Shown here in pieces: positions 1-64,000 of a stretch of 64,000 bases of DNA. The DNA is taken from NCBI RefSeq assembly GCF_023910625.1, contig NZ_JAAVVW010000003.1, positions 1,860,001-1,924,000 on the forward strand. The letters are read 5' to 3'. The position numbers and the translations under genes are program-made. The notes beneath the pieces were generated by a model, which made no database searches, had not been told where the DNA came from, and saw only the letters and a list, made by a program, of their open reading frames with translations. This stretch comes from Limnohabitans sp. (GTDB lineage Bacteria > Pseudomonadota > Gammaproteobacteria > Burkholderiales > Burkholderiaceae_C). The first letter of the stretch is position 1, and every line of letters begins with the position of its first letter.

Positions 1-134
1 ACCGCAGCACCACAGGCCCCACGCACATCTTCAACCTGGGCCACGGCATCAGCCAATTCACCCCGCCCGAGCATGTGACGGCGCTGGTCGAAGCGGTGCA
101 CAGCCATTCGCGCAAGCTGCGCCTGCCCGCTTGA
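1..134 (+). CDS. hemE: Uroporphyrinogen decarboxylase, C-terminal end (partial)
   Basis: Only the last 43 codons are in the window, read from base 3 and ending at TGA 132-134. The piece has the family's C-terminal signature [18 protein letters not shown], followed by the usual helix with LVEAVH. The enzyme decarboxylates the four acetate side chains of uroporphyrinogen III in cytoplasmic haem biosynthesis. The 5' part lies outside the window. hemE next to priA is a common order in Burkholderiales (recalled, not tested here). Identification rests on a short but very characteristic tail. Confidence 0.85.
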
Positions 135-522
135 ATACCAAAGACTTCAGCGGACATCTCCACCTCTTGACACGCCAATTTTTTTGCAACCATTCAGACT
201 TCACCTCTTGACTTATGCACAAAAAAAGGGCCGTGTGTTTTTCTTGACGAAGGGAGCGCGACTCTCGTTGACAGTTTGCAGGGGAACGCCAAGTTATTGA
301 TTTCATTGGGGTTTTATTCTTGCTCATCTGTTGGGCAATGGGTCCGGGGCCTTCAAAATCAAGGCCTTTGAGCTCTTGGCGACAAGTTTTCAACAAAGTT
401 ATCCACAGATTTTCTGAATCCACGCCAAAGAACTGTGAAATCAAGCACTTAAGGCAGATTTCAAGACTTCACCTGATCCCCCCAAACTCATACATTCATG
501 CAAATCACCGGAGCAATCGACA
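135..522. other. Intergenic region hemE-priA
   Basis: A 388-bp stretch with no convincing gene; the 128-residue minus-strand frame crossing it runs into hemE and is low-complexity. It should hold the priA promoter and probably the hemE terminator, but I cannot assign either with confidence. It contains one perfect DnaA-box 9-mer, listed separately. Confidence 0.5.
399..407 (+). promoter_or_regulatory. DnaA box 9-mer TTATCCACA
   Basis: An exact match to the strong DnaA-box consensus TTATCCACA, about 116 bp upstream of the priA start, within the context CAAAGTTATCCACAGAT. There is only one copy, so this is not an origin. It could be a DnaA-responsive site for the replication-restart gene priA, or chance: one exact 9-mer on either strand is expected roughly every 130 kb in random sequence. 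Confidence 0.45.
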
Positions 523-2625
523 TTGTTAGTTTGGATTGACATCGCAGTTCCGACCCCAGCACACAGCCCAGTGGGCGGTGTGCTGACCTACCGAAGCCCC
601 TTGGGTGTGCAGGCAGGACAACTGGTGCGTGTACCCCTGGGCAAACGGGAGGTATTGGGGGTGGTGTGGGCCATTCATGATCAGGCACCCACACAGATCA
701 GCGCAGAGAGTCTTCGAGAGGTGACTGGAGTTCTGGATGGCCTGAGTCCATTGCACGACACATGGCGTCAACTGGTTCAATTTTCGGCCCAGTACTACCA
801 ACGCGCATTGGGCGAGGTGGCCTTGTCGGCCCTGCCGCCCCAATTGCGCGAGCTAAGCAATGAACAACTGGTCCGTCGTCTCAAAAAACAAAACACCGAG
901 CGCGCCGTGCACACCACACCCGGACCCGCTCTCTCACAAGAGCAAAGCACCGTGCTGGCGCAAATGGCCAGCGGCACCGGGCCCTTCTTGCTGTTTGGCA
1001 GCACCGGCAGCGGCAAAACCGAGGTGTATTTGAAGGCCGTCGAGCGCATGCTGGCCACCGACCCCCAAGCCCAGGCCCTGCTCATGGTGCCCGAGATCAA
1101 CCTCACGCCCCAGCTCGAGGAACGGGTGCGAGCGCGTTTTGGCAGCGAAGCCGTGGTGTCGATGCACAGCGGCATGACACCCGCCCAGCGCCTCAAGGGC
1201 TGGCTGGCCGCCCATGCAGGCCACGCCCGCATCGTGCTGGGCACACGCATGGCCATTTTTGCGTCCATGCCGCACCTGAAACTGATCGTGGTCGATGAAG
1301 AGCACGACCCCAGCTACAAACAACAAGAGGGCGCACGCTATTCGGCGCGAGACTTGGCGGTGTACCGGGGAAAGCTGCAAAACGCGCAAGTGCTGCTCGC
1401 CTCGGCCACGCCCTCCCTCGAAAGTTGGCACCTGAGCCGCCCCGCCGACGCGGAAGGACTCAACGGCGGTCGCTACCAACGCCTGCTGATGCCCTCGCGC
1501 ATAGGCACGGCTCTTTTGCCCAAAGTGCGGCGCGTGGACATGAACAAACAGCCGCGCCGCACGGTTTTGTCGGCACCCTTGGTGGCCGCCATCCAAGAGC
1601 GGGTGGAGCGCGGTGAACAATGCATGCTGCTGCTCAACCGCCGGGGCTATGCGCCCGTGCTGCACTGCGCCGACTGCGGCTGGAAAAGCGAATGCAAGCA
1701 CTGCAGCGCATTTCGGGTGTTCCACAAAATCGACCGCACCCTGCGCTGCCACCACTGCGGCCTGACCGAGCGGGTGCCCCGGGCCTGCCCCGAATGCGGC
1801 AACGCCGACATCGCGCCCATTGGCCGGGGCACCGAACAACTCGAAGAGCATTTGGGCGAGTTGTTGGCGCACGTCTTGCGCCCCGACGGCACCCCGGTGC
1901 GCATCGCCCGCATCGACGCCGACAGCACCCGCTTGAAAGGCGCGCTGGAAAGCCAGCTGGCCCAAGTGCACTCGGGCGAAGTGGACGTGTTGGTCGGCAC
2001 GCAAATGATTGCCAAGGGGCATGACTTTCGGCGCATCACGCTGGTGGCAGCGGTCAATCCAGACACAGCCCTGTTTTCGAGTGACTTTCGCGCACCCGAG
2101 CGGCTGTTTGCGCTGCTCATGCAAGCCGCAGGCCGCGCCGGACGTGACGCCACACAAAGTGCCACCAGCGAAATGTGGGTGCAAACCTTTCACCCGCAAC
2201 ACACACTGTTTGAGGCGCTCAAAAAACACGACTACCCGGCCTTTGCCGCGAGTGAGTTGACCGAGCGCACCGCCGCCGACTTGCCGCCCATCAGCCACCA
2301 GGCCTTGCTGCGCGCCGACGCCCGCACGCAAGAAACCGCCCAAGGCCTGCTGAACGCCGCCCGCGAAGCCCTGCAAGCCCAGCTGAGCGCCGACCCGTCC
2401 ACGGCGGATTTGGTGCCTCAAGTGAATGTGTACCCCGCCGTGCCCATGAGCATGCAGCGCGTGGCCGATGTGGAACGCGCCCAAATGCTGCTGGAAAGCC
2501 CCAGCCGCATGGCGCTGCAAAAAATGCTGTGGCACCTGCACGGCGTGTTGCACCAAGTGCGCAGCCAACCCGAACACAAAGGCGTGATCCGCTGGCTGGT
2601 GGACGTGGACCCTCAAACCATTTGA
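523..2625 (+). CDS. priA: Primosomal protein N' (replication restart helicase PriA)
   Basis: A 700-residue superfamily-2 DNA helicase that recognises stalled forks and reloads the replisome. The N-terminal 3'BD domain (DIAVPTPAHSPVGGVLTYR) is followed by Walker A GSTGSGKTEVYL near residue 160, the DEEH box near residue 260, a zinc region with CADCGWKSECKHC, CHHCG and CPECGN around residues 375-430, helicase motifs with GTQMIAKGHDF and AGRAGR, and a C-terminal domain. Length is normal. No in-frame ATG precedes the conserved N-terminus, so the start is TTG at 523 directly before LVWIDIAV. It converges on lnt, with only 4 bp between the stop codons. Confidence 0.95.
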   Translation: MLVWIDIAVPTPAHSPVGGVLTYRSPLGVQAGQLVRVPLGKREVLGVVWAIHDQAPTQISAESLREVTGVLDGLSPLHDTWRQLVQFSAQYYQRALGEVALSALPPQLRELSNEQLVRRLKKQNTERAVHTTPGPALSQEQSTVLAQMASGTGPFLLFGSTGSGKTEVYLKAVERMLATDPQAQALLMVPEINLTPQLEERVRARFGSEAVVSMHSGMTPAQRLKGWLAAHAGHARIVLGTRMAIFASMPHLKLIVVDEEHDPSYKQQEGARYSARDLAVYRGKLQNAQVLLASATPSLESWHLSRPADAEGLNGGRYQRLLMPSRIGTALLPKVRRVDMNKQPRRTVLSAPLVAAIQERVERGEQCMLLLNRRGYAPVLHCADCGWKSECKHCSAFRVFHKIDRTLRCHHCGLTERVPRACPECGNADIAPIGRGTEQLEEHLGELLAHVLRPDGTPVRIARIDADSTRLKGALESQLAQVHSGEVDVLVGTQMIAKGHDFRRITLVAAVNPDTALFSSDFRAPERLFALLMQAAGRAGRDATQSATSEMWVQTFHPQHTLFEALKKHDYPAFAASELTERTAADLPPISHQALLRADARTQETAQGLLNAAREALQAQLSADPSTADLVPQVNVYPAVPMSMQRVADVERAQMLLESPSRMALQKMLWHLHGVLHQVRSQPEHKGVIRWLVDVDPQTI

Positions 2626-2629
2626 GAGC

Positions 2630-4198
2630 TCATCGCTGCCGACGCCACCAGGCCACCACCACCAAGGCACTGCACAAACCCCAAAGCGGCCACAAGCCCC
2701 ACGCACCCGCCCATCGGGCAAACGGTGTCAGTCCATGACGCCCCTCAAAAACGCCCGTCAGACTGCCCCGGGTAAAACGTGGCAACTGATCGGTCACCCG
2801 GCCTGTGTGGTCGATGATGGCCGTGGCACCCGTGTTGGTGGCCCGTAGCATGGGGCGACCCAGCTCAATGGCCCGCAGGCGTGAGATGCTCAAGTGCTGA
2901 TCCACTGCCAAGGTATCGCCAAACCAAGCAATGTTGCTGACATTCACCAAGGCCGTGGGCGCGGTGGCCGGATCTTTGAATCGGATGGCCAGTTCTTCAC
3001 CAAATAAATCTTCATAACAAACGTTCGGCGCCAAGCGCTGACCCTGCCAAGCCAGCGAAGCTTGGTGCCAGCCCCCTGACCTGAAGTCCCCCAAAGGGAT
3101 GTTCATCATGCGAATGAACCAGACAAATCCGGGGGGCATGAACTCACCGAAAGGCACCAGGTGCGCTTTGTCGTAGCGGTAAGTCACCGCCTCATCAGGG
3201 CCCAGCGCCACCACCGAGTTGGTGTAACCCTCGGCCAAACTGCCCAAGGGCACTCCCACCAGGGCCAAAGGGCGGTCAGGCTGGGCAAAGTATTTCTGCA
3301 AGCCCCCCCAATAACCCTCTGGCAAATGCTGCGGCAACAGGGGAACGGCTGTCTCAGGGGCCACCACCAGGGGCTCGCGACTGGAACGCAATTGCTCGTC
3401 ATACCACTGCAAGGCATCACGCACACCGCTTGTGGCCTGAAATTTGTCGGTTTGCGAAATATTGGCCTGCAGCAATTGCACCTGGGCCTGACCAGCCGAG
3501 GTGGTGAACACCGGACCGAACGTCTGCAGCCCCCAGGAAACCAACGCAACACCGATCAATGGCTTGAGCGCCTGCCATCGCCACCCCGCAAGGGCCAGGC
3601 GCATGGCCAGCCACGCCGCCAAGGCCCCCACACCGTAAACGCCCACCCATGGCGCCCAGGCCACCAGCACGCCATCGACATGCGCGTACCCCCCCGCCCC
3701 CCAAGGAAAGCCCGTCAACCAGCGCCCGCGCATCAACTCGGCCAAAGTCCACAAGGCCGCAAACAAGGCACTGGCCAGACCTGGCTGTTGGGCCACCAAC
3801 CCACGCGCCAAGCTCACCCAAACGGCCGAAGCCGCAGCGTAGTAAAGCGCCAGCGCAGCCGCCAACGCCAGCACGGCCAACACAGCCAAAGGAGCAGACA
3901 ACCCCCCCACATGGTGCATGGACACATACAACCACCAGAAACAACCCGCCAGCCAAGCTGTGGCAAACACGCCGCCAAACCAGGCTGCGCGCTGAAGGGG
4001 GCCAGGCCCTGCAGGGTGCGCATAAGACGCCCGTGTCATGCCCGCCAAACCTGCGGCCAACCCGGTCAGGCTCAACACCTGCAGCCAACCCTGTGCCTGG
4101 CCGCTGCCTGGCCACGCGATGGATGCAGCCTGAGCCAGCCCGGCGCAGGCAGGCCAGACGGTTTGAACGCCTGGAGAGCGCAGCAGCGCCCCACTCAT
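2630..4198 (-). CDS. lnt: Apolipoprotein N-acyltransferase Lnt
   Basis: A 522-residue inner-membrane enzyme that adds the third acyl chain to the N-terminal cysteine of lipoproteins. Several hydrophobic segments fill roughly residues 15-220, followed by a periplasmic nitrilase-fold domain. The expected Glu-Lys-Cys triad is visible: E in VAPETAVPLLP, K in YDKAHLVPFGEF, C in NVCYEDLFGEE. A final hydrophobic segment (WGLWPLWGLCSALVVVAWW) closes the protein. Its start overlaps the corC stop in an ATGA, indicating translational coupling in a corC-lnt operon, an arrangement known from many proteobacteria. Confidence 0.95.
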   Translation of the reverse strand: MSGALLRSPGVQTVWPACAGLAQAASIAWPGSGQAQGWLQVLSLTGLAAGLAGMTRASYAHPAGPGPLQRAAWFGGVFATAWLAGCFWWLYVSMHHVGGLSAPLAVLAVLALAAALALYYAAASAVWVSLARGLVAQQPGLASALFAALWTLAELMRGRWLTGFPWGAGGYAHVDGVLVAWAPWVGVYGVGALAAWLAMRLALAGWRWQALKPLIGVALVSWGLQTFGPVFTTSAGQAQVQLLQANISQTDKFQATSGVRDALQWYDEQLRSSREPLVVAPETAVPLLPQHLPEGYWGGLQKYFAQPDRPLALVGVPLGSLAEGYTNSVVALGPDEAVTYRYDKAHLVPFGEFMPPGFVWFIRMMNIPLGDFRSGGWHQASLAWQGQRLAPNVCYEDLFGEELAIRFKDPATAPTALVNVSNIAWFGDTLAVDQHLSISRLRAIELGRPMLRATNTGATAIIDHTGRVTDQLPRFTRGSLTGVFEGRHGLTPFARWAGAWGLWPLWGLCSALVVVAWWRRQR

Positions 4199-5082
4199 GC
4201 ACTAGACCCATTCGACATCGCAGACACCTTGAACCACCTGACCACACCTGCCCGGGTATGCAAGACCACAAAGCGCAGCCCAGCCAACTCGAAGGCTTCG
4301 CCCCGGTGAGGAACATGGCCCATTTCGTGTGCGATCAAGCCACCCAGCGTGTCAAAGTCATGGCCATCGGACCTTTGTCGCGCCAGCTTCAAATTCACAC
4401 CAAAGGCCTCGCTCACCCGTTCAATTGAGGTATTGCCATTGACCCTGAAACTGCGATCGGGCAAACCAAAAATGTCTCCCGCATCGTCGCTGATGTCAAA
4501 CTCATCTTCGATCTCACCGACGATCTGCTCCAGTACATCTTCGATGGTGATCAAACCGGCCGTGCGGCCATACTCGTCAATGACCATGGCCAGATGGTTG
4601 CGGTTGTCGCGAAACTGCCGCAGCAAATCGTTCAGTCCCTTGCTCTCGGGCACAAACACAGCAGGCCGCAACAAAGCACGAATGTTCAATTCAGGAGCGC
4701 GCTGCAACTTCAGAAGGTCTTTGGCCAGCAAGATGCCAATGATGTTTTCGCGCTCACCCTCGTACACCGGGAAACGCGAGTGCGCCGTGTCAATCACCTG
4801 GTTCAGCAAGAGGTCCACTGGGTCTTCGATATGGAGCAAATCCATTCGGGGAGCCGCCACCATGACATCGCCAGCGGTCATGTCGGCCATCCGAATCACG
4901 CCCTCGATCATCAGGCGGCTCTCGGCATTGATGATCTGGTTGTCCTCGGCCTCTGCCAAAGAAGCCATCAATTGGGCTGCAGAATCAGGACCGGGGTGGA
5001 TGAGCTCTGCCAGTCTTTGCAGAAAACTCCGCTTGTCTTCGCGCTCGGCAGCGCGCGCAGGGTAAGGTTCAGACACGGTCAA
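4195..5082 (-). CDS. corC: CorC/HlyC-type CBS-domain protein (YbeX-like)
   Basis: 295 residues without a membrane domain. Two CBS repeats occupy roughly residues 65-190 (GDVMVAAPRMDLLHIED; DEYGRTAGLITIEDVLEQIV) and a CorC_HlyC transporter-associated domain follows (about 205-285). The family is linked to Mg/Co resistance and to ribosome maturation; the exact role here is inferred. The reading frame begins at TTG 5082; GTG two codons later is an alternative and no in-frame ATG precedes it. The 3' end overlaps lnt by 4 bp. Confidence 0.88.
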   Translation of the reverse strand: MTVSEPYPARAAEREDKRSFLQRLAELIHPGPDSAAQLMASLAEAEDNQIINAESRLMIEGVIRMADMTAGDVMVAAPRMDLLHIEDPVDLLLNQVIDTAHSRFPVYEGERENIIGILLAKDLLKLQRAPELNIRALLRPAVFVPESKGLNDLLRQFRDNRNHLAMVIDEYGRTAGLITIEDVLEQIVGEIEDEFDISDDAGDIFGLPDRSFRVNGNTSIERVSEAFGVNLKLARQRSDGHDFDTLGGLIAHEMGHVPHRGEAFELAGLRFVVLHTRAGVVRWFKVSAMSNGSSA

Positions 5083-5148
5083 AGCTTGCAGTACATGCGG
5101 TTGTGGCGGAAATGCAAGGATAGCGGAATCCGATGACCATTCCCTGCA

Positions 5149-5898
5149 TCAAGGGCCGCGCGCAGTTTGACGAGCGTCGCGCACCCCCTGCCGAATCTCT
5201 TGCACCATGCTCAGCCAGTCCCGAAAATGTTGCGCCTGCATTTTGAGCTGGTAGTCCAGATCAGCCATCTGCTCTTGCACCAAGCCGCTGATCTGACTGT
5301 CCAGCGTGGCCTGCGGCAATGACAAATACGCCTCACTCTCCGAGCCATCGCGCTGCACCACGGCGCCGGCCTGGCGCGCAATCTTGAGCATGGCCACGTT
5401 CTCGCTCAAGGCATGGATGAACACAAGGCTCACCCCCTGATTGCGCGCATGCATGACCGCATGAGCGAACAACTTGGCCCCCAAGCCTTTGCCTCGCTGA
5501 TGCGCAGAGACCGACACGCCAAACTCGGCACAAGTGGCCCACTGCGGATCCACCGAATAGGCCAAATGGGCCACCGCCACCAGCTCCAGTCGCCGATTGA
5601 ACACCCCGAAAATCTCATCCCGGTCAAAGTTCAGGCTGGCCACATAACGGCCAATTTGCTCATCCGTGGCGGCATAACCAAAACGCAAATAGCGGTCCCG
5701 CTCAGGCAAGGCCGCCAGATGACGCTCGATTCGCGGCCTGTGCCTAGGCGACAAGGAACGAATAGGGACCCACGCAAAAGCTCTGCGCGACGCCCTGCCC
5801 GACAGCTGGCCTGAGCGGACAAGCCCCCACCATCGTTGCCACAGTTGACGCAACCACGGATGCCATGTGAAAGAACGGGGCTTGGATGGGTTGCTCAT
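5149..5898 (-). CDS. GNAT-family N-acetyltransferase
   Basis: About 249 residues from the ATG at 5898 (MSNPSKPRS); an in-frame ATG at 5919 would add seven residues. The central part carries the acetyl-CoA loop HQRGKGLGAKLFAHA near residue 140, preceded by the usual beta strand LVAVAHLAY. The N-terminus is basic and Trp-rich, and the C-terminus (about 205-249) looks helical. It is divergent from the fadD-type gene. Substrate unknown. Related GNAT proteins are common in Burkholderiales, but I cannot assign a physiological acceptor. Confidence 0.8.
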   Translation of the reverse strand: MSNPSKPRSFTWHPWLRQLWQRWWGLVRSGQLSGRASRRAFAWVPIRSLSPRHRPRIERHLAALPERDRYLRFGYAATDEQIGRYVASLNFDRDEIFGVFNRRLELVAVAHLAYSVDPQWATCAEFGVSVSAHQRGKGLGAKLFAHAVMHARNQGVSLVFIHALSENVAMLKIARQAGAVVQRDGSESEAYLSLPQATLDSQISGLVQEQMADLDYQLKMQAQHFRDWLSMVQEIRQGVRDARQTARGP

Positions 5899-6058
5899 GT
5901 CACTGTCTAGGGTTTTCACTTATTCTGCACCGATTGAACAGCCCTTGACTCACGGGGTTTTGTCGCCTGTGAGACCACCAACACGCCCCATCGGTAATTG
6001 CCCGATACCTGACAGCACCCAAGGTGGTGACAATGCACTGTTAACAGGAGAAAAGTAC

Positions 6059-7744
6059 ATGGATCGTTTCTGGCTCAAAAACTACCCCCCGGGTGTACCT
6101 CACGAGATTGATACCGATCAATACGCCAACTTGACCGACTTGCTGAACAGGTCTTTTCGCGACAATGGCGACGGCCCTTTTTCGGTCTGCATGAACCGCT
6201 GGATGAGCTACAGACAGCTCGATGAGTTGTCAACAGCCCTTGGGGCCTGGTTGCAAAACAAAGGGCTAGAGCCCGGCAGCCGGGTCGCCATCATGCTGCC
6301 CAACCTGCCCCAATTTGCCGTGACCATGGCCGCGATTTTGCGAGCCGGATACACCTGTGTGAACGTCAACCCGTTGTACACACCCCGCGAGCTGGAACAC
6401 CAACTCAAGGACTCCGGGGCCAGCGCCATGGTCATCCTCGAAAACTATGCGGCCACCTTGCAAGAGGTGATCGAGCACACAGCCGTGAAACACGTGGTGC
6501 TGACCTCCATTGGCGATTTGCTGGGCCCCTGGAATGGCCGCTGGCTGACCTTTGCCGTGCGCCACCTGGCCAAAATGGTGCCGCCATTCGAATTGCCCCT
6601 GACCAACGGGCGCACTGTCACCCCCTTCAAGAAAGCCATCGCCATTGGCCGCAGCCTCAATCTGCGCCCTACAGCGCAAACCATGGACGACATCGCCTTT
6701 TTGCAATACACAGGCGGCACCACCGGCCTGTCCAAAGGCGCCGTGCTGACACACCGCAACGTGGTGGCGGCCATGCTGCAGGCCGAAGGCTGGTTTTCGC
6801 CCGCCTTGGCCGATGTGCCCGACCTGCGCAAGGTGAACAACATCGCGGCCTTGCCGCTGTACCACATCTTTGCACTCACGCTGAGCTTGCTCGCCATACG
6901 CCAGGGCTCTTACCTGACCTTGGTGCCCAACCCGCGCGACTTCGCCAAATTCATCGAAGTGCTCAAGCAGCGCCCGTTTCATGTGATGCCCGGGGTGAAC
7001 ACCTTGTTCAATGCCCTGATGCTGCACCCCATGTTCAAAACCATCGACTTTTCTTCTCTCAAGCTCACGCAAGCTGGAGGCATGGCGGCCTCTGAGGGCA
7101 CGGCCCGCAACTGGCAAAACGCCACAGGCAGCGCCATGATCGAAGGCTGGGGCATGAGCGAAACCTGCGCCATCGGCACCAACAACCCGGTGACGCAAAA
7201 AACCTTCAGCGGCAACATTGGCATGCCCCTGCCAGGCATCGACCTCGCCATCAAAGACGACGATGGCCAGAGCTTGCCGGTAGGCAGTTCAGGCGAAATC
7301 TGCATCCGCGGCCCCAACGTGATGATTGGCTACTACAACCAGCCCGCCGAAAACGCCAAGGCCTTCACCGCCGATGGCTTCTTGCGCACGGGCGACATTG
7401 GCATCATGGACGAGCAAGGCTTCACCCGCATCGTGGACCGCAAGAAAGACATGATCATCGTCAGCGGCTTCAACGTCTTCCCCAGCGAGCTGGAAAACCT
7501 CATCTCGACCTGCCCTGGCGTGGTCGAATGCGCGGCCGTCGGCATCCCCGACGCCATGCAGGGCGAAACCATCAAGGTGTTTGTGGTGCGCAATGACCCC
7601 ATGCTGACCGAAGAGGCCGTGGCCCGTTTCTGTCACGACAACCTGACCGGCTACAAGCGACCGAAATACATCGAATTCAGGGACGAACTGCCCAAGTCCA
7701 ACGTGGGCAAGATCTTGCGTCGCGACCTGCGCACCAGCAAATGA
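6059..7744 (+). CDS. fadD: Long-chain fatty acid--CoA ligase (FadD type)
   Basis: 561 residues. The ANL-superfamily AMP-binding P-loop YTGGTTGLSKGAVLTH lies near residue 215, with GWGMSE, TGDIGIMDEQGF, the hinge DRKKDMIIVSGFNVFP and the C-terminal lysine region KSNVGKILRRDLR following in order. It activates fatty acids to acyl-CoA for beta-oxidation or lipid synthesis. The frame stays open upstream to 5867, but the start is placed at ATG 6059 because it has the Shine-Dalgarno AACAGGAG a few bases upstream and matches the family N-terminus (MDRFWLKNYPPGVP). Followed after 3 bp by an MBL-fold hydrolase, so probably co-transcribed. Confidence 0.93.
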   Translation: MDRFWLKNYPPGVPHEIDTDQYANLTDLLNRSFRDNGDGPFSVCMNRWMSYRQLDELSTALGAWLQNKGLEPGSRVAIMLPNLPQFAVTMAAILRAGYTCVNVNPLYTPRELEHQLKDSGASAMVILENYAATLQEVIEHTAVKHVVLTSIGDLLGPWNGRWLTFAVRHLAKMVPPFELPLTNGRTVTPFKKAIAIGRSLNLRPTAQTMDDIAFLQYTGGTTGLSKGAVLTHRNVVAAMLQAEGWFSPALADVPDLRKVNNIAALPLYHIFALTLSLLAIRQGSYLTLVPNPRDFAKFIEVLKQRPFHVMPGVNTLFNALMLHPMFKTIDFSSLKLTQAGGMAASEGTARNWQNATGSAMIEGWGMSETCAIGTNNPVTQKTFSGNIGMPLPGIDLAIKDDDGQSLPVGSSGEICIRGPNVMIGYYNQPAENAKAFTADGFLRTGDIGIMDEQGFTRIVDRKKDMIIVSGFNVFPSELENLISTCPGVVECAAVGIPDAMQGETIKVFVVRNDPMLTEEAVARFCHDNLTGYKRPKYIEFRDELPKSNVGKILRRDLRTSK

Positions 7745-7747
7745 GCC

Positions 7748-8671
7748 ATGTCCGAAGTCAGCATGCTGCCCTCGGGTGTGACCGTTTTCGAACGCGGCTG
7801 GCTGTCGTCCAACAACGTGCTTTTGCAAGGCTCTGATGGCGCCACCTTGATCGACAGCGGTTATGTGAAGCACCAGCAGCAAACACTGGCACTGGTCCAA
7901 CAGACCCTGCAGGGGCGTCCCCTGCATCGGCTGGTCAACACCCATCTGCACAGTGACCACTGCGGCGGCAACCGTGCACTTCAAGCCCACTACCCCGACC
8001 TGCAGACGTGGATACCCCCCGGGCTGGCCCCTGCTGTGCAGCTTTGGTCAGAAAGCGAGCTGAGCTACCTGCCCACCGGGCAAAACTGTCCAGCCTTTCG
8101 CTTTGACAAACTCTTGAGGCCCGGCAGCACCCACCGCTGGGCCGACATGGACTGGCAAGTGCACGCCGCCCCCGGGCACGACCCGCACTCGGTCATCTTG
8201 TTTGCGCCCGAACACCGCCTGCTGATGTCGGCCGATGCTTTGTGGCAAAACGGTTTTGGCGTGGTATTCCCGGAGCTGGAAGGCGTTGCTGCTTTTGACG
8301 AAGTGGCGCAAACGCTGGACCTGATCGAGCGGCTCGACCCCGCTACCATCATTCCCGGCCACGGCGCCGTGTTCACCGAAGTGGCCCCCGCGCTGGCCCT
8401 GGCCCGCAGCAAACTCGAAGGCTTTGCCCAAAACCCGGAGCGCCACGCCCGCTATGGTGCCAAAGTGCTGCTCAAGTTCAAACTGCTCGAATGGGGCCAG
8501 ATCTCTCAAACAGAATTTGACCGATGGGCGGCCCAAGTGCCCTACTTGAAGCAACTGCACCAGCGCTACGGCAACGGCCTGAGCTTGAACACCTGGCTGC
8601 AGATGATGCTGGCCGAACTCGAGCGCAGCGGAGCGCTGAACGTAGAAGACGGGGTCTTGCACAACGCATGA
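7748..8671 (+). CDS. MBL-fold metallo-hydrolase
   Basis: 307 residues of the metallo-beta-lactamase fold. The metal-binding motif THLHSDHCGG is near residue 62; further ligands are plausible in APGHDPHS, SADALW and IIPGHGAVF. The C-terminal third is helical, as in the glyoxalase II / lactonase-like branch. It starts 3 bp after the acyl-CoA ligase stop, suggesting a shared operon and perhaps thioester or ester hydrolysis, but the substrate is not determinable from sequence. A FitA/PIN pair and other mobile DNA are far away, so this belongs to the core block. Confidence 0.85.
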   Translation: MSEVSMLPSGVTVFERGWLSSNNVLLQGSDGATLIDSGYVKHQQQTLALVQQTLQGRPLHRLVNTHLHSDHCGGNRALQAHYPDLQTWIPPGLAPAVQLWSESELSYLPTGQNCPAFRFDKLLRPGSTHRWADMDWQVHAAPGHDPHSVILFAPEHRLLMSADALWQNGFGVVFPELEGVAAFDEVAQTLDLIERLDPATIIPGHGAVFTEVAPALALARSKLEGFAQNPERHARYGAKVLLKFKLLEWGQISQTEFDRWAAQVPYLKQLHQRYGNGLSLNTWLQMMLAELERSGALNVEDGVLHNA

Positions 8672-8772
8672 AAAACCCCGCTCAGACCCGCCCCATTGAT
8701 ACAAAATTCGGGGCACCCTCGGCGATACATGTGTTTTTGCCGTGTCAAATTAGCATATCCGTAGCATGCCCC

Positions 8773-10212
8773 TCAACGCTCCCGCAAACTCTCTCTCGCA
8801 TGCTGCATGAGCGGCGTCAGGAAATACTCGATCACGCGCCGCTTACCGGTTTTGATCTCCACCGACACCGCCATGCCGGGGCTCAATGAAACAGGGGTGC
8901 CGTCCACATTGATGCTGGATTTTTCCATCTTGACCCGTGTCGAGTAAATCAGCCCGCGCTTCTCGTCGTTGATCGCGTCATGCGACACAGAAGTCACCTT
9001 GGCGTGGATGGTGCCGTACTTGGTGTACTGGAACGTCTCGATCTTGACCTCGGCATCCAGATTCGGTTTCACAAAGCCAATGTCTTTGTTTTCCAAGAAG
9101 GCTTCAACCTCCAGCGGGTTGTCGCGCGGCACAATGATCATCAAAGGCTGGGCCGGTGTGAGCACACCTCCGACGGTGTGAACCGCGAGTTGCTGTACCG
9201 TGCCGTCAACGGGCGAGGTCAGCCGCATCAGCTTGCCGCGCAAACCCGCCTTGAGCAGTTCTTGCTCCAGGGCTGCGACGTTTTGGTGGCCCTCGGTGAT
9301 GCTGTCCAGGTTGATGCGCCGGGTCTCCGCCATCATCGCCGCACGCAGACTACGGGTGTCTCTTAACGCGGCCTCAATCTCCTTGAGTCGACTGCGCAGG
9401 TTGGCCAGGTCCGCTTCCTGCTCGATGCGGACCTGTTCGCGCTCCAGATATCCATGTTTGGACACAAAATCCTGATTGACGAGATTTTTGAAGTCCTGCG
9501 CGCGTTGTCTGGCAATCGGCACGGTCTGCTCAAACTTGTTCACCAATTCCTGCGTTGAGCGTAGCTCAGCCTCGCGCTTGGCGGTTTCAGCCTCGATGCG
9601 GCTTTGCTTTGCGCTGAACTCGGCCATTTGCCCTGCCAGAAGGCGTTGCGCCTCGGCGAACTTGGCTTCGTCAACGCCGTTTGGGCGAATCAGTTTCAAA
9701 GGCTGGCCAGTGTCCAAAGCGGCCAGCATGGCTTGCCCGCGAGCCACTTGCAGCCGAACCCCCCCCAAAATACTCTGCAACCGTTCCAGGTCGGCTTGTG
9801 CCATGGTGGCATCCAGTTCAATCAGCACGTCACCAGCGCGGACTTGCTGTCCATCGGTGACATGAATGGCTTTGACGGTGGCAGTTTCAAACGGCTGGAT
9901 GGTTTTGGTGCGGTCATTCGGCACCACCTTGCCCTGGGCAGTGGCCACCACTTCGATCTTGCCGAAAATGGCCCACAGTAACGCCAGCACGGCAAACCCA
10001 ATCAGCATCCACATCGCAACGCGCGGCGCTGGCGAGACGGGCGTCTCCTGCAATGACAGCGCGGCGGGCAAAAACTGTGCTTCGTGCGGCAGGCGCTCGG
10101 TCGGCTGCATCTCGGCGCGGTGTTGCCAAGCATGGCTGAACGCAGCGCCGTAGCGTTTGAACAAATCGGCGAAGGCTTGCAGTAGCGGGGATTTTGAAAA
10201 GTTGATACCCAT
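8773..10212 (-). CDS. Type I secretion periplasmic adaptor (HlyD family)
   Basis: 479 residues: a short cytoplasmic N-terminus, one membrane span near residues 65-85 (MWMLIGFAVLALLWAIFG), a biotinyl-lipoyl-like beta segment (ATAQGKVVPNDRTKTIQPFE), long coiled-coil stretches (about 140-300), a second lipoyl half (LTSPVDGTVQQLAVHTVGG) and the AprE/HlyD beta-barrel C-terminus. Such proteins link the inner-membrane ABC exporter to an outer-membrane TolC. It starts 5 bp after the exporter gene on the same strand. No tolC-like gene is in the window. The substrate is almost certainly the adjacent RTX protein. Confidence 0.92.
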   Translation of the reverse strand: MGINFSKSPLLQAFADLFKRYGAAFSHAWQHRAEMQPTERLPHEAQFLPAALSLQETPVSPAPRVAMWMLIGFAVLALLWAIFGKIEVVATAQGKVVPNDRTKTIQPFETATVKAIHVTDGQQVRAGDVLIELDATMAQADLERLQSILGGVRLQVARGQAMLAALDTGQPLKLIRPNGVDEAKFAEAQRLLAGQMAEFSAKQSRIEAETAKREAELRSTQELVNKFEQTVPIARQRAQDFKNLVNQDFVSKHGYLEREQVRIEQEADLANLRSRLKEIEAALRDTRSLRAAMMAETRRINLDSITEGHQNVAALEQELLKAGLRGKLMRLTSPVDGTVQQLAVHTVGGVLTPAQPLMIIVPRDNPLEVEAFLENKDIGFVKPNLDAEVKIETFQYTKYGTIHAKVTSVSHDAINDEKRGLIYSTRVKMEKSSINVDGTPVSLSPGMAVSVEIKTGKRRVIEYFLTPLMQHARESLRER

Positions 10213-10217
10213 CGTCT

Positions 10218-12449
10218 TTACCCCTGCTGCAAGCTGTGCAGCCGCGCGTAGTGACCCGTAGAACCATCCGCTCTGGGGCGAAGCAAATCAGCATGCGTCC
10301 CCGTCTCCACAATATGACCACGCTCCATGACGATGATCCGGTTGGCGTCACGCACCGCCGATAGCCGGTGGGCGATGATGATGACTGTGCGGCCCTTGCA
10401 TATGTCCTTCATGTTGCCTTGAATGATGCGTTCACTCTCGTAGTCAAGTGCGCTGGTGGCTTCGTCAAAAATCAGCACCCGTGGGTTGGTCATCAGCGCT
10501 CGGGCAATCGCGATGCGCTGGCGCTGTCCGCCCGACAGCGTGGAGCCGTGTTCGCCCACCAGTGTGTCGTAGCCTTCGGGCAATTCCAGAATGAACTCAT
10601 GCGCACCGGCGAGCTTGGCCGCTTGAATCACCGCTTCCAGCGTCGCACCCGGATCGGCCAGGGCGATGTTGTCACGGACGCTGCGGGCGAACAACACGTT
10701 TTCTTGAAGCACCACGCCAATCTGGCGGCGCAGCGAGGTGGAGTCGGCCAGCGCCAAGTCCATGCCGTCCACCATCACCCGCCCACGTTCAGGCACGTAC
10801 AGGCGTTGCACCAGCTTGGTCAAGGTACTCTTGCCTGAACCGGAACGCCCCACAATGCCAATCACCTCTCCAGGCGCAATCTCTACCGACACGGTTTTGA
10901 GCACTTCCGGCCCGTCTGGCCGGTAGCGAAACACCACCTCATCAAGCGTGATGCGCCCGGCCAGCGGCGGCAGCGTGCTCTTGTTGCCCGCCACCTCGGT
11001 GCGGGTGTTCAAGATGTCGCCCAGTCGCTGAACCGAAATCCCCGTTTGCTGAAAATCCGTCCACAACTGGGCCAGCCGCATCACGGGTTGTGCCACCTGC
11101 CCGGCCAGCATGTTGAAGGCAATCAACTGGCCAACGGTGAGTTGGTTGTCAATCACCAGCAGTGCGCCGACGTACAGGGTCGCCACTGTCACCAGCTTAG
11201 AGATCAAAGTGACACCGCTGTTGGCAAAGGTGCCGACCGTGGCAGTCTTGAAGCTGGACGAAACGTAGGCGGCCAGTTGGTTGTCCCACTTGCGCGTCCA
11301 GTGCGGCTCCACGGCCATCGCTTTGACGGTGTCGATGCCGCTGATGGTTTCCACCAAAAAAGCCTGGTTCTCAGCGCCGCGATTGAATTTCTCGTTCAGC
11401 CGTGCACGCAGCAAAGGCGTGAACGCGGCCGACAAAATCACGTAGCACGGCAGCGAGATCACCACAATCAAAGTCAGCCAGCCGCTGTAGTACAGCATCA
11501 CTGCAATGAACACCACCGAGAACAGCAAATCCAGCACCAAGGTAATGGAGTTGCCAGTCAAGAAAGCGCGAACGTTTTCCAGTTCGCGCACCCGCGCCAC
11601 CGAGTCGCCCACACGCCGCGCCTGAAAGTAGGCCAGCGGCAGGCCCAGAAGATGCCGAAACAGCCGCGCACCCAGTTCCACATCAATGCGGCTGGTGGTG
11701 TGCGCGAAAACGTAACTGCGCAGCGCCGTCAGTGACACCTCAAACAGCACGACGACCACCAGGCCGACGCCGATCACGTCCAGCGTGCTAAAGCCGCGAT
11801 GCACCAACACCTTGTCCATCACCACCTGGAAGAACAATGGCGTGATGAGGGCAAAAATCTGCAACACAAAGCTCACCAGCAAGACTTCCAGCAACAGCTT
11901 GCGGTATTTGACAATGGCCGGGATGAACCAGGTAAAGTCAAACTTGGTCAACTCGCCCGCGACCGAGGCACGGGAGGTGAACAGAATCAGCTCACCCTTC
12001 CAGCGCGCTTGCAGTTCAGCCAGCGTCAGAGTCTCGGGACGACCAGCGGCAGGCGACTGGATCAACACCTGTTCACCATCCACGCGCGCCAGAATGAAGA
12101 AGTCCACCGATCCATCGTCACCCTGCCCGACGGCCACCGCAGGCAGGGGCGTCTTGGCCAGCCGCGCCACATCCGTTTTTACGGCCTTGGCCTGAAGCTC
12201 CAGGCGCTTGGCTGCCAGCAGCATGTCAGCAGTATCAAAGGGTCGTCCGGCTACTGCTAACTCATGCGTCAACTGATCTGCGTCGGCAGCAACGCCATGC
12301 AAGCGAGCCATCATGACCAGGCAAGCCAGACCTGAGTCCAACGAAGCGGCTGATGGTGACGCCGCTGGTACATCTGACCTTTGTTTTTGGGTTTCTCCGC
12401 CGACCGTCAGCCCTACATGGGATAGGCCGTCTTGAGGTACTTGTGTCAT
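10218..12449 (-). CDS. Type I secretion ABC exporter with degenerate C39 domain (HlyB type)
   Basis: About 743 residues from MTQVPQDGL; an in-frame ATG at 12482 lies inside a hairpin and is less likely. Order: C39-peptidase-like domain (about 40-170), six-span membrane domain (about 185-470), nucleotide-binding domain with Walker [13 protein letters not shown], signature [12 protein letters not shown], Walker [13 protein letters not shown] and H-loop IAHRLS. In true C39 peptidases the catalytic Cys sits in DCG; here the motif reads LDSGLACLV, and the His position is replaced (VDFFIL), so it should be a non-cleaving, RTX-binding domain as in HlyB. It exports the upstream-encoded RTX protein. 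Confidence 0.93.
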
Positions 12450-12474
12450 CAAACGCTGTTTCTTTATCAATATG

Positions 12475-12504
12475 CCCCCCAAGCCAGTGAGGCAGCTTGG
12501 GGGG
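12475..12504 (-). terminator. Strong GC hairpin between RTX gene and exporter genes
   Basis: A perfect inverted repeat CCCCCCAAGC / GCTTGGGGGG with a 10-nt loop lies between the RTX stop (12545) and the exporter start (12449). On the minus strand no U-run follows it, so it is more likely a partial (attenuating) or mRNA-stabilising hairpin than a full Rho-independent terminator. This would fit high expression of the secreted protein and lower expression of the exporter. Inference only. Confidence 0.55.
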
Positions 12505-12544
12505 GCTTAGGGGGGCCAAGACCGTGGCCTTGGTGACCGGCGGC

Positions 12545-15500
12545 TTACTTCCAGTTCGCGGCAATCACCGGATTCAGTGCCGTTTGATACGCTGTTGGGA
12601 TCGACGTCTGACCTGGGGCAGGCGGTGCAAAGCTGGCCATGGCGGAGACGAGGGCATCGACCTGGCCTTCGAGCAAACGCTTGCCGCTACCCAGATCAAA
12701 GCCATCGACACGATGAGCGGAATCGCTGTACCAATTTCTAACGGTCAACATGTCGTTGGTGCCAATCAACGTCAACTGGAGATCGTTGTCCATTCGCTTA
12801 AACCAGATTTGGTTTTCTGACACGCCAGCACCTATCACCACACGGTCGTTTTCGCTGCCCGTGGCGTCGTAGTTGTTGATGGTGTCCTTGCCCGAGCCCC
12901 TGCCGAACCGGTAGGTGTCGTTGCCCGTGCCGCCGTCCAGCGTGTCGTCGCCCGCGCCGCCGTCCAGCGTGTCGTTTCCTGCGCCGCCGTCGAGGGTGTC
13001 GTCGCCTGCGCCGCCGTCGAGGGTGTCGTTGCCTGCGCCGCCTTTCAAAACATCGAAGCCTGAGCCACCGCGCAGACGGTCGTTGCCTGCGCCGCCGTCC
13101 AGTACGTCGTCGCCGTCGGCGGCGTCCAGTAGGTCGTCACCGTCGCCGCCCTCCAGTATGTCGTAGCCGTTGCCGCCATAGAGCACGTCGTTGCCGTCGC
13201 CGCCCAGCAATTTGGATGCACGGGAGCCGGCAAAGAGTGTGTCATTACCTTTACCGCCGTCCAGTAAGCTCCTGCCCGAGCCGTAGATGGTGTTGTTGCG
13301 GTCGTCGCCGTTGAAGCGGAAGGTGAAATCGCCGGTATCATCGCCGGTGTTGATGACGCGCGACCTGATGGCCGCTGCATCCCAGGTCACGCCGTCGCTG
13401 AACTTGAACTGCTCGATTCTGGAGTCAGCGGAGTCGAAATATCCTTCCACAGTCAGCTGGTCGCTGGTGCCGTACTTGATGATCAGAGCGCTTCCCTTGC
13501 GTTCCAACGCGGTCAGCTCAGTGGATGCCACCCCGTCAAAACTCACCACATCGATGTCGCCAGCGGTGGTTTCGTATTCCCTGATGCGATCCTCGCCCGC
13601 GCCGACGGCGAACCGGTAGGTGTCGCTGCCTGCGCCGCCCTCGAGGTAGTCATTGCCTGCGCCGCCGTCCAGCACGTCGTTTTTGGAGCCGCCGTACAGG
13701 GAGTCGTTGCCGCCCAGGCCGTAGAGGCGGCTGTCGTAGGCGTCGAAGCCATTGAGCCAATCGCTACTGTCGCCTCCAGTGACATCAATGCGCGACATGA
13801 TGGCCGCTCTATCCCAGGTCACGCCGTCGCTGAACTTGAACTGCTCGATTGTGCCGCCACCGAAATAGTTGATAACCGCCAGCTGGTCACTTGTGCCGTA
13901 CTTGAGGATCAGTCTGCCTTTGTTGATATCGGTCCCCAACGAGGTCAGTTCAGTGGACGCCACATCTTTAAAGATCACCACATCAAAGCCACCGTTGGTG
14001 TCATTGTCTTCGAAGATTTCATCCACGCCCGCGCCGACCGCGAAGAGGTAGGTGTCGTCGCCATCGCCGCCGTAGAGGGTGTCGTTGCCTGCGCCGCCCT
14101 CCAGCGTATCGTTTCCGGCGCCGCCCCTTAGGTAGTCGTTGCCGTCGCCGCCATTCAATATGTCGTCGCCGTCGTTGCCGTAGAGGTTATCGTTGCCTGC
14201 GCCGCCCCGCAAGGTGTCTGCACCGGCACCGCCGGAGAGGGAGTCGTTGCCATTCCCGCCGTCCAGCAGGTCGTCCAGCTCGCCACCGCTCAAATTGTCG
14301 TTGCCTTCCAGACCGTAGATGCGATTGGTGCTGTCTCTGAAGCCAGAGATACTGTCATTGACGCCGAATATTACTGGGTTGTAATCGCCGTAGGTGGTGA
14401 CGCGTGCCTTGATGGCCGCTAAATCCCAGGTCACGCCGTCGCTGAACTTGAACTGCGCGACTGTGGACTGGTACTGATCCCAGCCGATGTTTAAAAAACC
14501 TTCCACGGTCAGCTGGTCGCTGGTGCCGTAATTGATGACCAAATTGCCGCCCCTGTTCTCCAACGCGGTCACCGCAGTGGACGCCACCCCGGCAAAGGAC
14601 ACCACACCAGTGCGAGCGGTGAGAGCGGTGCCAGTGTCGACGATACGATCCACACCCGCGCCAACGGCGAACAGGTAGGTGTTGTTGCCATCGCCGCCGT
14701 AGAGGGTGTCGTTGCCTGCGCCGCCCTCCAGCGTGTCGTCGCCGGCGCCGCCCCATAGTTGGTCGTTGCCATCGCCGCCCTCCAGCGTGTCGTCGCCGCT
14801 ATCGCCGGAGAGACTGTCGTTGCCTGCGCCGCCATACAATATGTCGTCGCCATCGCCGCCCAAGAGACTGTCGTTGCCTGCGCCGCCCTCCAGCGTGTCG
14901 TCGCCGGGATTTCCAAAGAGCCTGTCATTACCGTTCCCACCGACAATCGTGTCGGCCAGTACGGTACCGTAGATGGTTCCGCCGCCGTCCGAGCCGTTGA
15001 TGCGGTTGTTGTCATCGCCTATGTTGATGACGCGCGACATGATGGCCGCTTCATCCCAGGTCACGCCGTCGCTGAACTTGAACTGTTCAATTTTGTAGCC
15101 AGCGGAGCGGAAATACTCGCGCACGGTCAGCTGGTCGCTGGTGCCGTACTTGATGACCAGATCGTTGCCCTTGCGCTCCAACGCGGTCAGCGCAGTGGAC
15201 GCCACCCCGGCAAAGGTCACCACATCGGTGTTGCCAGCGGTGGGGTCGTAGTCCATGATGCTATCCACGCCCGCGCCGACGGCGAACCGGTAGGTGTCGT
15301 TGCCGATGCCGCCCTTCAGCACGTCGTTGCCGTCGCCGCCCTCCAGCACGTCGTTGCCGTCGCCGCCCACCAGGCTGTCGTTGCCCGCGCCGCCCTCCAG
15401 CACGTCGTTGCCGATGCCGCCGTAGAGGGTATCGTTGCCTGCGCCGCCCTCCAGCAGGTCGTCGCCGTTGCCGCCGGTCAGCGTGTCGTTTCCGTCGCCG

Positions 15501-17821
15501 CCCTCCAAAACATCATTGCCATTGTCGCCATAGAGCAGGTCGTCGCCTTCGCCGCCCAGCATGTCGTCGTTGCCATCGCCGCCGTAAAGGACGTCGTTGC
15601 CGCTGCCACCGTCCAGAATATCGTTGCCTGCGCCGCCATACAATATGTCGTCGCCGCCTTTGCCGAGAAGGATATCGTCGCCAGCGTCTCCTCTAAGGGT
15701 ATTTGCGCCCGCTGTTCCCACCAACAGATCCGCCAGCGCTGTACCAAGGGTAAGCCAAGAGCCTGCGGTGCGCACCGACAAGCTACTACTGTCTTTACTG
15801 TATAAACCTATGTCGGGCGCGGCGTTGATCTGGTCAATGAGAAAGCCGGTGGCGTTCCAGCCATAGTCGTTTTGCAGAAGATTTAGACCCGCTGCACTGA
15901 TAAACTCGATCAAATCGATGATGCCGTCTCGTGCATTGGTCGCAATGGCTGTGCTAAATGAAGCTTCTATTGACTGAGCATTGATCATGTCTGCCGTACC
16001 GATCTGGTACTGACCATAACGCGTTGGCAGCAGCAGCGACTCATAAGTGTCTGTTTTGAATCGCTCATAGGCCAATAAGATGCCGTCAACTTGATCACTC
16101 CGCAGCCTCACATAGACATTGCCAGAATTGGCGTCCAAAGCGGTGAGCCGGGCTTGCCCGGTGGTTCCACCATACGTGAATCCCATGAACCGCTCGACCA
16201 CGCCCAGCTTTTGGATAAAACTATCGTAGGCAGCCGTGCCTTGAGTCAGCCCTGTGAGCCGGTAGGTCAGTGTGACGCCGCTGCCAGAAAGAGCATTGGC
16301 TTGTTGCTGCAGCGACTGCATGTCGGAGGTACTGGCCCATCGCTCAACAAAGCCGTCGAGCATTTCTATCTGGCCTTGCCTGGTCTTCTTTTCGGCATAG
16401 GTTGCTACCCAGGCGCGCAGGTCTGGCGATAGGGTCATCGCGTCGCTCAAATCGCGAACGCGGCCTGAACCCTCCAGATTCGGCAAGGCATTTACTGCAT
16501 TGTCCTGCACAATCTCATCTATAAACTCCCGATGGAAGGTGTCAAACGCGAAGTCCAGATTTGCGACGATTCCTTTAGTGCCATTGGAGCGTGTGTAGAA
16601 GCCTGTCGCCGTTTGTACATTGCCATTGCCGTGATTGATGCGCGCGGCATTTGCGTCGAGACTAATCTCAATAATGTTATTTTGATTGAGAGTGGACAAC
16701 TCGTTCGCTTGGCTGATGCCATCCTGGTTCAAGTCGCGCCAAATGCGCAAGTTAGCAAACACGCTGTCTGCGGCGTTGATCTTGCGGTCATTGTTAGCGT
16801 CCAGATCTCGGAGTGCATCAAACCCGTCAGTGGCCAGTTGGCCATTGCGCTTTAGAGTGTCTACACCAAAGAGTTCACGCCCCGAATCGATGGTGCCGTT
16901 GCCATTCAGATCAAGCACCAGCAGCGCGTCGTCAGACTTGACCCAGCCAGTCCCCGTCTTGACGCCGTCCGCATCATGGTCGAACAAAATGACTGAGCCC
17001 CCGTCCGTACCCACGGTTTCAATGCCGTCGCCATCGAGATCAAGTACCAGTGGGTCTCGAAACCGCGAAGCAGTCGCACCATTGCCCGCATCACCGCCGC
17101 CGTCACCTATGCCCGGCCGCTTCTTGTTCTTGGGGTCGTCAGCGAAAAGAGCCTCCAAGTTGGAGGACCCCCAATCACCCTTGCCATCAAATACGATTTG
17201 CCACGACCGCCCGGACCCTTCGCCAAAATCATTGATGACACCGCCGTCCGTGCCAGCCTTGCCAGACTTTTCGGTGTTTATCCTGATGTAGTAGTTACCC
17301 GTTTTTGAATCTATTCCCAAATTCACTTGAACACCCGCCTTCGCTTCCAACTTGAATCCGGATTTTTCTAATACTTCAGCAAGCGCCATCAGACCAGTGG
17401 CGATGGCAGTACCACCGACGGCACTCCCCCCCAATGTGGGTACGGCGGCAACTGCCCCGGCTGCACCCACCACACCAGCGGCCGTCCTCAGAGCGGTCGG
17501 GCCATCCATAAAAGTTCCTACACCGATGGTCGCCTCCCCGCCCGTCAGTTTTCCTGACACACTGCCCTCAAGTAGGCCAAGTTTTGTGCTCAGGCTCATT
17601 GATTGGGACGGATCCTTTACATCCGAGCCGTAAGCCCTCATTGAAGTCTTGACCCCCCAGCCTATCTTCATACCAAATGCCCCAAAATTATTGGAATAGT
17701 TTTTGAATTGGTATTCCCCCATACCGTTTTCCCCGCTGCTGCTCGTGCCCGGTATGTGCGAAAGGTGCGCCAGGATCTTGCCTGAGTTTTTCAACGCGTT
17801 ACCCCAATTTTTGTTGCTCAT
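12545..17821 (-). CDS. Giant RTX calcium-binding secreted protein
   Basis: 1758 residues from ATG 17821, chosen because AGGAG lies just upstream; the frame extends 15 codons further. The N-terminus has no Sec signal, as expected for type I secretion, and includes a Gly/Ala-rich hydrophobic patch near residues 105-150. Two EF-hand-like calcium loops (LDLDGDGIETV, LDLNGNGTIDSG) lie around residues 260-320. From about residue 700 come five blocks of GGxGxDxLx nonapeptides, four of them alternating with a near-identical module ending in FKFSDGVTWD. The last block leads into a distinct C-terminal module (about 1650-1758) that should hold the secretion signal. Function unknown: adhesin, S-layer-like or toxin are all possible; no catalytic domain is recognisable. 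Confidence 0.92.
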   Translation of the reverse strand: MSNKNWGNALKNSGKILAHLSHIPGTSSSGENGMGEYQFKNYSNNFGAFGMKIGWGVKTSMRAYGSDVKDPSQSMSLSTKLGLLEGSVSGKLTGGEATIGVGTFMDGPTALRTAAGVVGAAGAVAAVPTLGGSAVGGTAIATGLMALAEVLEKSGFKLEAKAGVQVNLGIDSKTGNYYIRINTEKSGKAGTDGGVINDFGEGSGRSWQIVFDGKGDWGSSNLEALFADDPKNKKRPGIGDGGGDAGNGATASRFRDPLVLDLDGDGIETVGTDGGSVILFDHDADGVKTGTGWVKSDDALLVLDLNGNGTIDSGRELFGVDTLKRNGQLATDGFDALRDLDANNDRKINAADSVFANLRIWRDLNQDGISQANELSTLNQNNIIEISLDANAARINHGNGNVQTATGFYTRSNGTKGIVANLDFAFDTFHREFIDEIVQDNAVNALPNLEGSGRVRDLSDAMTLSPDLRAWVATYAEKKTRQGQIEMLDGFVERWASTSDMQSLQQQANALSGSGVTLTYRLTGLTQGTAAYDSFIQKLGVVERFMGFTYGGTTGQARLTALDANSGNVYVRLRSDQVDGILLAYERFKTDTYESLLLPTRYGQYQIGTADMINAQSIEASFSTAIATNARDGIIDLIEFISAAGLNLLQNDYGWNATGFLIDQINAAPDIGLYSKDSSSLSVRTAGSWLTLGTALADLLVGTAGANTLRGDAGDDILLGKGGDDILYGGAGNDILDGGSGNDVLYGGDGNDDMLGGEGDDLLYGDNGNDVLEGGDGNDTLTGGNGDDLLEGGAGNDTLYGGIGNDVLEGGAGNDSLVGGDGNDVLEGGDGNDVLKGGIGNDTYRFAVGAGVDSIMDYDPTAGNTDVVTFAGVASTALTALERKGNDLVIKYGTSDQLTVREYFRSAGYKIEQFKFSDGVTWDEAAIMSRVINIGDDNNRINGSDGGGTIYGTVLADTIVGGNGNDRLFGNPGDDTLEGGAGNDSLLGGDGDDILYGGAGNDSLSGDSGDDTLEGGDGNDQLWGGAGDDTLEGGAGNDTLYGGDGNNTYLFAVGAGVDRIVDTGTALTARTGVVSFAGVASTAVTALENRGGNLVINYGTSDQLTVEGFLNIGWDQYQSTVAQFKFSDGVTWDLAAIKARVTTYGDYNPVIFGVNDSISGFRDSTNRIYGLEGNDNLSGGELDDLLDGGNGNDSLSGGAGADTLRGGAGNDNLYGNDGDDILNGGDGNDYLRGGAGNDTLEGGAGNDTLYGGDGDDTYLFAVGAGVDEIFEDNDTNGGFDVVIFKDVASTELTSLGTDINKGRLILKYGTSDQLAVINYFGGGTIEQFKFSDGVTWDRAAIMSRIDVTGGDSSDWLNGFDAYDSRLYGLGGNDSLYGGSKNDVLDGGAGNDYLEGGAGSDTYRFAVGAGEDRIREYETTAGDIDVVSFDGVASTELTALERKGSALIIKYGTSDQLTVEGYFDSADSRIEQFKFSDGVTWDAAAIRSRVINTGDDTGDFTFRFNGDDRNNTIYGSGRSLLDGGKGNDTLFAGSRASKLLGGDGNDVLYGGNGYDILEGGDGDDLLDAADGDDVLDGGAGNDRLRGGSGFDVLKGGAGNDTLDGGAGDDTLDGGAGNDTLDGGAGDDTLDGGTGNDTYRFGRGSGKDTINNYDATGSENDRVVIGAGVSENQIWFKRMDNDLQLTLIGTNDMLTVRNWYSDSAHRVDGFDLGSGKRLLEGQVDALVSAMASFAPPAPGQTSIPTAYQTALNPVIAANWK
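12900..15720 (-). repeat. Internal RTX repeat blocks of the giant secreted protein
   Basis: At DNA level this region is a chain of 27-bp units encoding GGxGxDxLx, arranged in blocks around 12915-13275, 13600-13735, 14030-14310, 14675-14960 and 15280-15700. Between them, four copies of a longer module share a run encoding QFKFSDGVTWD (near 13381, 13813, 14425 and 15055), spaced roughly 430-630 bp apart. This suggests growth by tandem duplication. These are coding repeats, not a CRISPR array. Confidence 0.9.
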
Positions 17822-18115
17822 GATCTGGCTCCTGTTCAGTTCAGTTAAGTCGGTTAAAAAATGCAACAGCTTTGGGATCTTTGCCTGCTGAAAAAAGCCC
17901 CAGGTTGCATGCGGTTGTGAAGAAATTAACCATCAACGAACTTCAGTCTGCCGACTTTTTGTGACGGTTTAATGACGCTGTGGAAAGAATTTGCACGGCC
18001 ATTTCGGACAGTTGGGATCAACCTATTGCCGGCAGTTGACATTGCGTAAACCGTCTGCAAGCTAGACTGGACGCCAGTTTCAATGGATGCATTGGAGTCA
18101 CCAAATGGGTGAAGC

Positions 18116-18230
18116 AACAAACCCGGGCGCCCGAGCCACGCACTGCACACATACTGGGTTGGCAACCTGCGCCTGGTGCTGGACGTTGTCGTCTGCCGCA
18201 GCAAAAAACACAGCGCAGCCAAAATCACGC
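18116..18230 (+). mobile_element. Fragment of IS1380-like transposase gene
   Basis: The bases from about 18118 are almost identical to the complement of roughly 56520-56630, where the same text encodes YNPHKPGRPSHALHTYWVG and LRLVLDVV of a DDE transposase. Here the reading frame is lost after about 100 bp, so this is only a scar. No inverted repeats or target duplication are visible. Confidence 0.7.
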
Positions 18231-18534
18231 GCCCACTGCCACCTTGGCTACCGTCAGCCCAACTTGCAGCGGCAGGGTAACTGCCGGATTTAGGCTCAAG
18301 ACACCAGTTCAGCAGCAAATGTCCGGGTTCGGCTCACTTCTGCATGGAAATACTCATCCCCTCCCCTCAGGCTCATACCTCGGTGGACAAGGTTTCCGCC
18401 GTACAATCCAAGGTTTTCGCCTTTTAATTAAGGCAGCTTGTTATCCTCTTTTTAGTGACAAAGGGTCGCGGTAGCCTGCTCAAAAGATTGACGTGACTAT
18501 GCTTTGAACGACAAACAATGACCCTCTTGGCAAC

Positions 18535-18752
18535 TGTCGAATCCCGGATGACTGAATTGACTCAAAACGGTATCCGCTGTTCATGGCCAAAGAGGTCATG
18601 CGGCAGTTGATGGACAATTTTTGCGTCACCACAGCAGTCCAACCGGGTGCCTTGTCATGATGATTGCCTTGCACAAAAACGCACCTGCTACGCCCGCCAC
18701 CCGCGCGGAGATGGTGGCCAGCACGGAGACTGCTGCCACTTTGGCGATGCGC
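18535..18752 (+). mobile_element. 5' remnant of the IS481-type element
   Basis: Begins with TGTCGAATCCCGGATGA, a one-mismatch copy of the left inverted repeat of the two full elements at 36177 and 38570, and continues with the same leader and the first ~30 codons of the transposase (MMIALHKNA, then RAEMVASTETAATLA). It breaks off at about 18752, just before the toxin-antitoxin promoter. The rest of the element and its right repeat are missing, so the copy is dead. Confidence 0.88.
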
Positions 18753-18767
18753 GGGCCACCCCAAATG

Positions 18768-18798
18768 ATTACAATGCCATCATTGCAATCATTGCAAT
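18768..18798. promoter_or_regulatory. Candidate operator of the toxin-antitoxin pair
   Basis: Three copies of an 8-bp palindrome-like unit, ATTACAAT (18768-18775), ATTGCAAT (18782-18789) and ATTGCAAT (18791-18798), lie just upstream of the antitoxin start at 18817. ATTGCAAT is self-complementary. Ribbon-helix-helix antitoxins of the FitA/VapB type bind such repeats for autoregulation, so this is the likely operator (inference). Confidence 0.55.
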
Positions 18799-18816
18799 CA
18801 AATTAAGGGGCGCAAA

Positions 18817-19068
18817 ATGAGCAGCATCACCATTCGAAATCTGGACGATCAACTCAAAGCCAGCTTGCGTTTGCGCGCTGCGCGCCATGGCTTGTCCATG
18901 GAGCAAGAAGTCAGAAACATCTTGCAAAGCACCTTGGCCGCAGAAGCAAGCCCCACCAGCGGTTTGGCATTTGCCATGCGGATTCATGAGCGCTTCCAGG
19001 GTTTGGGGGTTGACCCCACACCAGAACTCGAGCGGCCAGCCACCCGAGCCGTCCCTGACCTGACCTGA
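18817..19068 (+). CDS. FitA-like ribbon-helix-helix antitoxin
   Basis: 83 residues. The N-terminus SSITIRNLDDQLKASLRLRA followed by HGLSMEQEVRNIL is the classical ribbon-helix-helix of FitA/VapB antitoxins, and the C-terminal tail should bind the toxin. A good ribosome site (AAGGGGC) precedes ATG 18817. The toxin gene starts 2 bp after its stop, the usual antitoxin-first order. It probably represses its own promoter through the ATTGCAAT repeats just upstream. Confidence 0.88.
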   Translation: MSSITIRNLDDQLKASLRLRAARHGLSMEQEVRNILQSTLAAEASPTSGLAFAMRIHERFQGLGVDPTPELERPATRAVPDLT

Positions 19069-19070
19069 AC

Positions 19071-19505
19071 GTGAGCGCCGGCTTTCTGGTCAATACCAAT
19101 GTGTTGTCTGAGTTGATGCGTCCAACGCCCGCACCTCAAGTGCTGGATTGGTTTGCAGCGCAAGCACCCAGTCAACTGCACACCAGTGTCATCACTTATG
19201 CAGAAATCCTGGCTGGCATTGCCTTGTCGCCAGCCGGCAAACGCAGTGAAGCCATGGCGCAAGCAGCCCGCCAAATTTTTGAAGAAGATTTTGCAGGTCG
19301 TTGCCTGGACTTTGGGGGCTTGGCCGTCGGCCGCTATGCCATGGTGCGAGCGCAACGCCAACTTGCAAGGCGACCCATTGACACAGCCGATGCACAAATT
19401 GCAGCCATTGCATTGGTGGCCAACCTGGAACTGGTCACCCGAAACACCAAGGACTTTGTTGGGATCGAAGGCCTGAAGTTAAACAACCCGTGGCAAGACC
19501 ACTGA
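19071..19505 (+). CDS. FitB/VapC-type PIN-domain toxin with altered active site
   Basis: 144 residues starting at GTG 19071. PIN-domain order is clear: N-terminal strand FLVNTNVLSELM, E in YAEILAGIA, and D in PIDTADAQIAAIA and in RNTKDF. The family's first catalytic residue is the Asp of DTNV; here the codon is AAT (Asn), seen directly in the sequence. The other acidic residues are retained. Loss of that Asp should weaken or abolish metal-dependent RNase activity, so the toxin may be an attenuated or immunity-like relic. Confidence 0.88.
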   Translation: MSAGFLVNTNVLSELMRPTPAPQVLDWFAAQAPSQLHTSVITYAEILAGIALSPAGKRSEAMAQAARQIFEEDFAGRCLDFGGLAVGRYAMVRAQRQLARRPIDTADAQIAAIALVANLELVTRNTKDFVGIEGLKLNNPWQDH

Positions 19506-19514
19506 TTCCACCTC

Positions 19515-20098
19515 ATGCCCTACACCGTCACCCCCACCCACATCCCCGACCTGCTCATCCTCGAGCCCAAGGTCTTTGGCGATGCGCGGGGCTTCTTTTT
19601 TGAAAGTTTCAACCAGCAAGACTTCAACCAAGCCACGGGCCTGAAAGTGCAATTTGTTCAAGACAACCACAGCCGCAGCGCCCAAGGCGTGTTGCGTGGC
19701 CTGCACTACCAAGTGCAACAACCCCAAGGCAAGCTGGTGCGCGTGGTGCGCGGCGCGGTGTTTGATGTGGCGGTGGACATCCGCCAAAGCTCCCCCACCT
19801 TTGGCCAATGGGCAGGGGTCGAGTTGACCGAAGACAACCACAAACAACTCTGGGTGCCACCCGGCTTTGCCCATGGCTTTGTGGTGCTGACTGACACAGC
19901 AGACTTTTTGTACAAAACCACTGACTATTACGCTCCACAGTACGAACGCTGCATCGCCTGGAACGACCCGGCCATTGGTATCCAGTGGCCACACCAGCTG
20001 TCATATCGTTTGTCAGACAAAGATCAGCGCGGTATTCATTTAAGTGGCGCAGAGCTGCCAAACGCAAAATTCACAAAAACAAAATCCAATACAAAATC

Positions 20099-20102
<4 letters not shown>
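19515..20102 (+). CDS. rfbC: dTDP-4-dehydrorhamnose 3,5-epimerase
   Basis: 195 residues of the RmlC cupin family: RGFFFESFN, VQDNHSRS, the catalytic-His motif RGLHYQ, DVAVDIR, and PPGFAHGF in the barrel. It converts dTDP-4-keto-6-deoxyglucose to the rhamnose-configured keto sugar. The usual partners RmlA, RmlB and RmlD are absent from this window, so either they are elsewhere or the enzyme serves another deoxy sugar. It is GC-rich like core genes. Its stop overlaps the next start in ATGA. Confidence 0.9.
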
Positions 20103-22951
<2,849 letters not shown>

Positions 22952-22955
<4 letters not shown>

Positions 22956-24076
22956 CCATCCACTTCATCGATCTTAAAACCCAATACCAAGAGCTCAAGC
23001 CGCAAATTCAAGCAAGAATTGACGCCGTTTTGGATCACGGCCAATACATCATGGGCCCAGAGGTAAGGGAACTCGAAGAAAAGCTCGAGGCCTACACGGG
23101 TTCAAAGCACTGCATTACCTGCTCCTCTGGCACTGAAGCGTTGCTCATGAGCCTTATGGCCCTTGGCATAGGCCCGGGGGACGAGGTTATTACTTCCCCA
23201 TTTACCTTTGTTGCAACCGCTGAGGTGATGGTGTTGCTGGGTGTTAAGCCCGTTTTTGTCGATATTGAGCGTGACACATGCCTCATGGATGCGTCCCTGA
23301 TTGAAGCAAAGATTACTCCGCGCACCAAAGCCATCATGCCCGTCTCGTTGTATGGCCAGGTCTGCGACATGGATGCCATCAATGCGATTGCCGCTAGGCA
23401 TGGCAATCTTCCGGTTATTGAGGACGCGGCCCAAAGCTTTGGGGCGGACTACTCCGGTGGGGGTGCAACCTCACGCAAGAGTTGCAACCTTTCAACCATT
23501 GGCTGCACCAGTTTTTTCCCCAGTAAACCATTGGGGTGCTATGGCGATGGCGGAGCAATATTTACCAATGATGATGTCCTTGCTAAAGCCTTGCGCGAAA
23601 TCCGCGTACATGGCCAAGAGCGCCGCTACTACCATACCCGTGTCGGGGTTGGTGGTCGTATGGACACACTGCAGTGTGCAGTAGTGCTTGCGAAGCTGGA
23701 GCGGTTTGACTGGGAGGTCAAACGCCGCCTCGAACTAGGTGACGCTTACCGCAGCAAAATTGCCGCTGCAGGTATCCATGCAGATATGGTCACTGTACGC
23801 ACTGATCGCAACAGCGTATGGGCCCAACTCACGATCAAGGTCGACAACCGCGCGCAGGTTCAGCAAAAACTGCAAGAGCATGGCGTGCCTACCGCAGTCC
23901 ACTACCCCGTACCACTCAACATGCAGCCCGCATACCAGCACTTGTGCTGTGCGGAATGCACGCCAAACAGCCAGTGGGCTGCGCAGCGCGTCATGAGCCT
24001 GCCGTTAAGCCCCGACCTTGATGATGCCACCCTTGACCACATCATTGCCGCTTTAAAGCAGGCGGTAGCGGTATGA
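22952..24076 (+). CDS. wbpE: UDP-3-keto-GlcNAcA 3-aminotransferase (WlbC/WbpE)
   Basis: 374 residues of the DegT/DnrJ/EryC1 PLP aminotransferase family. Seen: [15 protein letters not shown] at the start, [33 protein letters not shown] and the PLP-lysine segment [17 protein letters not shown]. It aminates the C3 ketone using glutamate. The start is ATG 22952, overlapping wbpD by ATGA; the frame is open to 22892 but the extension is the shadow of wbpD. Lies between acetyltransferase and epimerase genes of the same pathway. Confidence 0.93.
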
Positions 24077-25161
24077 CCGTAAAAGTTCTCACCATCGTCG
24101 GTGCCAGGCCGCAATTCATCAAGGCCGCGGCTTTGTCCCGGGCCATTCGCGAAGAGTATTCGGGCCGTATTGAGGAGGTATTGGTGCACACCGGCCAGCA
24201 TTTCGATGCGAATATGTCTGGCATTTTTTTTGAAGAATTGGGCATTCCACACCCACGGCACAACCTTGAGATATCTGGCGGCACCCATGGCGTCATGACT
24301 GGTCGCATGCTTGAGGCTGTAGAAGGCGTTCTTCTGCAAGAAAAGCCGGACTGGGTTCTCATTTATGGCGACACCAACTCCACCTTGGCGGGTGCGCTTG
24401 CTGCGGCAAAGTTGCACATACCGGTCGCCCACGTGGAGGCAGGCTTGCGCTCACATAACATGCGCATGCCCGAAGAGGTAAACCGCATTGTTTCAGATCG
24501 CATCTCAACGCTGTTGCTATGCCCAACGCAAACCGGGGTCACAAACCTTGCTGCAGAAGGAATTTTCAAGGGTGTCCACAATGTTGGCGATGTCATGTAC
24601 GACGTTGCGCTTTATTACCGCGACAAGGCACGAGAGCAAAGTAAAATCTTGACTTATATGGGTCTTGCCGCGAATGACTTTGCTCTGGCTACATGCCATA
24701 GAGCAGAAAATACCGACAATCCGCAGCGCCTAAAAAACATTCTTGAAGCGCTATCTTCCATTGCAACCAAGTTACCGGTGGTTTTGCCATTACATCCACG
24801 GACGCGCAAGCTGGTAAATGAAAACGGTCTAGCTCATCTTTTGCAGCCATTGAAAATAACTGAGCCGCTTCCGTTTCTGGACATGGTGGCCCTAGAGCAG
24901 TCGGCTCAAATTATTTTGACAGACTCTGGCGGCGTGCAGAAAGAGGCTTTTTTCTACGGTGTGCCGTGTATCACCATGCGTGACGAAACGGAGTGGGTGG
25001 AGACAGTAAACTTGGGGATGAATCGGCTTGTGGGTTCATCTCAAAGAGCGATCGTAGAGGCGGCAGAAAAGATGCTGCAAAGTAAGCTAAGCCGTAGTGA
25101 TTCTTTGCCTTACGGCGATGGATTCGCTGCACGTAAAATTGCTGCGTTACTTGGCGCTTAG
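24073..25161 (+). CDS. wbpI: UDP-2,3-diacetamido-glucuronate 2-epimerase (WbpI/WlbD)
   Basis: 362 residues with the UDP-GlcNAc 2-epimerase GT-B fold: VGARPQFIKAAALSRA at the N-terminus, HTGQHFD, YGDTNSTLAGALAAAK, HVEAGLRS, ATCHRAENTDNP, and LTDSGGVQKEAFF near the C-terminus. It inverts C2 to give UDP-2,3-diacetamido-2,3-dideoxy-mannuronate. The WlbD branch is favoured over WecB because the four preceding genes supply its substrate. Overlaps wbpE by ATGA. Confidence 0.92.
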   Translation: MTVKVLTIVGARPQFIKAAALSRAIREEYSGRIEEVLVHTGQHFDANMSGIFFEELGIPHPRHNLEISGGTHGVMTGRMLEAVEGVLLQEKPDWVLIYGDTNSTLAGALAAAKLHIPVAHVEAGLRSHNMRMPEEVNRIVSDRISTLLLCPTQTGVTNLAAEGIFKGVHNVGDVMYDVALYYRDKAREQSKILTYMGLAANDFALATCHRAENTDNPQRLKNILEALSSIATKLPVVLPLHPRTRKLVNENGLAHLLQPLKITEPLPFLDMVALEQSAQIILTDSGGVQKEAFFYGVPCITMRDETEWVETVNLGMNRLVGSSQRAIVEAAEKMLQSKLSRSDSLPYGDGFAARKIAALLGA

Positions 25162-25187
25162 AAATTTTAATTTTTTTGGAGTATGTT

Positions 25188-26183
25188 ATGGACATTCAAG
25201 GTAAAAAACTAGTTGTTATTGGCGGCGCCGGTTTGATCGGATCTCATACTGTGGACAAGCTGATCCAGCAAGACGTTAAGGAAATTGTCATTTATGATAA
25301 TTTCCTTCGCGGCCGCGAGGAAAATATTTCCAACGCGTTGAGGGATCCACGTGTCAAGATTTACGATGTAGGCGGTGAAATTCTGCACTCGGACATCCTT
25401 GAGTCTGCGCTGGAAGGTGCCGATGGCGTCTTCCATCTCGCTGCCCTATGGCTGCTGCAGTGTCATGAATACCCACGTTCTGCTTTTGACGTCAACGTGC
25501 GTGGCACCTTCAACGTGCTCGAGGCGTGCATCAAGAAAAATGTCAGTCGTCTAGTTTATTCCTCTTCTGCTTCAGTCTATGGTGACGCTGTTGAAGAGCC
25601 CATGACCGAAGATCACCCGTTCAACAACAAGAACTTTTATGGTGCAACTAAGATTTGCGGCGAGGCCATGGCCCGCGCCCTTCACTTTCGCTATAACCTG
25701 AACTTTGTGGGCCTGCGTTATATGAATGTCTACGGTCCGCGTCAGGATTACCACGGCGCCTACATTGCGGTCATCATGAAGATGCTCGATGCAATTGATC
25801 GTGGCGAGGGCCCAACGATTCTCGGTGACGGTAGCGAAGCGTTTGACTTTGTTGCGGTCGAGGATTGCGGAGCAGCCAATGTCTGCGCGATGAAGGCCGA
25901 AACTGTTGACCGTTTCTACAATGTTGGCACCGGGAAACGCACCTCTTTAAAGGAACTCGCAGAAAAGGTCGTAAAACTCACAGGATGCACCAAACCGATC
26001 CAGTTCGCTCCTCGCAGTCAAGCCACCCTTGTGCGCAATCGCATCGGTAGCGCGAAGCGTGCCTCTGAGGAAATCAAGTTCACGGCCGGTATTGACCTAG
26101 ATGAAGGACTCAAGCGACTGATCGAATGGCGCGCCAGCCATAAGTCTGAGGTCGATTCTCGCCGTCAGGCTGTTGGTCTCTGA
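25188..26183 (+). CDS. NAD-dependent sugar epimerase/dehydratase
   Basis: 331 residues, extended SDR. NAD motif GGAGLIGSHTVDKL, catalytic SSSASVYGD and YGATKICGE (Tyr-x3-Lys), and LRYMNVYGPRQDYHG. ATG 25188 has GGAG about 10 bases upstream; a TTG four codons earlier is less likely. It resembles UDP-glucose/UDP-GlcNAc 4-epimerase-like enzymes of O-antigen loci, but the exact sugar is unknown. There is a 26-bp gap after wbpI and 14 bp to the amidotransferase. Confidence 0.85.
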   Translation: MDIQGKKLVVIGGAGLIGSHTVDKLIQQDVKEIVIYDNFLRGREENISNALRDPRVKIYDVGGEILHSDILESALEGADGVFHLAALWLLQCHEYPRSAFDVNVRGTFNVLEACIKKNVSRLVYSSSASVYGDAVEEPMTEDHPFNNKNFYGATKICGEAMARALHFRYNLNFVGLRYMNVYGPRQDYHGAYIAVIMKMLDAIDRGEGPTILGDGSEAFDFVAVEDCGAANVCAMKAETVDRFYNVGTGKRTSLKELAEKVVKLTGCTKPIQFAPRSQATLVRNRIGSAKRASEEIKFTAGIDLDEGLKRLIEWRASHKSEVDSRRQAVGL

Positions 26184-26197
26184 TCGGAGTCTTTTCC

Positions 26198-28078
26198 ATG
26201 TGCGGCATAGCGGGTGTATTTCACGGAAACGGTTTCCCGGCTTCTGTCGTAATGATCAAAAAAATGACCGATGCAATCGAACATCGGGGCCCTGACGGCG
26301 AGGGATGTTTTGTAGATGGCTCTGTAGGGCTTGGCCATCGGCGCCTGTCGATTATCGACCTGACGGATGGCGGTCATCAGCCGATGGTTTCCGTCGAAGG
26401 GCGTTATTTGATAACCTATAACGGAGAGGTTTATAACTTCAACGAACTCCGCGCTGAGCTACAAGCAAGGGGTCATCGTTTTCGCTCCCGCTCGGACACT
26501 GAAGTTGTGTTGAATGCCTTTGTCGAGTGGGGAGTGAACGCACTCAATCGGTTCAATGGCATGTTCGCGTTAGCGCTATGGGATCGTCAGGAGCAGACCC
26601 TCGTGCTTGCAAGGGACCGCTATGGCATAAAGCCGCTGTACTACGCTCTCGAAAACGGTACGCTTAGCTTCGGCTCGGAGGTCAAGGCACTGCTGGCTGG
26701 TGGCCTGGTCAAATCTCGCATGAATCGTGACGGCCTGCTCGAGTATTTGACGTTCCAGAATTTTTTCACGGATCAGACCCTCTTCGATGGCGTGAAATTG
26801 CTGCCCGCTGGAAGCTACGCGCTGATTCGTGCCAATAGCGGCCCTGCCACTGTCGCAGTGACTCAGTACTGGGATTACGAATTCACCGAACCGGAAGGCA
26901 AGGGCGATGAAGGCGATTACCTCGAGGAACTTGACCGCTTATTCGTACAAGCCGTTTCGCGGCAATTGGTCAGCGACGTAGACGTCGGCGCCTACTTGAG
27001 CGGCGGTATGGATAGCGGCTCGGTCACTGCGATCGCAGCAAAACAATTACCCTACATCAAGTCGTTCACCTGCGGCTTTGATCTCAACTCAGCTTCGGGC
27101 GTGGAACTTGGTTATGACGAGCGATCCACGGCAGAGTACATGTCTTATATGTTCAAAACAGAGCACTACGAGATGGTGCTAAAAGCCGGTGACATGGAGC
27201 GTGTGATGTCGCGATTGGCGTGGCATTTGGAGGAGCCGCGCGTCGGGCAAAGTTATCCCAACTTTTACGCGGCGCAACTGGCCAGCAAGTTCGTCAAGGT
27301 GGTGCTTTCTGGCACCGGCGGCGACGAATTGTTCGGGGGGTATCCGTGGCGCTACTACCGCGCCGTGGTCAATGACGATTTTGATCATTACATTGACAAG
27401 TATTACGGCTTCTGGCAACGCTTGATACCGAACCGCGAAATGGCTAACGTGCTCAGCCCGATCTGGGGCGATGTGTCACACATCAAGACCCGCGATATTT
27501 TCAAGGACGTTTTTGCACACCATGCGCCTTCATTGACGCGGCCAGAAGATTACATTAACCACTCGTTGTATTTCGAGGCCAAGACATTTCTTCATGGCCT
27601 GTTGGTGGTTGAGGACAAGCTGAGCATGGCTCATTCGCTTGAAACGCGCGTGCCTTTTCTGGACAACGACCTGGTCGACTTTGCCATGCGCCTACCAGCG
27701 CGCCTGAAGCTTGGCAATCTTGGCGAGGTTGTGCGACTCAATGAAAATGAAACTGGCTCCAAGACCGCAAAGTATTTCGAGAAGACTAAAGATGGTAAGC
27801 TCTTGTTGCGAAAGGCGATGGAGAGGCATATTCCGCAGAAAATCACCGATGCGGCAAAGCAGGGTTTTTCTGCCCCAGATGCAAGCTGGTTCAAGGGCGA
27901 AAGTATTGACTACGTGAAGCGCAAGCTCTACCAGGGCAACCCGCGGATCTACGAATTCATGAACCCGGATGCTGTGCGTTCGCTGGTCGACGATCACCTT
28001 GAGGGCCGCGAAAACCGACGCCTGTTAATTTGGTCGCTGTTGAGTTTAGAAAAAACATTAGATATTTTTAATTTTTAA
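26198..28078 (+). CDS. Asparagine synthase-like amidotransferase (first copy)
   Basis: 626 residues. The N-terminal glutaminase begins MCGIAGVFHG with the catalytic Cys2, then RGPDGEG and LGHRRLSIIDL. The synthetase half has the ATP pyrophosphatase loop SGGMDSGSV near residue 267 and the signature LETRVPFLDNDLVDFA. In O-antigen loci such enzymes (for example WbpS) amidate uronic acids, which fits the adjacent mannuronate pathway (inference). Ends 1 bp before the Wzm start. Confidence 0.9.
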   Translation: MCGIAGVFHGNGFPASVVMIKKMTDAIEHRGPDGEGCFVDGSVGLGHRRLSIIDLTDGGHQPMVSVEGRYLITYNGEVYNFNELRAELQARGHRFRSRSDTEVVLNAFVEWGVNALNRFNGMFALALWDRQEQTLVLARDRYGIKPLYYALENGTLSFGSEVKALLAGGLVKSRMNRDGLLEYLTFQNFFTDQTLFDGVKLLPAGSYALIRANSGPATVAVTQYWDYEFTEPEGKGDEGDYLEELDRLFVQAVSRQLVSDVDVGAYLSGGMDSGSVTAIAAKQLPYIKSFTCGFDLNSASGVELGYDERSTAEYMSYMFKTEHYEMVLKAGDMERVMSRLAWHLEEPRVGQSYPNFYAAQLASKFVKVVLSGTGGDELFGGYPWRYYRAVVNDDFDHYIDKYYGFWQRLIPNREMANVLSPIWGDVSHIKTRDIFKDVFAHHAPSLTRPEDYINHSLYFEAKTFLHGLLVVEDKLSMAHSLETRVPFLDNDLVDFAMRLPARLKLGNLGEVVRLNENETGSKTAKYFEKTKDGKLLLRKAMERHIPQKITDAAKQGFSAPDASWFKGESIDYVKRKLYQGNPRIYEFMNPDAVRSLVDDHLEGRENRRLLIWSLLSLEKTLDIFNF

Positions 28079-28079
28079 T

Positions 28080-28907
28080 ATGTGGCTATTGCGCGGTCAT
28101 CTACAAGCACTTAAAGAGGCATACCTCATATTATTACGTCATCGCCAACTGACATTAGAGATGGCTAGACGAGAAGTGTCGGATCGTTACGTTGGCCAAG
28201 CCTTTGGCGTGATATGGGCGGTGGCGCACCCGATATTCATGATGGGTCTTTACGTTTTTATTTTCGCTTTTGTATTTAAGACAAGGATTGGTAATACGGT
28301 TGAGATGCCCCTTGACTACACCACTTATCTACTTTCTGGACTCTTGGCTTGGATGGGATTTCAAGAGACAATGGCTAAAAGCTGCACCGCTATTACTGGA
28401 AATGCAGCGCTAGTTAAGCAAGTAGTATTTCCGCTCGAAATATTGCCTGTCAAGGGGGTAATAGTCTCGGTTTTCCAGCAGGGAATTTTGACAGCCTTAT
28501 TGGTACTCTATGTGCTGGCCACCAACGGCAAACTCCCTTGGACTTATTTTTTACTACCCATACTTTTCACTTTACAGGCTATTGCCATGATGGGCATTGC
28601 GTACTTGCTGGCCGCTGTCGGCACGTACTTTCGCGACATGAAGGACTTCATTCAATTATTTGTCACGGCAGGCGTTTATTTGCTGCCGATTTTTTATCTT
28701 CCGTCGTGGGTGCCAAGTCTATTCAAACCATTGCTATATATAAATCCATTTAGTTACTTAATTTGGTGCTATCAAGATGTCTTGTACTTTGGTCGCATCG
28801 AGCATCCTTGGGCTTGGGCCGTCAACACGGCCGTTAGTTTGATGGTTTTTGTACTTGGTTACCGATTGTTTCGAAGACTGAAGCCGACTTTCGGTAATAT
28901 TTTGTAA
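28080..28907 (+). CDS. wzm: O-antigen ABC exporter, membrane subunit (Wzm)
   Basis: 275 residues, ABC-2 permease. The N-terminal amphipathic stretch contains [20 protein letters not shown], followed by about six membrane spans (for example [20 protein letters not shown]). It forms the inner-membrane channel for an undecaprenyl-linked polysaccharide. It starts 1 bp after the amidotransferase and is followed by its ATPase. Base composition becomes more AT-rich from here. Confidence 0.92.
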
Positions 28908-28917
28908 GAAATCTTTT

Positions 28918-30168
28918 ATGAAGAACGGCGTTGCGATCAGGGTAAAAAATTTATCTAAAAACTATAAAATTTACGCTCGGCCCTTAGATATGGTGCTGGA
29001 GTTGGTTTTTGGGCAAAAGCGCCATACAGAGCGTGTTGTTCTTAAAGACATTTCCTTTGAGGTGTTAAAAGGTGAGGTGGTGGGCGTTGTAGGCGCTAAT
29101 GGCGCAGGTAAAAGTACATTGCTCAAGATACTCACTGGGACATTAGATAAGACAGAGGGAAGTGCTGAGATTTTCGGAAAAATATCCGCGATCCTAGAAC
29201 TAGGCTCAGGCTTCCACCCAGAATACACCGGTCGCGAAAATATAATAATGGGCGGGATGTGTTTGGGTATGTCACGTGAAGAGATTGAACAAAAGGTTCC
29301 AGCGATAATCTTGTTTAGTGAACTAGGCGAAGTGATAGATCAGCCTTTTAAAACCTATTCAAGTGGCATGCAAGCCAGATTGACTTTTGCAACCGCTATC
29401 AGCGTCGATCCTGATGTATTCATAGTTGATGAAGCATTGGCGGCCGGTGATGCGTACTTCGTTAATAAATGTCTACAGCGCGTACGAGAAATCTGTGAAT
29501 CTGGTGCAACTGTTCTCTTTGTGTCACATTCTACGGACCTCGTACGGCGTCTATGTACGAGAGCGTTGTTAATTGATGCAGGCCAACTAATTATGATGGG
29601 GCCTGCGATTGACGTTTGCTCGCACTACGATCAGCGGATTCTCGATGCTGCATCGAAGCGCATATCTAATTCCACCAATCAGACTGGCGACAGAATCAAG
29701 ACTGCAGCTGTTCAAATTATTGATTTTGGAGTTTTTAATGAAAACGACTTAGTTCAGCATGCTTTTTATCAATATGATAGTTTAAAGTTTAAAATAAAAT
29801 TTCGATGTGAGCAAAGGATTGAGAACCCAGCGGTCTGGATAAGATTGATGCGAAGCGACGGTATTGCGGTGACAAGCTGGTTTTCGCATGAGCCCAAGAT
29901 GTTTAATCTGGGTAACTTCGAGATAGGGGATCACGAGATAGTAATAAAGATAGACAGCATAATGCTGGGGGACGGGAATTTTTATTTATCTACTGCACTT
30001 TTCCCTCAGAAAACGGGATCTTCTTCGGCGTTCTACGTTGATCCATACTGCATGTGGGATCGCACTACCTCAATCGATGTAAAACGCAAAAGCAGACCAT
30101 TAAGCACATTGTTTGATCAACCTATGTCGATTGAGTATCCGCGATTAAATACTGATTCTTTCCTTTAA
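28918..30168 (+). CDS. wzt: O-antigen ABC exporter, ATPase subunit with glycan-binding domain (Wzt)
   Basis: 416 residues. The ATPase half has Walker [13 protein letters not shown], signature [12 protein letters not shown], Walker [16 protein letters not shown] and the H-loop VSHST. Residues about 245-416 form a beta-rich extension like the carbohydrate-binding domain of Wzt proteins that recognise a capped, finished chain. The presence of that domain predicts a chain-terminating modification, and methyltransferases follow directly. Confidence 0.92.
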
Positions 30169-30188
30169 GGACTATCACATCACTGATT

Positions 30189-31175
30189 ATGACACTAGAT
30201 AGCAATCAAAATTTTGAAGATAGAGAACGTGAGTTTGAAGACCAAATCGCTTTCAGGTATAACCGTGACTATCATGCTGCGCCCCTTATGGCTTGGCATA
30301 GCGAGATGTTTATCGCTTTTATTAAGAGCAAGTACAAGCGCGGTGACCGGATATTGGACTTGGGCTGTGGACCTGCATCACTATGGACTGAGCTCAAAGC
30401 TCAATTACCAGATATGGGCGCATTGGTCGGCGTTGATTTGAGTCCGGCAATGATTGATGAGGCTCGTCTTTTACATCCAGACGGCGACTTTCGTGTTGGG
30501 AGTATGTTTTCAATCCCGGCAATTCCTGGTGAATTTGATCTAGTTATAGTCTCAAGTGCTTTTCACCATGTGCCTGACAAGGAACTCCCTAGATCGCTTT
30601 TGGAGATTTCACGGGTAATGGATGAACATGGAAGCCTGGTTGGTCGTGAACCGCTCATGGCTGGGAGAGTGGGTGATCGTGGGGGCTGGTTTGCAGGTGC
30701 GCTTATGAACTTACGACACTTGGCTTACAGATTGACGCACACGCGAGAATATCCTGAGCCCGATCCGGGCCCCGCACATCATGCCTATGCTGCAGCTAAT
30801 TTTTTTGAGATGATAAATGCTACTTTTGCCGTATCAAAAATTGAATTTAGAAATCCAGTTAGCCCGTTTTTGTCGCGCGTTCAAGACAGAAAAATAGTGG
30901 AGATAGCGAAAATTTTAGATGAATCGGTTAAACATAAGGAGGGGCAGGAAGTCCACTATGTTGCTGAGAAAAACTACGCCGACTTTCAGGAAGTGCATCG
31001 CTGTGTTGAGCTTGCTATTAAAGAAAACAAAATAGAGAACTTGGCTGAGTTTCTGGCTATGGTAGACGCTGCCGCTGCAATAATTGAAAAACACCTTACT
31101 GTCGACAGTGCTGCAAACCCAAACCAAGGCTCCCAAATAGCGGGTGATACAGAGCCCACCGCGGGTCGTGAGTAG
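30189..31175 (+). CDS. SAM-dependent methyltransferase (class I)
   Basis: 328 residues. Motif I ILDLGCGPASLWTELKA, then GVDLSPAMIDEAR, FDLVIVSSAFHHVPD and EISRVMDEHGSLV fit the Methyltransf_11/25 fold. The C-terminal 130 residues are helical and acidic with no recognised domain. Directly downstream of wzt, so it may methylate a sugar or the glycan terminus and thereby create the end recognised by the Wzt domain (inference). Confidence 0.82.
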   Translation: MTLDSNQNFEDREREFEDQIAFRYNRDYHAAPLMAWHSEMFIAFIKSKYKRGDRILDLGCGPASLWTELKAQLPDMGALVGVDLSPAMIDEARLLHPDGDFRVGSMFSIPAIPGEFDLVIVSSAFHHVPDKELPRSLLEISRVMDEHGSLVGREPLMAGRVGDRGGWFAGALMNLRHLAYRLTHTREYPEPDPGPAHHAYAAANFFEMINATFAVSKIEFRNPVSPFLSRVQDRKIVEIAKILDESVKHKEGQEVHYVAEKNYADFQEVHRCVELAIKENKIENLAEFLAMVDAAAAIIEKHLTVDSAANPNQGSQIAGDTEPTAGRE

Positions 31176-31188
31176 AAATGACTGATAA

Positions 31189-32913
31189 ATGACTCTCGGA
31201 AAGCCCATATCTAAGACTTCTGATCGGACAGCTGTGAGGCATGGGTACCGGCCGAAGATCTTACACATTGGCAATATTGCCAATAACGCCTATAACAACG
31301 CAAAACTCCTTATCGAAGCGGGTTTTGAATGTGATGTTCTTTGTTATGACTACTATCACATCATGGGCTGTCCCGAATGGGAAGATGCCGATTTTGAAAA
31401 TACTCTTTCGGATGACTTCCATCCACGCTGGTGCGAGATAGATCTACATGGATTCCGGCGACCTGAATGGTTTGTGCAGGGACCTGTCACTCTGTGCCTT
31501 GCTTATTTGGCTGCAAAAAATGCGGGCGATTTTCTTAGGAGCAGCAGGTTATGGAGAGTTCTTGGGCTATTCAACCATACAACCCCGTTTGGCTTTCGAA
31601 GAGGTTGGACCAAATGGTCATTTAGTCTGTTGTCCGGATTTAAATATCGTATGGCGGCATTTCAGTTTCGGCGAAAACTGCGCCGTCTGATGACGCTCGA
31701 TGCCGAGCAGATGGCGGTTGTGTTTGCTAACAGGATGCCTTTGTTGGGCGCCGACAGGCTCGGCCCAATCGCTGGGGGTTTTGTCGCGGCTAGGGATGCC
31801 GTGCTGCGCGCGACATCGGGTCTTCGGACGGCCGTTTTTCGCGTAACAAAAATTGACAGTATGCAGACGGCCTCGTCTGACGAATCTATGTCGCCGCTTC
31901 ATGCGATGTTGCTTAAGAAGTGGGCATGCGCATTTCCGGCGGGGTGCATGTCGCCGTCCGAGTCGGACTTGCTTGGTCATCCTGGGAATGGCGAGGAATG
32001 GATTCGGGTATTGAAATACTACGACATTGTTATCGGCTATTCCACCGATCCGGCGTACCCGATGTTGGCAGGCGTTCCCTATTTTGCATTTGAGCACGGA
32101 ACTTTGCGCCATATTCCTTACCATGATGATTTACAAGGTCGGATGACTTCGGCGTCATATCACGAAGCCGCCCATGTGTTCGTCACAAACTTTGACTGCG
32201 TGGCCAGCGCTGAACGGCTTGTCGGCCAGCGTTTCACCTTCATTAACCATCCGTTCGACGATCAGCATGGCCAGTACGTCAAAGGTGGCGTGGAGCAACG
32301 CCAGCGCCTGCAAATCAAGTTGAATGCCGATTTCTTGTTCTTCTTTCCTACTCGGCAGGACTGGGTCGAGGGGACGGGCTACGCGGACAAATCCAACGAT
32401 GTGTTTTTTAGGGCCATGGGCAGGCTGCGCTCCGCAGGTTTGCGCGTTGGCGCGGTCTGCTGCGACTGGGGCAGGAATGTTGCGCAAAGCAAGGAGCTGA
32501 TTGCATCCCTCGGACTTGTCGCCAATGTCGAGTGGACGCCGCCATTGCCGGTCATTCCGTTCGAGCGGCTGTCGATGGCGGCCGACGTCGTAGTCGATCA
32601 GTTCAAACTCGGTGCCTTTGGGGGTGTGGTGTTCAAGGCCATGGCCGTCGGTGCTCCCATCCTGACCTATCTCAACGAACCCCTGCTGAAGGCCCAATAC
32701 CCTGTGTTGCCACCCGTAATTAATTGCCGTACCGAAGACGACATCGTTACCCAGGTTTCAGCGCTGCTTGCCAACCCCTCAGCACTCGCGCAAATTGGTC
32801 AGCGATCGCGCCAGTGGATATCTGAACATCACGCGAAACAGGAAACCGTCAATTTGCAGGTGGCCCAGTTTGCAAGCCTGCTCGGCAATACTCTTGCATC
32901 ATCGACCCAGTGA
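31189..32913 (+). CDS. GT-B glycosyltransferase-like protein
   Basis: 574 residues. The N-terminal Rossmann half starts ILHIGNIANNAYNNAKLL; the C-terminal half has the GT4-like tail MAADVVVDQFKLGAFGGVVFK, then AMAVGAPILTYL and a terminal helix NPSALAQIGQRSRQW. A long basic insert (about residues 140-230) lies between the halves. Related C-terminal motifs (DQxxxGxxGG) occur in the two other glycosyltransferases at 33773 and 37408. Donor and acceptor unknown. Start ATG 31189 is placed 13 bp after the previous stop. Confidence 0.75.
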   Translation: MTLGKPISKTSDRTAVRHGYRPKILHIGNIANNAYNNAKLLIEAGFECDVLCYDYYHIMGCPEWEDADFENTLSDDFHPRWCEIDLHGFRRPEWFVQGPVTLCLAYLAAKNAGDFLRSSRLWRVLGLFNHTTPFGFRRGWTKWSFSLLSGFKYRMAAFQFRRKLRRLMTLDAEQMAVVFANRMPLLGADRLGPIAGGFVAARDAVLRATSGLRTAVFRVTKIDSMQTASSDESMSPLHAMLLKKWACAFPAGCMSPSESDLLGHPGNGEEWIRVLKYYDIVIGYSTDPAYPMLAGVPYFAFEHGTLRHIPYHDDLQGRMTSASYHEAAHVFVTNFDCVASAERLVGQRFTFINHPFDDQHGQYVKGGVEQRQRLQIKLNADFLFFFPTRQDWVEGTGYADKSNDVFFRAMGRLRSAGLRVGAVCCDWGRNVAQSKELIASLGLVANVEWTPPLPVIPFERLSMAADVVVDQFKLGAFGGVVFKAMAVGAPILTYLNEPLLKAQYPVLPPVINCRTEDDIVTQVSALLANPSALAQIGQRSRQWISEHHAKQETVNLQVAQFASLLGNTLASSTQ

Positions 32914-32922
32914 GAAAACAAC

Positions 32923-33807
32923 ATGACACAAAAAGACCAGACTTTTTCCAGCTTCCGCGAAAAATGGGAAAACAACACCCAATTGGCCTTCAGCGAAACG
33001 CTCAACGAAAAATCCGATATTTTTGGATGGATTCTGCGCCGCAACGGGTTTGCGACAAAAGAGGAATTCCAGGCCTTTTTGCTAGGCAAAGGTCGCGTGC
33101 TTGACGCGGGTTGCGGCAACGGCCGCGTTACGGCTTTGCTACAAGCTCTGTCCGCTGAACCTACGCAGATTGTTGGCATAGATCTCACGGCCGCACATGT
33201 GGCTGCCGAAAACCTCAAGCATCTTGAGCGAGTCAGCGTCCGGCAGGGTGACCTGCTTGGAGACCTCAGCGAGCTTGGTAAGTTCGATTTCATTTATTGT
33301 CAGGAAGTGCTGCACCATACCGCTGATCCCAAGGGGGGCTTCCTTAACCTGACCCGACGCCTGAACGACCGGGGCGAGATCGCCATTTATGTCTACAAGA
33401 TCAAGGCCCCGATCCGAGAGTATGCAGATGATTACGTGCGTGAAAAAATCTCAAATCTACCGTACGAGGAGGCTATGCGCTTGATGCAGCAGGTCACGGA
33501 TTTTGGAAAGGCGCTGACCGAGCTAAACGTCAAGGTCACGGTGCCTGAAGTCGAGGTTCTCAAAATCCCCGCTGGCGAGTACGACGTGCAGCGTCTTTTT
33601 TACCATTTTTTTCTGAAATGCTTCTGGAATGGTTCAATGAAGCATCAGGAAAACGTGGCGATTAACTACGACTGGTATCACCCTCAACTCTGTACGCGCC
33701 ACACCATGGGCGAGGTCAAGGCCTGGTTCGCCGAGGCGGGTCTTGTCGTACGACAGGAATGCGAGGATTTCTATGGCATCACTGTTAGAGGTCAGCGAGC
33801 GGGTTGA
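32923..33807 (+). CDS. SAM-dependent methyltransferase (class I)
   Basis: 294 residues. SAM motif VLDAGCGNGRVTALLQ near residue 60, GIDLTAAHVAAENL, FDFIYCQEVLHHTADP and LNDRGEIAIYVYK. The N-terminus SFREKWENNTQLAFSET is like methyltransferases of polysaccharide loci. Target unknown. The downstream glycosyltransferase frame overlaps its last 35 bp. Confidence 0.82.
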   Translation: MTQKDQTFSSFREKWENNTQLAFSETLNEKSDIFGWILRRNGFATKEEFQAFLLGKGRVLDAGCGNGRVTALLQALSAEPTQIVGIDLTAAHVAAENLKHLERVSVRQGDLLGDLSELGKFDFIYCQEVLHHTADPKGGFLNLTRRLNDRGEIAIYVYKIKAPIREYADDYVREKISNLPYEEAMRLMQQVTDFGKALTELNVKVTVPEVEVLKIPAGEYDVQRLFYHFFLKCFWNGSMKHQENVAINYDWYHPQLCTRHTMGEVKAWFAEAGLVVRQECEDFYGITVRGQRAG

Positions 33808-34981
33808 GATCGACAGCATGCGCCGTTTGCGTATTGTCATAGAGTCCGTGCTGGTGCTCCTGTTGGCACTTTTGTTGCCGCTACGGGTACTGTTTCAGGT
33901 GCTGTTGCGGGATTCTGCATACTCTGTGTGGTGCGGGCAACCGATCATCGCGATGGCAGTCAACTGTCGGGCAGAGCGTTTGCTCGGTGTGCGCAGCATC
34001 AGCATCGTGACGCAGACCTATTTTGTGACCCAAGCGTTCGATATCGACACCAGTCTCATCAGCAAGAACCGAGTGTTCCGCTACGTGTCATCCTGGGGGC
34101 TGCTGCTTTGGGTGTTGCTCGTCGGCAAGAGGGTGCATACCTACTGCGACGGCGGCCTGCTGGCATCGACGACTGCATTCGAGTTCAACCCGCGCGAGCT
34201 CTTTCTATACAGGCTTGCTGGTCTAAAGCACGTTGTCTGGACTTATGGTGCGGATGTCCGAACGCGCTCGGTGACTCAAGCGCTGGGTGAGCCCAATTGC
34301 TGCACAGATTGCGACGTACCTGAAAAGCATTGCATTTGCGACACAAGCCGTGCCGATGCCAATATTGCGCGAGTCAAGAAAACCGCAGTCATGATGGCGT
34401 CGATGGGGGATATGAATGAATATCTTCCGCTCGCCCGTCACGATCTTCATTTCTGGCCGCTCGATCTTGATAGCCCGATCTACAATGGTTTAGCGGAGGC
34501 TACTGATTCCAATGTGTTGCTACGTGTGGTGCACGCTTCAAATCACCGCCAGTTCAAAGGTAGCCGTCATCTGATCACTGCTGTAGAAACCTTGCGCCAA
34601 GAGGGGCTTGACATTGAGTTGGTCCTTGTGGAACGAGTGCCCAATGCTGAGGCGATGAAGATTTACCGGACGGCGGATATCGTATTTGACCAGTGTCTGA
34701 TTGGTTTTCACGGCTACTTTGCACTTGAAGCCATGGCCCTGGGAAAACCGGTCATGGTGTTTATTCGCAAGCCGGAATACCTGCTTGATGCTGCAAACTG
34801 CCCCCTGATTAATGTCACGCCCGAAACAATCGCAGATCGTCTGCGCTGGTTCATGACACATCGCGCCGATTTGGCGGCTATCGGAAAACAGAGCAGGCAA
34901 TATATGGAACGGCATTACGGTTTATCGGCATTTGCCAATCGGTTAAGGCTAGCCTATGAGGATGCAAATATAAGACTATGA
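33773..34981 (+). CDS. Glycosyltransferase with cysteine cluster
   Basis: About 402 residues from ATG 33773, preferred for the GAGGA ribosome site just upstream; ATG 33818, beyond the previous stop, is the alternative. A hydrophobic segment (IVIESVLVLLLALLLPLRVL) lies near the N-terminus. The C-terminal half is GT4-like: RTADIVFDQCLIGFHGYFALE and AMALGKPVMVFIRKPEYLL. A cysteine-rich segment CCTDCDVPEKHCICD sits in the middle, unusual for a glycosyltransferase and echoed in the gene at 37408. Overlaps the SDR gene by ATGA. Confidence 0.72.
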   Translation: MASLLEVSERVEIDSMRRLRIVIESVLVLLLALLLPLRVLFQVLLRDSAYSVWCGQPIIAMAVNCRAERLLGVRSISIVTQTYFVTQAFDIDTSLISKNRVFRYVSSWGLLLWVLLVGKRVHTYCDGGLLASTTAFEFNPRELFLYRLAGLKHVVWTYGADVRTRSVTQALGEPNCCTDCDVPEKHCICDTSRADANIARVKKTAVMMASMGDMNEYLPLARHDLHFWPLDLDSPIYNGLAEATDSNVLLRVVHASNHRQFKGSRHLITAVETLRQEGLDIELVLVERVPNAEAMKIYRTADIVFDQCLIGFHGYFALEAMALGKPVMVFIRKPEYLLDAANCPLINVTPETIADRLRWFMTHRADLAAIGKQSRQYMERHYGLSAFANRLRLAYEDANIRL

Positions 34982-35859
34982 ATACTGTCGCTGTTGTTGG
35001 TGCAAACGGGTATATCGGAAGACATGTTGTTGCGGAGATGCGCAAGCGTGGCATCCGCGTGATCGCCATGAGTTCACGGGACGGCACGGGGCTTGATCCG
35101 CGCACCGGGCTTTTGGAGCCAGATTTTGCGTTCGCGGAGGAAATTGACGCGGTAATTTATGCTGCTCAGTCTCCGCGGTATCGTGACGTCCCGGATGCGG
35201 CATGGCACCTTCTTGCCGTCAATTGTGCCGCTCCGCTACAGGTTGCAACTGCCGCAGCGAAAGCTGGAGCGAAGAATTTCGTCTATCTTTCGACCGGCAA
35301 TGTTTATAAACCTGGGTTTGAACCGCTCAAGGAATCTGACGAAGTGGAGGGCAGTCATTGGTATCCCTTTAGTAAAGTGCAGGGTGAACAGGCATTAAAC
35401 TTTCTCCAGGGTGAACTACGTGTGACCTTGGTGCGTGTGTTCGCGGTTTACGGGCCGGACCAGACTGAGAAACTTATATCTAATCTCATTGATAGCGTAG
35501 AGCAAGGTCGTCAAATCGTCTGCGCCCCGCGCGTAAAGGGATCCCCTGATGGAGGCCTCCGCATCAACCCTTGTTATGTAGATGATGCAGTCGACGTTTT
35601 AATTTCGCTTGCCTGCTCTGGCGGCCCCAAAGTGTTGAATCTTGCTGGTCCGCAGGTTATAAATATCCGGGAAATTGCCTCGGTGTGGGGGAGACTGCGC
35701 GGTCTCAAGCCGGTGTTCTCGGAAGCAGTGGCCCCGCGTACGATGGATCTTATCGCTGACACAACATTGCTCGACGCCTATGTCGGCAGGTCGTTACTGC
35801 GCTTCGATCAAGGGCTCGCGAATATTGCCGAGACCGGGCTTAGGTCGCCCGGAGCCTAA
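34978..35859 (+). CDS. NAD-dependent epimerase/dehydratase (SDR)
   Basis: 293 residues. NAD motif VVGANGYIGRHVVAEM at the start, VYLSTGNVYK, and YPFSKVQGEQAL with the catalytic Tyr-x3-Lys type pattern (here W-YPFSK). It resembles dTDP/UDP-sugar reductases or epimerases, substrate unknown. It is the last gene of the left polysaccharide block before the first IS481-type element. Confidence 0.8.
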   Translation: MNTVAVVGANGYIGRHVVAEMRKRGIRVIAMSSRDGTGLDPRTGLLEPDFAFAEEIDAVIYAAQSPRYRDVPDAAWHLLAVNCAAPLQVATAAAKAGAKNFVYLSTGNVYKPGFEPLKESDEVEGSHWYPFSKVQGEQALNFLQGELRVTLVRVFAVYGPDQTEKLISNLIDSVEQGRQIVCAPRVKGSPDGGLRINPCYVDDAVDVLISLACSGGPKVLNLAGPQVINIREIASVWGRLRGLKPVFSEAVAPRTMDLIADTTLLDAYVGRSLLRFDQGLANIAETGLRSPGA

Positions 35860-36176
35860 GCTCTGCTTTTGATGGCGTATTTCTTCTGCATAAGGATTTA
35901 TCAGATGCAAACTCCGCTGGATCATCGGTCATTGTTCCCGTACAAAAACGTGAAGCCCTGGCCGCAGGGATCAAATTTTTTTGGACTTCGAAAGGGTGAC
36001 GTCGGGATTTTTCGGCCCAAGCGACTTTCAAAGCTAATTTCAGTTCTTATCCGAAGATACGGAAAGGCGACGAATATTTGTGAATGACTCGGCTGACAAA
36101 ACTCTGGGCCCAGGCTAGCAAAGAATCGTCCATAGATTTAACGGGCGCTACGGTGGATGCATCGAGTAAGATTAGG
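35860..36176 (+). other. Short interrupted reading frames left of the IS481-type element
   Basis: Two small overlapping plus-strand frames, 35905-36087 (60 codons, MQTPLDHRSLFPYKN) and one from 36084 (MTRLTKLWAQASK), lead into the IS at 36177. Removing the IS plus one copy of its ATTAGG duplication lets the second frame continue to a TAA near 37310, about 45 codons in all. I do not recognise either peptide; they may be debris of a longer gene. Confidence 0.35.
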
Positions 36177-37265
36177 TGTCGCATCCCGGATGATTGCATT
36201 GACTCAAAACGGTATCCGTTGTTCATGGCCAGAGAGGTCATGCGGCAGTTGATAGACAATCTTTGCGACACCTCAGCAGTCCACCCGGGAGCCTTGTCAT
36301 GATGATTGCCTTGCACAAAAACGCACGTACTACGCCCGCCACCCGTGCGGAGATGGCAGCCAGCACGGAGACTGCTGCCACTTTGGCGTTGCGCTTCGGC
36401 GTGAGTGAAGGCACTGTTTACAAGTGGAAGGGTCGAGACAGCTTTCATGACGCGTCCCACACCCCGCACAAGCTTCAAACCACGCTCACACCGGCGCAAG
36501 AACAGATCGTGGTCGAACTCAGAAAGACGCTGCTGTTGCCCCTGGATGATTTGCTGGCCGTCACCCGCGAGTTTCTTTGCCCCCAGGCCACACGCTCGGG
36601 TCTGGACCGTTGCTTGCGTCGCCACGGCGTTGGCAACCTCAACGCGCTCAGGCCCAAAGAGCCCACTGAGCCTCATAAAGCCTTCAAAAGCTATGAGCCG
36701 GGGTTCATCCACATCGATGTCAAATACCTGCCCCAGATGCCCGACGAGACCAGCAGGCGCTATCTGTTTGTGGCCATCGACCGCGCCACACGCTGGGTGT
36801 TTGTGCAGATCAAGAGCCACAAGACGGCAGCGGCAGCCCGAGCGTTTCTCAATGCCCTGCACAAGGCGTGCCCGATCAAGATGCAGAAAATTCTGACCGA
36901 CAACGGCAAGGAGTTCACTGACAGGTTGTTTGCCAGCCGTGAGCGCCAGGCCACGGGCAACCATGAGTTTGATCAACTGTGCCAAGCCTTGAACATTGAA
37001 CACCGCCTGACCAAACCACGCACGCCGCGCACCAATGGCATGGTCGAGCGCTTCAACGGGCGTATCGCTGATGTGCTCAAGACACACCGATTCACCAGCG
37101 GTGAAGATTTGGAGCAAACGCTCATGCGTTACGTGGCTCTGTACAACCATCAGTTACCCCAGTCAGCGCTTAAAAGCAAAACACCGATGAGGGCCATGAA
37201 AGACTGGTACGCTTCTCATCCCCATTTGTTTATAAAAAGGCCTTACGATCATCCGGGATGCGACA
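36177..37265 (+). mobile_element. IS481-type insertion sequence, copy 1
   Basis: 1089 bp bounded by an 18-bp perfect inverted repeat, TGTCGCATCCCGGATGAT on the left and its complement ending in ATGCGACA on the right. It is flanked by the 6-bp direct repeat ATTAGG (36171-36176 and 37266-37271), which proves a simple insertion. It is about 99% identical to the copy at 38570-39658. It encodes one transposase, whose stop codon lies in the target duplication. Confidence 0.93.
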
Positions 37266-37270
37266 ATTAG
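36299..37270 (+). CDS. IS481-family transposase (copy 1)
   Basis: 323 residues from ATG 36299 (GGAG about 10 bases upstream). An N-terminal helix-turn-helix (RFGVSEGTVYKWKGRD) is followed by an rve integrase core with HIDVKYLPQM (first Asp), TDNGKEF (second Asp) and TNGMVERFNGRI (Glu). The frame reads through the right inverted repeat and ends with Asn-stop (AAT TAG) supplied by flanking DNA. Confidence 0.93.
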   Translation: MMIALHKNARTTPATRAEMAASTETAATLALRFGVSEGTVYKWKGRDSFHDASHTPHKLQTTLTPAQEQIVVELRKTLLLPLDDLLAVTREFLCPQATRSGLDRCLRRHGVGNLNALRPKEPTEPHKAFKSYEPGFIHIDVKYLPQMPDETSRRYLFVAIDRATRWVFVQIKSHKTAAAARAFLNALHKACPIKMQKILTDNGKEFTDRLFASRERQATGNHEFDQLCQALNIEHRLTKPRTPRTNGMVERFNGRIADVLKTHRFTSGEDLEQTLMRYVALYNHQLPQSALKSKTPMRAMKDWYASHPHLFIKRPYDHPGCDN

Positions 37271-37407
37271 GACGCGCCCAGTTTGGTGCTGTGACTGTCT
37301 TCAAGAAATCTTGAACTAACGCTCCGAACTTATTGCAACCGGTGGTGTGCTGGGAAAACCTGCGCTGTGCTTTTTAAGATCTTTAAAATGGGAATGAGCT
37401 TGACACT

Positions 37408-38490
37408 TTGGGGTGCAACTTGAAAGTTTTGCACCTTCCAACATCGGTTGGTCAAAATGCCTGGCACTTGGCCCAAGGGGAAAAATCTTTAGGAGCTGAC
37501 AGCAAGGTTCTGGTCTATGAGTCAAGCTTTCTTGACTATTCGTCTGATATGCAGATGAACTTGCAGGCAAGTAGCAATGCCGCTGGAAAACTTGCACGTC
37601 TCGCCCGAACATTTATGGCTATTCGTAGCAAATATGATATTTTCCATTTTAATTTTGGCACGTCATTAATGACTTCACGTAGCCGCAATGTTCATCATTT
37701 AGATTTGCCCTTCTACTCCGATAAGGCCAAGTTGTTCGTTTCTTACAACGGCTGTGATGCTCGGCAGAAATATCCGACGATTGCCCGAGGTGGAATCTCA
37801 GCGTGCGGTGAGTGTCAATACGAGCCATGTAAGTCGGGAAAGCTCGATCATTCTCGTGCCGAGGGAATACGCAAGATGAGTCGACACGTAGAGCATATGT
37901 GGGCTTTGAACCCTGACTTGATGCATTTCCTCCCCGCTGATAAGGCCTCGTTTTTGCCGTACGCAATCAATATGCCAAACCACGCTGCGCAATGGCCAAC
38001 CACGTGTGGGCCACTTAGGGTAGTGCATGCGCCTACTAATAGAGACATAAAAGGAACGCATTACCTTCTCGAGGCTGTCGAGCGGCTGAATGCTATACGC
38101 CAAGGCAGCATCGAACTAACGCTGGTTGAAGGCATAAGCAATGAACAAGCCCTGCGCGTGTATCGCGAGGCCGACTTGGTAGTAGATCAACTTCTCATCG
38201 GTTGGTACGGCGGCTTTGCCGTTGAAGCCATGCTTTTGGGCAAGCCAGTCGTCGTCCGCATCCACGAAGATGTGCTTAAGTTCATACCTTACGAGATGAA
38301 ACGGGATCTGGGTGAAAGTGTCATCAATGCGAATCCATACAACCTGTATGACACGTTGGTGCAGTGCCTCGACAATAGGACACAGTTAATGACGGTTGCC
38401 CAAGCCGGCTATGAATACGCCAGAAAATGGCATTCCCCAAAACACGTCGCCTCGCTGACACTAGAACGCTACGGCGCAGCGCTTGCGTGA
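37408..38490 (+). CDS. Glycosyltransferase family 4-like protein between two IS copies
   Basis: 360 residues if started at TTG 37408; TTG 37420, with GGGG six bases upstream and giving MKVLHLPTSVGQ, is at least as good. No ATG start is available in frame. C-terminal GT-B half: VVHAPTNRDIKGTHYLLEAV, VYREADLVVDQLLIGWYGG, then MLLGKPVVVRI. The middle carries CGECQYEPC, a cysteine cluster like that of the gene at 33773, to which it is clearly related. Complete at the 3' end. Flanked by directly repeated IS481-type elements. Confidence 0.8.
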   Translation: MGCNLKVLHLPTSVGQNAWHLAQGEKSLGADSKVLVYESSFLDYSSDMQMNLQASSNAAGKLARLARTFMAIRSKYDIFHFNFGTSLMTSRSRNVHHLDLPFYSDKAKLFVSYNGCDARQKYPTIARGGISACGECQYEPCKSGKLDHSRAEGIRKMSRHVEHMWALNPDLMHFLPADKASFLPYAINMPNHAAQWPTTCGPLRVVHAPTNRDIKGTHYLLEAVERLNAIRQGSIELTLVEGISNEQALRVYREADLVVDQLLIGWYGGFAVEAMLLGKPVVVRIHEDVLKFIPYEMKRDLGESVINANPYNLYDTLVQCLDNRTQLMTVAQAGYEYARKWHSPKHVASLTLERYGAALA

Positions 38491-38569
38491 CCTCATTGGC
38501 AGAATTGTTGCGCCCAGCGGCACGAAGGCTTCGAGCTTCAGCTATGAGTCTGACACGGATTCAAATAAC

Positions 38570-39658
38570 TGTCGCATCCCGGATGATTGCATTGACTCAA
38601 AACGGTATCCGCTGTTCATGGCCAGAGAGGTCATGCGGCAGTTGATAGACAATCTTTGCGTCACCTCAGCAGTCCACCCGGGAGCCTTGTCATGATGATA
38701 GCCTTGCACAAAAACGCACGTACTACGCCCGCCACCCGTGCGGAGATGGCGGCCAGCACGGAGACTGCTGCCACTTTGGCGTTGCGCTTCGGCGTGAGTG
38801 AAGGCACTGTTTACAAGTGGAAGGGTCGAGACAGCTTTCATGACGCGTCCCACACCCCGCACAAGCTTCAAACCACGCTCACACCGGCGCAAGAACAGAT
38901 CGTGGTCGAACTCAGAAAGACGCTGCTGTTGCCCCTGGATGATTTGCTGGCCGTCACCCGCGAGTTTCTTTGCCCCCAGGCCACACGCTCGGGTCTGGAC
39001 CGTTGCTTGCGTCGCCACGGCGTTGGCAACCTCAACGCGCTCAGGCCCAAAGAGCCCACTGAGCCTCATAAAGCCTTCAAAAGCTATGAGCCGGGGTTCA
39101 TCCACATCGATGTCAAATACCTGCCCCAGATGCCCGACGAGACCAGCAGGCGCTATCTGTTTGTGGCCATCGACCGCGCCACACGCTGGGTGTTTGTGCA
39201 GATCAAGAGCCACAAGACGGCAGCGGCAGCCCGAGCGTTTCTCAATGCCCTGCACAAGGCGTGCCCGATCAAGATGCAGAAAATTCTGACCGACAACGGC
39301 AAGGAGTTCACTGACAGGTTGTTTGCCAGCCGTGAGCGCCAGGCCACGGGCAACCATGAGTTTGATCAACTGTGCCAAGCCTTGAACATTGAACACCGCC
39401 TGACCAAACCACGCACGCCGCGCACCAATGGCATGGTCGAGCGCTTCAACGGGCGTATCGCTGATGTGCTCAAGACACACCGATTCACCAGCGGAGAAGA
39501 TTTGGAGCAAACGCTCATGCGTTACGTGGCTCTGTACAACCATCAGTTACCCCAGTCAGCGCTTAAAAGCAAAACACCGATGAGGGCCATGAAAGACTGG
39601 TACGCTTCTCATCCTCATTTGTTTATAAAACGGCCTTACGATCATCCGGGATGCGACA
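38570..39658 (+). mobile_element. IS481-type insertion sequence, copy 2
   Basis: 1089 bp with the same inverted repeats (TGTCGCATCCC at 38570; ATGCGACA ending 39658). Flanks are AATAAC on the left and GCTACT on the right: no target duplication. That fits an adjacent deletion or recombination between copies rather than a simple insertion. It differs from copy 1 at only a handful of positions, such as GGTGAAGAT versus GGAGAAGAT in the transposase. Confidence 0.93.
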
Positions 39659-39666
39659 GCTACTGA
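38692..39666 (+). CDS. IS481-family transposase (copy 2)
   Basis: 324 residues, same domains and catalytic DDE residues as copy 1 and presumably active. The stop codon is again outside the element: the frame reads Asp-Ser-Tyr-stop (GAC AGC TAC TGA) into the right flank, giving a slightly different C-terminus from copy 1. Confidence 0.93.
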   Translation: MMIALHKNARTTPATRAEMAASTETAATLALRFGVSEGTVYKWKGRDSFHDASHTPHKLQTTLTPAQEQIVVELRKTLLLPLDDLLAVTREFLCPQATRSGLDRCLRRHGVGNLNALRPKEPTEPHKAFKSYEPGFIHIDVKYLPQMPDETSRRYLFVAIDRATRWVFVQIKSHKTAAAARAFLNALHKACPIKMQKILTDNGKEFTDRLFASRERQATGNHEFDQLCQALNIEHRLTKPRTPRTNGMVERFNGRIADVLKTHRFTSGEDLEQTLMRYVALYNHQLPQSALKSKTPMRAMKDWYASHPHLFIKRPYDHPGCDSY

Positions 39667-41239
39667 TAATAATGAGATAACAAGAATAAGGACAAAAATA
39701 TACGAAAACTCAAATTATATTATAAATTATTTATATTCGATGTTGACTGGAGGAGTGCTTCCTGTTTTGTCGCTATTTTTTTTAGTGGTAAAGTCTAAAG
39801 GGAGATATTTATTTCTACTGCTGTCATTAATTTATGTTGGAAGTTTCATTCAAAAGGCTCCGGTTTTATTAATTGGATTCCCGATTATTGTTTATTTGGT
39901 AATTTTTAAAAAATATAAATTTATATTATTTTATTTAAGTTCAACAATATTGGCTTTTATGATGATACATTTTAATTTAAATGGATATTTATCTCATAAA
40001 ACTAAATTTGTAAGTAGTGCAGAAGCTTCCATTGGTGTAGAGCCTAAAATTCATGATAAATGGTACATGCTTAAATTCGATAAAGGATCAGGGTGGCGTG
40101 ATGCTAGTTTTTATAAGGACGATAATCAAGTATCTCTGAATAACCAAAATTTTTATAATTCAAATAAAGCTCTCTATGCATTTTATGACGATAGCTTTAA
40201 TTTGGGAAGAAATTTTTTTGCAACAGAATTTTCATTGATGGTGGAGGATGATTTTAGTTGCAATGATTATAGTACTTTGTTTTATATGGGAGGGGTGAGT
40301 GGTTGGTCTGGTGTTTTTCAGATATTGCTTAAATGTGATCAAAAAAAGAAAATATATTTAGAATTTGCTTTGATTGATGGAAGTGGTAATGAAGGTTTTG
40401 GATTTAAAAGTCAGTATTTGAATAGGGGGCAAGAGAATAAAATTTATTTTGAGAGATTAGAAGATCATGCAAAAATAAGCGTAAACGGATCAGTAGATAA
40501 AATTCCAAGTAAAATCTTTAATTTAACAGTGCCTCAAGGAATTAAAAAAATAATTCAATTTGGAGCTCAGTTTGGCGGTGGTTCACGAAGTCAAGGTGAG
40601 GGATTACTTCGTGGTATACACATAAACACTTTCTCACTTGAAATTATTAATGAGAATAATAGTAAAAATATTATTATAGACTATGAAAAAATATTTGAGG
40701 AATCAAAAATATCGGTAAGCGATGAATTTACTGTAACTCCTTACTTGTTGATTTCTGGGAATATTGGTAATCTTATAGACAGGTTTTTATTTGTTCCTGG
40801 TCGAACAGGGGCGATTTGGATTGATTTAATACCTGAAAAAATACCTTACGGATTAGGTTGTGGTTATAAACCGATTGCAGTTATTATAGACTGTAAATTC
40901 ATAAATTTTCCTGTTGTAATTCATCAATATGTAGAAGTAGAAATGTGGGAGAATGGTATAAAAGGCACCATGAATTCAGCAGAAATTTTTAATGGTTATG
41001 CGAATTTTGGTATATGGGGGGCTTTTATTGTTGGCGTAGTCATGGCATGTTGGATTTTTATAATATCAATAGTTTTTAAAAATTATCAAATATTCGGTTT
41101 TGCTTCAATGGCTCCATTTATAATTATGCAATCTTCTGTTGGATTACCTGTTAGTTTGGTAAGCGGAGGATGGTTATTTTCTGTTGCCTTATTTTTATTT
41201 TTGCGACGATATTTGCCGCTTGAAAAATTGAAAGATTGA
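39659..41239 (+). pseudogene. O-antigen polymerase-like membrane protein (Wzy-like), apparently 5'-truncated
   Basis: 499 codons from ATG 39740, but the same frame is open back to the IS edge at 39659, has no ribosome site, and begins inside a hydrophobic segment. The left end therefore looks cut off by IS copy 2. Two membrane spans (VLPVLSLFFLVV; VLLIGFPIIVYLVIF) are followed by a ~300-residue extracytoplasmic region containing a beta-rich, LamG/lectin-like stretch (about residues 150-310), then a few C-terminal spans (WGAFIVGVVMACWIFIISIV). Very AT-rich and unlike flanking core DNA. Wzy assignment is by topology and position, so tentative; a short functional protein is possible. Confidence 0.6.
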
Positions 41240-41244
41240 ATCGT

Positions 41245-43074
41245 ATGTGTGGTATTGCTGGTTTCATAAAAAAATCATCATCATTTGAATCACGTCTTGT
41301 TATCAATATGATGACAGACTTGATTTCACATCGTGGCCCAGATGGTTCGGGTTCTTACATCGATGGACAAGTTGTTTTTGGTCATAGGCGATTATCAATA
41401 ATTGATTTATCAAATGATGGTCATCAACCTATGCATCACGTCTGTGGTCATCTTGTTATTACATACAATGGAGAAATATATAATTATCTTGAAATTAGAG
41501 AGGAGTTAATATCTAAAGGGCATTACTTCCGTTCTGCTTCAGATACTGAAGTCATACTAGCGGCATATTTGGAATGGGGGGTATCTTGTGTTGATAAATT
41601 TAATGGTATGTGGGCATTTGCCATACATGATAAAAAAAATAATATAATTTTTTGTTCTCGCGATAGATTTGGTGTGAAGCCATTTTATTACATTGATGTC
41701 GATTCCGGTTTTTATTTTGGTTCCGAAATCCGTCAATTATTGCCATTTTTAAAGGAAATTAAATCAAATAATAAGCTTCTTACTGATTTTTTGCTAACTA
41801 GTATTAGTGATCATACGGATGAAACATTTTATAAGGGTATTTCAAAGTTGCCTGCAGGACATAATTTAATATATAGACTTGATGAAAATAAATTCGAAAT
41901 AAATCGGTTTTATGAATTGCATAGTAATGTTGAATTAAGATCTCTATCGCCTGAAGATGCGACAGATCTATATCGTTCGCGTTTGGAAGAGTCAGTTAAA
42001 CTCCGGTTGCGTGCGGATGTTCCTGTTGGGACTTGTCTGAGTGGTGGTTTAGACAGTTCTTCTATCGCTTCAATTGCTGGACCTATTTATAAACGGGCTT
42101 CTGGTCTAAATTTTAGTGCTATTACTGCTATCAGTGAGCAAGAGAGTAATGACGAATCAGCTTATGCTAAAAAAGTAGTTGATCATTCCAACTTGAATTG
42201 GTTGCAAGTTAAACCAAGTTATCAAGACTTTGTGGATTCTCTTCCTTCTGTTGTGAAATCACAAGAGGAGCCTTTTGGGAGTACTTCCTTAACTATGCAA
42301 TACTTTGTGATGAAGGAGGCTCGAAAGCAACGAATTCCTGTTCTTTTGGATGGGCAGGGCGGTGATGAGACTTTGCTGGGTTATCCCAAGTATTACGGGA
42401 GTTATTTGGCTTCATCTTTTAGAGAAGGCGGAGCTTCGTCGTTTCTTCGTGCATTAAAAGATGCAGGCACAAATAACAGCAAAATGTCATTAGCAAATGC
42501 TATGTTTTTTTTGGTCGGTGGTCTTGTAGCGCCTGCACGTTATTTGGTTTATTTATCAAGAAGTCGTTACCTGGCTAAAATTCCAGCATATCCTCAGCAC
42601 TTAACTGATTTTGCAAGAAAGTCATTAGATGATTTTGAATTGCAAAAACTTGAGATTACAAATACCAATTTGCCTGTCTTGTTAAGGTATGAGGACAAGA
42701 ACTCAATGGCGCATTCGATTGAGACACGATTGCCTTTTTTAGATTATCGCGTCGTTGAAACTGCTTTGTCATTGCCAAGAGATTGCAAGATTCGAGGTGG
42801 ATGGTCGAAATGGGTATTGCGAAATGCAATGGATGGCCGTATGCCGCCAGAAATTACTTGGCGTAAAAATAAATTTGGCTTTGAAGCTCCAGAAAATATG
42901 TGGATGAAAAATCATTTATCTGTAATGAAGGATGCTGTTATTAATTCTTCTTTAATTTGTGATTTAACAAAAAAAAGCCATCTTGCAAAAAGTTTTGATG
43001 AATTAAATATGCGCGTACAGTGGAGACTTTACAGCATTGCATTGTGGCAAAAAGAATTTGGTATTGTGGGTTAA
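41245..43074 (+). CDS. Asparagine synthase-like amidotransferase (second copy)
   Basis: 609 residues starting at ATG 41245 so that Cys follows Met (MCGIAGFIKK), as the glutaminase mechanism needs; the frame also opens three codons earlier at TTG. Motifs RGPDGSG, FGHRRLSIIDLS, ATP loop SGGLDSSSIAS and ETRLPFLDYRVVE are present. AT-rich, and clearly diverged from the copy at 26198, so it was acquired with this block rather than recently duplicated. Probably amidates a uronic acid of the glycan (inference). It sits just after the polymerase-like gene. Confidence 0.9.
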   Translation: MCGIAGFIKKSSSFESRLVINMMTDLISHRGPDGSGSYIDGQVVFGHRRLSIIDLSNDGHQPMHHVCGHLVITYNGEIYNYLEIREELISKGHYFRSASDTEVILAAYLEWGVSCVDKFNGMWAFAIHDKKNNIIFCSRDRFGVKPFYYIDVDSGFYFGSEIRQLLPFLKEIKSNNKLLTDFLLTSISDHTDETFYKGISKLPAGHNLIYRLDENKFEINRFYELHSNVELRSLSPEDATDLYRSRLEESVKLRLRADVPVGTCLSGGLDSSSIASIAGPIYKRASGLNFSAITAISEQESNDESAYAKKVVDHSNLNWLQVKPSYQDFVDSLPSVVKSQEEPFGSTSLTMQYFVMKEARKQRIPVLLDGQGGDETLLGYPKYYGSYLASSFREGGASSFLRALKDAGTNNSKMSLANAMFFLVGGLVAPARYLVYLSRSRYLAKIPAYPQHLTDFARKSLDDFELQKLEITNTNLPVLLRYEDKNSMAHSIETRLPFLDYRVVETALSLPRDCKIRGGWSKWVLRNAMDGRMPPEITWRKNKFGFEAPENMWMKNHLSVMKDAVINSSLICDLTKKSHLAKSFDELNMRVQWRLYSIALWQKEFGIVG

Positions 43075-43076
43075 AG

Positions 43077-44192
43077 ATGATTCGTATTTGTCATCTATCT
43101 TCAGTGCATCCGGCTGATGATGTCCGTATCTTTCATAAGGAGTGCATCACATTAGCGGGATATTCAGATTGGGAAGTTCATTTTGTAGGTAACGGCCCCT
43201 TGGACGTGGGTCAAACTGGTGTGATTTTTCATCCGTTGCCCCCGTTTGCTCATGGGCGTTTCCTGAGGATGTTGCTGCGGGGCTGGCAGGGTTATTGGAT
43301 GGCTCGCAGTGTGGACGCTGATATTTACCATTTTCATGATCCTGAATTATTACCCTGGGGATGGTTGCTCAAAATTCAAGGAAAAAAAGTCATTTATGAC
43401 GCTCATGAAGATGTTCCACGCGACATATTAACTAAGTCATGGATTCCACGCGCGTTACGTCAATTCGTTGCATCAACAACTGAGCTGATTGAAAATTTTA
43501 TAACTCGCAAACTTGATTTGGTTGTGACCGCTACTCCATTTATCAGAGATCGTTTTTTGTCAGTTGGGGTCAATGCCGTTGTTTTAAATAATTACCCTAA
43601 AATTTCCGAATTAGGTAGTTCTATTCATGCTGTACAGCATGGTCATCCATCAGTTTGCTACACCGGCGCTATCATGGCTGAACGCGGTGCACATGAGATG
43701 GTTGAAGCTTTGACATTTGCTGGCATTCAGCTTCAATTGGCTGGAAGTTATTCGCCAGGATCATTGCGTTCAAATTTGATGTCATTAAAAGGATGGCAGT
43801 ATGTGAATGAACTAGGATTGGTAAAACGCGACCGCTTGCCGGAGATTTTTTCAACCTCAATTGCTGGGTTGGTTCTTTTCCATCCTGTTCCAAATAATGT
43901 CAATTCTCAACCTAATAAGTTATTTGAGTATATGTCTGCAGGCATACCTATAGTTTGCTCTGACTTTCCATTGTGGCGTCACCTTATCGAATCTGTTGGC
44001 TGTGGAATTTGCGTAGATCCTTTAAATACTGATGAAATTGGTGGTGCGATACGCTGGATGATCGAGCATCCGCACGAGGCAAGAGCAATGGGCGCTCGTG
44101 GTGCTCGTGCCGTTCGTGATCGATTTAACTGGGAGACTGAGGCAGGTAATTTGGTTCAAGCTTATCGGATTATTGCAAATCAATTAATATGA
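43077..44192 (+). CDS. Glycosyltransferase family 4
   Basis: 371 residues from ATG 43077, 2 bp after the amidotransferase stop; the upstream extension of the frame is shadow. N-terminus ICHLSSVHPADDVRIFHKE, acceptor-domain YDAHEDVPRD, donor-domain PNNVNSQPNKLFEYMSAGIP with the family Glu motif and the tail NWETEAGNLVQAY. Retaining GT-B enzyme acting at the cytoplasmic face on the lipid-linked repeat unit. Donor unknown. Overlaps the acyltransferase gene by ATGA. Confidence 0.87.
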   Translation: MIRICHLSSVHPADDVRIFHKECITLAGYSDWEVHFVGNGPLDVGQTGVIFHPLPPFAHGRFLRMLLRGWQGYWMARSVDADIYHFHDPELLPWGWLLKIQGKKVIYDAHEDVPRDILTKSWIPRALRQFVASTTELIENFITRKLDLVVTATPFIRDRFLSVGVNAVVLNNYPKISELGSSIHAVQHGHPSVCYTGAIMAERGAHEMVEALTFAGIQLQLAGSYSPGSLRSNLMSLKGWQYVNELGLVKRDRLPEIFSTSIAGLVLFHPVPNNVNSQPNKLFEYMSAGIPIVCSDFPLWRHLIESVGCGICVDPLNTDEIGGAIRWMIEHPHEARAMGARGARAVRDRFNWETEAGNLVQAYRIIANQLI

Positions 44193-46180
44193 CCGAATTG
44201 CAATATCGCGCTGACATTGATGGATTGAGAGCTGTCGCTGTATTGGGTGTTGTTCTCTTTCATGCTGGACTACCTTGGTTACCTGGTGGGTTTATAGGTG
44301 TAGATATTTTCTTTGTTATTTCCGGTTACTTAATTACTGGAGTTCTGGTCAGAGACATTCAAAATGGCGATTATTCACTGTTGAATTTTTATCTAAGAAG
44401 ATTTAAGAGAATCCTGCCTGCTTTATTTTTTGTATTAGTTTTTTCTGGATTTATTTCTTGGTTTTATTTACTGCCCCAAGAGCTAGTACAATATGCTCGG
44501 CAGATGATGGCAAGTCTATTTTTTGTTTCTAATATTTTATTTTTTAAAGAATCAGGTTATTTTGATGTTGCATCTGATTTTAAACCGTTGCTACATACTT
44601 GGTCTCTTTCTGTAGAGGAGCAGTTTTATATCGTTTGGCCTCTTGCGCTTGCACTGGGTGTTAGGCATCCAAAGGTATTTAGATTTTTTCTTTTAACTGC
44701 TATCTCAGTGTCATTCTTTTGGGCTTGTGCGAGTGTGGTAGAGAAGCCATCGCAGGTCTTTTATCTTATTCAAGGACGTGCTTGGGAGCTTCTTTTAGGT
44801 GCAGCGCTTGTATTGTTTCCTCGTACTCTTGAATGTCGATTATTTTTTCGTCATATCATTTCTGTATTAGGATTAATTGCTATTTTTTACGGTTATATAT
44901 GTCTTTCAAAAGACTTTGTTTTTCCAGCATGGAATGCACTTTGGCCTTGTTTAGGTGCGGTAATGATTATCATGGCGGGTAAGGATGCAGTGATTAATCG
45001 TCATGTTTTATCTTGTAAGCCTATTGTCTTTGTTGGCCTGATTTCGTATTCATTTTATCTATGGCATTGGCCATTGTTGACTTTGCTGCGTATCAAGCAC
45101 CTGGGTGATATGCCAACTTTGTCTTCTTTGGTATTAGTATTGTTGTCATTTATGCTGGCGATACTAACCTGGCGATATGTTGAGCAGCCTCTCCGTCATG
45201 CCGGAGTTTCTTGGCGTTCTTCCGTGCTACTTACTCTTTATGCTGTGGTCACTCTTGCGTTGTTTTCATTGGCATTTTCAGTCAAATTTTCCAATGGATT
45301 TCCTTCTCGTTTGTCTCAGGAAGTTATTGCTGCGAAAAACGCGTCGGGTGATGTTAATAGTGCACGGTCTATTTGTCATTTGGGGGTGGAGGGAACTGAT
45401 GTGCCTCAAAGTCCCTTGTGTTTAACAGGTCTTAAAAATCGACTACCCACTGTTCTGGTTTGGGGTGATTCTCATGCGGAAGCTTTGCTGCCTGGGATAG
45501 CAGGGACTTCTTTTTTTGCGGGTCAAACAGTTCAGCAAATGACAAAAACCAGTTGTCCACCATTGTTGGGTGTAGACATCTTTCGAGGCCGTGATGTTTA
45601 TTCTGACTGTAGATTATTCAACCAAGCGGTGATTCGATGGCTGTCGACCGATGAAGCCGCGAGTATTGATACGGTCATTTTGACGGCGCGCTGGTCTGTT
45701 TATGCGTTGGAATCGGGGTACGGATTGCCGGATGAAATATCACGTGTTCCAACACACGCTTTGGTTAGTGGAGCTCATCAAATTTCGGGCTTGCGTGCAC
45801 TTGATGTAGGGTTGGGAGAAACTTTAAATTCACTCAAGAATGCGGGCAAAAAATCTTTTATTGTTGCTTCAGTGCCAGAAATGCGTGTTGATGTTCCTTC
45901 GTGTCTTGCACGAAAAAGGATGATGAAAGAAGAAGAACAGGATTGTGGACTTTCAAAGGCTTTGGTGTCGTCGCGGTTATCACAACTGGAAAAGTCATTT
46001 GCTTCTGTAGAAAATCTTCATGATGTAAAAGTTGTGTTTCCTTCTCGCGTTCTTTGCCCTCAGGGTATGTGCCTTGTCACAGATGATCATGGCCAGTCTT
46101 TGTATTACGACCATAACCATTTGTCTGCCTCGGGAGCTAATTGGTTAGCACAACGTTTATTCACTGGAGTCATGCCATGA
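44189..46180 (+). CDS. Acyltransferase 3 with SGNH domain (OafA/OatA-like)
   Basis: 663 residues. The AT3 membrane domain begins YRADIDGLRAVAVLGVVLFH and holds about 10-11 spans to residue ~370. A periplasmic SGNH-hydrolase-like domain follows, with VLVWGDSHAEALLPG (Gly-Asp-Ser) and the C-terminal Asp/His pair in DHNHLSASG. Such two-domain proteins O-acetylate O-antigen or other envelope sugars. Its stop overlaps the flippase start in ATGA. Confidence 0.92.
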   Translation: MTELQYRADIDGLRAVAVLGVVLFHAGLPWLPGGFIGVDIFFVISGYLITGVLVRDIQNGDYSLLNFYLRRFKRILPALFFVLVFSGFISWFYLLPQELVQYARQMMASLFFVSNILFFKESGYFDVASDFKPLLHTWSLSVEEQFYIVWPLALALGVRHPKVFRFFLLTAISVSFFWACASVVEKPSQVFYLIQGRAWELLLGAALVLFPRTLECRLFFRHIISVLGLIAIFYGYICLSKDFVFPAWNALWPCLGAVMIIMAGKDAVINRHVLSCKPIVFVGLISYSFYLWHWPLLTLLRIKHLGDMPTLSSLVLVLLSFMLAILTWRYVEQPLRHAGVSWRSSVLLTLYAVVTLALFSLAFSVKFSNGFPSRLSQEVIAAKNASGDVNSARSICHLGVEGTDVPQSPLCLTGLKNRLPTVLVWGDSHAEALLPGIAGTSFFAGQTVQQMTKTSCPPLLGVDIFRGRDVYSDCRLFNQAVIRWLSTDEAASIDTVILTARWSVYALESGYGLPDEISRVPTHALVSGAHQISGLRALDVGLGETLNSLKNAGKKSFIVASVPEMRVDVPSCLARKRMMKEEEQDCGLSKALVSSRLSQLEKSFASVENLHDVKVVFPSRVLCPQGMCLVTDDHGQSLYYDHNHLSASGANWLAQRLFTGVMP

Positions 46181-46510
46181 GATGGCCTGGTTGGTTTTAT
46201 GCCGTCTTGCGGAGACCATTTTGGGTTGTGTTGGGGGGCACTGGATTCGCACAAACTGTAGGGGTTCTAACATCTCCATTACTGACGCGTTTGTATACCC
46301 CTGAATCGTTTGGACTATTGACCATTTTTACGACCATGATGGGTTTGGTAGGGTCGGTTATTGGTGGTCGCTATGAGTATGCGATTGCTGGTGAATCAGA
46401 TCAGCGTCAAGCGAATGTCTTGCTAGGTCTAGTTGGGTTGATTTCATGTCTTGTGGCCTGTCTTTTGGCATTAGTGATTTGGTTTCCTCCTGATTTTATT
46501 CCTCCTAACT

Positions 46511-47836
46511 CAGTAGTGTCCCAACGTTTTTCAGAGGAGAGAGAGCTGTTGAGGCTCAAATTCCGAATGTTTGTCAGGCTCGGTTGGTGTAAGTAGTTGA
46601 TTTATTGGGGTTGTTTCAAACATGGTCAAGCTCAAGATTTGTAGGATTTCATGAAGACTGTTGGGCAGATGCAAGCGTTTCTTGGCAATGGCGATCAGCA
46701 CGTATGTGCAGACCGCGATCCAGATTTGCGTCTTGACCGCGTTCTCGTTGGTGCCATAAAACGTCTTGATTCGCAGGTGCTGCTTGATCCATTTGAAAAA
46801 CAACTCGACCTGCCAGCGCTGGCGATACAGGTCTGCAATCAACTCGGGCTTGAGAGCGAAGTTGTTGGTCAAAAATGTGATGCGCTTGCCAGTGTCGTCC
46901 TTGACCACCACACGTCGCAGCGTGGCGGGATAGTGTTGGCTGGAATAAAAGATGGTCAGCACACCCGTCTGATCGCACACGATGTTCGAGTTGGCCCGGT
47001 CTACGGGGTTGGAGTAGCGCCGCTTGAATTTGGTATTGGACTTGGCACGGGTGACGAAGAAGGCGTTGGCCTGATGAATCACAAACAGTCGCTGGAAATC
47101 CAAGTACCCACGATCGAGCAGGTAATAGGCGCCAGGCTCGATGTCCAGCAGGTCCAAGGTGTTGACCTCGTGGGTCTTGCCGTCGCTGATGTGAATGAAG
47201 GTGGGGATGGAGCCGCGCAGGTCCAACAGGGTGTGCAGTTTGATAGCCGCCTTGTGCGCGCGAAACGGTGCCCACGGATAAACCGACAAGCACAGGTCTA
47301 TCGTCGTGGCATCGAAGGCGTAGACGGTTGCATCCAAGTCGATCGCCATCGGCTCTTTGGCATACAACGGGCGCGCCATGGCGATCAGGTGTTGCGCGAA
47401 GTCGGCGTAGATTTGCCAAGGCCGGGTTGCATTGGCGTTGGACAAGGTGTTGCGAGAAACTGTCTTGCAGCGCAGACCCATGTGATACAGCCGCTTGGCT
47501 TGGGCACGCAAATTGATCTCGATGTCGCGCAAAGACTCGCGGTAGGTCAACTGAGCAAAGGCCATGGCCAAGAACTGGTCCAAGCAGGTGAAGTCTTGAA
47601 CCTTGTGATCGCCTCGGTGCTTGGCAACGCAGCGGCGAAACGTGCTCAGCGGCAAGAACGCCATGAGTTGAGAAAAAACGAGCTTGCCTTGGTTCATTGC
47701 GGTCCTTTGCGTGCGAACGCAAAAGACCATAAGTCATGGAATCGAAGTTCAAATCGAGACCAGACTGAAATGCCAAAAAACCAAGGTAAATCATTAACTT
47801 ACGAAGTCCTGATGTGAAAACGTTGGGACACTACTG
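46511..47836 (-). mobile_element. IS4-type insertion sequence in wzx
   Basis: 1326 bp with a perfect 20-bp inverted repeat (CAGTAGTGTCCCAACGTTTT at the left, its complement ending at 47836). Flanked by the direct repeat CTCCTAACT at 46502-46510 and 47837-47845. The transposase is encoded on the minus strand. GC-rich compared with the AT-rich gene it interrupts, and apparently intact, so the insertion looks recent. Confidence 0.93.
46531..47697 (-). CDS. IS4-family transposase
   Basis: 388 residues from MNQGKLVFSQ; an in-frame ATG 11 codons earlier (47730) is less typical. The IS4 core is visible: YAFDATTIDL (first Asp region), LLDRGYLDF (second Asp) and the YREK-type segment YRQRWQVELFFKWIKQHL with the catalytic Glu. 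Complete, with no frameshift, so probably active. Confidence 0.92.
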   Translation of the reverse strand: MNQGKLVFSQLMAFLPLSTFRRCVAKHRGDHKVQDFTCLDQFLAMAFAQLTYRESLRDIEINLRAQAKRLYHMGLRCKTVSRNTLSNANATRPWQIYADFAQHLIAMARPLYAKEPMAIDLDATVYAFDATTIDLCLSVYPWAPFRAHKAAIKLHTLLDLRGSIPTFIHISDGKTHEVNTLDLLDIEPGAYYLLDRGYLDFQRLFVIHQANAFFVTRAKSNTKFKRRYSNPVDRANSNIVCDQTGVLTIFYSSQHYPATLRRVVVKDDTGKRITFLTNNFALKPELIADLYRQRWQVELFFKWIKQHLRIKTFYGTNENAVKTQIWIAVCTYVLIAIAKKRLHLPNSLHEILQILSLTMFETTPINQLLTPTEPDKHSEFEPQQLSLL

Positions 47837-48342
47837 CTCCTAACTATCTACAAATTTGGCCTGCATTATCACTCGCTTGTGTTGGCTATGTTGTTGGTGT
47901 TGCAGGTAATAACTGGATGGTGCGGCATGGAGCATTCCCTTTTGCTACAGGATTAAAAGTATTCCGTGTTTTGGCAACTTTGTTTTTCTCTTTGTGTTTT
48001 CTTGGCTTGGTAATTGGCTTGGTTTGGGCCGCTGCCTTGGCCTATGTTCTTTCAGCAGTACTGGTTTTTTACGCTTGTTCACAAAGAGGGTGGTCTATTA
48101 AAAAAATTAGTCAGATTGAAATTTTTAATGTAGCTAGAACACATGTGAAATTTCCAGCTCAGAGTGCCTTGCCTGCTTTTTTCGATAATTTGAGTATGCT
48201 GATCCCCGTCTATTTGGCCACATCACTTTATGGTGCTGATGATGTCGGGCAATGGGGTTTAACTCGGATGGTTTTGGCTTTGCCAATGGCCATGATCGCG
48301 GGTGCCATGGCACAAGTGTTGATGAAAAAGTTACATGATATG

Positions 48343-49716
48343 TTAGTGCAACATCCTTTCTGTAATTTCCCCGAGCATTGAACCTGGCAGTTCTCGGTTC
48401 TGGGAATTTTTTATACTGGCCCCGCCAGGCCGCCGGAGGCCCCCCACGGGACTCACGACAGAAAGAAATATCATGCCCCAACGAACCAACCTCGAAGAAG
48501 TTTCTCACCCTCTGCATGAAGCCTATGCATGCCTACTCTCCAACGGCCTGGATGGCGCAGGCGAAGCCCTGCGCATTCTGGTCAACGAAGCCTCTCGCAT
48601 TGAACGCGCCCAGCATTTGCAGGCAATGCCTTATGAGCGCAGCGCCCAGCGCATTGACCAGGCCAATGGCTTCAAGCCCAAGACCGTCCTCACCCGGATG
48701 GGCGAGATCACCTTTGAGGTGCCCCAGGTGAGGTCCGGAGGTTTTTACCCCAGCGCCCTGGAGCGCGGTAGTCGCTCGGAGCAGTCCGTCAATCTGGCGC
48801 TGGCCGAGATGTATGTCCAAGGCGTGTCCACCCGCAAGGTGATCGAAGTGCTGCAAAAGCTGGTGGGGCCTGAGGTCAGCATCTCCTCGAGCCAGATCAG
48901 CCGTTGCGCCGAGAAGTTGGATATCGGACTTGAAGCCTGGCGCAACCGCCCGCTGGAGGAGACACCCTACGTGCTACTGGATGCGCGCTATGAGCGCGTA
49001 CGTGAAGCAGGCCAAGTGGTGGACTGCGCCGTATTGGTGGCCGTGGGCGTCACCGCCAGCGGTCACAGACGCGTGTTGGGTGTATCGGTAGCGCTGTCCG
49101 AGGCTGAAGTGCACTGGCGCGAGTTTCTGGACAGTTTGATCAAGCGCGGCCTACGTGGGGTCAAGTTCATTGCCAGCGATGACCATGCGGGCTTGAAGGC
49201 GGCACGCAAAGCCATGTTTGCTGGCGTTCCATGGCAGAGATGCCAGTTTCACCTGCAGCACAACGCGCAAGGCTATGTTTCCAAACTCGATCAACGCGCG
49301 CCCGTGGCGCGCACGATTCGTTCGATCTTCAACGCACCGGACGTCAACGAAGCGAACCGCTTGCTGAGCTTGGCGCTGGAGGGCTGGCGTAAAGAGCACC
49401 CCAAACTGGCAACGTGGGCTGAAGAGAATTTGGCTGAAGGCTTTGCGGTTTTTGGCTTGCCGCCCGAGCACCGGGTGCGCATGCGCACGACCAATGGGGT
49501 GGAGCGCCTGAACAAGGAGATCAAACGTAGAACACGGGTCGCCACCTTGTTCCCCAATTCAGCGAGCTGCCTGCGACTGGTGAGCGCCATCCTGGCAGAA
49601 CAAGATGAGGAGTGGATGACTGCAAAAATCTATCTGACCATGAAGCCCTGATTCGGCGCATTGCGCAACAGCGCAGAACCAGTTCGTGGAATTTACAGAA
49701 AAGAAGTTGCTTTATC
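48343..49716 (+). mobile_element. IS256-type insertion sequence in wzx
   Basis: 1374 bp. The termini form an imperfect inverted repeat (left GCAACATCCTTTCTGTAATT against right complement GCAACTTCTTTTCTGTAAAT) and the element is flanked by the 9-bp direct repeat CATGATATG at 48334-48342 and 49717-49725. This duplication length fits the IS256 family. The ends are drawn from the duplication, so they could shift by a base or two. Confidence 0.88.
48473..49651 (+). CDS. IS256-family (Mutator-type) transposase
   Basis: 392 residues. Seen: YVQGVSTRKVIEVLQKLVG (helical DNA-binding region), YVLLDARYERVR with the first catalytic Asp, FIASDDHAGLKAA with the second, the zinc-like CQFHLQHN motif, and TTNGVERLNKEIKRR with the catalytic Glu. 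Intact. Lies on the same strand as the interrupted flippase gene. Confidence 0.94.
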   Translation: MPQRTNLEEVSHPLHEAYACLLSNGLDGAGEALRILVNEASRIERAQHLQAMPYERSAQRIDQANGFKPKTVLTRMGEITFEVPQVRSGGFYPSALERGSRSEQSVNLALAEMYVQGVSTRKVIEVLQKLVGPEVSISSSQISRCAEKLDIGLEAWRNRPLEETPYVLLDARYERVREAGQVVDCAVLVAVGVTASGHRRVLGVSVALSEAEVHWREFLDSLIKRGLRGVKFIASDDHAGLKAARKAMFAGVPWQRCQFHLQHNAQGYVSKLDQRAPVARTIRSIFNAPDVNEANRLLSLALEGWRKEHPKLATWAEENLAEGFAVFGLPPEHRVRMRTTNGVERLNKEIKRRTRVATLFPNSASCLRLVSAILAEQDEEWMTAKIYLTMKP

Positions 49717-50156
49717 CATGATATGGTGGTTGTTAAGGAAAGCATCAATAATTTTCTGATTTCTGTTTGCATCAAGTTTGCTATACCGTTGGTTGTGTTG
49801 GGTTTACTGATGATTTGGTTGGGTGTGCCCGTTTTTAGTTTACTTTTCGGAGAGCGTTGGGCGTATGCCGGCGCGTTGTCCGCTTGGCTTGTGTGGGCCT
49901 ATGCAATCAATGTTATTTGTTCAATGTTCAGTGTTATTTTTATAGTTCTAAGGAAATTGATTTTGAACGGTATATGGCAATTGTTGCATTGTGCTGCTAT
50001 TTATCTTGTGTTTGTAATTTTTCCTCCCGATAATTTTATAAATTTTATTCAAATATTTGTATTGATTGAAGTCATTTCGTATAGTATTTATGCTGTTCTC
50101 GTTTATATGACGTGCTATCGGTACAGTAAAGAAATTAAAAAGTTGATTTAAGCCGT

Positions 50157-51404
50157 ATGACCCACAATATTTGGTACTTGCACCCTTATGCTGGGGGGCC
50201 AGGATTCGGAAACAGTGCTCGAGCTTATCACATATCCTTAGCTTGGATTAAAGCTGGTCAACGAGCGACCGTGTTTTGTTCATCTTGGCACCATTTGATG
50301 GGACGTGATGTTGAATTCGTTGGGTCGCTAATATTTGAAGATGTCCCTTATTCGTTTGTACCTGCTCGCGCTTATATTGGTAATGGTGCTTCCAGATTAT
50401 TGAATATGTTTGATTACTGTATGGGCCTTTGGCGTAAAGCTGACCAGTATTCGTTGGATTTTGGCCAGCCCACCATGATTGTGGTTTCTTCTCCACACCC
50501 TTACGCTATTTTGATAGGAAAATTGCTGGCTAAACGTTGGCGGGCTAAATTGGTGTTTGAGGTACGTGACATCTGGCCTTTGAGCTTGGTTGAGCTTGCA
50601 GGTGTGTCTAAGTGGCATCCATTGGCTATGTTAACTGGTTGGGTTGAGCGTTTTGCATACAGAAATTCAGATGCTTGTGTTTCGCTTTTGCCCGGTGCCA
50701 AGTCGCATATGGTGGAGCGTGGCTTACCCTTAAATCGTTTCCACTACATACCCAACGGAGCAGCCTTGTCAGCCGCGCAGTTGCAGACTGTCGCTTTAGC
50801 TACGCCTGCACTTAACAAGGTTCGTCTGTTGAGAGATGATGGGCGTTTTGTGGTTATTTATCCCGGAGCCATGGGGCCTCCTAATAACATGCTTCCTTTG
50901 ATCGAAGCGGCTCATTTATTGAGTGCGAAAATTGGCCAAGCGGTTCATTTCGTATTGATGGGCCAAGGGGGTGAAATACCTGCCCTTAAAGAAAGAGTCA
51001 GGCATTTTGGGTTGACTACGGTTCACTTCTTTCCTCAATCAAACAGACAAGTAGCCTTGGCTTTGATGAGCATGGCGTCTGCAGGCTATGTGTCAGTAAG
51101 GCGGTTGCCCATTTATCGGCACGGTATTAGCTTCAACAAACTTTTTGAATATATGCAACAAAAATTACCTGTTATTTTCGCAGCTGATGTGCCCGGCAAC
51201 CCGGTTGAGCTTGCTGGATGCGGGGTTATAACTTCACCTGACGATCCTGTATTGATTGCCAATGCCATCTACAGTTTGTCTAAAAAATCATCAAGTGATC
51301 TAGCGTCCATGGGTCAGGCAGGAAGGTCGTTTGTTGAACGTCACCATGATTACACAGTCCTGGCAGCTGAATACTTGCAATTATTTGAACATAAGTCCTC
51401 ATGA
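50157..51404 (+). CDS. Glycosyltransferase family 4 (WbuB-like)
   Basis: 415 residues. N-terminus IWYLHPYAGGPGFGNSARAY, the segment FEVRDIWPLSLVELAGVSKW typical of WbuB-like amino-deoxysugar transferases, IPNGAAL, and the donor-site HGISFNKLFEYMQQKLP. Most likely adds the second sugar (for example an N-acetyl-fucosamine-type residue) on the undecaprenyl carrier, a guess from family resemblance. It begins 5 bp after the flippase stop and overlaps the next gene by ATGA. Confidence 0.87.
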   Translation: MTHNIWYLHPYAGGPGFGNSARAYHISLAWIKAGQRATVFCSSWHHLMGRDVEFVGSLIFEDVPYSFVPARAYIGNGASRLLNMFDYCMGLWRKADQYSLDFGQPTMIVVSSPHPYAILIGKLLAKRWRAKLVFEVRDIWPLSLVELAGVSKWHPLAMLTGWVERFAYRNSDACVSLLPGAKSHMVERGLPLNRFHYIPNGAALSAAQLQTVALATPALNKVRLLRDDGRFVVIYPGAMGPPNNMLPLIEAAHLLSAKIGQAVHFVLMGQGGEIPALKERVRHFGLTTVHFFPQSNRQVALALMSMASAGYVSVRRLPIYRHGISFNKLFEYMQQKLPVIFAADVPGNPVELAGCGVITSPDDPVLIANAIYSLSKKSSSDLASMGQAGRSFVERHHDYTVLAAEYLQLFEHKSS

Positions 51405-51964
51405 TGAAAAGATTTTTAGATGTTTTTTTTGTAATTTTTGCTGGGATTTTTTTGTTAATTCCTATTTTGGTAGTTAGTGTGGCTGTCAAAGTCACATCGG
51501 CAGGACCTGTTTTTTATTGGTCTGATAGGGTGGGTCGGTATAACACGATATTTCAAATGCCTAAATTCCGAAGCATGCTTGTGGGCACGCCTGCGGTAGC
51601 AACGCATCTGCTGTCGAATCCGAACACTTATTTGACACCAATAGGATCGTTCTTGCGTAAGAGTAGCTTGGATGAGTTGCCACAACTTTGGAGTATTTTG
51701 GTTGGAGATATGAGTTTCGTTGGTCCACGACCAGCTCTATTTAATCAGGATGATTTGGTCGCTTTACGTTCTAGCTATGGTGTTGATGCTTTGGTGCCAG
51801 GGTTAACGGGTTGGGCTCAGGTTAATGGACGTGACGAATTGCCTATTCCTGAAAAAGTGGCGCTGGATGTACAGTACTTGCAACGAAAAAATATGTTTTT
51901 TGATTTGCGAATTTTGTGGCTTACTTTCGTGAAAGTTGTCCAGCGTGATGGCGTTTCGCATTGA
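51401..51964 (+). CDS. Initiating phosphoglycosyltransferase (PglC-like sugar transferase)
   Basis: 187 residues, monotopic bacterial sugar transferase. One N-terminal membrane segment (DVFFVIFAGIFLLIPILVVS), then KFRSMLVG, SSLDELPQLWSILVGDMSFV and GPRPALF, and the tail LVPGLTGWAQVNGRDELP. It transfers a sugar-1-phosphate to undecaprenyl phosphate and so starts the repeat unit. This is the short form without the extra N-terminal spans of WcaJ/WbaP. The next gene starts inside its stop codon. Confidence 0.93.
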   Translation: MMKRFLDVFFVIFAGIFLLIPILVVSVAVKVTSAGPVFYWSDRVGRYNTIFQMPKFRSMLVGTPAVATHLLSNPNTYLTPIGSFLRKSSLDELPQLWSILVGDMSFVGPRPALFNQDDLVALRSSYGVDALVPGLTGWAQVNGRDELPIPEKVALDVQYLQRKNMFFDLRILWLTFVKVVQRDGVSH

Positions 51965-52551
51965 TCAAGTTGTCGTTTGTGCTCGATAAACCTTGTTTGT
52001 TGATTGTGGGTGCTGGTGGCCATGGACGTTCAGTGGCCGATAGTGTCTTGTTGTCAGATGATTATCATCTTGTCGGCTTTATAGATGATGGTGCCTTTTT
52101 GCGTGGTGAAAATGTATGGGATTTTCCGGTAATTGGGCCTGCTGCGGGATTCGCTGATTACAAAGAAATCGCATCACATGTAATTGTTGCTATTGGATCC
52201 AATTCATTACGTCAGCGTCTTTCATTTGAATTGACGGAAGCCGGTTTTGTACTGCCTAGTTTGATACATCCTCGTGCGACGGTTTCATCTCGAGCAGTTT
52301 TGGGTGCGGGGACTGTGGTCATGGCTGGTGCTGTAGTTGGTACGGAGGCTTCATTGGGCCTTGGCGTTATCGTTAACTCTGGTGCAGTGGTAGACCATCA
52401 TGCTCAGGTGCATGATTTTGCGCATTTAGGTGTCAACGCATCAATGGCGGGAGGGAGTGTTTTGGGGGCTTGCTCTTGGCTGCAGGCTGGTACAGCCATT
52501 GGTTATGGCGTCAAAGTGGCGCGTGATACCGTATTGTCTGTAGGGGATTGA
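51961..52551 (+). CDS. Sugar O/N-acetyltransferase (PglD/NeuD-like)
   Basis: 196 residues. N-terminal nucleotide-binding half LLIVGAGGHGRSVADSVL, then a left-handed beta-helix with hexapeptide repeats (HPRATVSSRAVLGAGTVVMAG, VNSGAVVDHHAQVHDFAHLG). In PglD the His of DHHAQVHDFAHLG is catalytic. Probably acetylates a UDP-4-amino-sugar. Start TTG 51961 overlaps the previous stop (TTGA); GTG 51979 is an alternative. Confidence 0.88.
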   Translation: MIKLSFVLDKPCLLIVGAGGHGRSVADSVLLSDDYHLVGFIDDGAFLRGENVWDFPVIGPAAGFADYKEIASHVIVAIGSNSLRQRLSFELTEAGFVLPSLIHPRATVSSRAVLGAGTVVMAGAVVGTEASLGLGVIVNSGAVVDHHAQVHDFAHLGVNASMAGGSVLGACSWLQAGTAIGYGVKVARDTVLSVGD

Positions 52552-52575
52552 CTTGATATACGTGGATTTATTAAA

Positions 52576-54528
52576 TTGAGTGCAGATTTTTTAACGCAAT
52601 TTCTTCTTTTTTTGCCAAGACCGGCTAAGCGTGCTTTAGCTTTAGGCGCGGACGCCTTGGTCTGTGCCATGACGGTATGGATGGCGTTTAACTTGCGCAT
52701 GGAGTTCTGGACCGCTTGGTCGCCTGCGCATTTCACGGCATTTGCAGGTGCTGTGGCTCTTGCTTTGCCGCTGTTCATTGTGTTTGGCTTGTACCGGGCC
52801 ATCTTCCGGTATGCGGGTTTGCCTGCTTTGATGACCGTGTTGAAGGCGGTAGCACTCTACGCTGTTTTTTATTGTTTTGCGTTTACTGTGGTGGGCGTGC
52901 CCGGTGTGCCTCGCACCGTGGGCGTTTTGCAGCCGCTTTTGTTGTTGCTGGGCGTGACGTTGTCTCGCGCATTTGTGCGTTATTGGTTGGGCGGGATTTA
53001 CCAAAGCATTGTTGGCAAAGAGGACCAGCCCCGCGTGTTGATTTATGGTGCTGGTTCTGCCGGGCGGCAGTTGGCAGCGGCCCTGAAGACCAGCCCCGAG
53101 CTGGTGGTGGCGGGCTTGCTGGATGATGATGACCGTTTGCACGGGCAGGTGCTCAATGGCCTGAAGATTTATGACCCGGCAACTCTGGTGGCTTTGGTGG
53201 CCAAGCTGCGGGTGACGCAGGTGTTTTTGGCCTTGCCCTCTGCATCGCGTGCTCGGCGCAACGAAATTCTGGAGCTGGTGCGTGCAGCCCATGTGCAGGT
53301 GCGCACTTTGCCGGGCGTGATGGACTTAGCCCAGGGCAAGGTGCAGGTGTCTGACCTGAAAGAGCTGGACATTGAGGACTTGCTGGGTCGTGATCCGGTG
53401 CCGCCCAACCCACTGATGCTGGCCAAGAACATCACGGGCAAGGTGGTGATGGTGACCGGTGCGGGCGGCTCGATTGGATCGGAGCTTTGTAGGCAGATTG
53501 TCAAGTCGGGTCCATCGACGTTGCTCTTGGTGGAGCTGACGGAGTTTGCGTTGTATGCGATTGAGCATGAGTTGCAAAGCCGCATTCGTGAAGAGTCTGC
53601 AGTCGATGTGAAGTTGGTGCCTTTGCTGGCCAACGTGCGCGACGCCTCACGCATGGCAGAGATTTTGCGCACCTGGAAGCCGCACACGGTTTACCACGCA
53701 GCGGCCTACAAGCATGTGCCGCTGGTTGAACACAACCCGGCAGAGGGTGTGAAGAACAATGTGCTGGGCACTTTGACCACGGCCATGCAAGCAGCGGCGC
53801 ATGGCGTGAGTGATTTTGTGTTGATCAGCACCGACAAGGCGGTACGCCCCACGAATGTGATGGGCACCAGCAAGCGCTTGGCCGAGATGGTGTTGCAGGC
53901 CCAAGCGGCGGTGATGGAAGGGCAGAGGCAAGGGCCGGTTGGTAAGACGCGTTTCAGCATGGTGCGCTTTGGCAATGTTCTGGGTTCTTCGGGCTCAGTG
54001 GTGCCGCTGTTTCGCAAGCAGATCAAGGACGGTGGCCCGATCACCCTGACGGACGAGCGGATCACCCGCTACTTCATGACCATCCCCGAAGCGGCGCAGC
54101 TGGTGATTCAGGCCGGGGCCATGGCCAGTGGCGGTGATGTGTTTGTGTTGGACATGGGCGAGCCGGTGCGCATTGCCGATTTGGCCCGGCGCATGGTGGA
54201 GCTGTCGGGCTTGGCGCTCAAAGACGCGGCGAATCCGAATGGTGACATCGAGATCACCGTGACCGGCTTGCGCCCCGGAGAGAAGCTGTACGAAGAGCTG
54301 CTGATTGGTGACAACCCCTTGCCCACCAGCCACCCCCGCATCATGAAAGCCCACGAAGACTTTTTGCCGTGGGATGCCTTGCAGGCCAAGCTGTCTGACT
54401 TGGGTTTGGCGCTGGACGCTAACAACGTGCCCCTGATACGCACCTTGCTCAAGGATCTGGTACCGGGCTACCAGCCCGATGGTGAGGTGGTGGACTGGGT
54501 GTGGATGGAGAACGCACGCACGGCTTGA
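52576..54528 (+). CDS. UDP-GlcNAc 4,6-dehydratase (PglF/WbpM-like)
   Basis: 650 residues, starting at TTG 52576. Four N-terminal membrane spans (about 20-140), a first Rossmann region GAGSAGRQLAAAL, and a catalytic SDR domain with GAGGSIGSELCRQI, YHAAAYKHVPLVE, STDKAVRPTNVMGTSKR (the Met-for-Tyr variant of this family) and RFGNVLGSSGSV. It makes UDP-4-keto-6-deoxy sugars for QuiNAc/FucNAc-type residues. It closes the polysaccharide locus and has core-like GC. Confidence 0.93.
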   Translation: MSADFLTQFLLFLPRPAKRALALGADALVCAMTVWMAFNLRMEFWTAWSPAHFTAFAGAVALALPLFIVFGLYRAIFRYAGLPALMTVLKAVALYAVFYCFAFTVVGVPGVPRTVGVLQPLLLLLGVTLSRAFVRYWLGGIYQSIVGKEDQPRVLIYGAGSAGRQLAAALKTSPELVVAGLLDDDDRLHGQVLNGLKIYDPATLVALVAKLRVTQVFLALPSASRARRNEILELVRAAHVQVRTLPGVMDLAQGKVQVSDLKELDIEDLLGRDPVPPNPLMLAKNITGKVVMVTGAGGSIGSELCRQIVKSGPSTLLLVELTEFALYAIEHELQSRIREESAVDVKLVPLLANVRDASRMAEILRTWKPHTVYHAAAYKHVPLVEHNPAEGVKNNVLGTLTTAMQAAAHGVSDFVLISTDKAVRPTNVMGTSKRLAEMVLQAQAAVMEGQRQGPVGKTRFSMVRFGNVLGSSGSVVPLFRKQIKDGGPITLTDERITRYFMTIPEAAQLVIQAGAMASGGDVFVLDMGEPVRIADLARRMVELSGLALKDAANPNGDIEITVTGLRPGEKLYEELLIGDNPLPTSHPRIMKAHEDFLPWDALQAKLSDLGLALDANNVPLIRTLLKDLVPGYQPDGEVVDWVWMENARTA

Positions 54529-54604
54529 TAGAGGGGGCTTGCAGGCATTCGGCCGCAGGGGAGAGAGATTCGGGTTTTTTGTGGGAGCGAGTCCCTGCTA
54601 GCTA

Positions 54605-55441
54605 ATGTGCATCGAAGGCAAAAGGCATGGACCCCCGATCGAGTCGGGGGTGACAGGGAAAGATTGGGGTCAGATCCCGATTGTTTTAAATGGGAATTAC
54701 AAAATCGTGATTCGTTCCAAAGGGTTTAGCCCAGAGGTGTCGTTAACGTATTTGTTTACGCAGGATGCAGAGCTCAAAGCACATTCTGCGTACAAGTTGG
54801 CCAAGGCGGGCGATCGAGATGCAGCGCTTGAATTGGTCATTGATACTGCTGTTGCTTGGCTTTATGACCAGCGTGAGCGGTTTGCGTCAGGTTTACTGTT
54901 TGTTGCGCCTCATGCACAAGAGGCGACGGGTGACAATGCTATTCCGCAGACATTAGCCTCGGTTTGTGCTGCTGTCTACAAGGGCTCTGCAGATACCGAA
55001 ATTGTCCAGTCTGATCGGGTTTATCACACAGGCGCAGACCCGATGGAGCGTATGGCAGCACGCGCACAGTTTGTTGGACGTGTTGTTCCAGGGGCTCAAT
55101 ACGTTTTGGTTGACGATGTAACCAGTCTAGGTGGTACTCTGGCAGAATTGTCAAACTACATTCAGTTTTATGGTGGCAGCGTAAAAGGCGTAGTGGTTTT
55201 GGTGAACGCAGGGCGCAATCCAGAATTGGTGCCTAAAGCCAAGTTTGTTCAGCTGATCAAGGAGCGTTTTGATGATGAATTTATCGAAGTCTTCGGCATC
55301 GAGCCAGGAGCACTCACCGCCAACGAAGCTCAATACCTCGCTGGTTTCAGATCTGTTGACGCCATCAGAAATCGACTTGTTGCGGCAGAGCAAGAAATCG
55401 ATCGCCGATTACGTTCAAAGGGAATTACCCGCACGCCTTAA
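54605..55441 (+). CDS. Phosphoribosyltransferase-like protein
   Basis: 278 codons from ATG 54605, but the first ~30 codons cover a hairpin and a repeat, so translation probably starts later (for example GTG 54707, giving about 244 residues) or the gene has lost its natural 5' end. The PRPP-binding loop YVLVDDVTSLGGTLAEL lies at about residue 165-180, with the preceding strand GLLFVAPHAQEATGDNAIP. I do not recognise the substrate. It stands alone between the polysaccharide locus and ydcF, bounded by related GGGGTCAGA repeats. Confidence 0.72.
   Translation: MCIEGKRHGPPIESGVTGKDWGQIPIVLNGNYKIVIRSKGFSPEVSLTYLFTQDAELKAHSAYKLAKAGDRDAALELVIDTAVAWLYDQRERFASGLLFVAPHAQEATGDNAIPQTLASVCAAVYKGSADTEIVQSDRVYHTGADPMERMAARAQFVGRVVPGAQYVLVDDVTSLGGTLAELSNYIQFYGGSVKGVVVLVNAGRNPELVPKAKFVQLIKERFDDEFIEVFGIEPGALTANEAQYLAGFRSVDAIRNRLVAAEQEIDRRLRSKGITRTP
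54631..54651. terminator. Hairpin after the dehydratase gene
   Basis: Perfect inverted repeat ACCCCCGA (54631-54638) and TCGGGGGT (54644-54651) with a 5-nt loop. It has no U-run, so it may be a REP-like palindrome rather than a Rho-independent terminator. Lies inside the longest possible version of the phosphoribosyltransferase-like frame, which argues against that start. Confidence 0.55.
54664..54686 (+). repeat. GGGGTCAGA-type repeat, left copy
   Basis: TTGGGGTCAGATCCCGATTGTTT; a related sequence, ATAGGGGTCAGACTCCAACTGTTT, lies at 55483-55506. The two face the same way and bracket the phosphoribosyltransferase-like gene. Similar GGGGTCAGA tracts often accompany REP-type elements mobilised by Y1 transposases (recalled, unchecked). 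Confidence 0.5.
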
Positions 55442-55478
55442 GCAGCGACATTTGGATCATTTGCTGAATAAGGCCTGA
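55269..55478 (+). CDS. Small ORF overlapping the phosphoribosyltransferase-like gene
   Basis: 69 codons from a run of three ATGs, overlapping the preceding gene out of frame by about 170 bp and ending 37 bp after its stop. The C-terminal half, SDLLTPSEIDLLRQSKKSIA, looks like a genuine small helical protein (LTPxEIxxLR-type motif), and that half continues past the end of the upstream gene. Coding in both frames is plausible but not proven. Confidence 0.4.
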   Translation: MMMNLSKSSASSQEHSPPTKLNTSLVSDLLTPSEIDLLRQSKKSIADYVQRELPARLKQRHLDHLLNKA

Positions 55479-55482
55479 ATTT

Positions 55483-55506
55483 ATAGGGGTCAGACTCCAA
55501 CTGTTT
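55483..55506 (+). repeat. GGGGTCAGA-type repeat, right copy
   Basis: ATAGGGGTCAGACTCCAACTGTTT, the partner of the copy at 54664-54686. It lies a few bases after the small overlapping ORF and just before the terminator hairpin at 55511. Confidence 0.5.
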
Positions 55507-55510
55507 GATA

Positions 55511-55536
55511 ACAAAAGAGCCGAGAGGCTCTTTTGT
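55511..55536 (+). terminator. Rho-independent terminator
   Basis: Perfect 11-bp stem ACAAAAGAGCC / GGCTCTTTTGT with loop GAGA; the T-rich 3' arm serves as the U-tract on the plus strand, and the A-rich arm does so on the minus strand, so it can act in both directions. It ends the phosphoribosyltransferase-like unit before ydcF. Confidence 0.8.
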
Positions 55537-55563
55537 CGTTTAAGAGCTTTGAAAAAGGTCGCT

Positions 55564-56334
55564 ATGTTTGTTTTGTCCAAGTTGATGTCGGCCATCACGC
55601 AGCCCATGTTTTGGCTGGCTGTGTGGTGGGGCCTGGCGCTGGTCATGCTGAGCATGTTTTTGTCTTGGCGGCGTGCTGCTCTTCGCATGTTGTGGGGCGG
55701 CTTGGTGGTGCTGGGCCTGTTGGGTTTTGAGGCCGTGCCCCACGCACTTTTGCGCCCATTGGAAAACCGATACCCCGTGCCCACCCCAGAGCTTGTGGGT
55801 CGTCATGTGGGGGTGATTGTGTTGGGCGGTGCCACTCAGCACCCTGGCGTTTATTTGGCACATGGCCAAGTGCCCTTGGGTGAAGCGGCTGAACGCATGT
55901 CTTTGCCGGTGGGGCTGATGCTGAAGCACCCCCAGCTGCAATTGGTTTTTTCTGGCGGGGAGGGGCGCTTGCTGGCCACTGGTGTGAGCGAGGCCGAACT
56001 CGCCAAGGCGTTTTATGAAGAGCAGGGCGTGGACATGCGCCGGGTGAAGCTGGAAGCCGGTTCGCGCACCACCCGAGAAAACGCTTTGCAAGTGGCCGCG
56101 TTGTTGGGCGAGCGCTGCAAACAGCCTTGGCTGCTGGTGACTTCGGCCTGGCACATGCCCCGGTCAGTGCCCGAGTTTGAGGCGGTGGGGTGCAATGTGA
56201 CGGCGTATCCGGTGGACTTCAGAACGGGCGAAGCCACGCTGTGGACCGAGTATTCGTTGGCCCGCAGCTTGCTGCTGTGGCAAACGGCTTTGCATGAGTG
56301 GTTGGGGTTGGGGGTGTATCGGGTGACGCGGTGA
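55564..56334 (+). CDS. YdcF/SanA-family (DUF218) membrane protein
   Basis: 256 residues from ATG 55564, which has AAAAGG upstream; a TTG five codons earlier is possible. Two N-terminal membrane spans (MFWLAVWWGLALVMLSMFL; MLWGGLVVLGLLGF), then the DUF218 fold: GVIVLGGATQHPGVY, LVFSGGEGRLLATG, EAGSRTTRENALQ and VTSAWHMPRSVPEF. Family members such as ElyC act in envelope and peptidoglycan or ECA homeostasis; the exact role here is unknown. Confidence 0.9.
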   Translation: MFVLSKLMSAITQPMFWLAVWWGLALVMLSMFLSWRRAALRMLWGGLVVLGLLGFEAVPHALLRPLENRYPVPTPELVGRHVGVIVLGGATQHPGVYLAHGQVPLGEAAERMSLPVGLMLKHPQLQLVFSGGEGRLLATGVSEAELAKAFYEEQGVDMRRVKLEAGSRTTRENALQVAALLGERCKQPWLLVTSAWHMPRSVPEFEAVGCNVTAYPVDFRTGEATLWTEYSLARSLLLWQTALHEWLGLGVYRVTR

Positions 56335-56359
56335 GGGGGAATGCAAGGCTTCATGCAAA

Positions 56360-56825
56360 ATCTCACGCTCTGGCGCAGCTTGAACAGGTAGGGCTGGGCT
56401 CGCTCCTCCAGCTCGGCGATAAAGGGTTCGTTGCCAAAGCCGCAGTCGCCTCGGACCAAGGCCGGACGCTGCTGGGGCGTGAGCTTTTCCAGTACGCCGA
56501 TCAGACCAGGCCGCGCTTTGGCCGCGCTGTGCTCTTTGCCGGGGCAGTCGACAACGTCCAGCACCAAGCGCAGGTTGCCAACCCAGTATGTGTGCAGTGC
56601 GTGGCTCGGGCGCCCGGGTTTGTGTGGGTTGTAGCTGACCTCAGCCCCGCTTTGTTTTCCGAACATCGGCTTGATGTCGCCGCGCAGCCCGGTGATGTGG
56701 GCGTAGCGGTTGTGCCCTGCCAGTATCGCCAGCAGCCATGTGCCCAAGATATCCTGTTTGCTGGGTGCATTGGGGCTTGTGTAGGTCAATGGGCAGCTAT
56801 CGACCCAGGAGCTGTACACCCTCGC
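56360..56825 (-). pseudogene. IS1380-like transposase fragment
   Basis: Minus-strand remnant of a DDE transposase: SPNAPSKQDILGTWLLAILA, then GHNRYAHITGLRGD, an internal deletion, GKQSGAEVSYNPHKPGRPSH, RGDCGFGNEPFIAELEERAQ and YLFKLRQSVR, where homology stops at the end of ydcF. The start codon region and C-terminal third are missing. Part of it recurs at 18116-18230. IS family assigned from memory of motif order (YNPHK; GDxGF), so tentative. Confidence 0.75.
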
Positions 56826-57469
56826 CGCCCCTGCCACACCACCCGGCATGCGGGTCCGCACCGGGCGGTTCGAGAGCTTGAGGTTCATGGGCAGGTCCTC
56901 AGTGAGCCGCCTGTGCTCAGCCTTGAACCTGTCCATCCCCGTGTCTCGGTGCTCATGCAACGTACCTCCAGCTTCGTCGCTGATGGGATCACGCCCGGCT
57001 TCACCGTACGCTACGCCCACCCGCCCAGGTCACCCCAGCATCTGACGCATGGCCTTGCAGCTTTGCACGTCCTCAGACTCTCACTCTCGTTCGGTCCTTC
57101 ACGGTCTCCCTCCGGCCTTGTGGGCCTCGTACTGCCGCTACTACGACCTCTGCTGACTTCTCACTCCGGCAAAGCCGTCGCCCTTTCAGACGCAAGGCGA
57201 GATCTCCCCAGGTAAGGGTCGCACACCTTCATCGCACAACCGCCGCATCTACGCCGCTTCGCCTTGGTCACAAGAGCTTCGTGGTTTCTTGCCCACTCGC
57301 CCTGCTAGGCAGCGCCTTCTATGCGGTTCTTGTTCATCGGCTCGCGATTTACGCTCCACGCTTCCTTCCCACACTCGGTCGCCCTCACGCAGTTGCGCTT
57401 GACTTTGCTCACTGTGACCAGCTCGCAGCGGGACTTGCTCCCGCAGGTGCGCGCCCATGCTGGGCGCAC
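56825..57469 (-). ncRNA. Group II intron remnant (IIC-like), without reverse transcriptase
   Basis: On the minus strand a GTGCGCCCAGCATGGG 5' end (57469) lies directly behind a Rho-independent terminator, the hallmark insertion site of class IIC introns. A domain-V-like hairpin follows at about 56836-56872: stem ACCGCCCGG / CCGGGTGGT, upper stem TGCG / CGCA with a short loop, containing the CGC triad. Only ~600 bp separate the two; the usual ~1.3-kb reverse transcriptase gene is absent. The 3' boundary is unresolved where the transposase fragment begins (about 56825). Confidence 0.72.
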
Positions 57470-57503
57470 AAGAAAAACCCGCCGAGGATTGCTCCAGGGC
57501 GGG
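57470..57503 (-). terminator. Rho-independent terminator of the beta-barrel gene
   Basis: Reading the minus strand: CCCGCC, loop, GGCGGG (57503-57478), followed by TTTTTCTT (57477-57470), then the intron 5' end. It terminates the gene at 57546-58097 and is the intron's insertion target. Confidence 0.88.
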
Positions 57504-57545
57504 TGTTGTGGGGTTTAGTGCGCTGCAGCGCGTCGATTGCGCCGA

Positions 57546-58097
57546 TCAGAACTTGTAGCCCACGCCGACGGTCAGACCGTTGCTTTTGGTGCTGTCTTTG
57601 TCATACAACCGCATCCACGTCGCACTCAGGTACGTCTTGGTGCGTAGGGCATAACTCACACCAAGGCCATACGCCCAATCTGATTTCGTTTCTGAGCTTG
57701 AGACAGTCACAGTCGAGGATGTGCTTTTACCTTGGGCATACCCCAAGCGTCCGAAGAGTTCCACCGACTCATTCACCCTCACTTTAGGTTTCAAAAAGAT
57801 GCCATAGCCGTGGTTGATTTTTGTGCTGACAGGATTGCGTTGGCTTGCCCCATTGACCGTTGTGTCTGCACTGCCAACGCCAAGACTCAATGAGCCTTCG
57901 ATTGCCAAATTGTCGTGTAGGTCATAGCCAATGTAGCCAACGACAGCATCGGGCTTAGATTGCACATCGTTGCCGTTGACGGTGGACTTGATTGTGATGG
58001 CTTGGTAGCCGATTTCACCGTACACCTGCGCCAGCACCTGCACTGATGCCATGGTCATGCTTGCAGCGAGTGCCACGGATTTCATAGATATTTGCAT
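57546..58097 (-). CDS. Outer-membrane beta-barrel protein
   Basis: 183 residues from MQISMKSVALAAS, with a signal peptide ending near ASVQVLAQ. Amphipathic strands alternate through the mature part (YGEIGYQAITIKS; LFGRLGYAQGK; WAYGLGVSYAL) and the protein ends in Phe (VGVGYKF), the usual barrel-insertion signature. Resembles small OmpA/OmpW-like porin-superfamily proteins; no function can be named. The frame starts 14 codons earlier, but the signal peptide fixes the start. Confidence 0.85.
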   Translation of the reverse strand: MQISMKSVALAASMTMASVQVLAQVYGEIGYQAITIKSTVNGNDVQSKPDAVVGYIGYDLHDNLAIEGSLSLGVGSADTTVNGASQRNPVSTKINHGYGIFLKPKVRVNESVELFGRLGYAQGKSTSSTVTVSSSETKSDWAYGLGVSYALRTKTYLSATWMRLYDKDSTKSNGLTVGVGYKF

Positions 58098-58135
58098 TTT
58101 GCTTTCCCTTTCGTGTTGTTGGCTTGCGGCCCAAT

Positions 58136-58435
58136 TCAATATGTTTTGCCGCTGATCGGACAGAAATCGGGGTGCTTATCCATATCCCGGACCTTCCAAC
58201 CTTCCGGCGACTTCGACGCATAGGCCACCTTTTGACCGCCATAGCCACCCATTCGGTTTTTCGCGTTGTATTCGATGCACGCTTCAACACCCGCTTCTCC
58301 GATTCTTGTGCTGCCAAATTTCACAGAGTCAGGATCAATCAGTCGCTCCTTTACGGCTCCTTTTATTGCCGACACATCAGAGTCACCGCACCCCGCCAAA
58401 ACACTGGCAAACATCAGCATCAAAACCCCTCTCAT
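58136..58435 (-). CDS. Small lipoprotein
   Basis: 99 residues from MRGVLMLMFASVLAGCGDSD; the lipobox LAGC predicts Cys15 as the lipidated residue, with Gly at +1 and Asp at +2 (Asp at +2 often marks inner-membrane retention). The mature part has DPDSVKFGSTRIGEAGVEAC and two further cysteines. I do not recognise a domain beyond that of small exported proteins with a DPxSxxF segment. Upstream of the beta-barrel gene, same strand. Confidence 0.8.
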   Translation of the reverse strand: MRGVLMLMFASVLAGCGDSDVSAIKGAVKERLIDPDSVKFGSTRIGEAGVEACIEYNAKNRMGGYGGQKVAYASKSPEGWKVRDMDKHPDFCPISGKTY

Positions 58436-58522
58436 AGCTCTCCTTTCATGAGTTGGCAATCGACTGGAAATCAAGCAATTTCACGTTTCAACAGACTCCC
58501 TTTCTTTCAACGATGAATCAAT

Positions 58523-58987
58523 TTAATAATCAAGCAGCTTGGTCTTTTCGCGTAGGAATTCCTCTTCGCTCAGAATGCCTTTTTCGCGCAGGTCTTGCAG
58601 TTTGAGCAGGCCAGCATGGATGTCCGGCTGTTTCGCTGCGTCCATGTTCGATAGCTCTTTAATGCCAGTCAGATTGCGATAGGCACCAATCGTTGCGCCA
58701 ATGGCAGCACCAACGGCAGGGCCGATCAATGGAACGGGAATTGCAATTGCTGCACCAATCGCTGCACCCGTAGCAGAATCTTTGGCGAGATCAGACCTGA
58801 GCGCAGTCTTCCCTAGTCGTGCGGCCTCCTCGCCCAGTCCTGTCGCTTGTTTCTTCGCCCATTCCGCAGCGATTCGGGCATCTTGTGCATCTACCTTGCC
58901 GTCACCATTCATATCACCAACCAGGACAGCGGCAGCACCCAGCCCCTTTTGGGCACCCTCACCAATTTGCTTGAGCCTCTTACGCAT
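58523..58987 (-). CDS. SHOCT-domain protein with a calcium-loop-like segment
   Basis: 154 residues from MRKRLKQIGEGAQ. An EF-hand/dockerin-like loop DMNGDGKVDAQDARIA lies near residues 25-40, a Gly/Ala-rich hydrophobic stretch (GAAIGAAIAIPVPLIGPAVG) near 75-95, and a C-terminal SHOCT motif (LLKLQDLREKGILSEEEFLR). The glycine-zipper-like stretch suggests membrane association. Function unknown. No signal peptide. Confidence 0.78.
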   Translation of the reverse strand: MRKRLKQIGEGAQKGLGAAAVLVGDMNGDGKVDAQDARIAAEWAKKQATGLGEEAARLGKTALRSDLAKDSATGAAIGAAIAIPVPLIGPAVGAAIGATIGAYRNLTGIKELSNMDAAKQPDIHAGLLKLQDLREKGILSEEEFLREKTKLLDY

Positions 58988-59092
58988 AGGTTTCTCCAAA
59001 GAACCTGACCAAGATGAACGTGTAGCACTTGACAAATCGTTTGTCACGAATTACGTGACGACAATTTTAACCACCGTCACGAAACTCGTGAC

Positions 59093-59421
59093 ATGCAGGA
59101 CAAGCTATCAGCCATCTCTATCGTCGGTCGCCGTATGCGCGAACGTCGTGAGGCTTTGGGTCTTGCTCAGGAAAAAGTAGGTGTAGCGATTGGCTTGGAC
59201 GAATCCAGTGCAAGAGCACGAATCAGCCGATACGAGCTTGGTGTCCACGAACCACCGTTTGCCACGGTCAAGCTGCTGGCTGATGTTCTGGAAGTACCCC
59301 ACCCTATATGTATTGCGAGGAACAAGACATTGCAGACCTATTGCTGGCGCTGCACAAAATTCCGAGCAAGGCACGTAAACACAAGGTCGGGGCACTGATG
59401 GCCCACATGGCACAAGCCTGA
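59093..59421 (+). pseudogene. XRE-family HTH regulator, frameshifted
   Basis: The helix-turn-helix (RMRERREALGLAQEKVGVAI, then SRYELGVHEPP and LLADVLEVP) reads in one frame to about 59297. The natural continuation, YMYCEEQDIADLLLALHKIP through GALMAHMAQA to TGA 59421, is in the -1 frame. The switch falls at a CCCC run (about 59294-59297), where one missing C would explain it. So either a recent mutation, a sequencing error, or a -1 slip. Without it a 101-codon product with an unrelated tail results. Confidence 0.8.
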
Positions 59422-59439
59422 CATCCGGAGCCAGAAAAT

Positions 59440-59473
59440 AGAAAACCCCACTGGAGTGAACCAATGGGGTTTC
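59440..59473 (-). terminator. Terminator downstream of tRNA-Phe
   Basis: Inverted repeat AAAACCCCA (59442-59450) / TGGGGTTT (59465-59472), followed on the minus strand by a T-rich run. It sits 6 bases after the tRNA end and can also terminate the plus-strand regulator. Confidence 0.75.
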
Positions 59474-59478
59474 AATTT

Positions 59479-59554
<76 letters not shown>

Positions 59555-59610
59555 GCAAGCGTCGAATTATATCAGGGTAAATGCCGTCTATCGACGGGCG
59601 CGGCCGCTCA

Positions 59611-60273
59611 TCAGCTGGTGCGTTTGCTGCGCGACAAGTCAACGCCCAGTTGCTTGAGTTTTCTGTAGAGGTGGGTTCGCTCAAGCCCTGTTTTTTCGGC
59701 TACTCGCGTCATGGAGCCGCCTTCGTGTGCCAAATGGAATTCGAAGTAGGCTTTTTCGAAAGCGTCTCGGGCTTCTCGCAATGGGCGATCCAACTCAAAG
59801 CTTTGTTGAACATCGGGGGTGATTGTCGTCTCACTGGTCACCACCACCGACATGGACAGGGTGCCGGGGGGCGGTTGCGGTGCGGCGGCCCGCATGGCTT
59901 TTTGCACTTGGTCTCGTGCCAGTCCTTGCTCAACGGCCTTGAGGAGTTTTTGCAGGGTGATAGGTTTTTCGAGAAACGCGTGTGCCCCGATTTTGACGGC
60001 CTGGACGGCGGTGTCGATGGTGGCATGGCCGCTCATCATGATCACGGGCATGGTCAGCAAGCCCGATGTGGCCCACTCCTTGAGTAGGCTGACGCCGTCG
60101 GTGTCGGGCATCCAGATGTCCAGCAAGACCAGGTCAGGTCGCATGCTTTGTCTGGCCTCGCGGGCCTGGGCGGCGTTCTCGGCGAGTTCTACCTGGTGCC
60201 CCTCGTCAAAGAGGATCTCGGAGAGCAGATCGCGAATGCCCAGCTCGTCGTCCACCACCAAAATATTTGCCAT
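59611..60273 (-). CDS. NtrX-like response regulator without AAA+ domain
   Basis: 220 residues from MANILVVDDELGIRDLL; an upstream in-frame ATG (60333) is inside the kinase gene. Receiver domain about 1-120 with phospho-acceptor Asp in VLLDIWMPDTDG, MSGHAT and the Lys in FLEKPIT. A Pro-rich linker follows (about 130-150), then a Fis-type helix-turn-helix at the C-terminus (MTRVAEKTGLERTHLYRKL). The sigma-54 AAA+ module of classical NtrX is missing, so it should act as a plain DNA-binding regulator. Starts 19 bp after the kinase stop. Confidence 0.9.
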   Translation of the reverse strand: MANILVVDDELGIRDLLSEILFDEGHQVELAENAAQAREARQSMRPDLVLLDIWMPDTDGVSLLKEWATSGLLTMPVIMMSGHATIDTAVQAVKIGAHAFLEKPITLQKLLKAVEQGLARDQVQKAMRAAAPQPPPGTLSMSVVVTSETTITPDVQQSFELDRPLREARDAFEKAYFEFHLAHEGGSMTRVAEKTGLERTHLYRKLKQLGVDLSRSKRTS

Positions 60274-60292
60274 ATGCCTGTCTTGTCTCTGT

Positions 60293-62590
60293 TCATGAAG
60301 TGGGCGTATTGAGCCCTTGTGCTTCTTGCACAACTGCGAATGATAACGAGACTTGCGCCCCTTTGATTTCGCCCTCTTCCAGCAGGTTGCCGATTTCGAT
60401 CCTGGCGGCGTGTTCGTCGGCTATTTTTTTCACCACCGCCAGGCCCAATCCTGTCCCTTTGGCTTTGGTGGTGACATAGGGCTCAAAGGCCCGCTGGAGG
60501 ATGTTGGGGGCAAAGCCAGGCCCTGAATCGGTCACGGTCAAGCGCACGCGTTGTCGCGTGGCTCGCCACTCCGTGCGCAAGTGAACACTTGGCTTGAACG
60601 GGCCATCGCTGCGTGTTTCGCAGGCGTCTTGCGCGTTTTGTACCAGGTTGTGAATGACTTGTCTGATTTGCTGCTCGTCACCCAGGATGAGTGGACAAAC
60701 CGGATCGAGCTCGGCGAGGACTTTGGTGAGTGTCATGTCATCTTGTGCCTCGCTGGCGTACAAAGCCAGGATGTCTGTTATGAGGTCATTGATTTGCAAG
60801 GGTTTGAGCTCGGCCGATGGCAGCCGGGCGTAATCCCTGAATTCGTTGACCAATCGCTTCATCGCATCCACCTGGTTGACGATGGTTGTGACGGATTTGG
60901 TCAGTACGGCTTCGTCGCGGGTGTCGAGTTTTCCTGTCAATCGACGCTGCAATCGCTCGGCTGACAGCTGAATCGGGGTGAGTGGGTTCTTGATTTCATG
61001 CGCCAGTCTTCGCGCGACTTCACCCCAAGCCTGCGCTCGTTCGGCTGAGACGATTTCCGAGATGTCATCAAACACCAGCAGGCGCATGCCATCTGGCAGC
61101 ACAGCACCGCGCGCAAGCAGGGCCACACCGGTTTGGCTCAGCCCCTGACCAGAGGCGTGGATTTCAAACGATTTTTGCCAATGGTCCAACTCGTGCGCTC
61201 CGGTGTCCGCCCCCAACGCGCCGAACTGTTCAGCCACCCCTTTTGCAAACTCCTGCAGTCCGGGCAAGCTCAGCAGGCTTTGTCCCTCGTGTGCAGCCAC
61301 AGGCACGCGCAGGATGCGGGTGGCCCCTGGATTGGCCGACTGGATTTGGCCGTCTGCATCGACCACCATGACTCCTGCTGTGAGGTTGTCCAAAATGGTT
61401 TGCAGCTTGCTTCTGGCTTGATCCAGTTGGCTCAAGCTGTGCTCGATGTGGGCCCGTGCATCTGCCAGTTGTTGGGTCATGTCGGCAAAGGATCGGGTCA
61501 AGCCTCCCAACTCGTCTTTGCCTTGCAGCGCCAATTTGGGACGCAGATCGCCTGCAGCCACTTGGCGCATGCCATCGGCCAACAGCAGCAGTGGGCGCGC
61601 CAGCTGCTTGCCGAGCAAGACGGCCAACAAAATGGCCCCCAAGACCGCCAAGAACAGGCTCAGGGTGAGGGTGCCAATGTACATGCGTTGCAGGCCTTCA
61701 CGGGCCAAGGCGCGTTCCTGGTATTCGCGATAGGCCGCCTGTACCTCCAGGGCGTTGTTGACCAGGGTGGGCGGAAGGACTTGTACGACTTGCAGCAACC
61801 GCCTGTCTTCATCAAGCGCCAGGCTCCATTGCGGGATCAGCACCAGCACTTTGATGAGTCCTTTGTCCGCCCCTGAGGCGGATTCATCCAGACCGTCAAA
61901 CCAGGCCAGGCTGGTTTGTTTTCGGGCTTGCTTGAATTGCATCGCGCTTGGCCGTTCGGATTGGATTTGAAATGGGACCTGTGCGGCGCTGGCCACCATG
62001 CGTCCTTCCAATGTCCAGATGGCCACCTCGCTGGCGTCTAGTTGTGAACGGATTCTTTCGACCGCCAATGCGGAGTTCGATTCGTTGGTTTCTGCCAGGT
62101 TGGCTGCAGCGGCTTTGGCTTTTTTGGCCAGATCGTCGCTCAGGGTGTCCAGCGTGGCCCTGCCCAGGCCCAGGCCAGCCACCAGCGCTGCCTCGACTTT
62201 GATGTCGAACCAGCTTTCAATGGAGCGCGAGACAAATTGGTATGACACCACGTAGACCAGCACACCAGGCACCACGCCGACCAGGGCAAAGATGCCCGCC
62301 AGCTTAACCAGCAAGCGGGAACCAAACTGCCCTTGGCGAAACCGAATCCAGAGCCGAACAGTGCCCCACAAAATGGTCAGCAGCAGTCCACTGGCCACCA
62401 CTGCATTGGTGATGACCAGCCATTGGTAGTTTTGATTGAAGTTTTCGGTGTTGTCGGTGGCCTGCGTCATCAACACCAGCAGGCCCAAACCAATCAAGCC
62501 CGAGCTGAGTGCTCCCACCAACACCAACCAGCGGCTGGCCCCTTTGGGCAGGCTGGAGATTTTTTGGCGATAGGCCTTGGGCCAGGCCAT
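60293..62590 (-). CDS. NtrY-like sensor histidine kinase
   Basis: 765 residues. N-terminal membrane spans (about 20-45, 60-80, 95-115) and a further span near 295-325 enclose a periplasmic sensor; a HAMP segment follows, then a PAS-like region, HisKA with the phospho-His in RRLAHEIKNPLTPIQLSAER, and an ATPase domain with N box IHNLVQNAQDACE, DSGPGFAP and GTGLGLAVV. Partner of the NtrX-like regulator just downstream. The family senses nitrogen or redox/envelope cues; the signal is not evident. Confidence 0.93.
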   Translation of the reverse strand: MAWPKAYRQKISSLPKGASRWLVLVGALSSGLIGLGLLVLMTQATDNTENFNQNYQWLVITNAVVASGLLLTILWGTVRLWIRFRQGQFGSRLLVKLAGIFALVGVVPGVLVYVVSYQFVSRSIESWFDIKVEAALVAGLGLGRATLDTLSDDLAKKAKAAAANLAETNESNSALAVERIRSQLDASEVAIWTLEGRMVASAAQVPFQIQSERPSAMQFKQARKQTSLAWFDGLDESASGADKGLIKVLVLIPQWSLALDEDRRLLQVVQVLPPTLVNNALEVQAAYREYQERALAREGLQRMYIGTLTLSLFLAVLGAILLAVLLGKQLARPLLLLADGMRQVAAGDLRPKLALQGKDELGGLTRSFADMTQQLADARAHIEHSLSQLDQARSKLQTILDNLTAGVMVVDADGQIQSANPGATRILRVPVAAHEGQSLLSLPGLQEFAKGVAEQFGALGADTGAHELDHWQKSFEIHASGQGLSQTGVALLARGAVLPDGMRLLVFDDISEIVSAERAQAWGEVARRLAHEIKNPLTPIQLSAERLQRRLTGKLDTRDEAVLTKSVTTIVNQVDAMKRLVNEFRDYARLPSAELKPLQINDLITDILALYASEAQDDMTLTKVLAELDPVCPLILGDEQQIRQVIHNLVQNAQDACETRSDGPFKPSVHLRTEWRATRQRVRLTVTDSGPGFAPNILQRAFEPYVTTKAKGTGLGLAVVKKIADEHAARIEIGNLLEEGEIKGAQVSLSFAVVQEAQGLNTPTS

Positions 62591-62591
62591 T

Positions 62592-63248
62592 TCAGCGCAC
62601 CAGATCCGGACTTAACCGGAGTGTTTTACTGACCTGCAAATTCCAGTCGGACTGACCCCCTGAGGCGATTTGAAATGGCCGGGGCAATTGCGAGACATCC
62701 AGCTTGAAGTTGTAGCGAATGCGTTGCCGAGCATCTGGGCTGAGGGTTTGCATATCAACCAGCTTCCAGGCCGACTGTCGGCGTATGACGCCCAAGGCTT
62801 CACCCAGGGTTTCAAAGCTTTGGGAAATGCTGCCTGCCAAACCGGCACTTGAGATCGGCTCGTTGGAGACATTCAGTCTCCAGCGCCGCGTCAGGGGCTG
62901 AAAAGCCAATCGGTAATATCGGCTGGCAGCACCTATTGTGGCGTCGGTCCAATACCAGCGATCCCGCAGGACTTCTGCCTCCGCCACGAAATGCAGGGCC
63001 ACGCCTTTGACCAGGGCGTCTTCGAGGGCTGGCCCCAACTCCAAGGCCAGTTGGGCATGGAGCAGCAGACTGCCATTGTCCCGCTCCGCCTTGAGCTCGG
63101 TCAATTCAATGTTCGCGTTTTGTGCCCAAGCCGCCCCTGGCAGTGCCAGCGACATCAGGCACACCAGCCGTACAAGGCTGCGTAGCAGCTCATGTCCGGT
63201 CTTTTTCCAGCAGTGCGTAATAAAACCCATCGTGTTCACCCAATGCAT
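62592..63248 (-). CDS. DUF4390 exported protein
   Basis: Up to 218 residues; ATG 63230 (MGFITHCWKK) is an alternative start, and both overlap the rsmB end. A hydrophobic segment ending LMSLALPGAAWAQ gives a signal peptide. The mature protein has WYWTDATIGAASRYYRLAFQ and ends with SDWNLQVSKTLRLSPD. Function unknown; it lies between rsmB and ntrY in many betaproteobacteria. Ends 1 bp before the kinase start. Confidence 0.87.
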   Translation of the reverse strand: MHWVNTMGFITHCWKKTGHELLRSLVRLVCLMSLALPGAAWAQNANIELTELKAERDNGSLLLHAQLALELGPALEDALVKGVALHFVAEAEVLRDRWYWTDATIGAASRYYRLAFQPLTRRWRLNVSNEPISSAGLAGSISQSFETLGEALGVIRRQSAWKLVDMQTLSPDARQRIRYNFKLDVSQLPRPFQIASGGQSDWNLQVSKTLRLSPDLVR

Positions 63249-64000
63249 TGTCCACGACCGGAAGACCTGTGGGGGCCTGACCCGGTATCAAATGGCCAGG
63301 AGAGGGCAGCAATTGTGCATTGGTGTTGTGCTGAAGAAACGCTTGCACGGTTTCATCACCCTCTGACCGGAAGACCGAACAGGTGCAATAGAGCAATCGG
63401 CCACCGGGTTTCAGGAGTGGCCACAAAGTCTGGAGCAGTTGGGCCTGGGTGCGCGCCAGTTGAGCGCTGTCGCCTGGCCTTCGCAGCCAGCGCACGTCAG
63501 GGTGTCTGCGCACAATGCCTGATGCGGTGCAGGGCGCGTCCAGCAAAATGGCATCAAAGGCCTCGCCATCCCACCAGGTGGCTGGCTGGGCTGCATCTGC
63601 GGCACGCACCTCGGCGTGCACGCCCAAGCGTTGCAGGTTTTGGCCAATCCGCTGGCAACGGGTCGCATCCACATCCAGTGCCAGCACACGAGCTTGCGGG
63701 TAACAGACCAGTAAATGACCGGTTTTGCCGCCGGGCGCGGCACAGGCGTCCAGAATTCGCCATGGCTTGTCGGCTTGGCGCCCCTGCAGCAGCAAAGGAG
63801 CAGCCACCTGGGCAGCCGCATCTTGAACCGATACATGTCCTTCGAAAAATCCGGGCAGTTGGTGCACCGGCACAGCCTTGGCCAGCTGCAGGCCACTGGC
63901 CCCAACGGCTTTGGATGGCAAGCCCAGGGCCTGCAGTCTGGATTGGTATTCGCTCACACTGTGATGTCGTGGGTCGATGCGTAAACTCATCGGAGCAGGT
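63190..64000 (-). CDS. rsmB: 16S rRNA m5C967 methyltransferase, C-terminal part (partial)
   Basis: The last ~270 codons; the frame continues off the right edge (Pro-Ala-Pro before MSLRIDPRHH). SAM motif DACAAPGGKTGHLL, LLDAPCTASGIVRRHPDV with the motif-IV Cys, and catalytic TCS in LYCTCSVFRSEGDE identify an RsmB/Sun-type enzyme. The missing N-terminus should hold a NusB-like domain. Confidence 0.93.
   Translation of the reverse strand, partial: PAPMSLRIDPRHHSVSEYQSRLQALGLPSKAVGASGLQLAKAVPVHQLPGFFEGHVSVQDAAAQVAAPLLLQGRQADKPWRILDACAAPGGKTGHLLVCYPQARVLALDVDATRCQRIGQNLQRLGVHAEVRAADAAQPATWWDGEAFDAILLDAPCTASGIVRRHPDVRWLRRPGDSAQLARTQAQLLQTLWPLLKPGGRLLYCTCSVFRSEGDETVQAFLQHNTNAQLLPSPGHLIPGQAPTGLPVVDNALGEHDGFYYALLEKDRT

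What the first reader, a model, noticed from the sequence alone, without database searches (positions are those of the whole stretch)
46177..50151. O-antigen flippase gene split by two different insertion sequences with perfect target duplications
An IS4-type element (CTCCTAACT duplicated) and an IS256-type element (CATGATATG duplicated) sit in one gene. Removing both, with one copy of each duplication, restores a single 419-codon frame: 334 + 497 + 426 = 1257 nt. Two independent hits in one gene suggest selection for its loss, or relaxed selection after the first hit. This may be a rough or altered surface-glycan strain.
Basis: seen in the sequence. Interest (0 to 1): 0.75.

Follow-up and report, generated by a model that had tools for sequence, protein, structure and literature searches.

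The report
Glycan flippase gene broken by transposons
A bacterium's gene for a protein that moves sugar chains across its inner membrane has been cut into three pieces by two jumping genes, which probably changes its surface coat; this is a well-known kind of event.

Summary
A complete IS4-family element (46511-47836) and a complete IS256-family element (48343-49716), each flanked by a perfect 9-bp target duplication, split one gene into three in-frame pieces of 334, 497 and 426 nt. A profile of 14 intact Polysacc_synt_3 (Wzx-type) proteins, searched against the whole genome, gives just three matches at E <= 1: the three pieces, in order and without overlap. The gene is a Wzx-type flippase and almost certainly a null allele. 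Both elements look young. Two IS481 copies lie 7-10 kb upstream; one, without target duplication, abuts a candidate Wzy gene that may have lost its start. And the same cluster keeps a full-length Wzm/Wzt-type ABC exporter, so 'rough' does not follow. Loss of Wzx with earlier steps running is lethal in E. coli but a wzx deletion is tolerated in Pseudomonas protegens, which keeps another O-chain. Selection for loss is not shown. Insertion sequences in O-antigen genes are well described; interest is modest.

The parts
46177..46510 (+). Flippase gene, piece 1 (334 nt; ends in the first copy of the 9-bp duplication)
   Evidence: Profile A1 positions 33-127; 29-121 of another profile; weak Polysacc_synt_3 match
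46511..47836 (-). IS4-family insertion sequence, complete; transposase 46531-47730 on the minus strand
   Evidence: identical full copy elsewhere in the genome
47837..47845 (.). Second copy of the 9-bp duplication CTCCTAACT (first copy 46502-46510)
47846..48342 (+). Flippase gene, piece 2 (497 nt; ends in the first copy of CATGATATG)
   Evidence: Profile A1 positions 142-304; homologues in 48 of 399 family genomes, own included
48343..49716 (+). IS256-family insertion sequence, complete; transposase 48473-49651
   Evidence: 978 identical bases in a partial copy elsewhere
49717..49725 (.). Second copy of the 9-bp duplication CATGATATG (first copy 48334-48342)
49726..50151 (+). Flippase gene, piece 3 (426 nt with the stop)
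   Evidence: Profile A1 positions 324-435
39740..41239 (+). Candidate Wzy-like membrane protein, perhaps without its first part; no family match
   Evidence: Six hydrophobic segments; frame open back into the IS481 end; no match (other genomes)
36177..37265 (+). IS481-family element A, with 6-bp target duplication ATTAGG
38570..39658 (+). IS481-family element B, 7 differences from A, no target duplication
28080..28907 (+). Wzm-like ABC-2 membrane component
   Evidence: PF01061
28918..30168 (+). Wzt-like ATPase with Wzt C-terminal domain
   Evidence: PF00005 and PF14524
19515..25161 (+). Sugar-nucleotide genes: RmlC-like, then nucleotide-sugar dehydrogenase, oxidoreductase, acetyltransferase, aminotransferase and 2-epimerase
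41236..46180 (+). Asparagine-synthase-like gene, glycosyltransferase, OafA-like acyltransferase with SGNH domain
50157..54528 (+). Glycosyltransferase, initiating phosphoglycosyltransferase (PglC-like), PglD-like acetyltransferase, CapD-like dehydratase; all appear full length

Best explanation
[quoted passage not shown] Two separate, recent transpositions, one IS4-family and one IS256-family, each leaving a 9-bp duplication, split it into three parts (shown). No whole flippase can be made from it, so it is a null allele (inferred). The glycan that used it is no longer exported by it. The strain probably tolerates this because flux into the branch is off, or because a glycan is still exported by the Wzm/Wzt pair of the same cluster (inferred). 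The second hit most likely fell into an already useless gene (inferred; order of hits unknown).
For: Perfect 9-bp duplications and terminal inverted repeats; both transposases over the curated NCBIfam cut-offs. The pieces match in order on 17-member and 14-member profiles of intact homologues; all 14 members of A1 match Polysacc_synt_3. No other place in the genome matches A1 at E <= 1. The second full IS4 copy is 100% identical and has its own perfect duplication; the IS256 is identical to a partial copy over 978 bp. Intact relatives lie in similar clusters of genus members G440, G408 and G437. Wzm/Wzt-like genes in the cluster.
Against: Single-piece Pfam and NCBIfam scans give only a weak sub-threshold hit for piece 1 and no flippase hit for pieces 2 and 3, so the assignment rests on homologues of 22-35% identity. 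Piece 3 matches only 11 of 22 homologue loci at E <= 0.01. Loss of function and the role of Wzm/Wzt are not tested. The cost of flippase loss reported in E. coli speaks against easy tolerance with the initiating transferase intact.
Confidence: 0.82

Rival explanations
1. Loss of the flippase was positively selected, for example by phage or grazer pressure on the surface glycan, and at least the first hit is adaptive.
For: Two hits in one gene; IS hits in glycan genes that give phage resistance are described (titles and abstract starts in the listing, e.g. PMC9769513).
Against: No intact sister strain, no count of sequences or phage data; a second hit in a dead gene needs no selection. Insertion counts for three families chosen because they are in the window cannot test it.
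Confidence: 0.25
2. The insertions are a reversible on/off switch of the surface glycan.
For: Both transposase frames are open and the duplications are perfect.
Against: Two independent precise excisions would be needed; nothing in the sequence shows a switch.
Confidence: 0.04
3. Assembly error: repeat copies misjoined into an intact gene.
For: Identical copies exist elsewhere in the genome.
Against: Different, perfect 9-bp duplications at both elements are not expected from misjoins; the genome is held in 3 contigs, 100% complete, 0% contaminated. Reads were not available.
Confidence: 0.02
4. The pieces are still made as separate polypeptides that assemble into a working flippase.
For: All three pieces remain open and pieces 2 and 3 contain possible starts (ORFs 47917-48381 and 49612-50151).
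Against: Three-part reassembly of a Wzx-type protein is not something I know of (recall); the pieces end in element sequence.
Confidence: 0.02

Closest known systems
IS-disrupted O-antigen loci of Klebsiella pneumoniae O1/O2 (PMC7556023; abstract and outline seen)
   Same: Insertion sequences inside an O-antigen locus alter the predicted glycan.
   Different: There the abstract and section titles tell of hits in rfb regions, gmlB among them; here a flippase is hit by two families.
Pseudomonas protegens CHA0 wzx deletion (PMC10715155; passages seen)
   Same: A strain with more than one O-chain system loses the flippase.
   Different: Engineered deletion; the long O-chain stays. In the window the remaining glycan is unknown.
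E. coli wzx mutants and undecaprenyl-phosphate sequestration (PMC11813082 and PMC12826051; passages seen)
   Same: Loss of the flippase while earlier steps are present.
   Different: There lethal when the earlier steps run; P. aeruginosa wzx mutants select suppressors. Here the initiating transferase looks full length and the strain lives, for a reason not known.
Intact Wzx-type genes of genus members G440, G408, G437 and of Chromobacterium sinusclupearum (L088)
   Same: Same profile family and, in part, the same neighbour genes.
   Different: Uninterrupted open frames of 441, 450, 491 and 542 codons (the last from stop to stop).

Membership tests
Wzx-type flippase (MOP superfamily, Polysacc_synt_3) | Sequence match over the whole length to intact members | tested here: met
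   Three pieces cover 33-127, 142-304 and 324-435 of the 442-position profile; direct Pfam scan of single pieces stays below cut-off
Wzx-type flippase (MOP superfamily, Polysacc_synt_3) | About 12 membrane helices | tested here: inconclusive
   A crude hydropathy scan gives 2, 3 and 6 segments in the pieces, some overlapping
Wzx-type flippase (MOP superfamily, Polysacc_synt_3) | Lies in a glycan cluster with glycosyltransferases and an initiating transferase | tested here: met
Wzx-type flippase (MOP superfamily, Polysacc_synt_3) | Moves a lipid-linked glycan | not testable with these tools
   Needs biochemistry
IS4 family | DDE transposase, terminal inverted repeats, target duplication | tested here: met
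   NF033592 272 bits against cut-off 115; 20-bp repeats; 9-bp duplication
IS256 family | Mutator-type transposase, terminal inverted repeats, 8-9 bp duplication (length recalled) | tested here: met
   NF033543 340 bits against 150; repeats; 9-bp duplication
IS481 family | IS481 transposase and terminal inverted repeats | tested here: met
   Copy A: NF033577 263 bits against 224; 18-bp perfect repeats; copy B differs by 7 of 1089
O-antigen polymerase Wzy (39740-41239) | Match to a Wzy family | tested here: not met
   No Pfam or NCBIfam match; so it is called a candidate only
ABC O-antigen exporter Wzm/Wzt | ABC-2 membrane protein beside an ATPase with Wzt C-terminal domain | tested here: met
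   PF01061, PF00005, PF14524, all over cut-off

The most novel reading that the evidence does not exclude
The cluster is caught switching export route: three insertion-sequence families (IS4, IS256, IS481) are dismantling a Wzx/Wzy branch (flippase split twice, polymerase gene beheaded by an IS481-linked deletion) while a Wzm/Wzt exporter in the same cluster takes over, and the strain survives without the flippase, despite a full-length initiating transferase, by a way round lipid-carrier sequestration that has not been described.
Probability: 0.13. Interest if true: 0.5.

Novelty: new member of a known kind. Interest (0 to 1): 0.25.

Why it matters
It warns that naming this cluster a working Wzx/Wzy locus would mispredict the surface glycan. 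If the strain is healthy, it is a natural case for asking how a cell tolerates a missing flippase when the initiating transferase is still there, which is lethal in E. coli when the earlier steps run and selects suppressors in P. aeruginosa (passages).

Tried and rejected
Single-piece Pfam and NCBIfam scans were too weak; a profile of intact homologues was needed. PF01943 finds nothing in the own genome, not even the pieces, so it is no proof that other flippases are missing; the A1 search, which does find the pieces, is the better test. In named genome contigs, 85 stretches matched a pattern of piece 2 but none encoded a relative.

A composite transposon of the two IS481 copies was considered; A has its own target duplication and B has none, so I did not adopt it. 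Of the 8 full IS481 copies, 4 have a 6-bp duplication (A, L148, L149, L151) and 4 have none (B, L147, L150, L152); a search for swapped flanks among 12 of the 13 places found none. A clustering statistic for the insertions was rejected, because the families were picked for being in the window.

The candidate Wzy protein: the single-sequence fold was useless (mean pLDDT 40.7); no relative in 298 other family genomes, in plasmids, or among the 4564 open frames of 100 or more codons of 80 named loci; no convincing PDB sequence match. A PDB sequence search with A1 found only two chance-level hits.

Literature: of two papers holding both 'Limnohabitans' and 'O-antigen' and three, seen as listings only, none is about this by its title. 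PMC6128206 (passages) holds no mention of wzx and was not used as a precedent.

Rows dropped: of 22 homologue loci, 17 with open frames of 400-520 codons made the first profile (dropped L005, L007, L010, L012, L020); 14 of those 17 made A1 (dropped L013, L014, L019). The loci were chosen by piece 2, so only pieces 1 and 3 test collinearity independently: 21 of 22 and 11 of 22 loci at E <= 0.01.

Full report
What was claimed and what is there. The finding describes one gene at 46177-50151 split by two insertion sequences. Every coordinate holds. The IS4-type element is 46511-47836, with perfect 20-bp inverted repeats and CTCCTAACT on both sides; the IS256-type element is 48343-49716, with imperfect inverted repeats and CATGATATG on both sides. 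The three gene parts are 334, 497 and 426 nt, together 419 codons with the stop, and none has an internal stop in frame. Both transposases are over the curated cut-offs of their families (272 bits against 115 for IS4, 340 against 150 for IS256).

What the gene is. I kept the pieces apart throughout. Piece 1 alone has a weak, sub-threshold match to Polysacc_synt_3 and Polysacc_synt; pieces 2 and 3 have no flippase match. Piece 2 finds homologues in 48 of 399 genomes of the family, own included, and in 4 of 90 of the genus, own included, at 22-35% identity. Of the 48 matches in other genomes, 41 lie in open frames of 407-507 codons, the length of a flippase. Pieces 1 and 3, which had no part in choosing the loci, match the open frames of 21 and 11 of 22 loci read. 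On a profile of 17 of them the pieces fall in order at 29-121, 138-300 and 321-433 of 439. With a profile of 14 (A1) the own genome gives exactly three matches at E <= 1: the three pieces, at 33-127, 142-304 and 324-435 of 442. So no second gene of this kind was found. All 14 members match Polysacc_synt_3, 8 also Polysacc_synt, 2 also MurJ. One MurJ gene is present elsewhere. The gene is therefore a Wzx-type flippase, and the gaps between the matched stretches roughly equal the unmatched ends of the pieces, so little or nothing is missing at the junctions.

Setting. The cluster runs from about 19.5 to 54.5 kb: an RmlC-like gene and WbpA/B/D/E/I-like sugar genes (names by resemblance), a Wzm-like and a Wzt-like gene with the Wzt_C domain, methyltransferases, glycosyltransferases, a candidate Wzy gene, an asparagine-synthase-like gene, an OafA-like acyltransferase, the broken flippase, a glycosyltransferase, an initiating phosphoglycosyltransferase, a PglD-like acetyltransferase and a CapD-like dehydratase. 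In genus member G440 an intact flippase follows homologues of the four genes 19985-24076 directly, with homologues of the asparagine-synthase-like gene, the 2-epimerase and the 43056 glycosyltransferase beyond it. G408 has an intact flippase after homologues of the acetyltransferase and aminotransferase, G437 one near an asparagine-synthase-like gene. In named loci of Chromobacterium sinusclupearum (L088) and Vogesella oryzae (L087, flippase cut by the locus end) the flippase stands upstream of homologues of both window glycosyltransferases, with other genes between. Among all 80 named loci the profile found three matches, these two and a weak one in L065. In six genus members with a close CapD (G264, G400, G410, G399, G405, G409) the stretch read upstream of it held no match to the profile, and in G413 only a weak partial one. 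The locus is thus highly variable, and no near relative with an intact copy was found.

More lesions. Two IS481 copies, differing at 7 of 1089 positions, lie at 36177-37265 and 38570-39658. The first has a 6-bp target duplication, the second none. Of the 8 full copies in the genome, 4 have a 6-bp duplication and 4 have none, so rearrangement at these elements seems common here. The second copy abuts the candidate Wzy gene, whose frame stays open over the 27 codons up to the element and 10 codons into it; the protein has only 6 hydrophobic segments by a crude scan. A beheaded polymerase gene is plausible but not shown: Pfam, NCBIfam, plasmids, PDB sequences and other genomes of the family gave no relative, so even its being a Wzy is inference from place and shape.

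Age. A full second IS4 copy elsewhere in the genome is identical over 1326 bp and has its own perfect 9-bp duplication; the IS256 copy is identical over 978 bp to a partial copy. The gene parts show no further frame damage. Both hits look recent; their order is unknown.

Function. Loss of the flippase is the expected result. In E. coli, flippase loss with the earlier steps running is lethal through sequestration of undecaprenyl phosphate (passages of PMC11813082), and in P. aeruginosa it selects suppressors that stop O-antigen expression (passages of PMC12826051). On the other side, a wzx deletion of P. protegens CHA0 lives, loses the short O-chain and keeps the long one (passages of PMC10715155). 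Here the initiating transferase and the neighbouring glycosyltransferases appear full length, so either the branch is silent or a way round exists. The Wzm/Wzt pair makes continued export of some glycan possible; whether it handles the same glycan is unknown. A protein with the Wzy_C domain, of ligase or polymerase type, lies elsewhere in the genome (PF04932). 'Rough' is unproven.

Selection. Two hits in one gene do not tell selection from relaxed constraint, because after a first null hit the gene is a free target. I take relaxed constraint to be the likelier background of the second hit.

Organism. The best named relatives of the CapD protein are mostly Comamonadaceae and other Burkholderiales.

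Known or new. Insertion sequences in O-antigen genes are well described (abstract of PMC7556023; listing). This is a further case; two families in one flippase gene is a neat but not surprising feature.

Noticed in passing
36177-37265 and 38570-39658: Two near-identical IS481 copies flank a glycosyltransferase-like gene (37408-38490); copy B has no target duplication.
   Followed up: partly
39740-41239: Very AT-rich (30.5% G+C) membrane protein gene with a long, strand-rich middle part in a poor model and no known relatives; perhaps the left-over of a Wzy polymerase gene.
   Followed up: partly
18535-18752: 218-bp remnant of an IS481 left end, 92% identical, just before the glycan cluster.
   Followed up: no
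L138 (G000:C3:1715205-1716182): A 978-bp piece of the IS256 element, cut at one end, is flanked on both sides by AAAAATCC, as if a shortened element had transposed.
   Followed up: no
8773-17866: A long RTX-repeat protein gene (1772 aa, 22 matched repeat stretches) beside an ABC exporter with C39 peptidase domain and an HlyD-like gene, all on the minus strand: a probable type I secretion set.
   Followed up: no
G000:C3:209160-209576: A second, partial CapD-like stretch, 74% identical, with a stop inside: probably a remnant.
   Followed up: no
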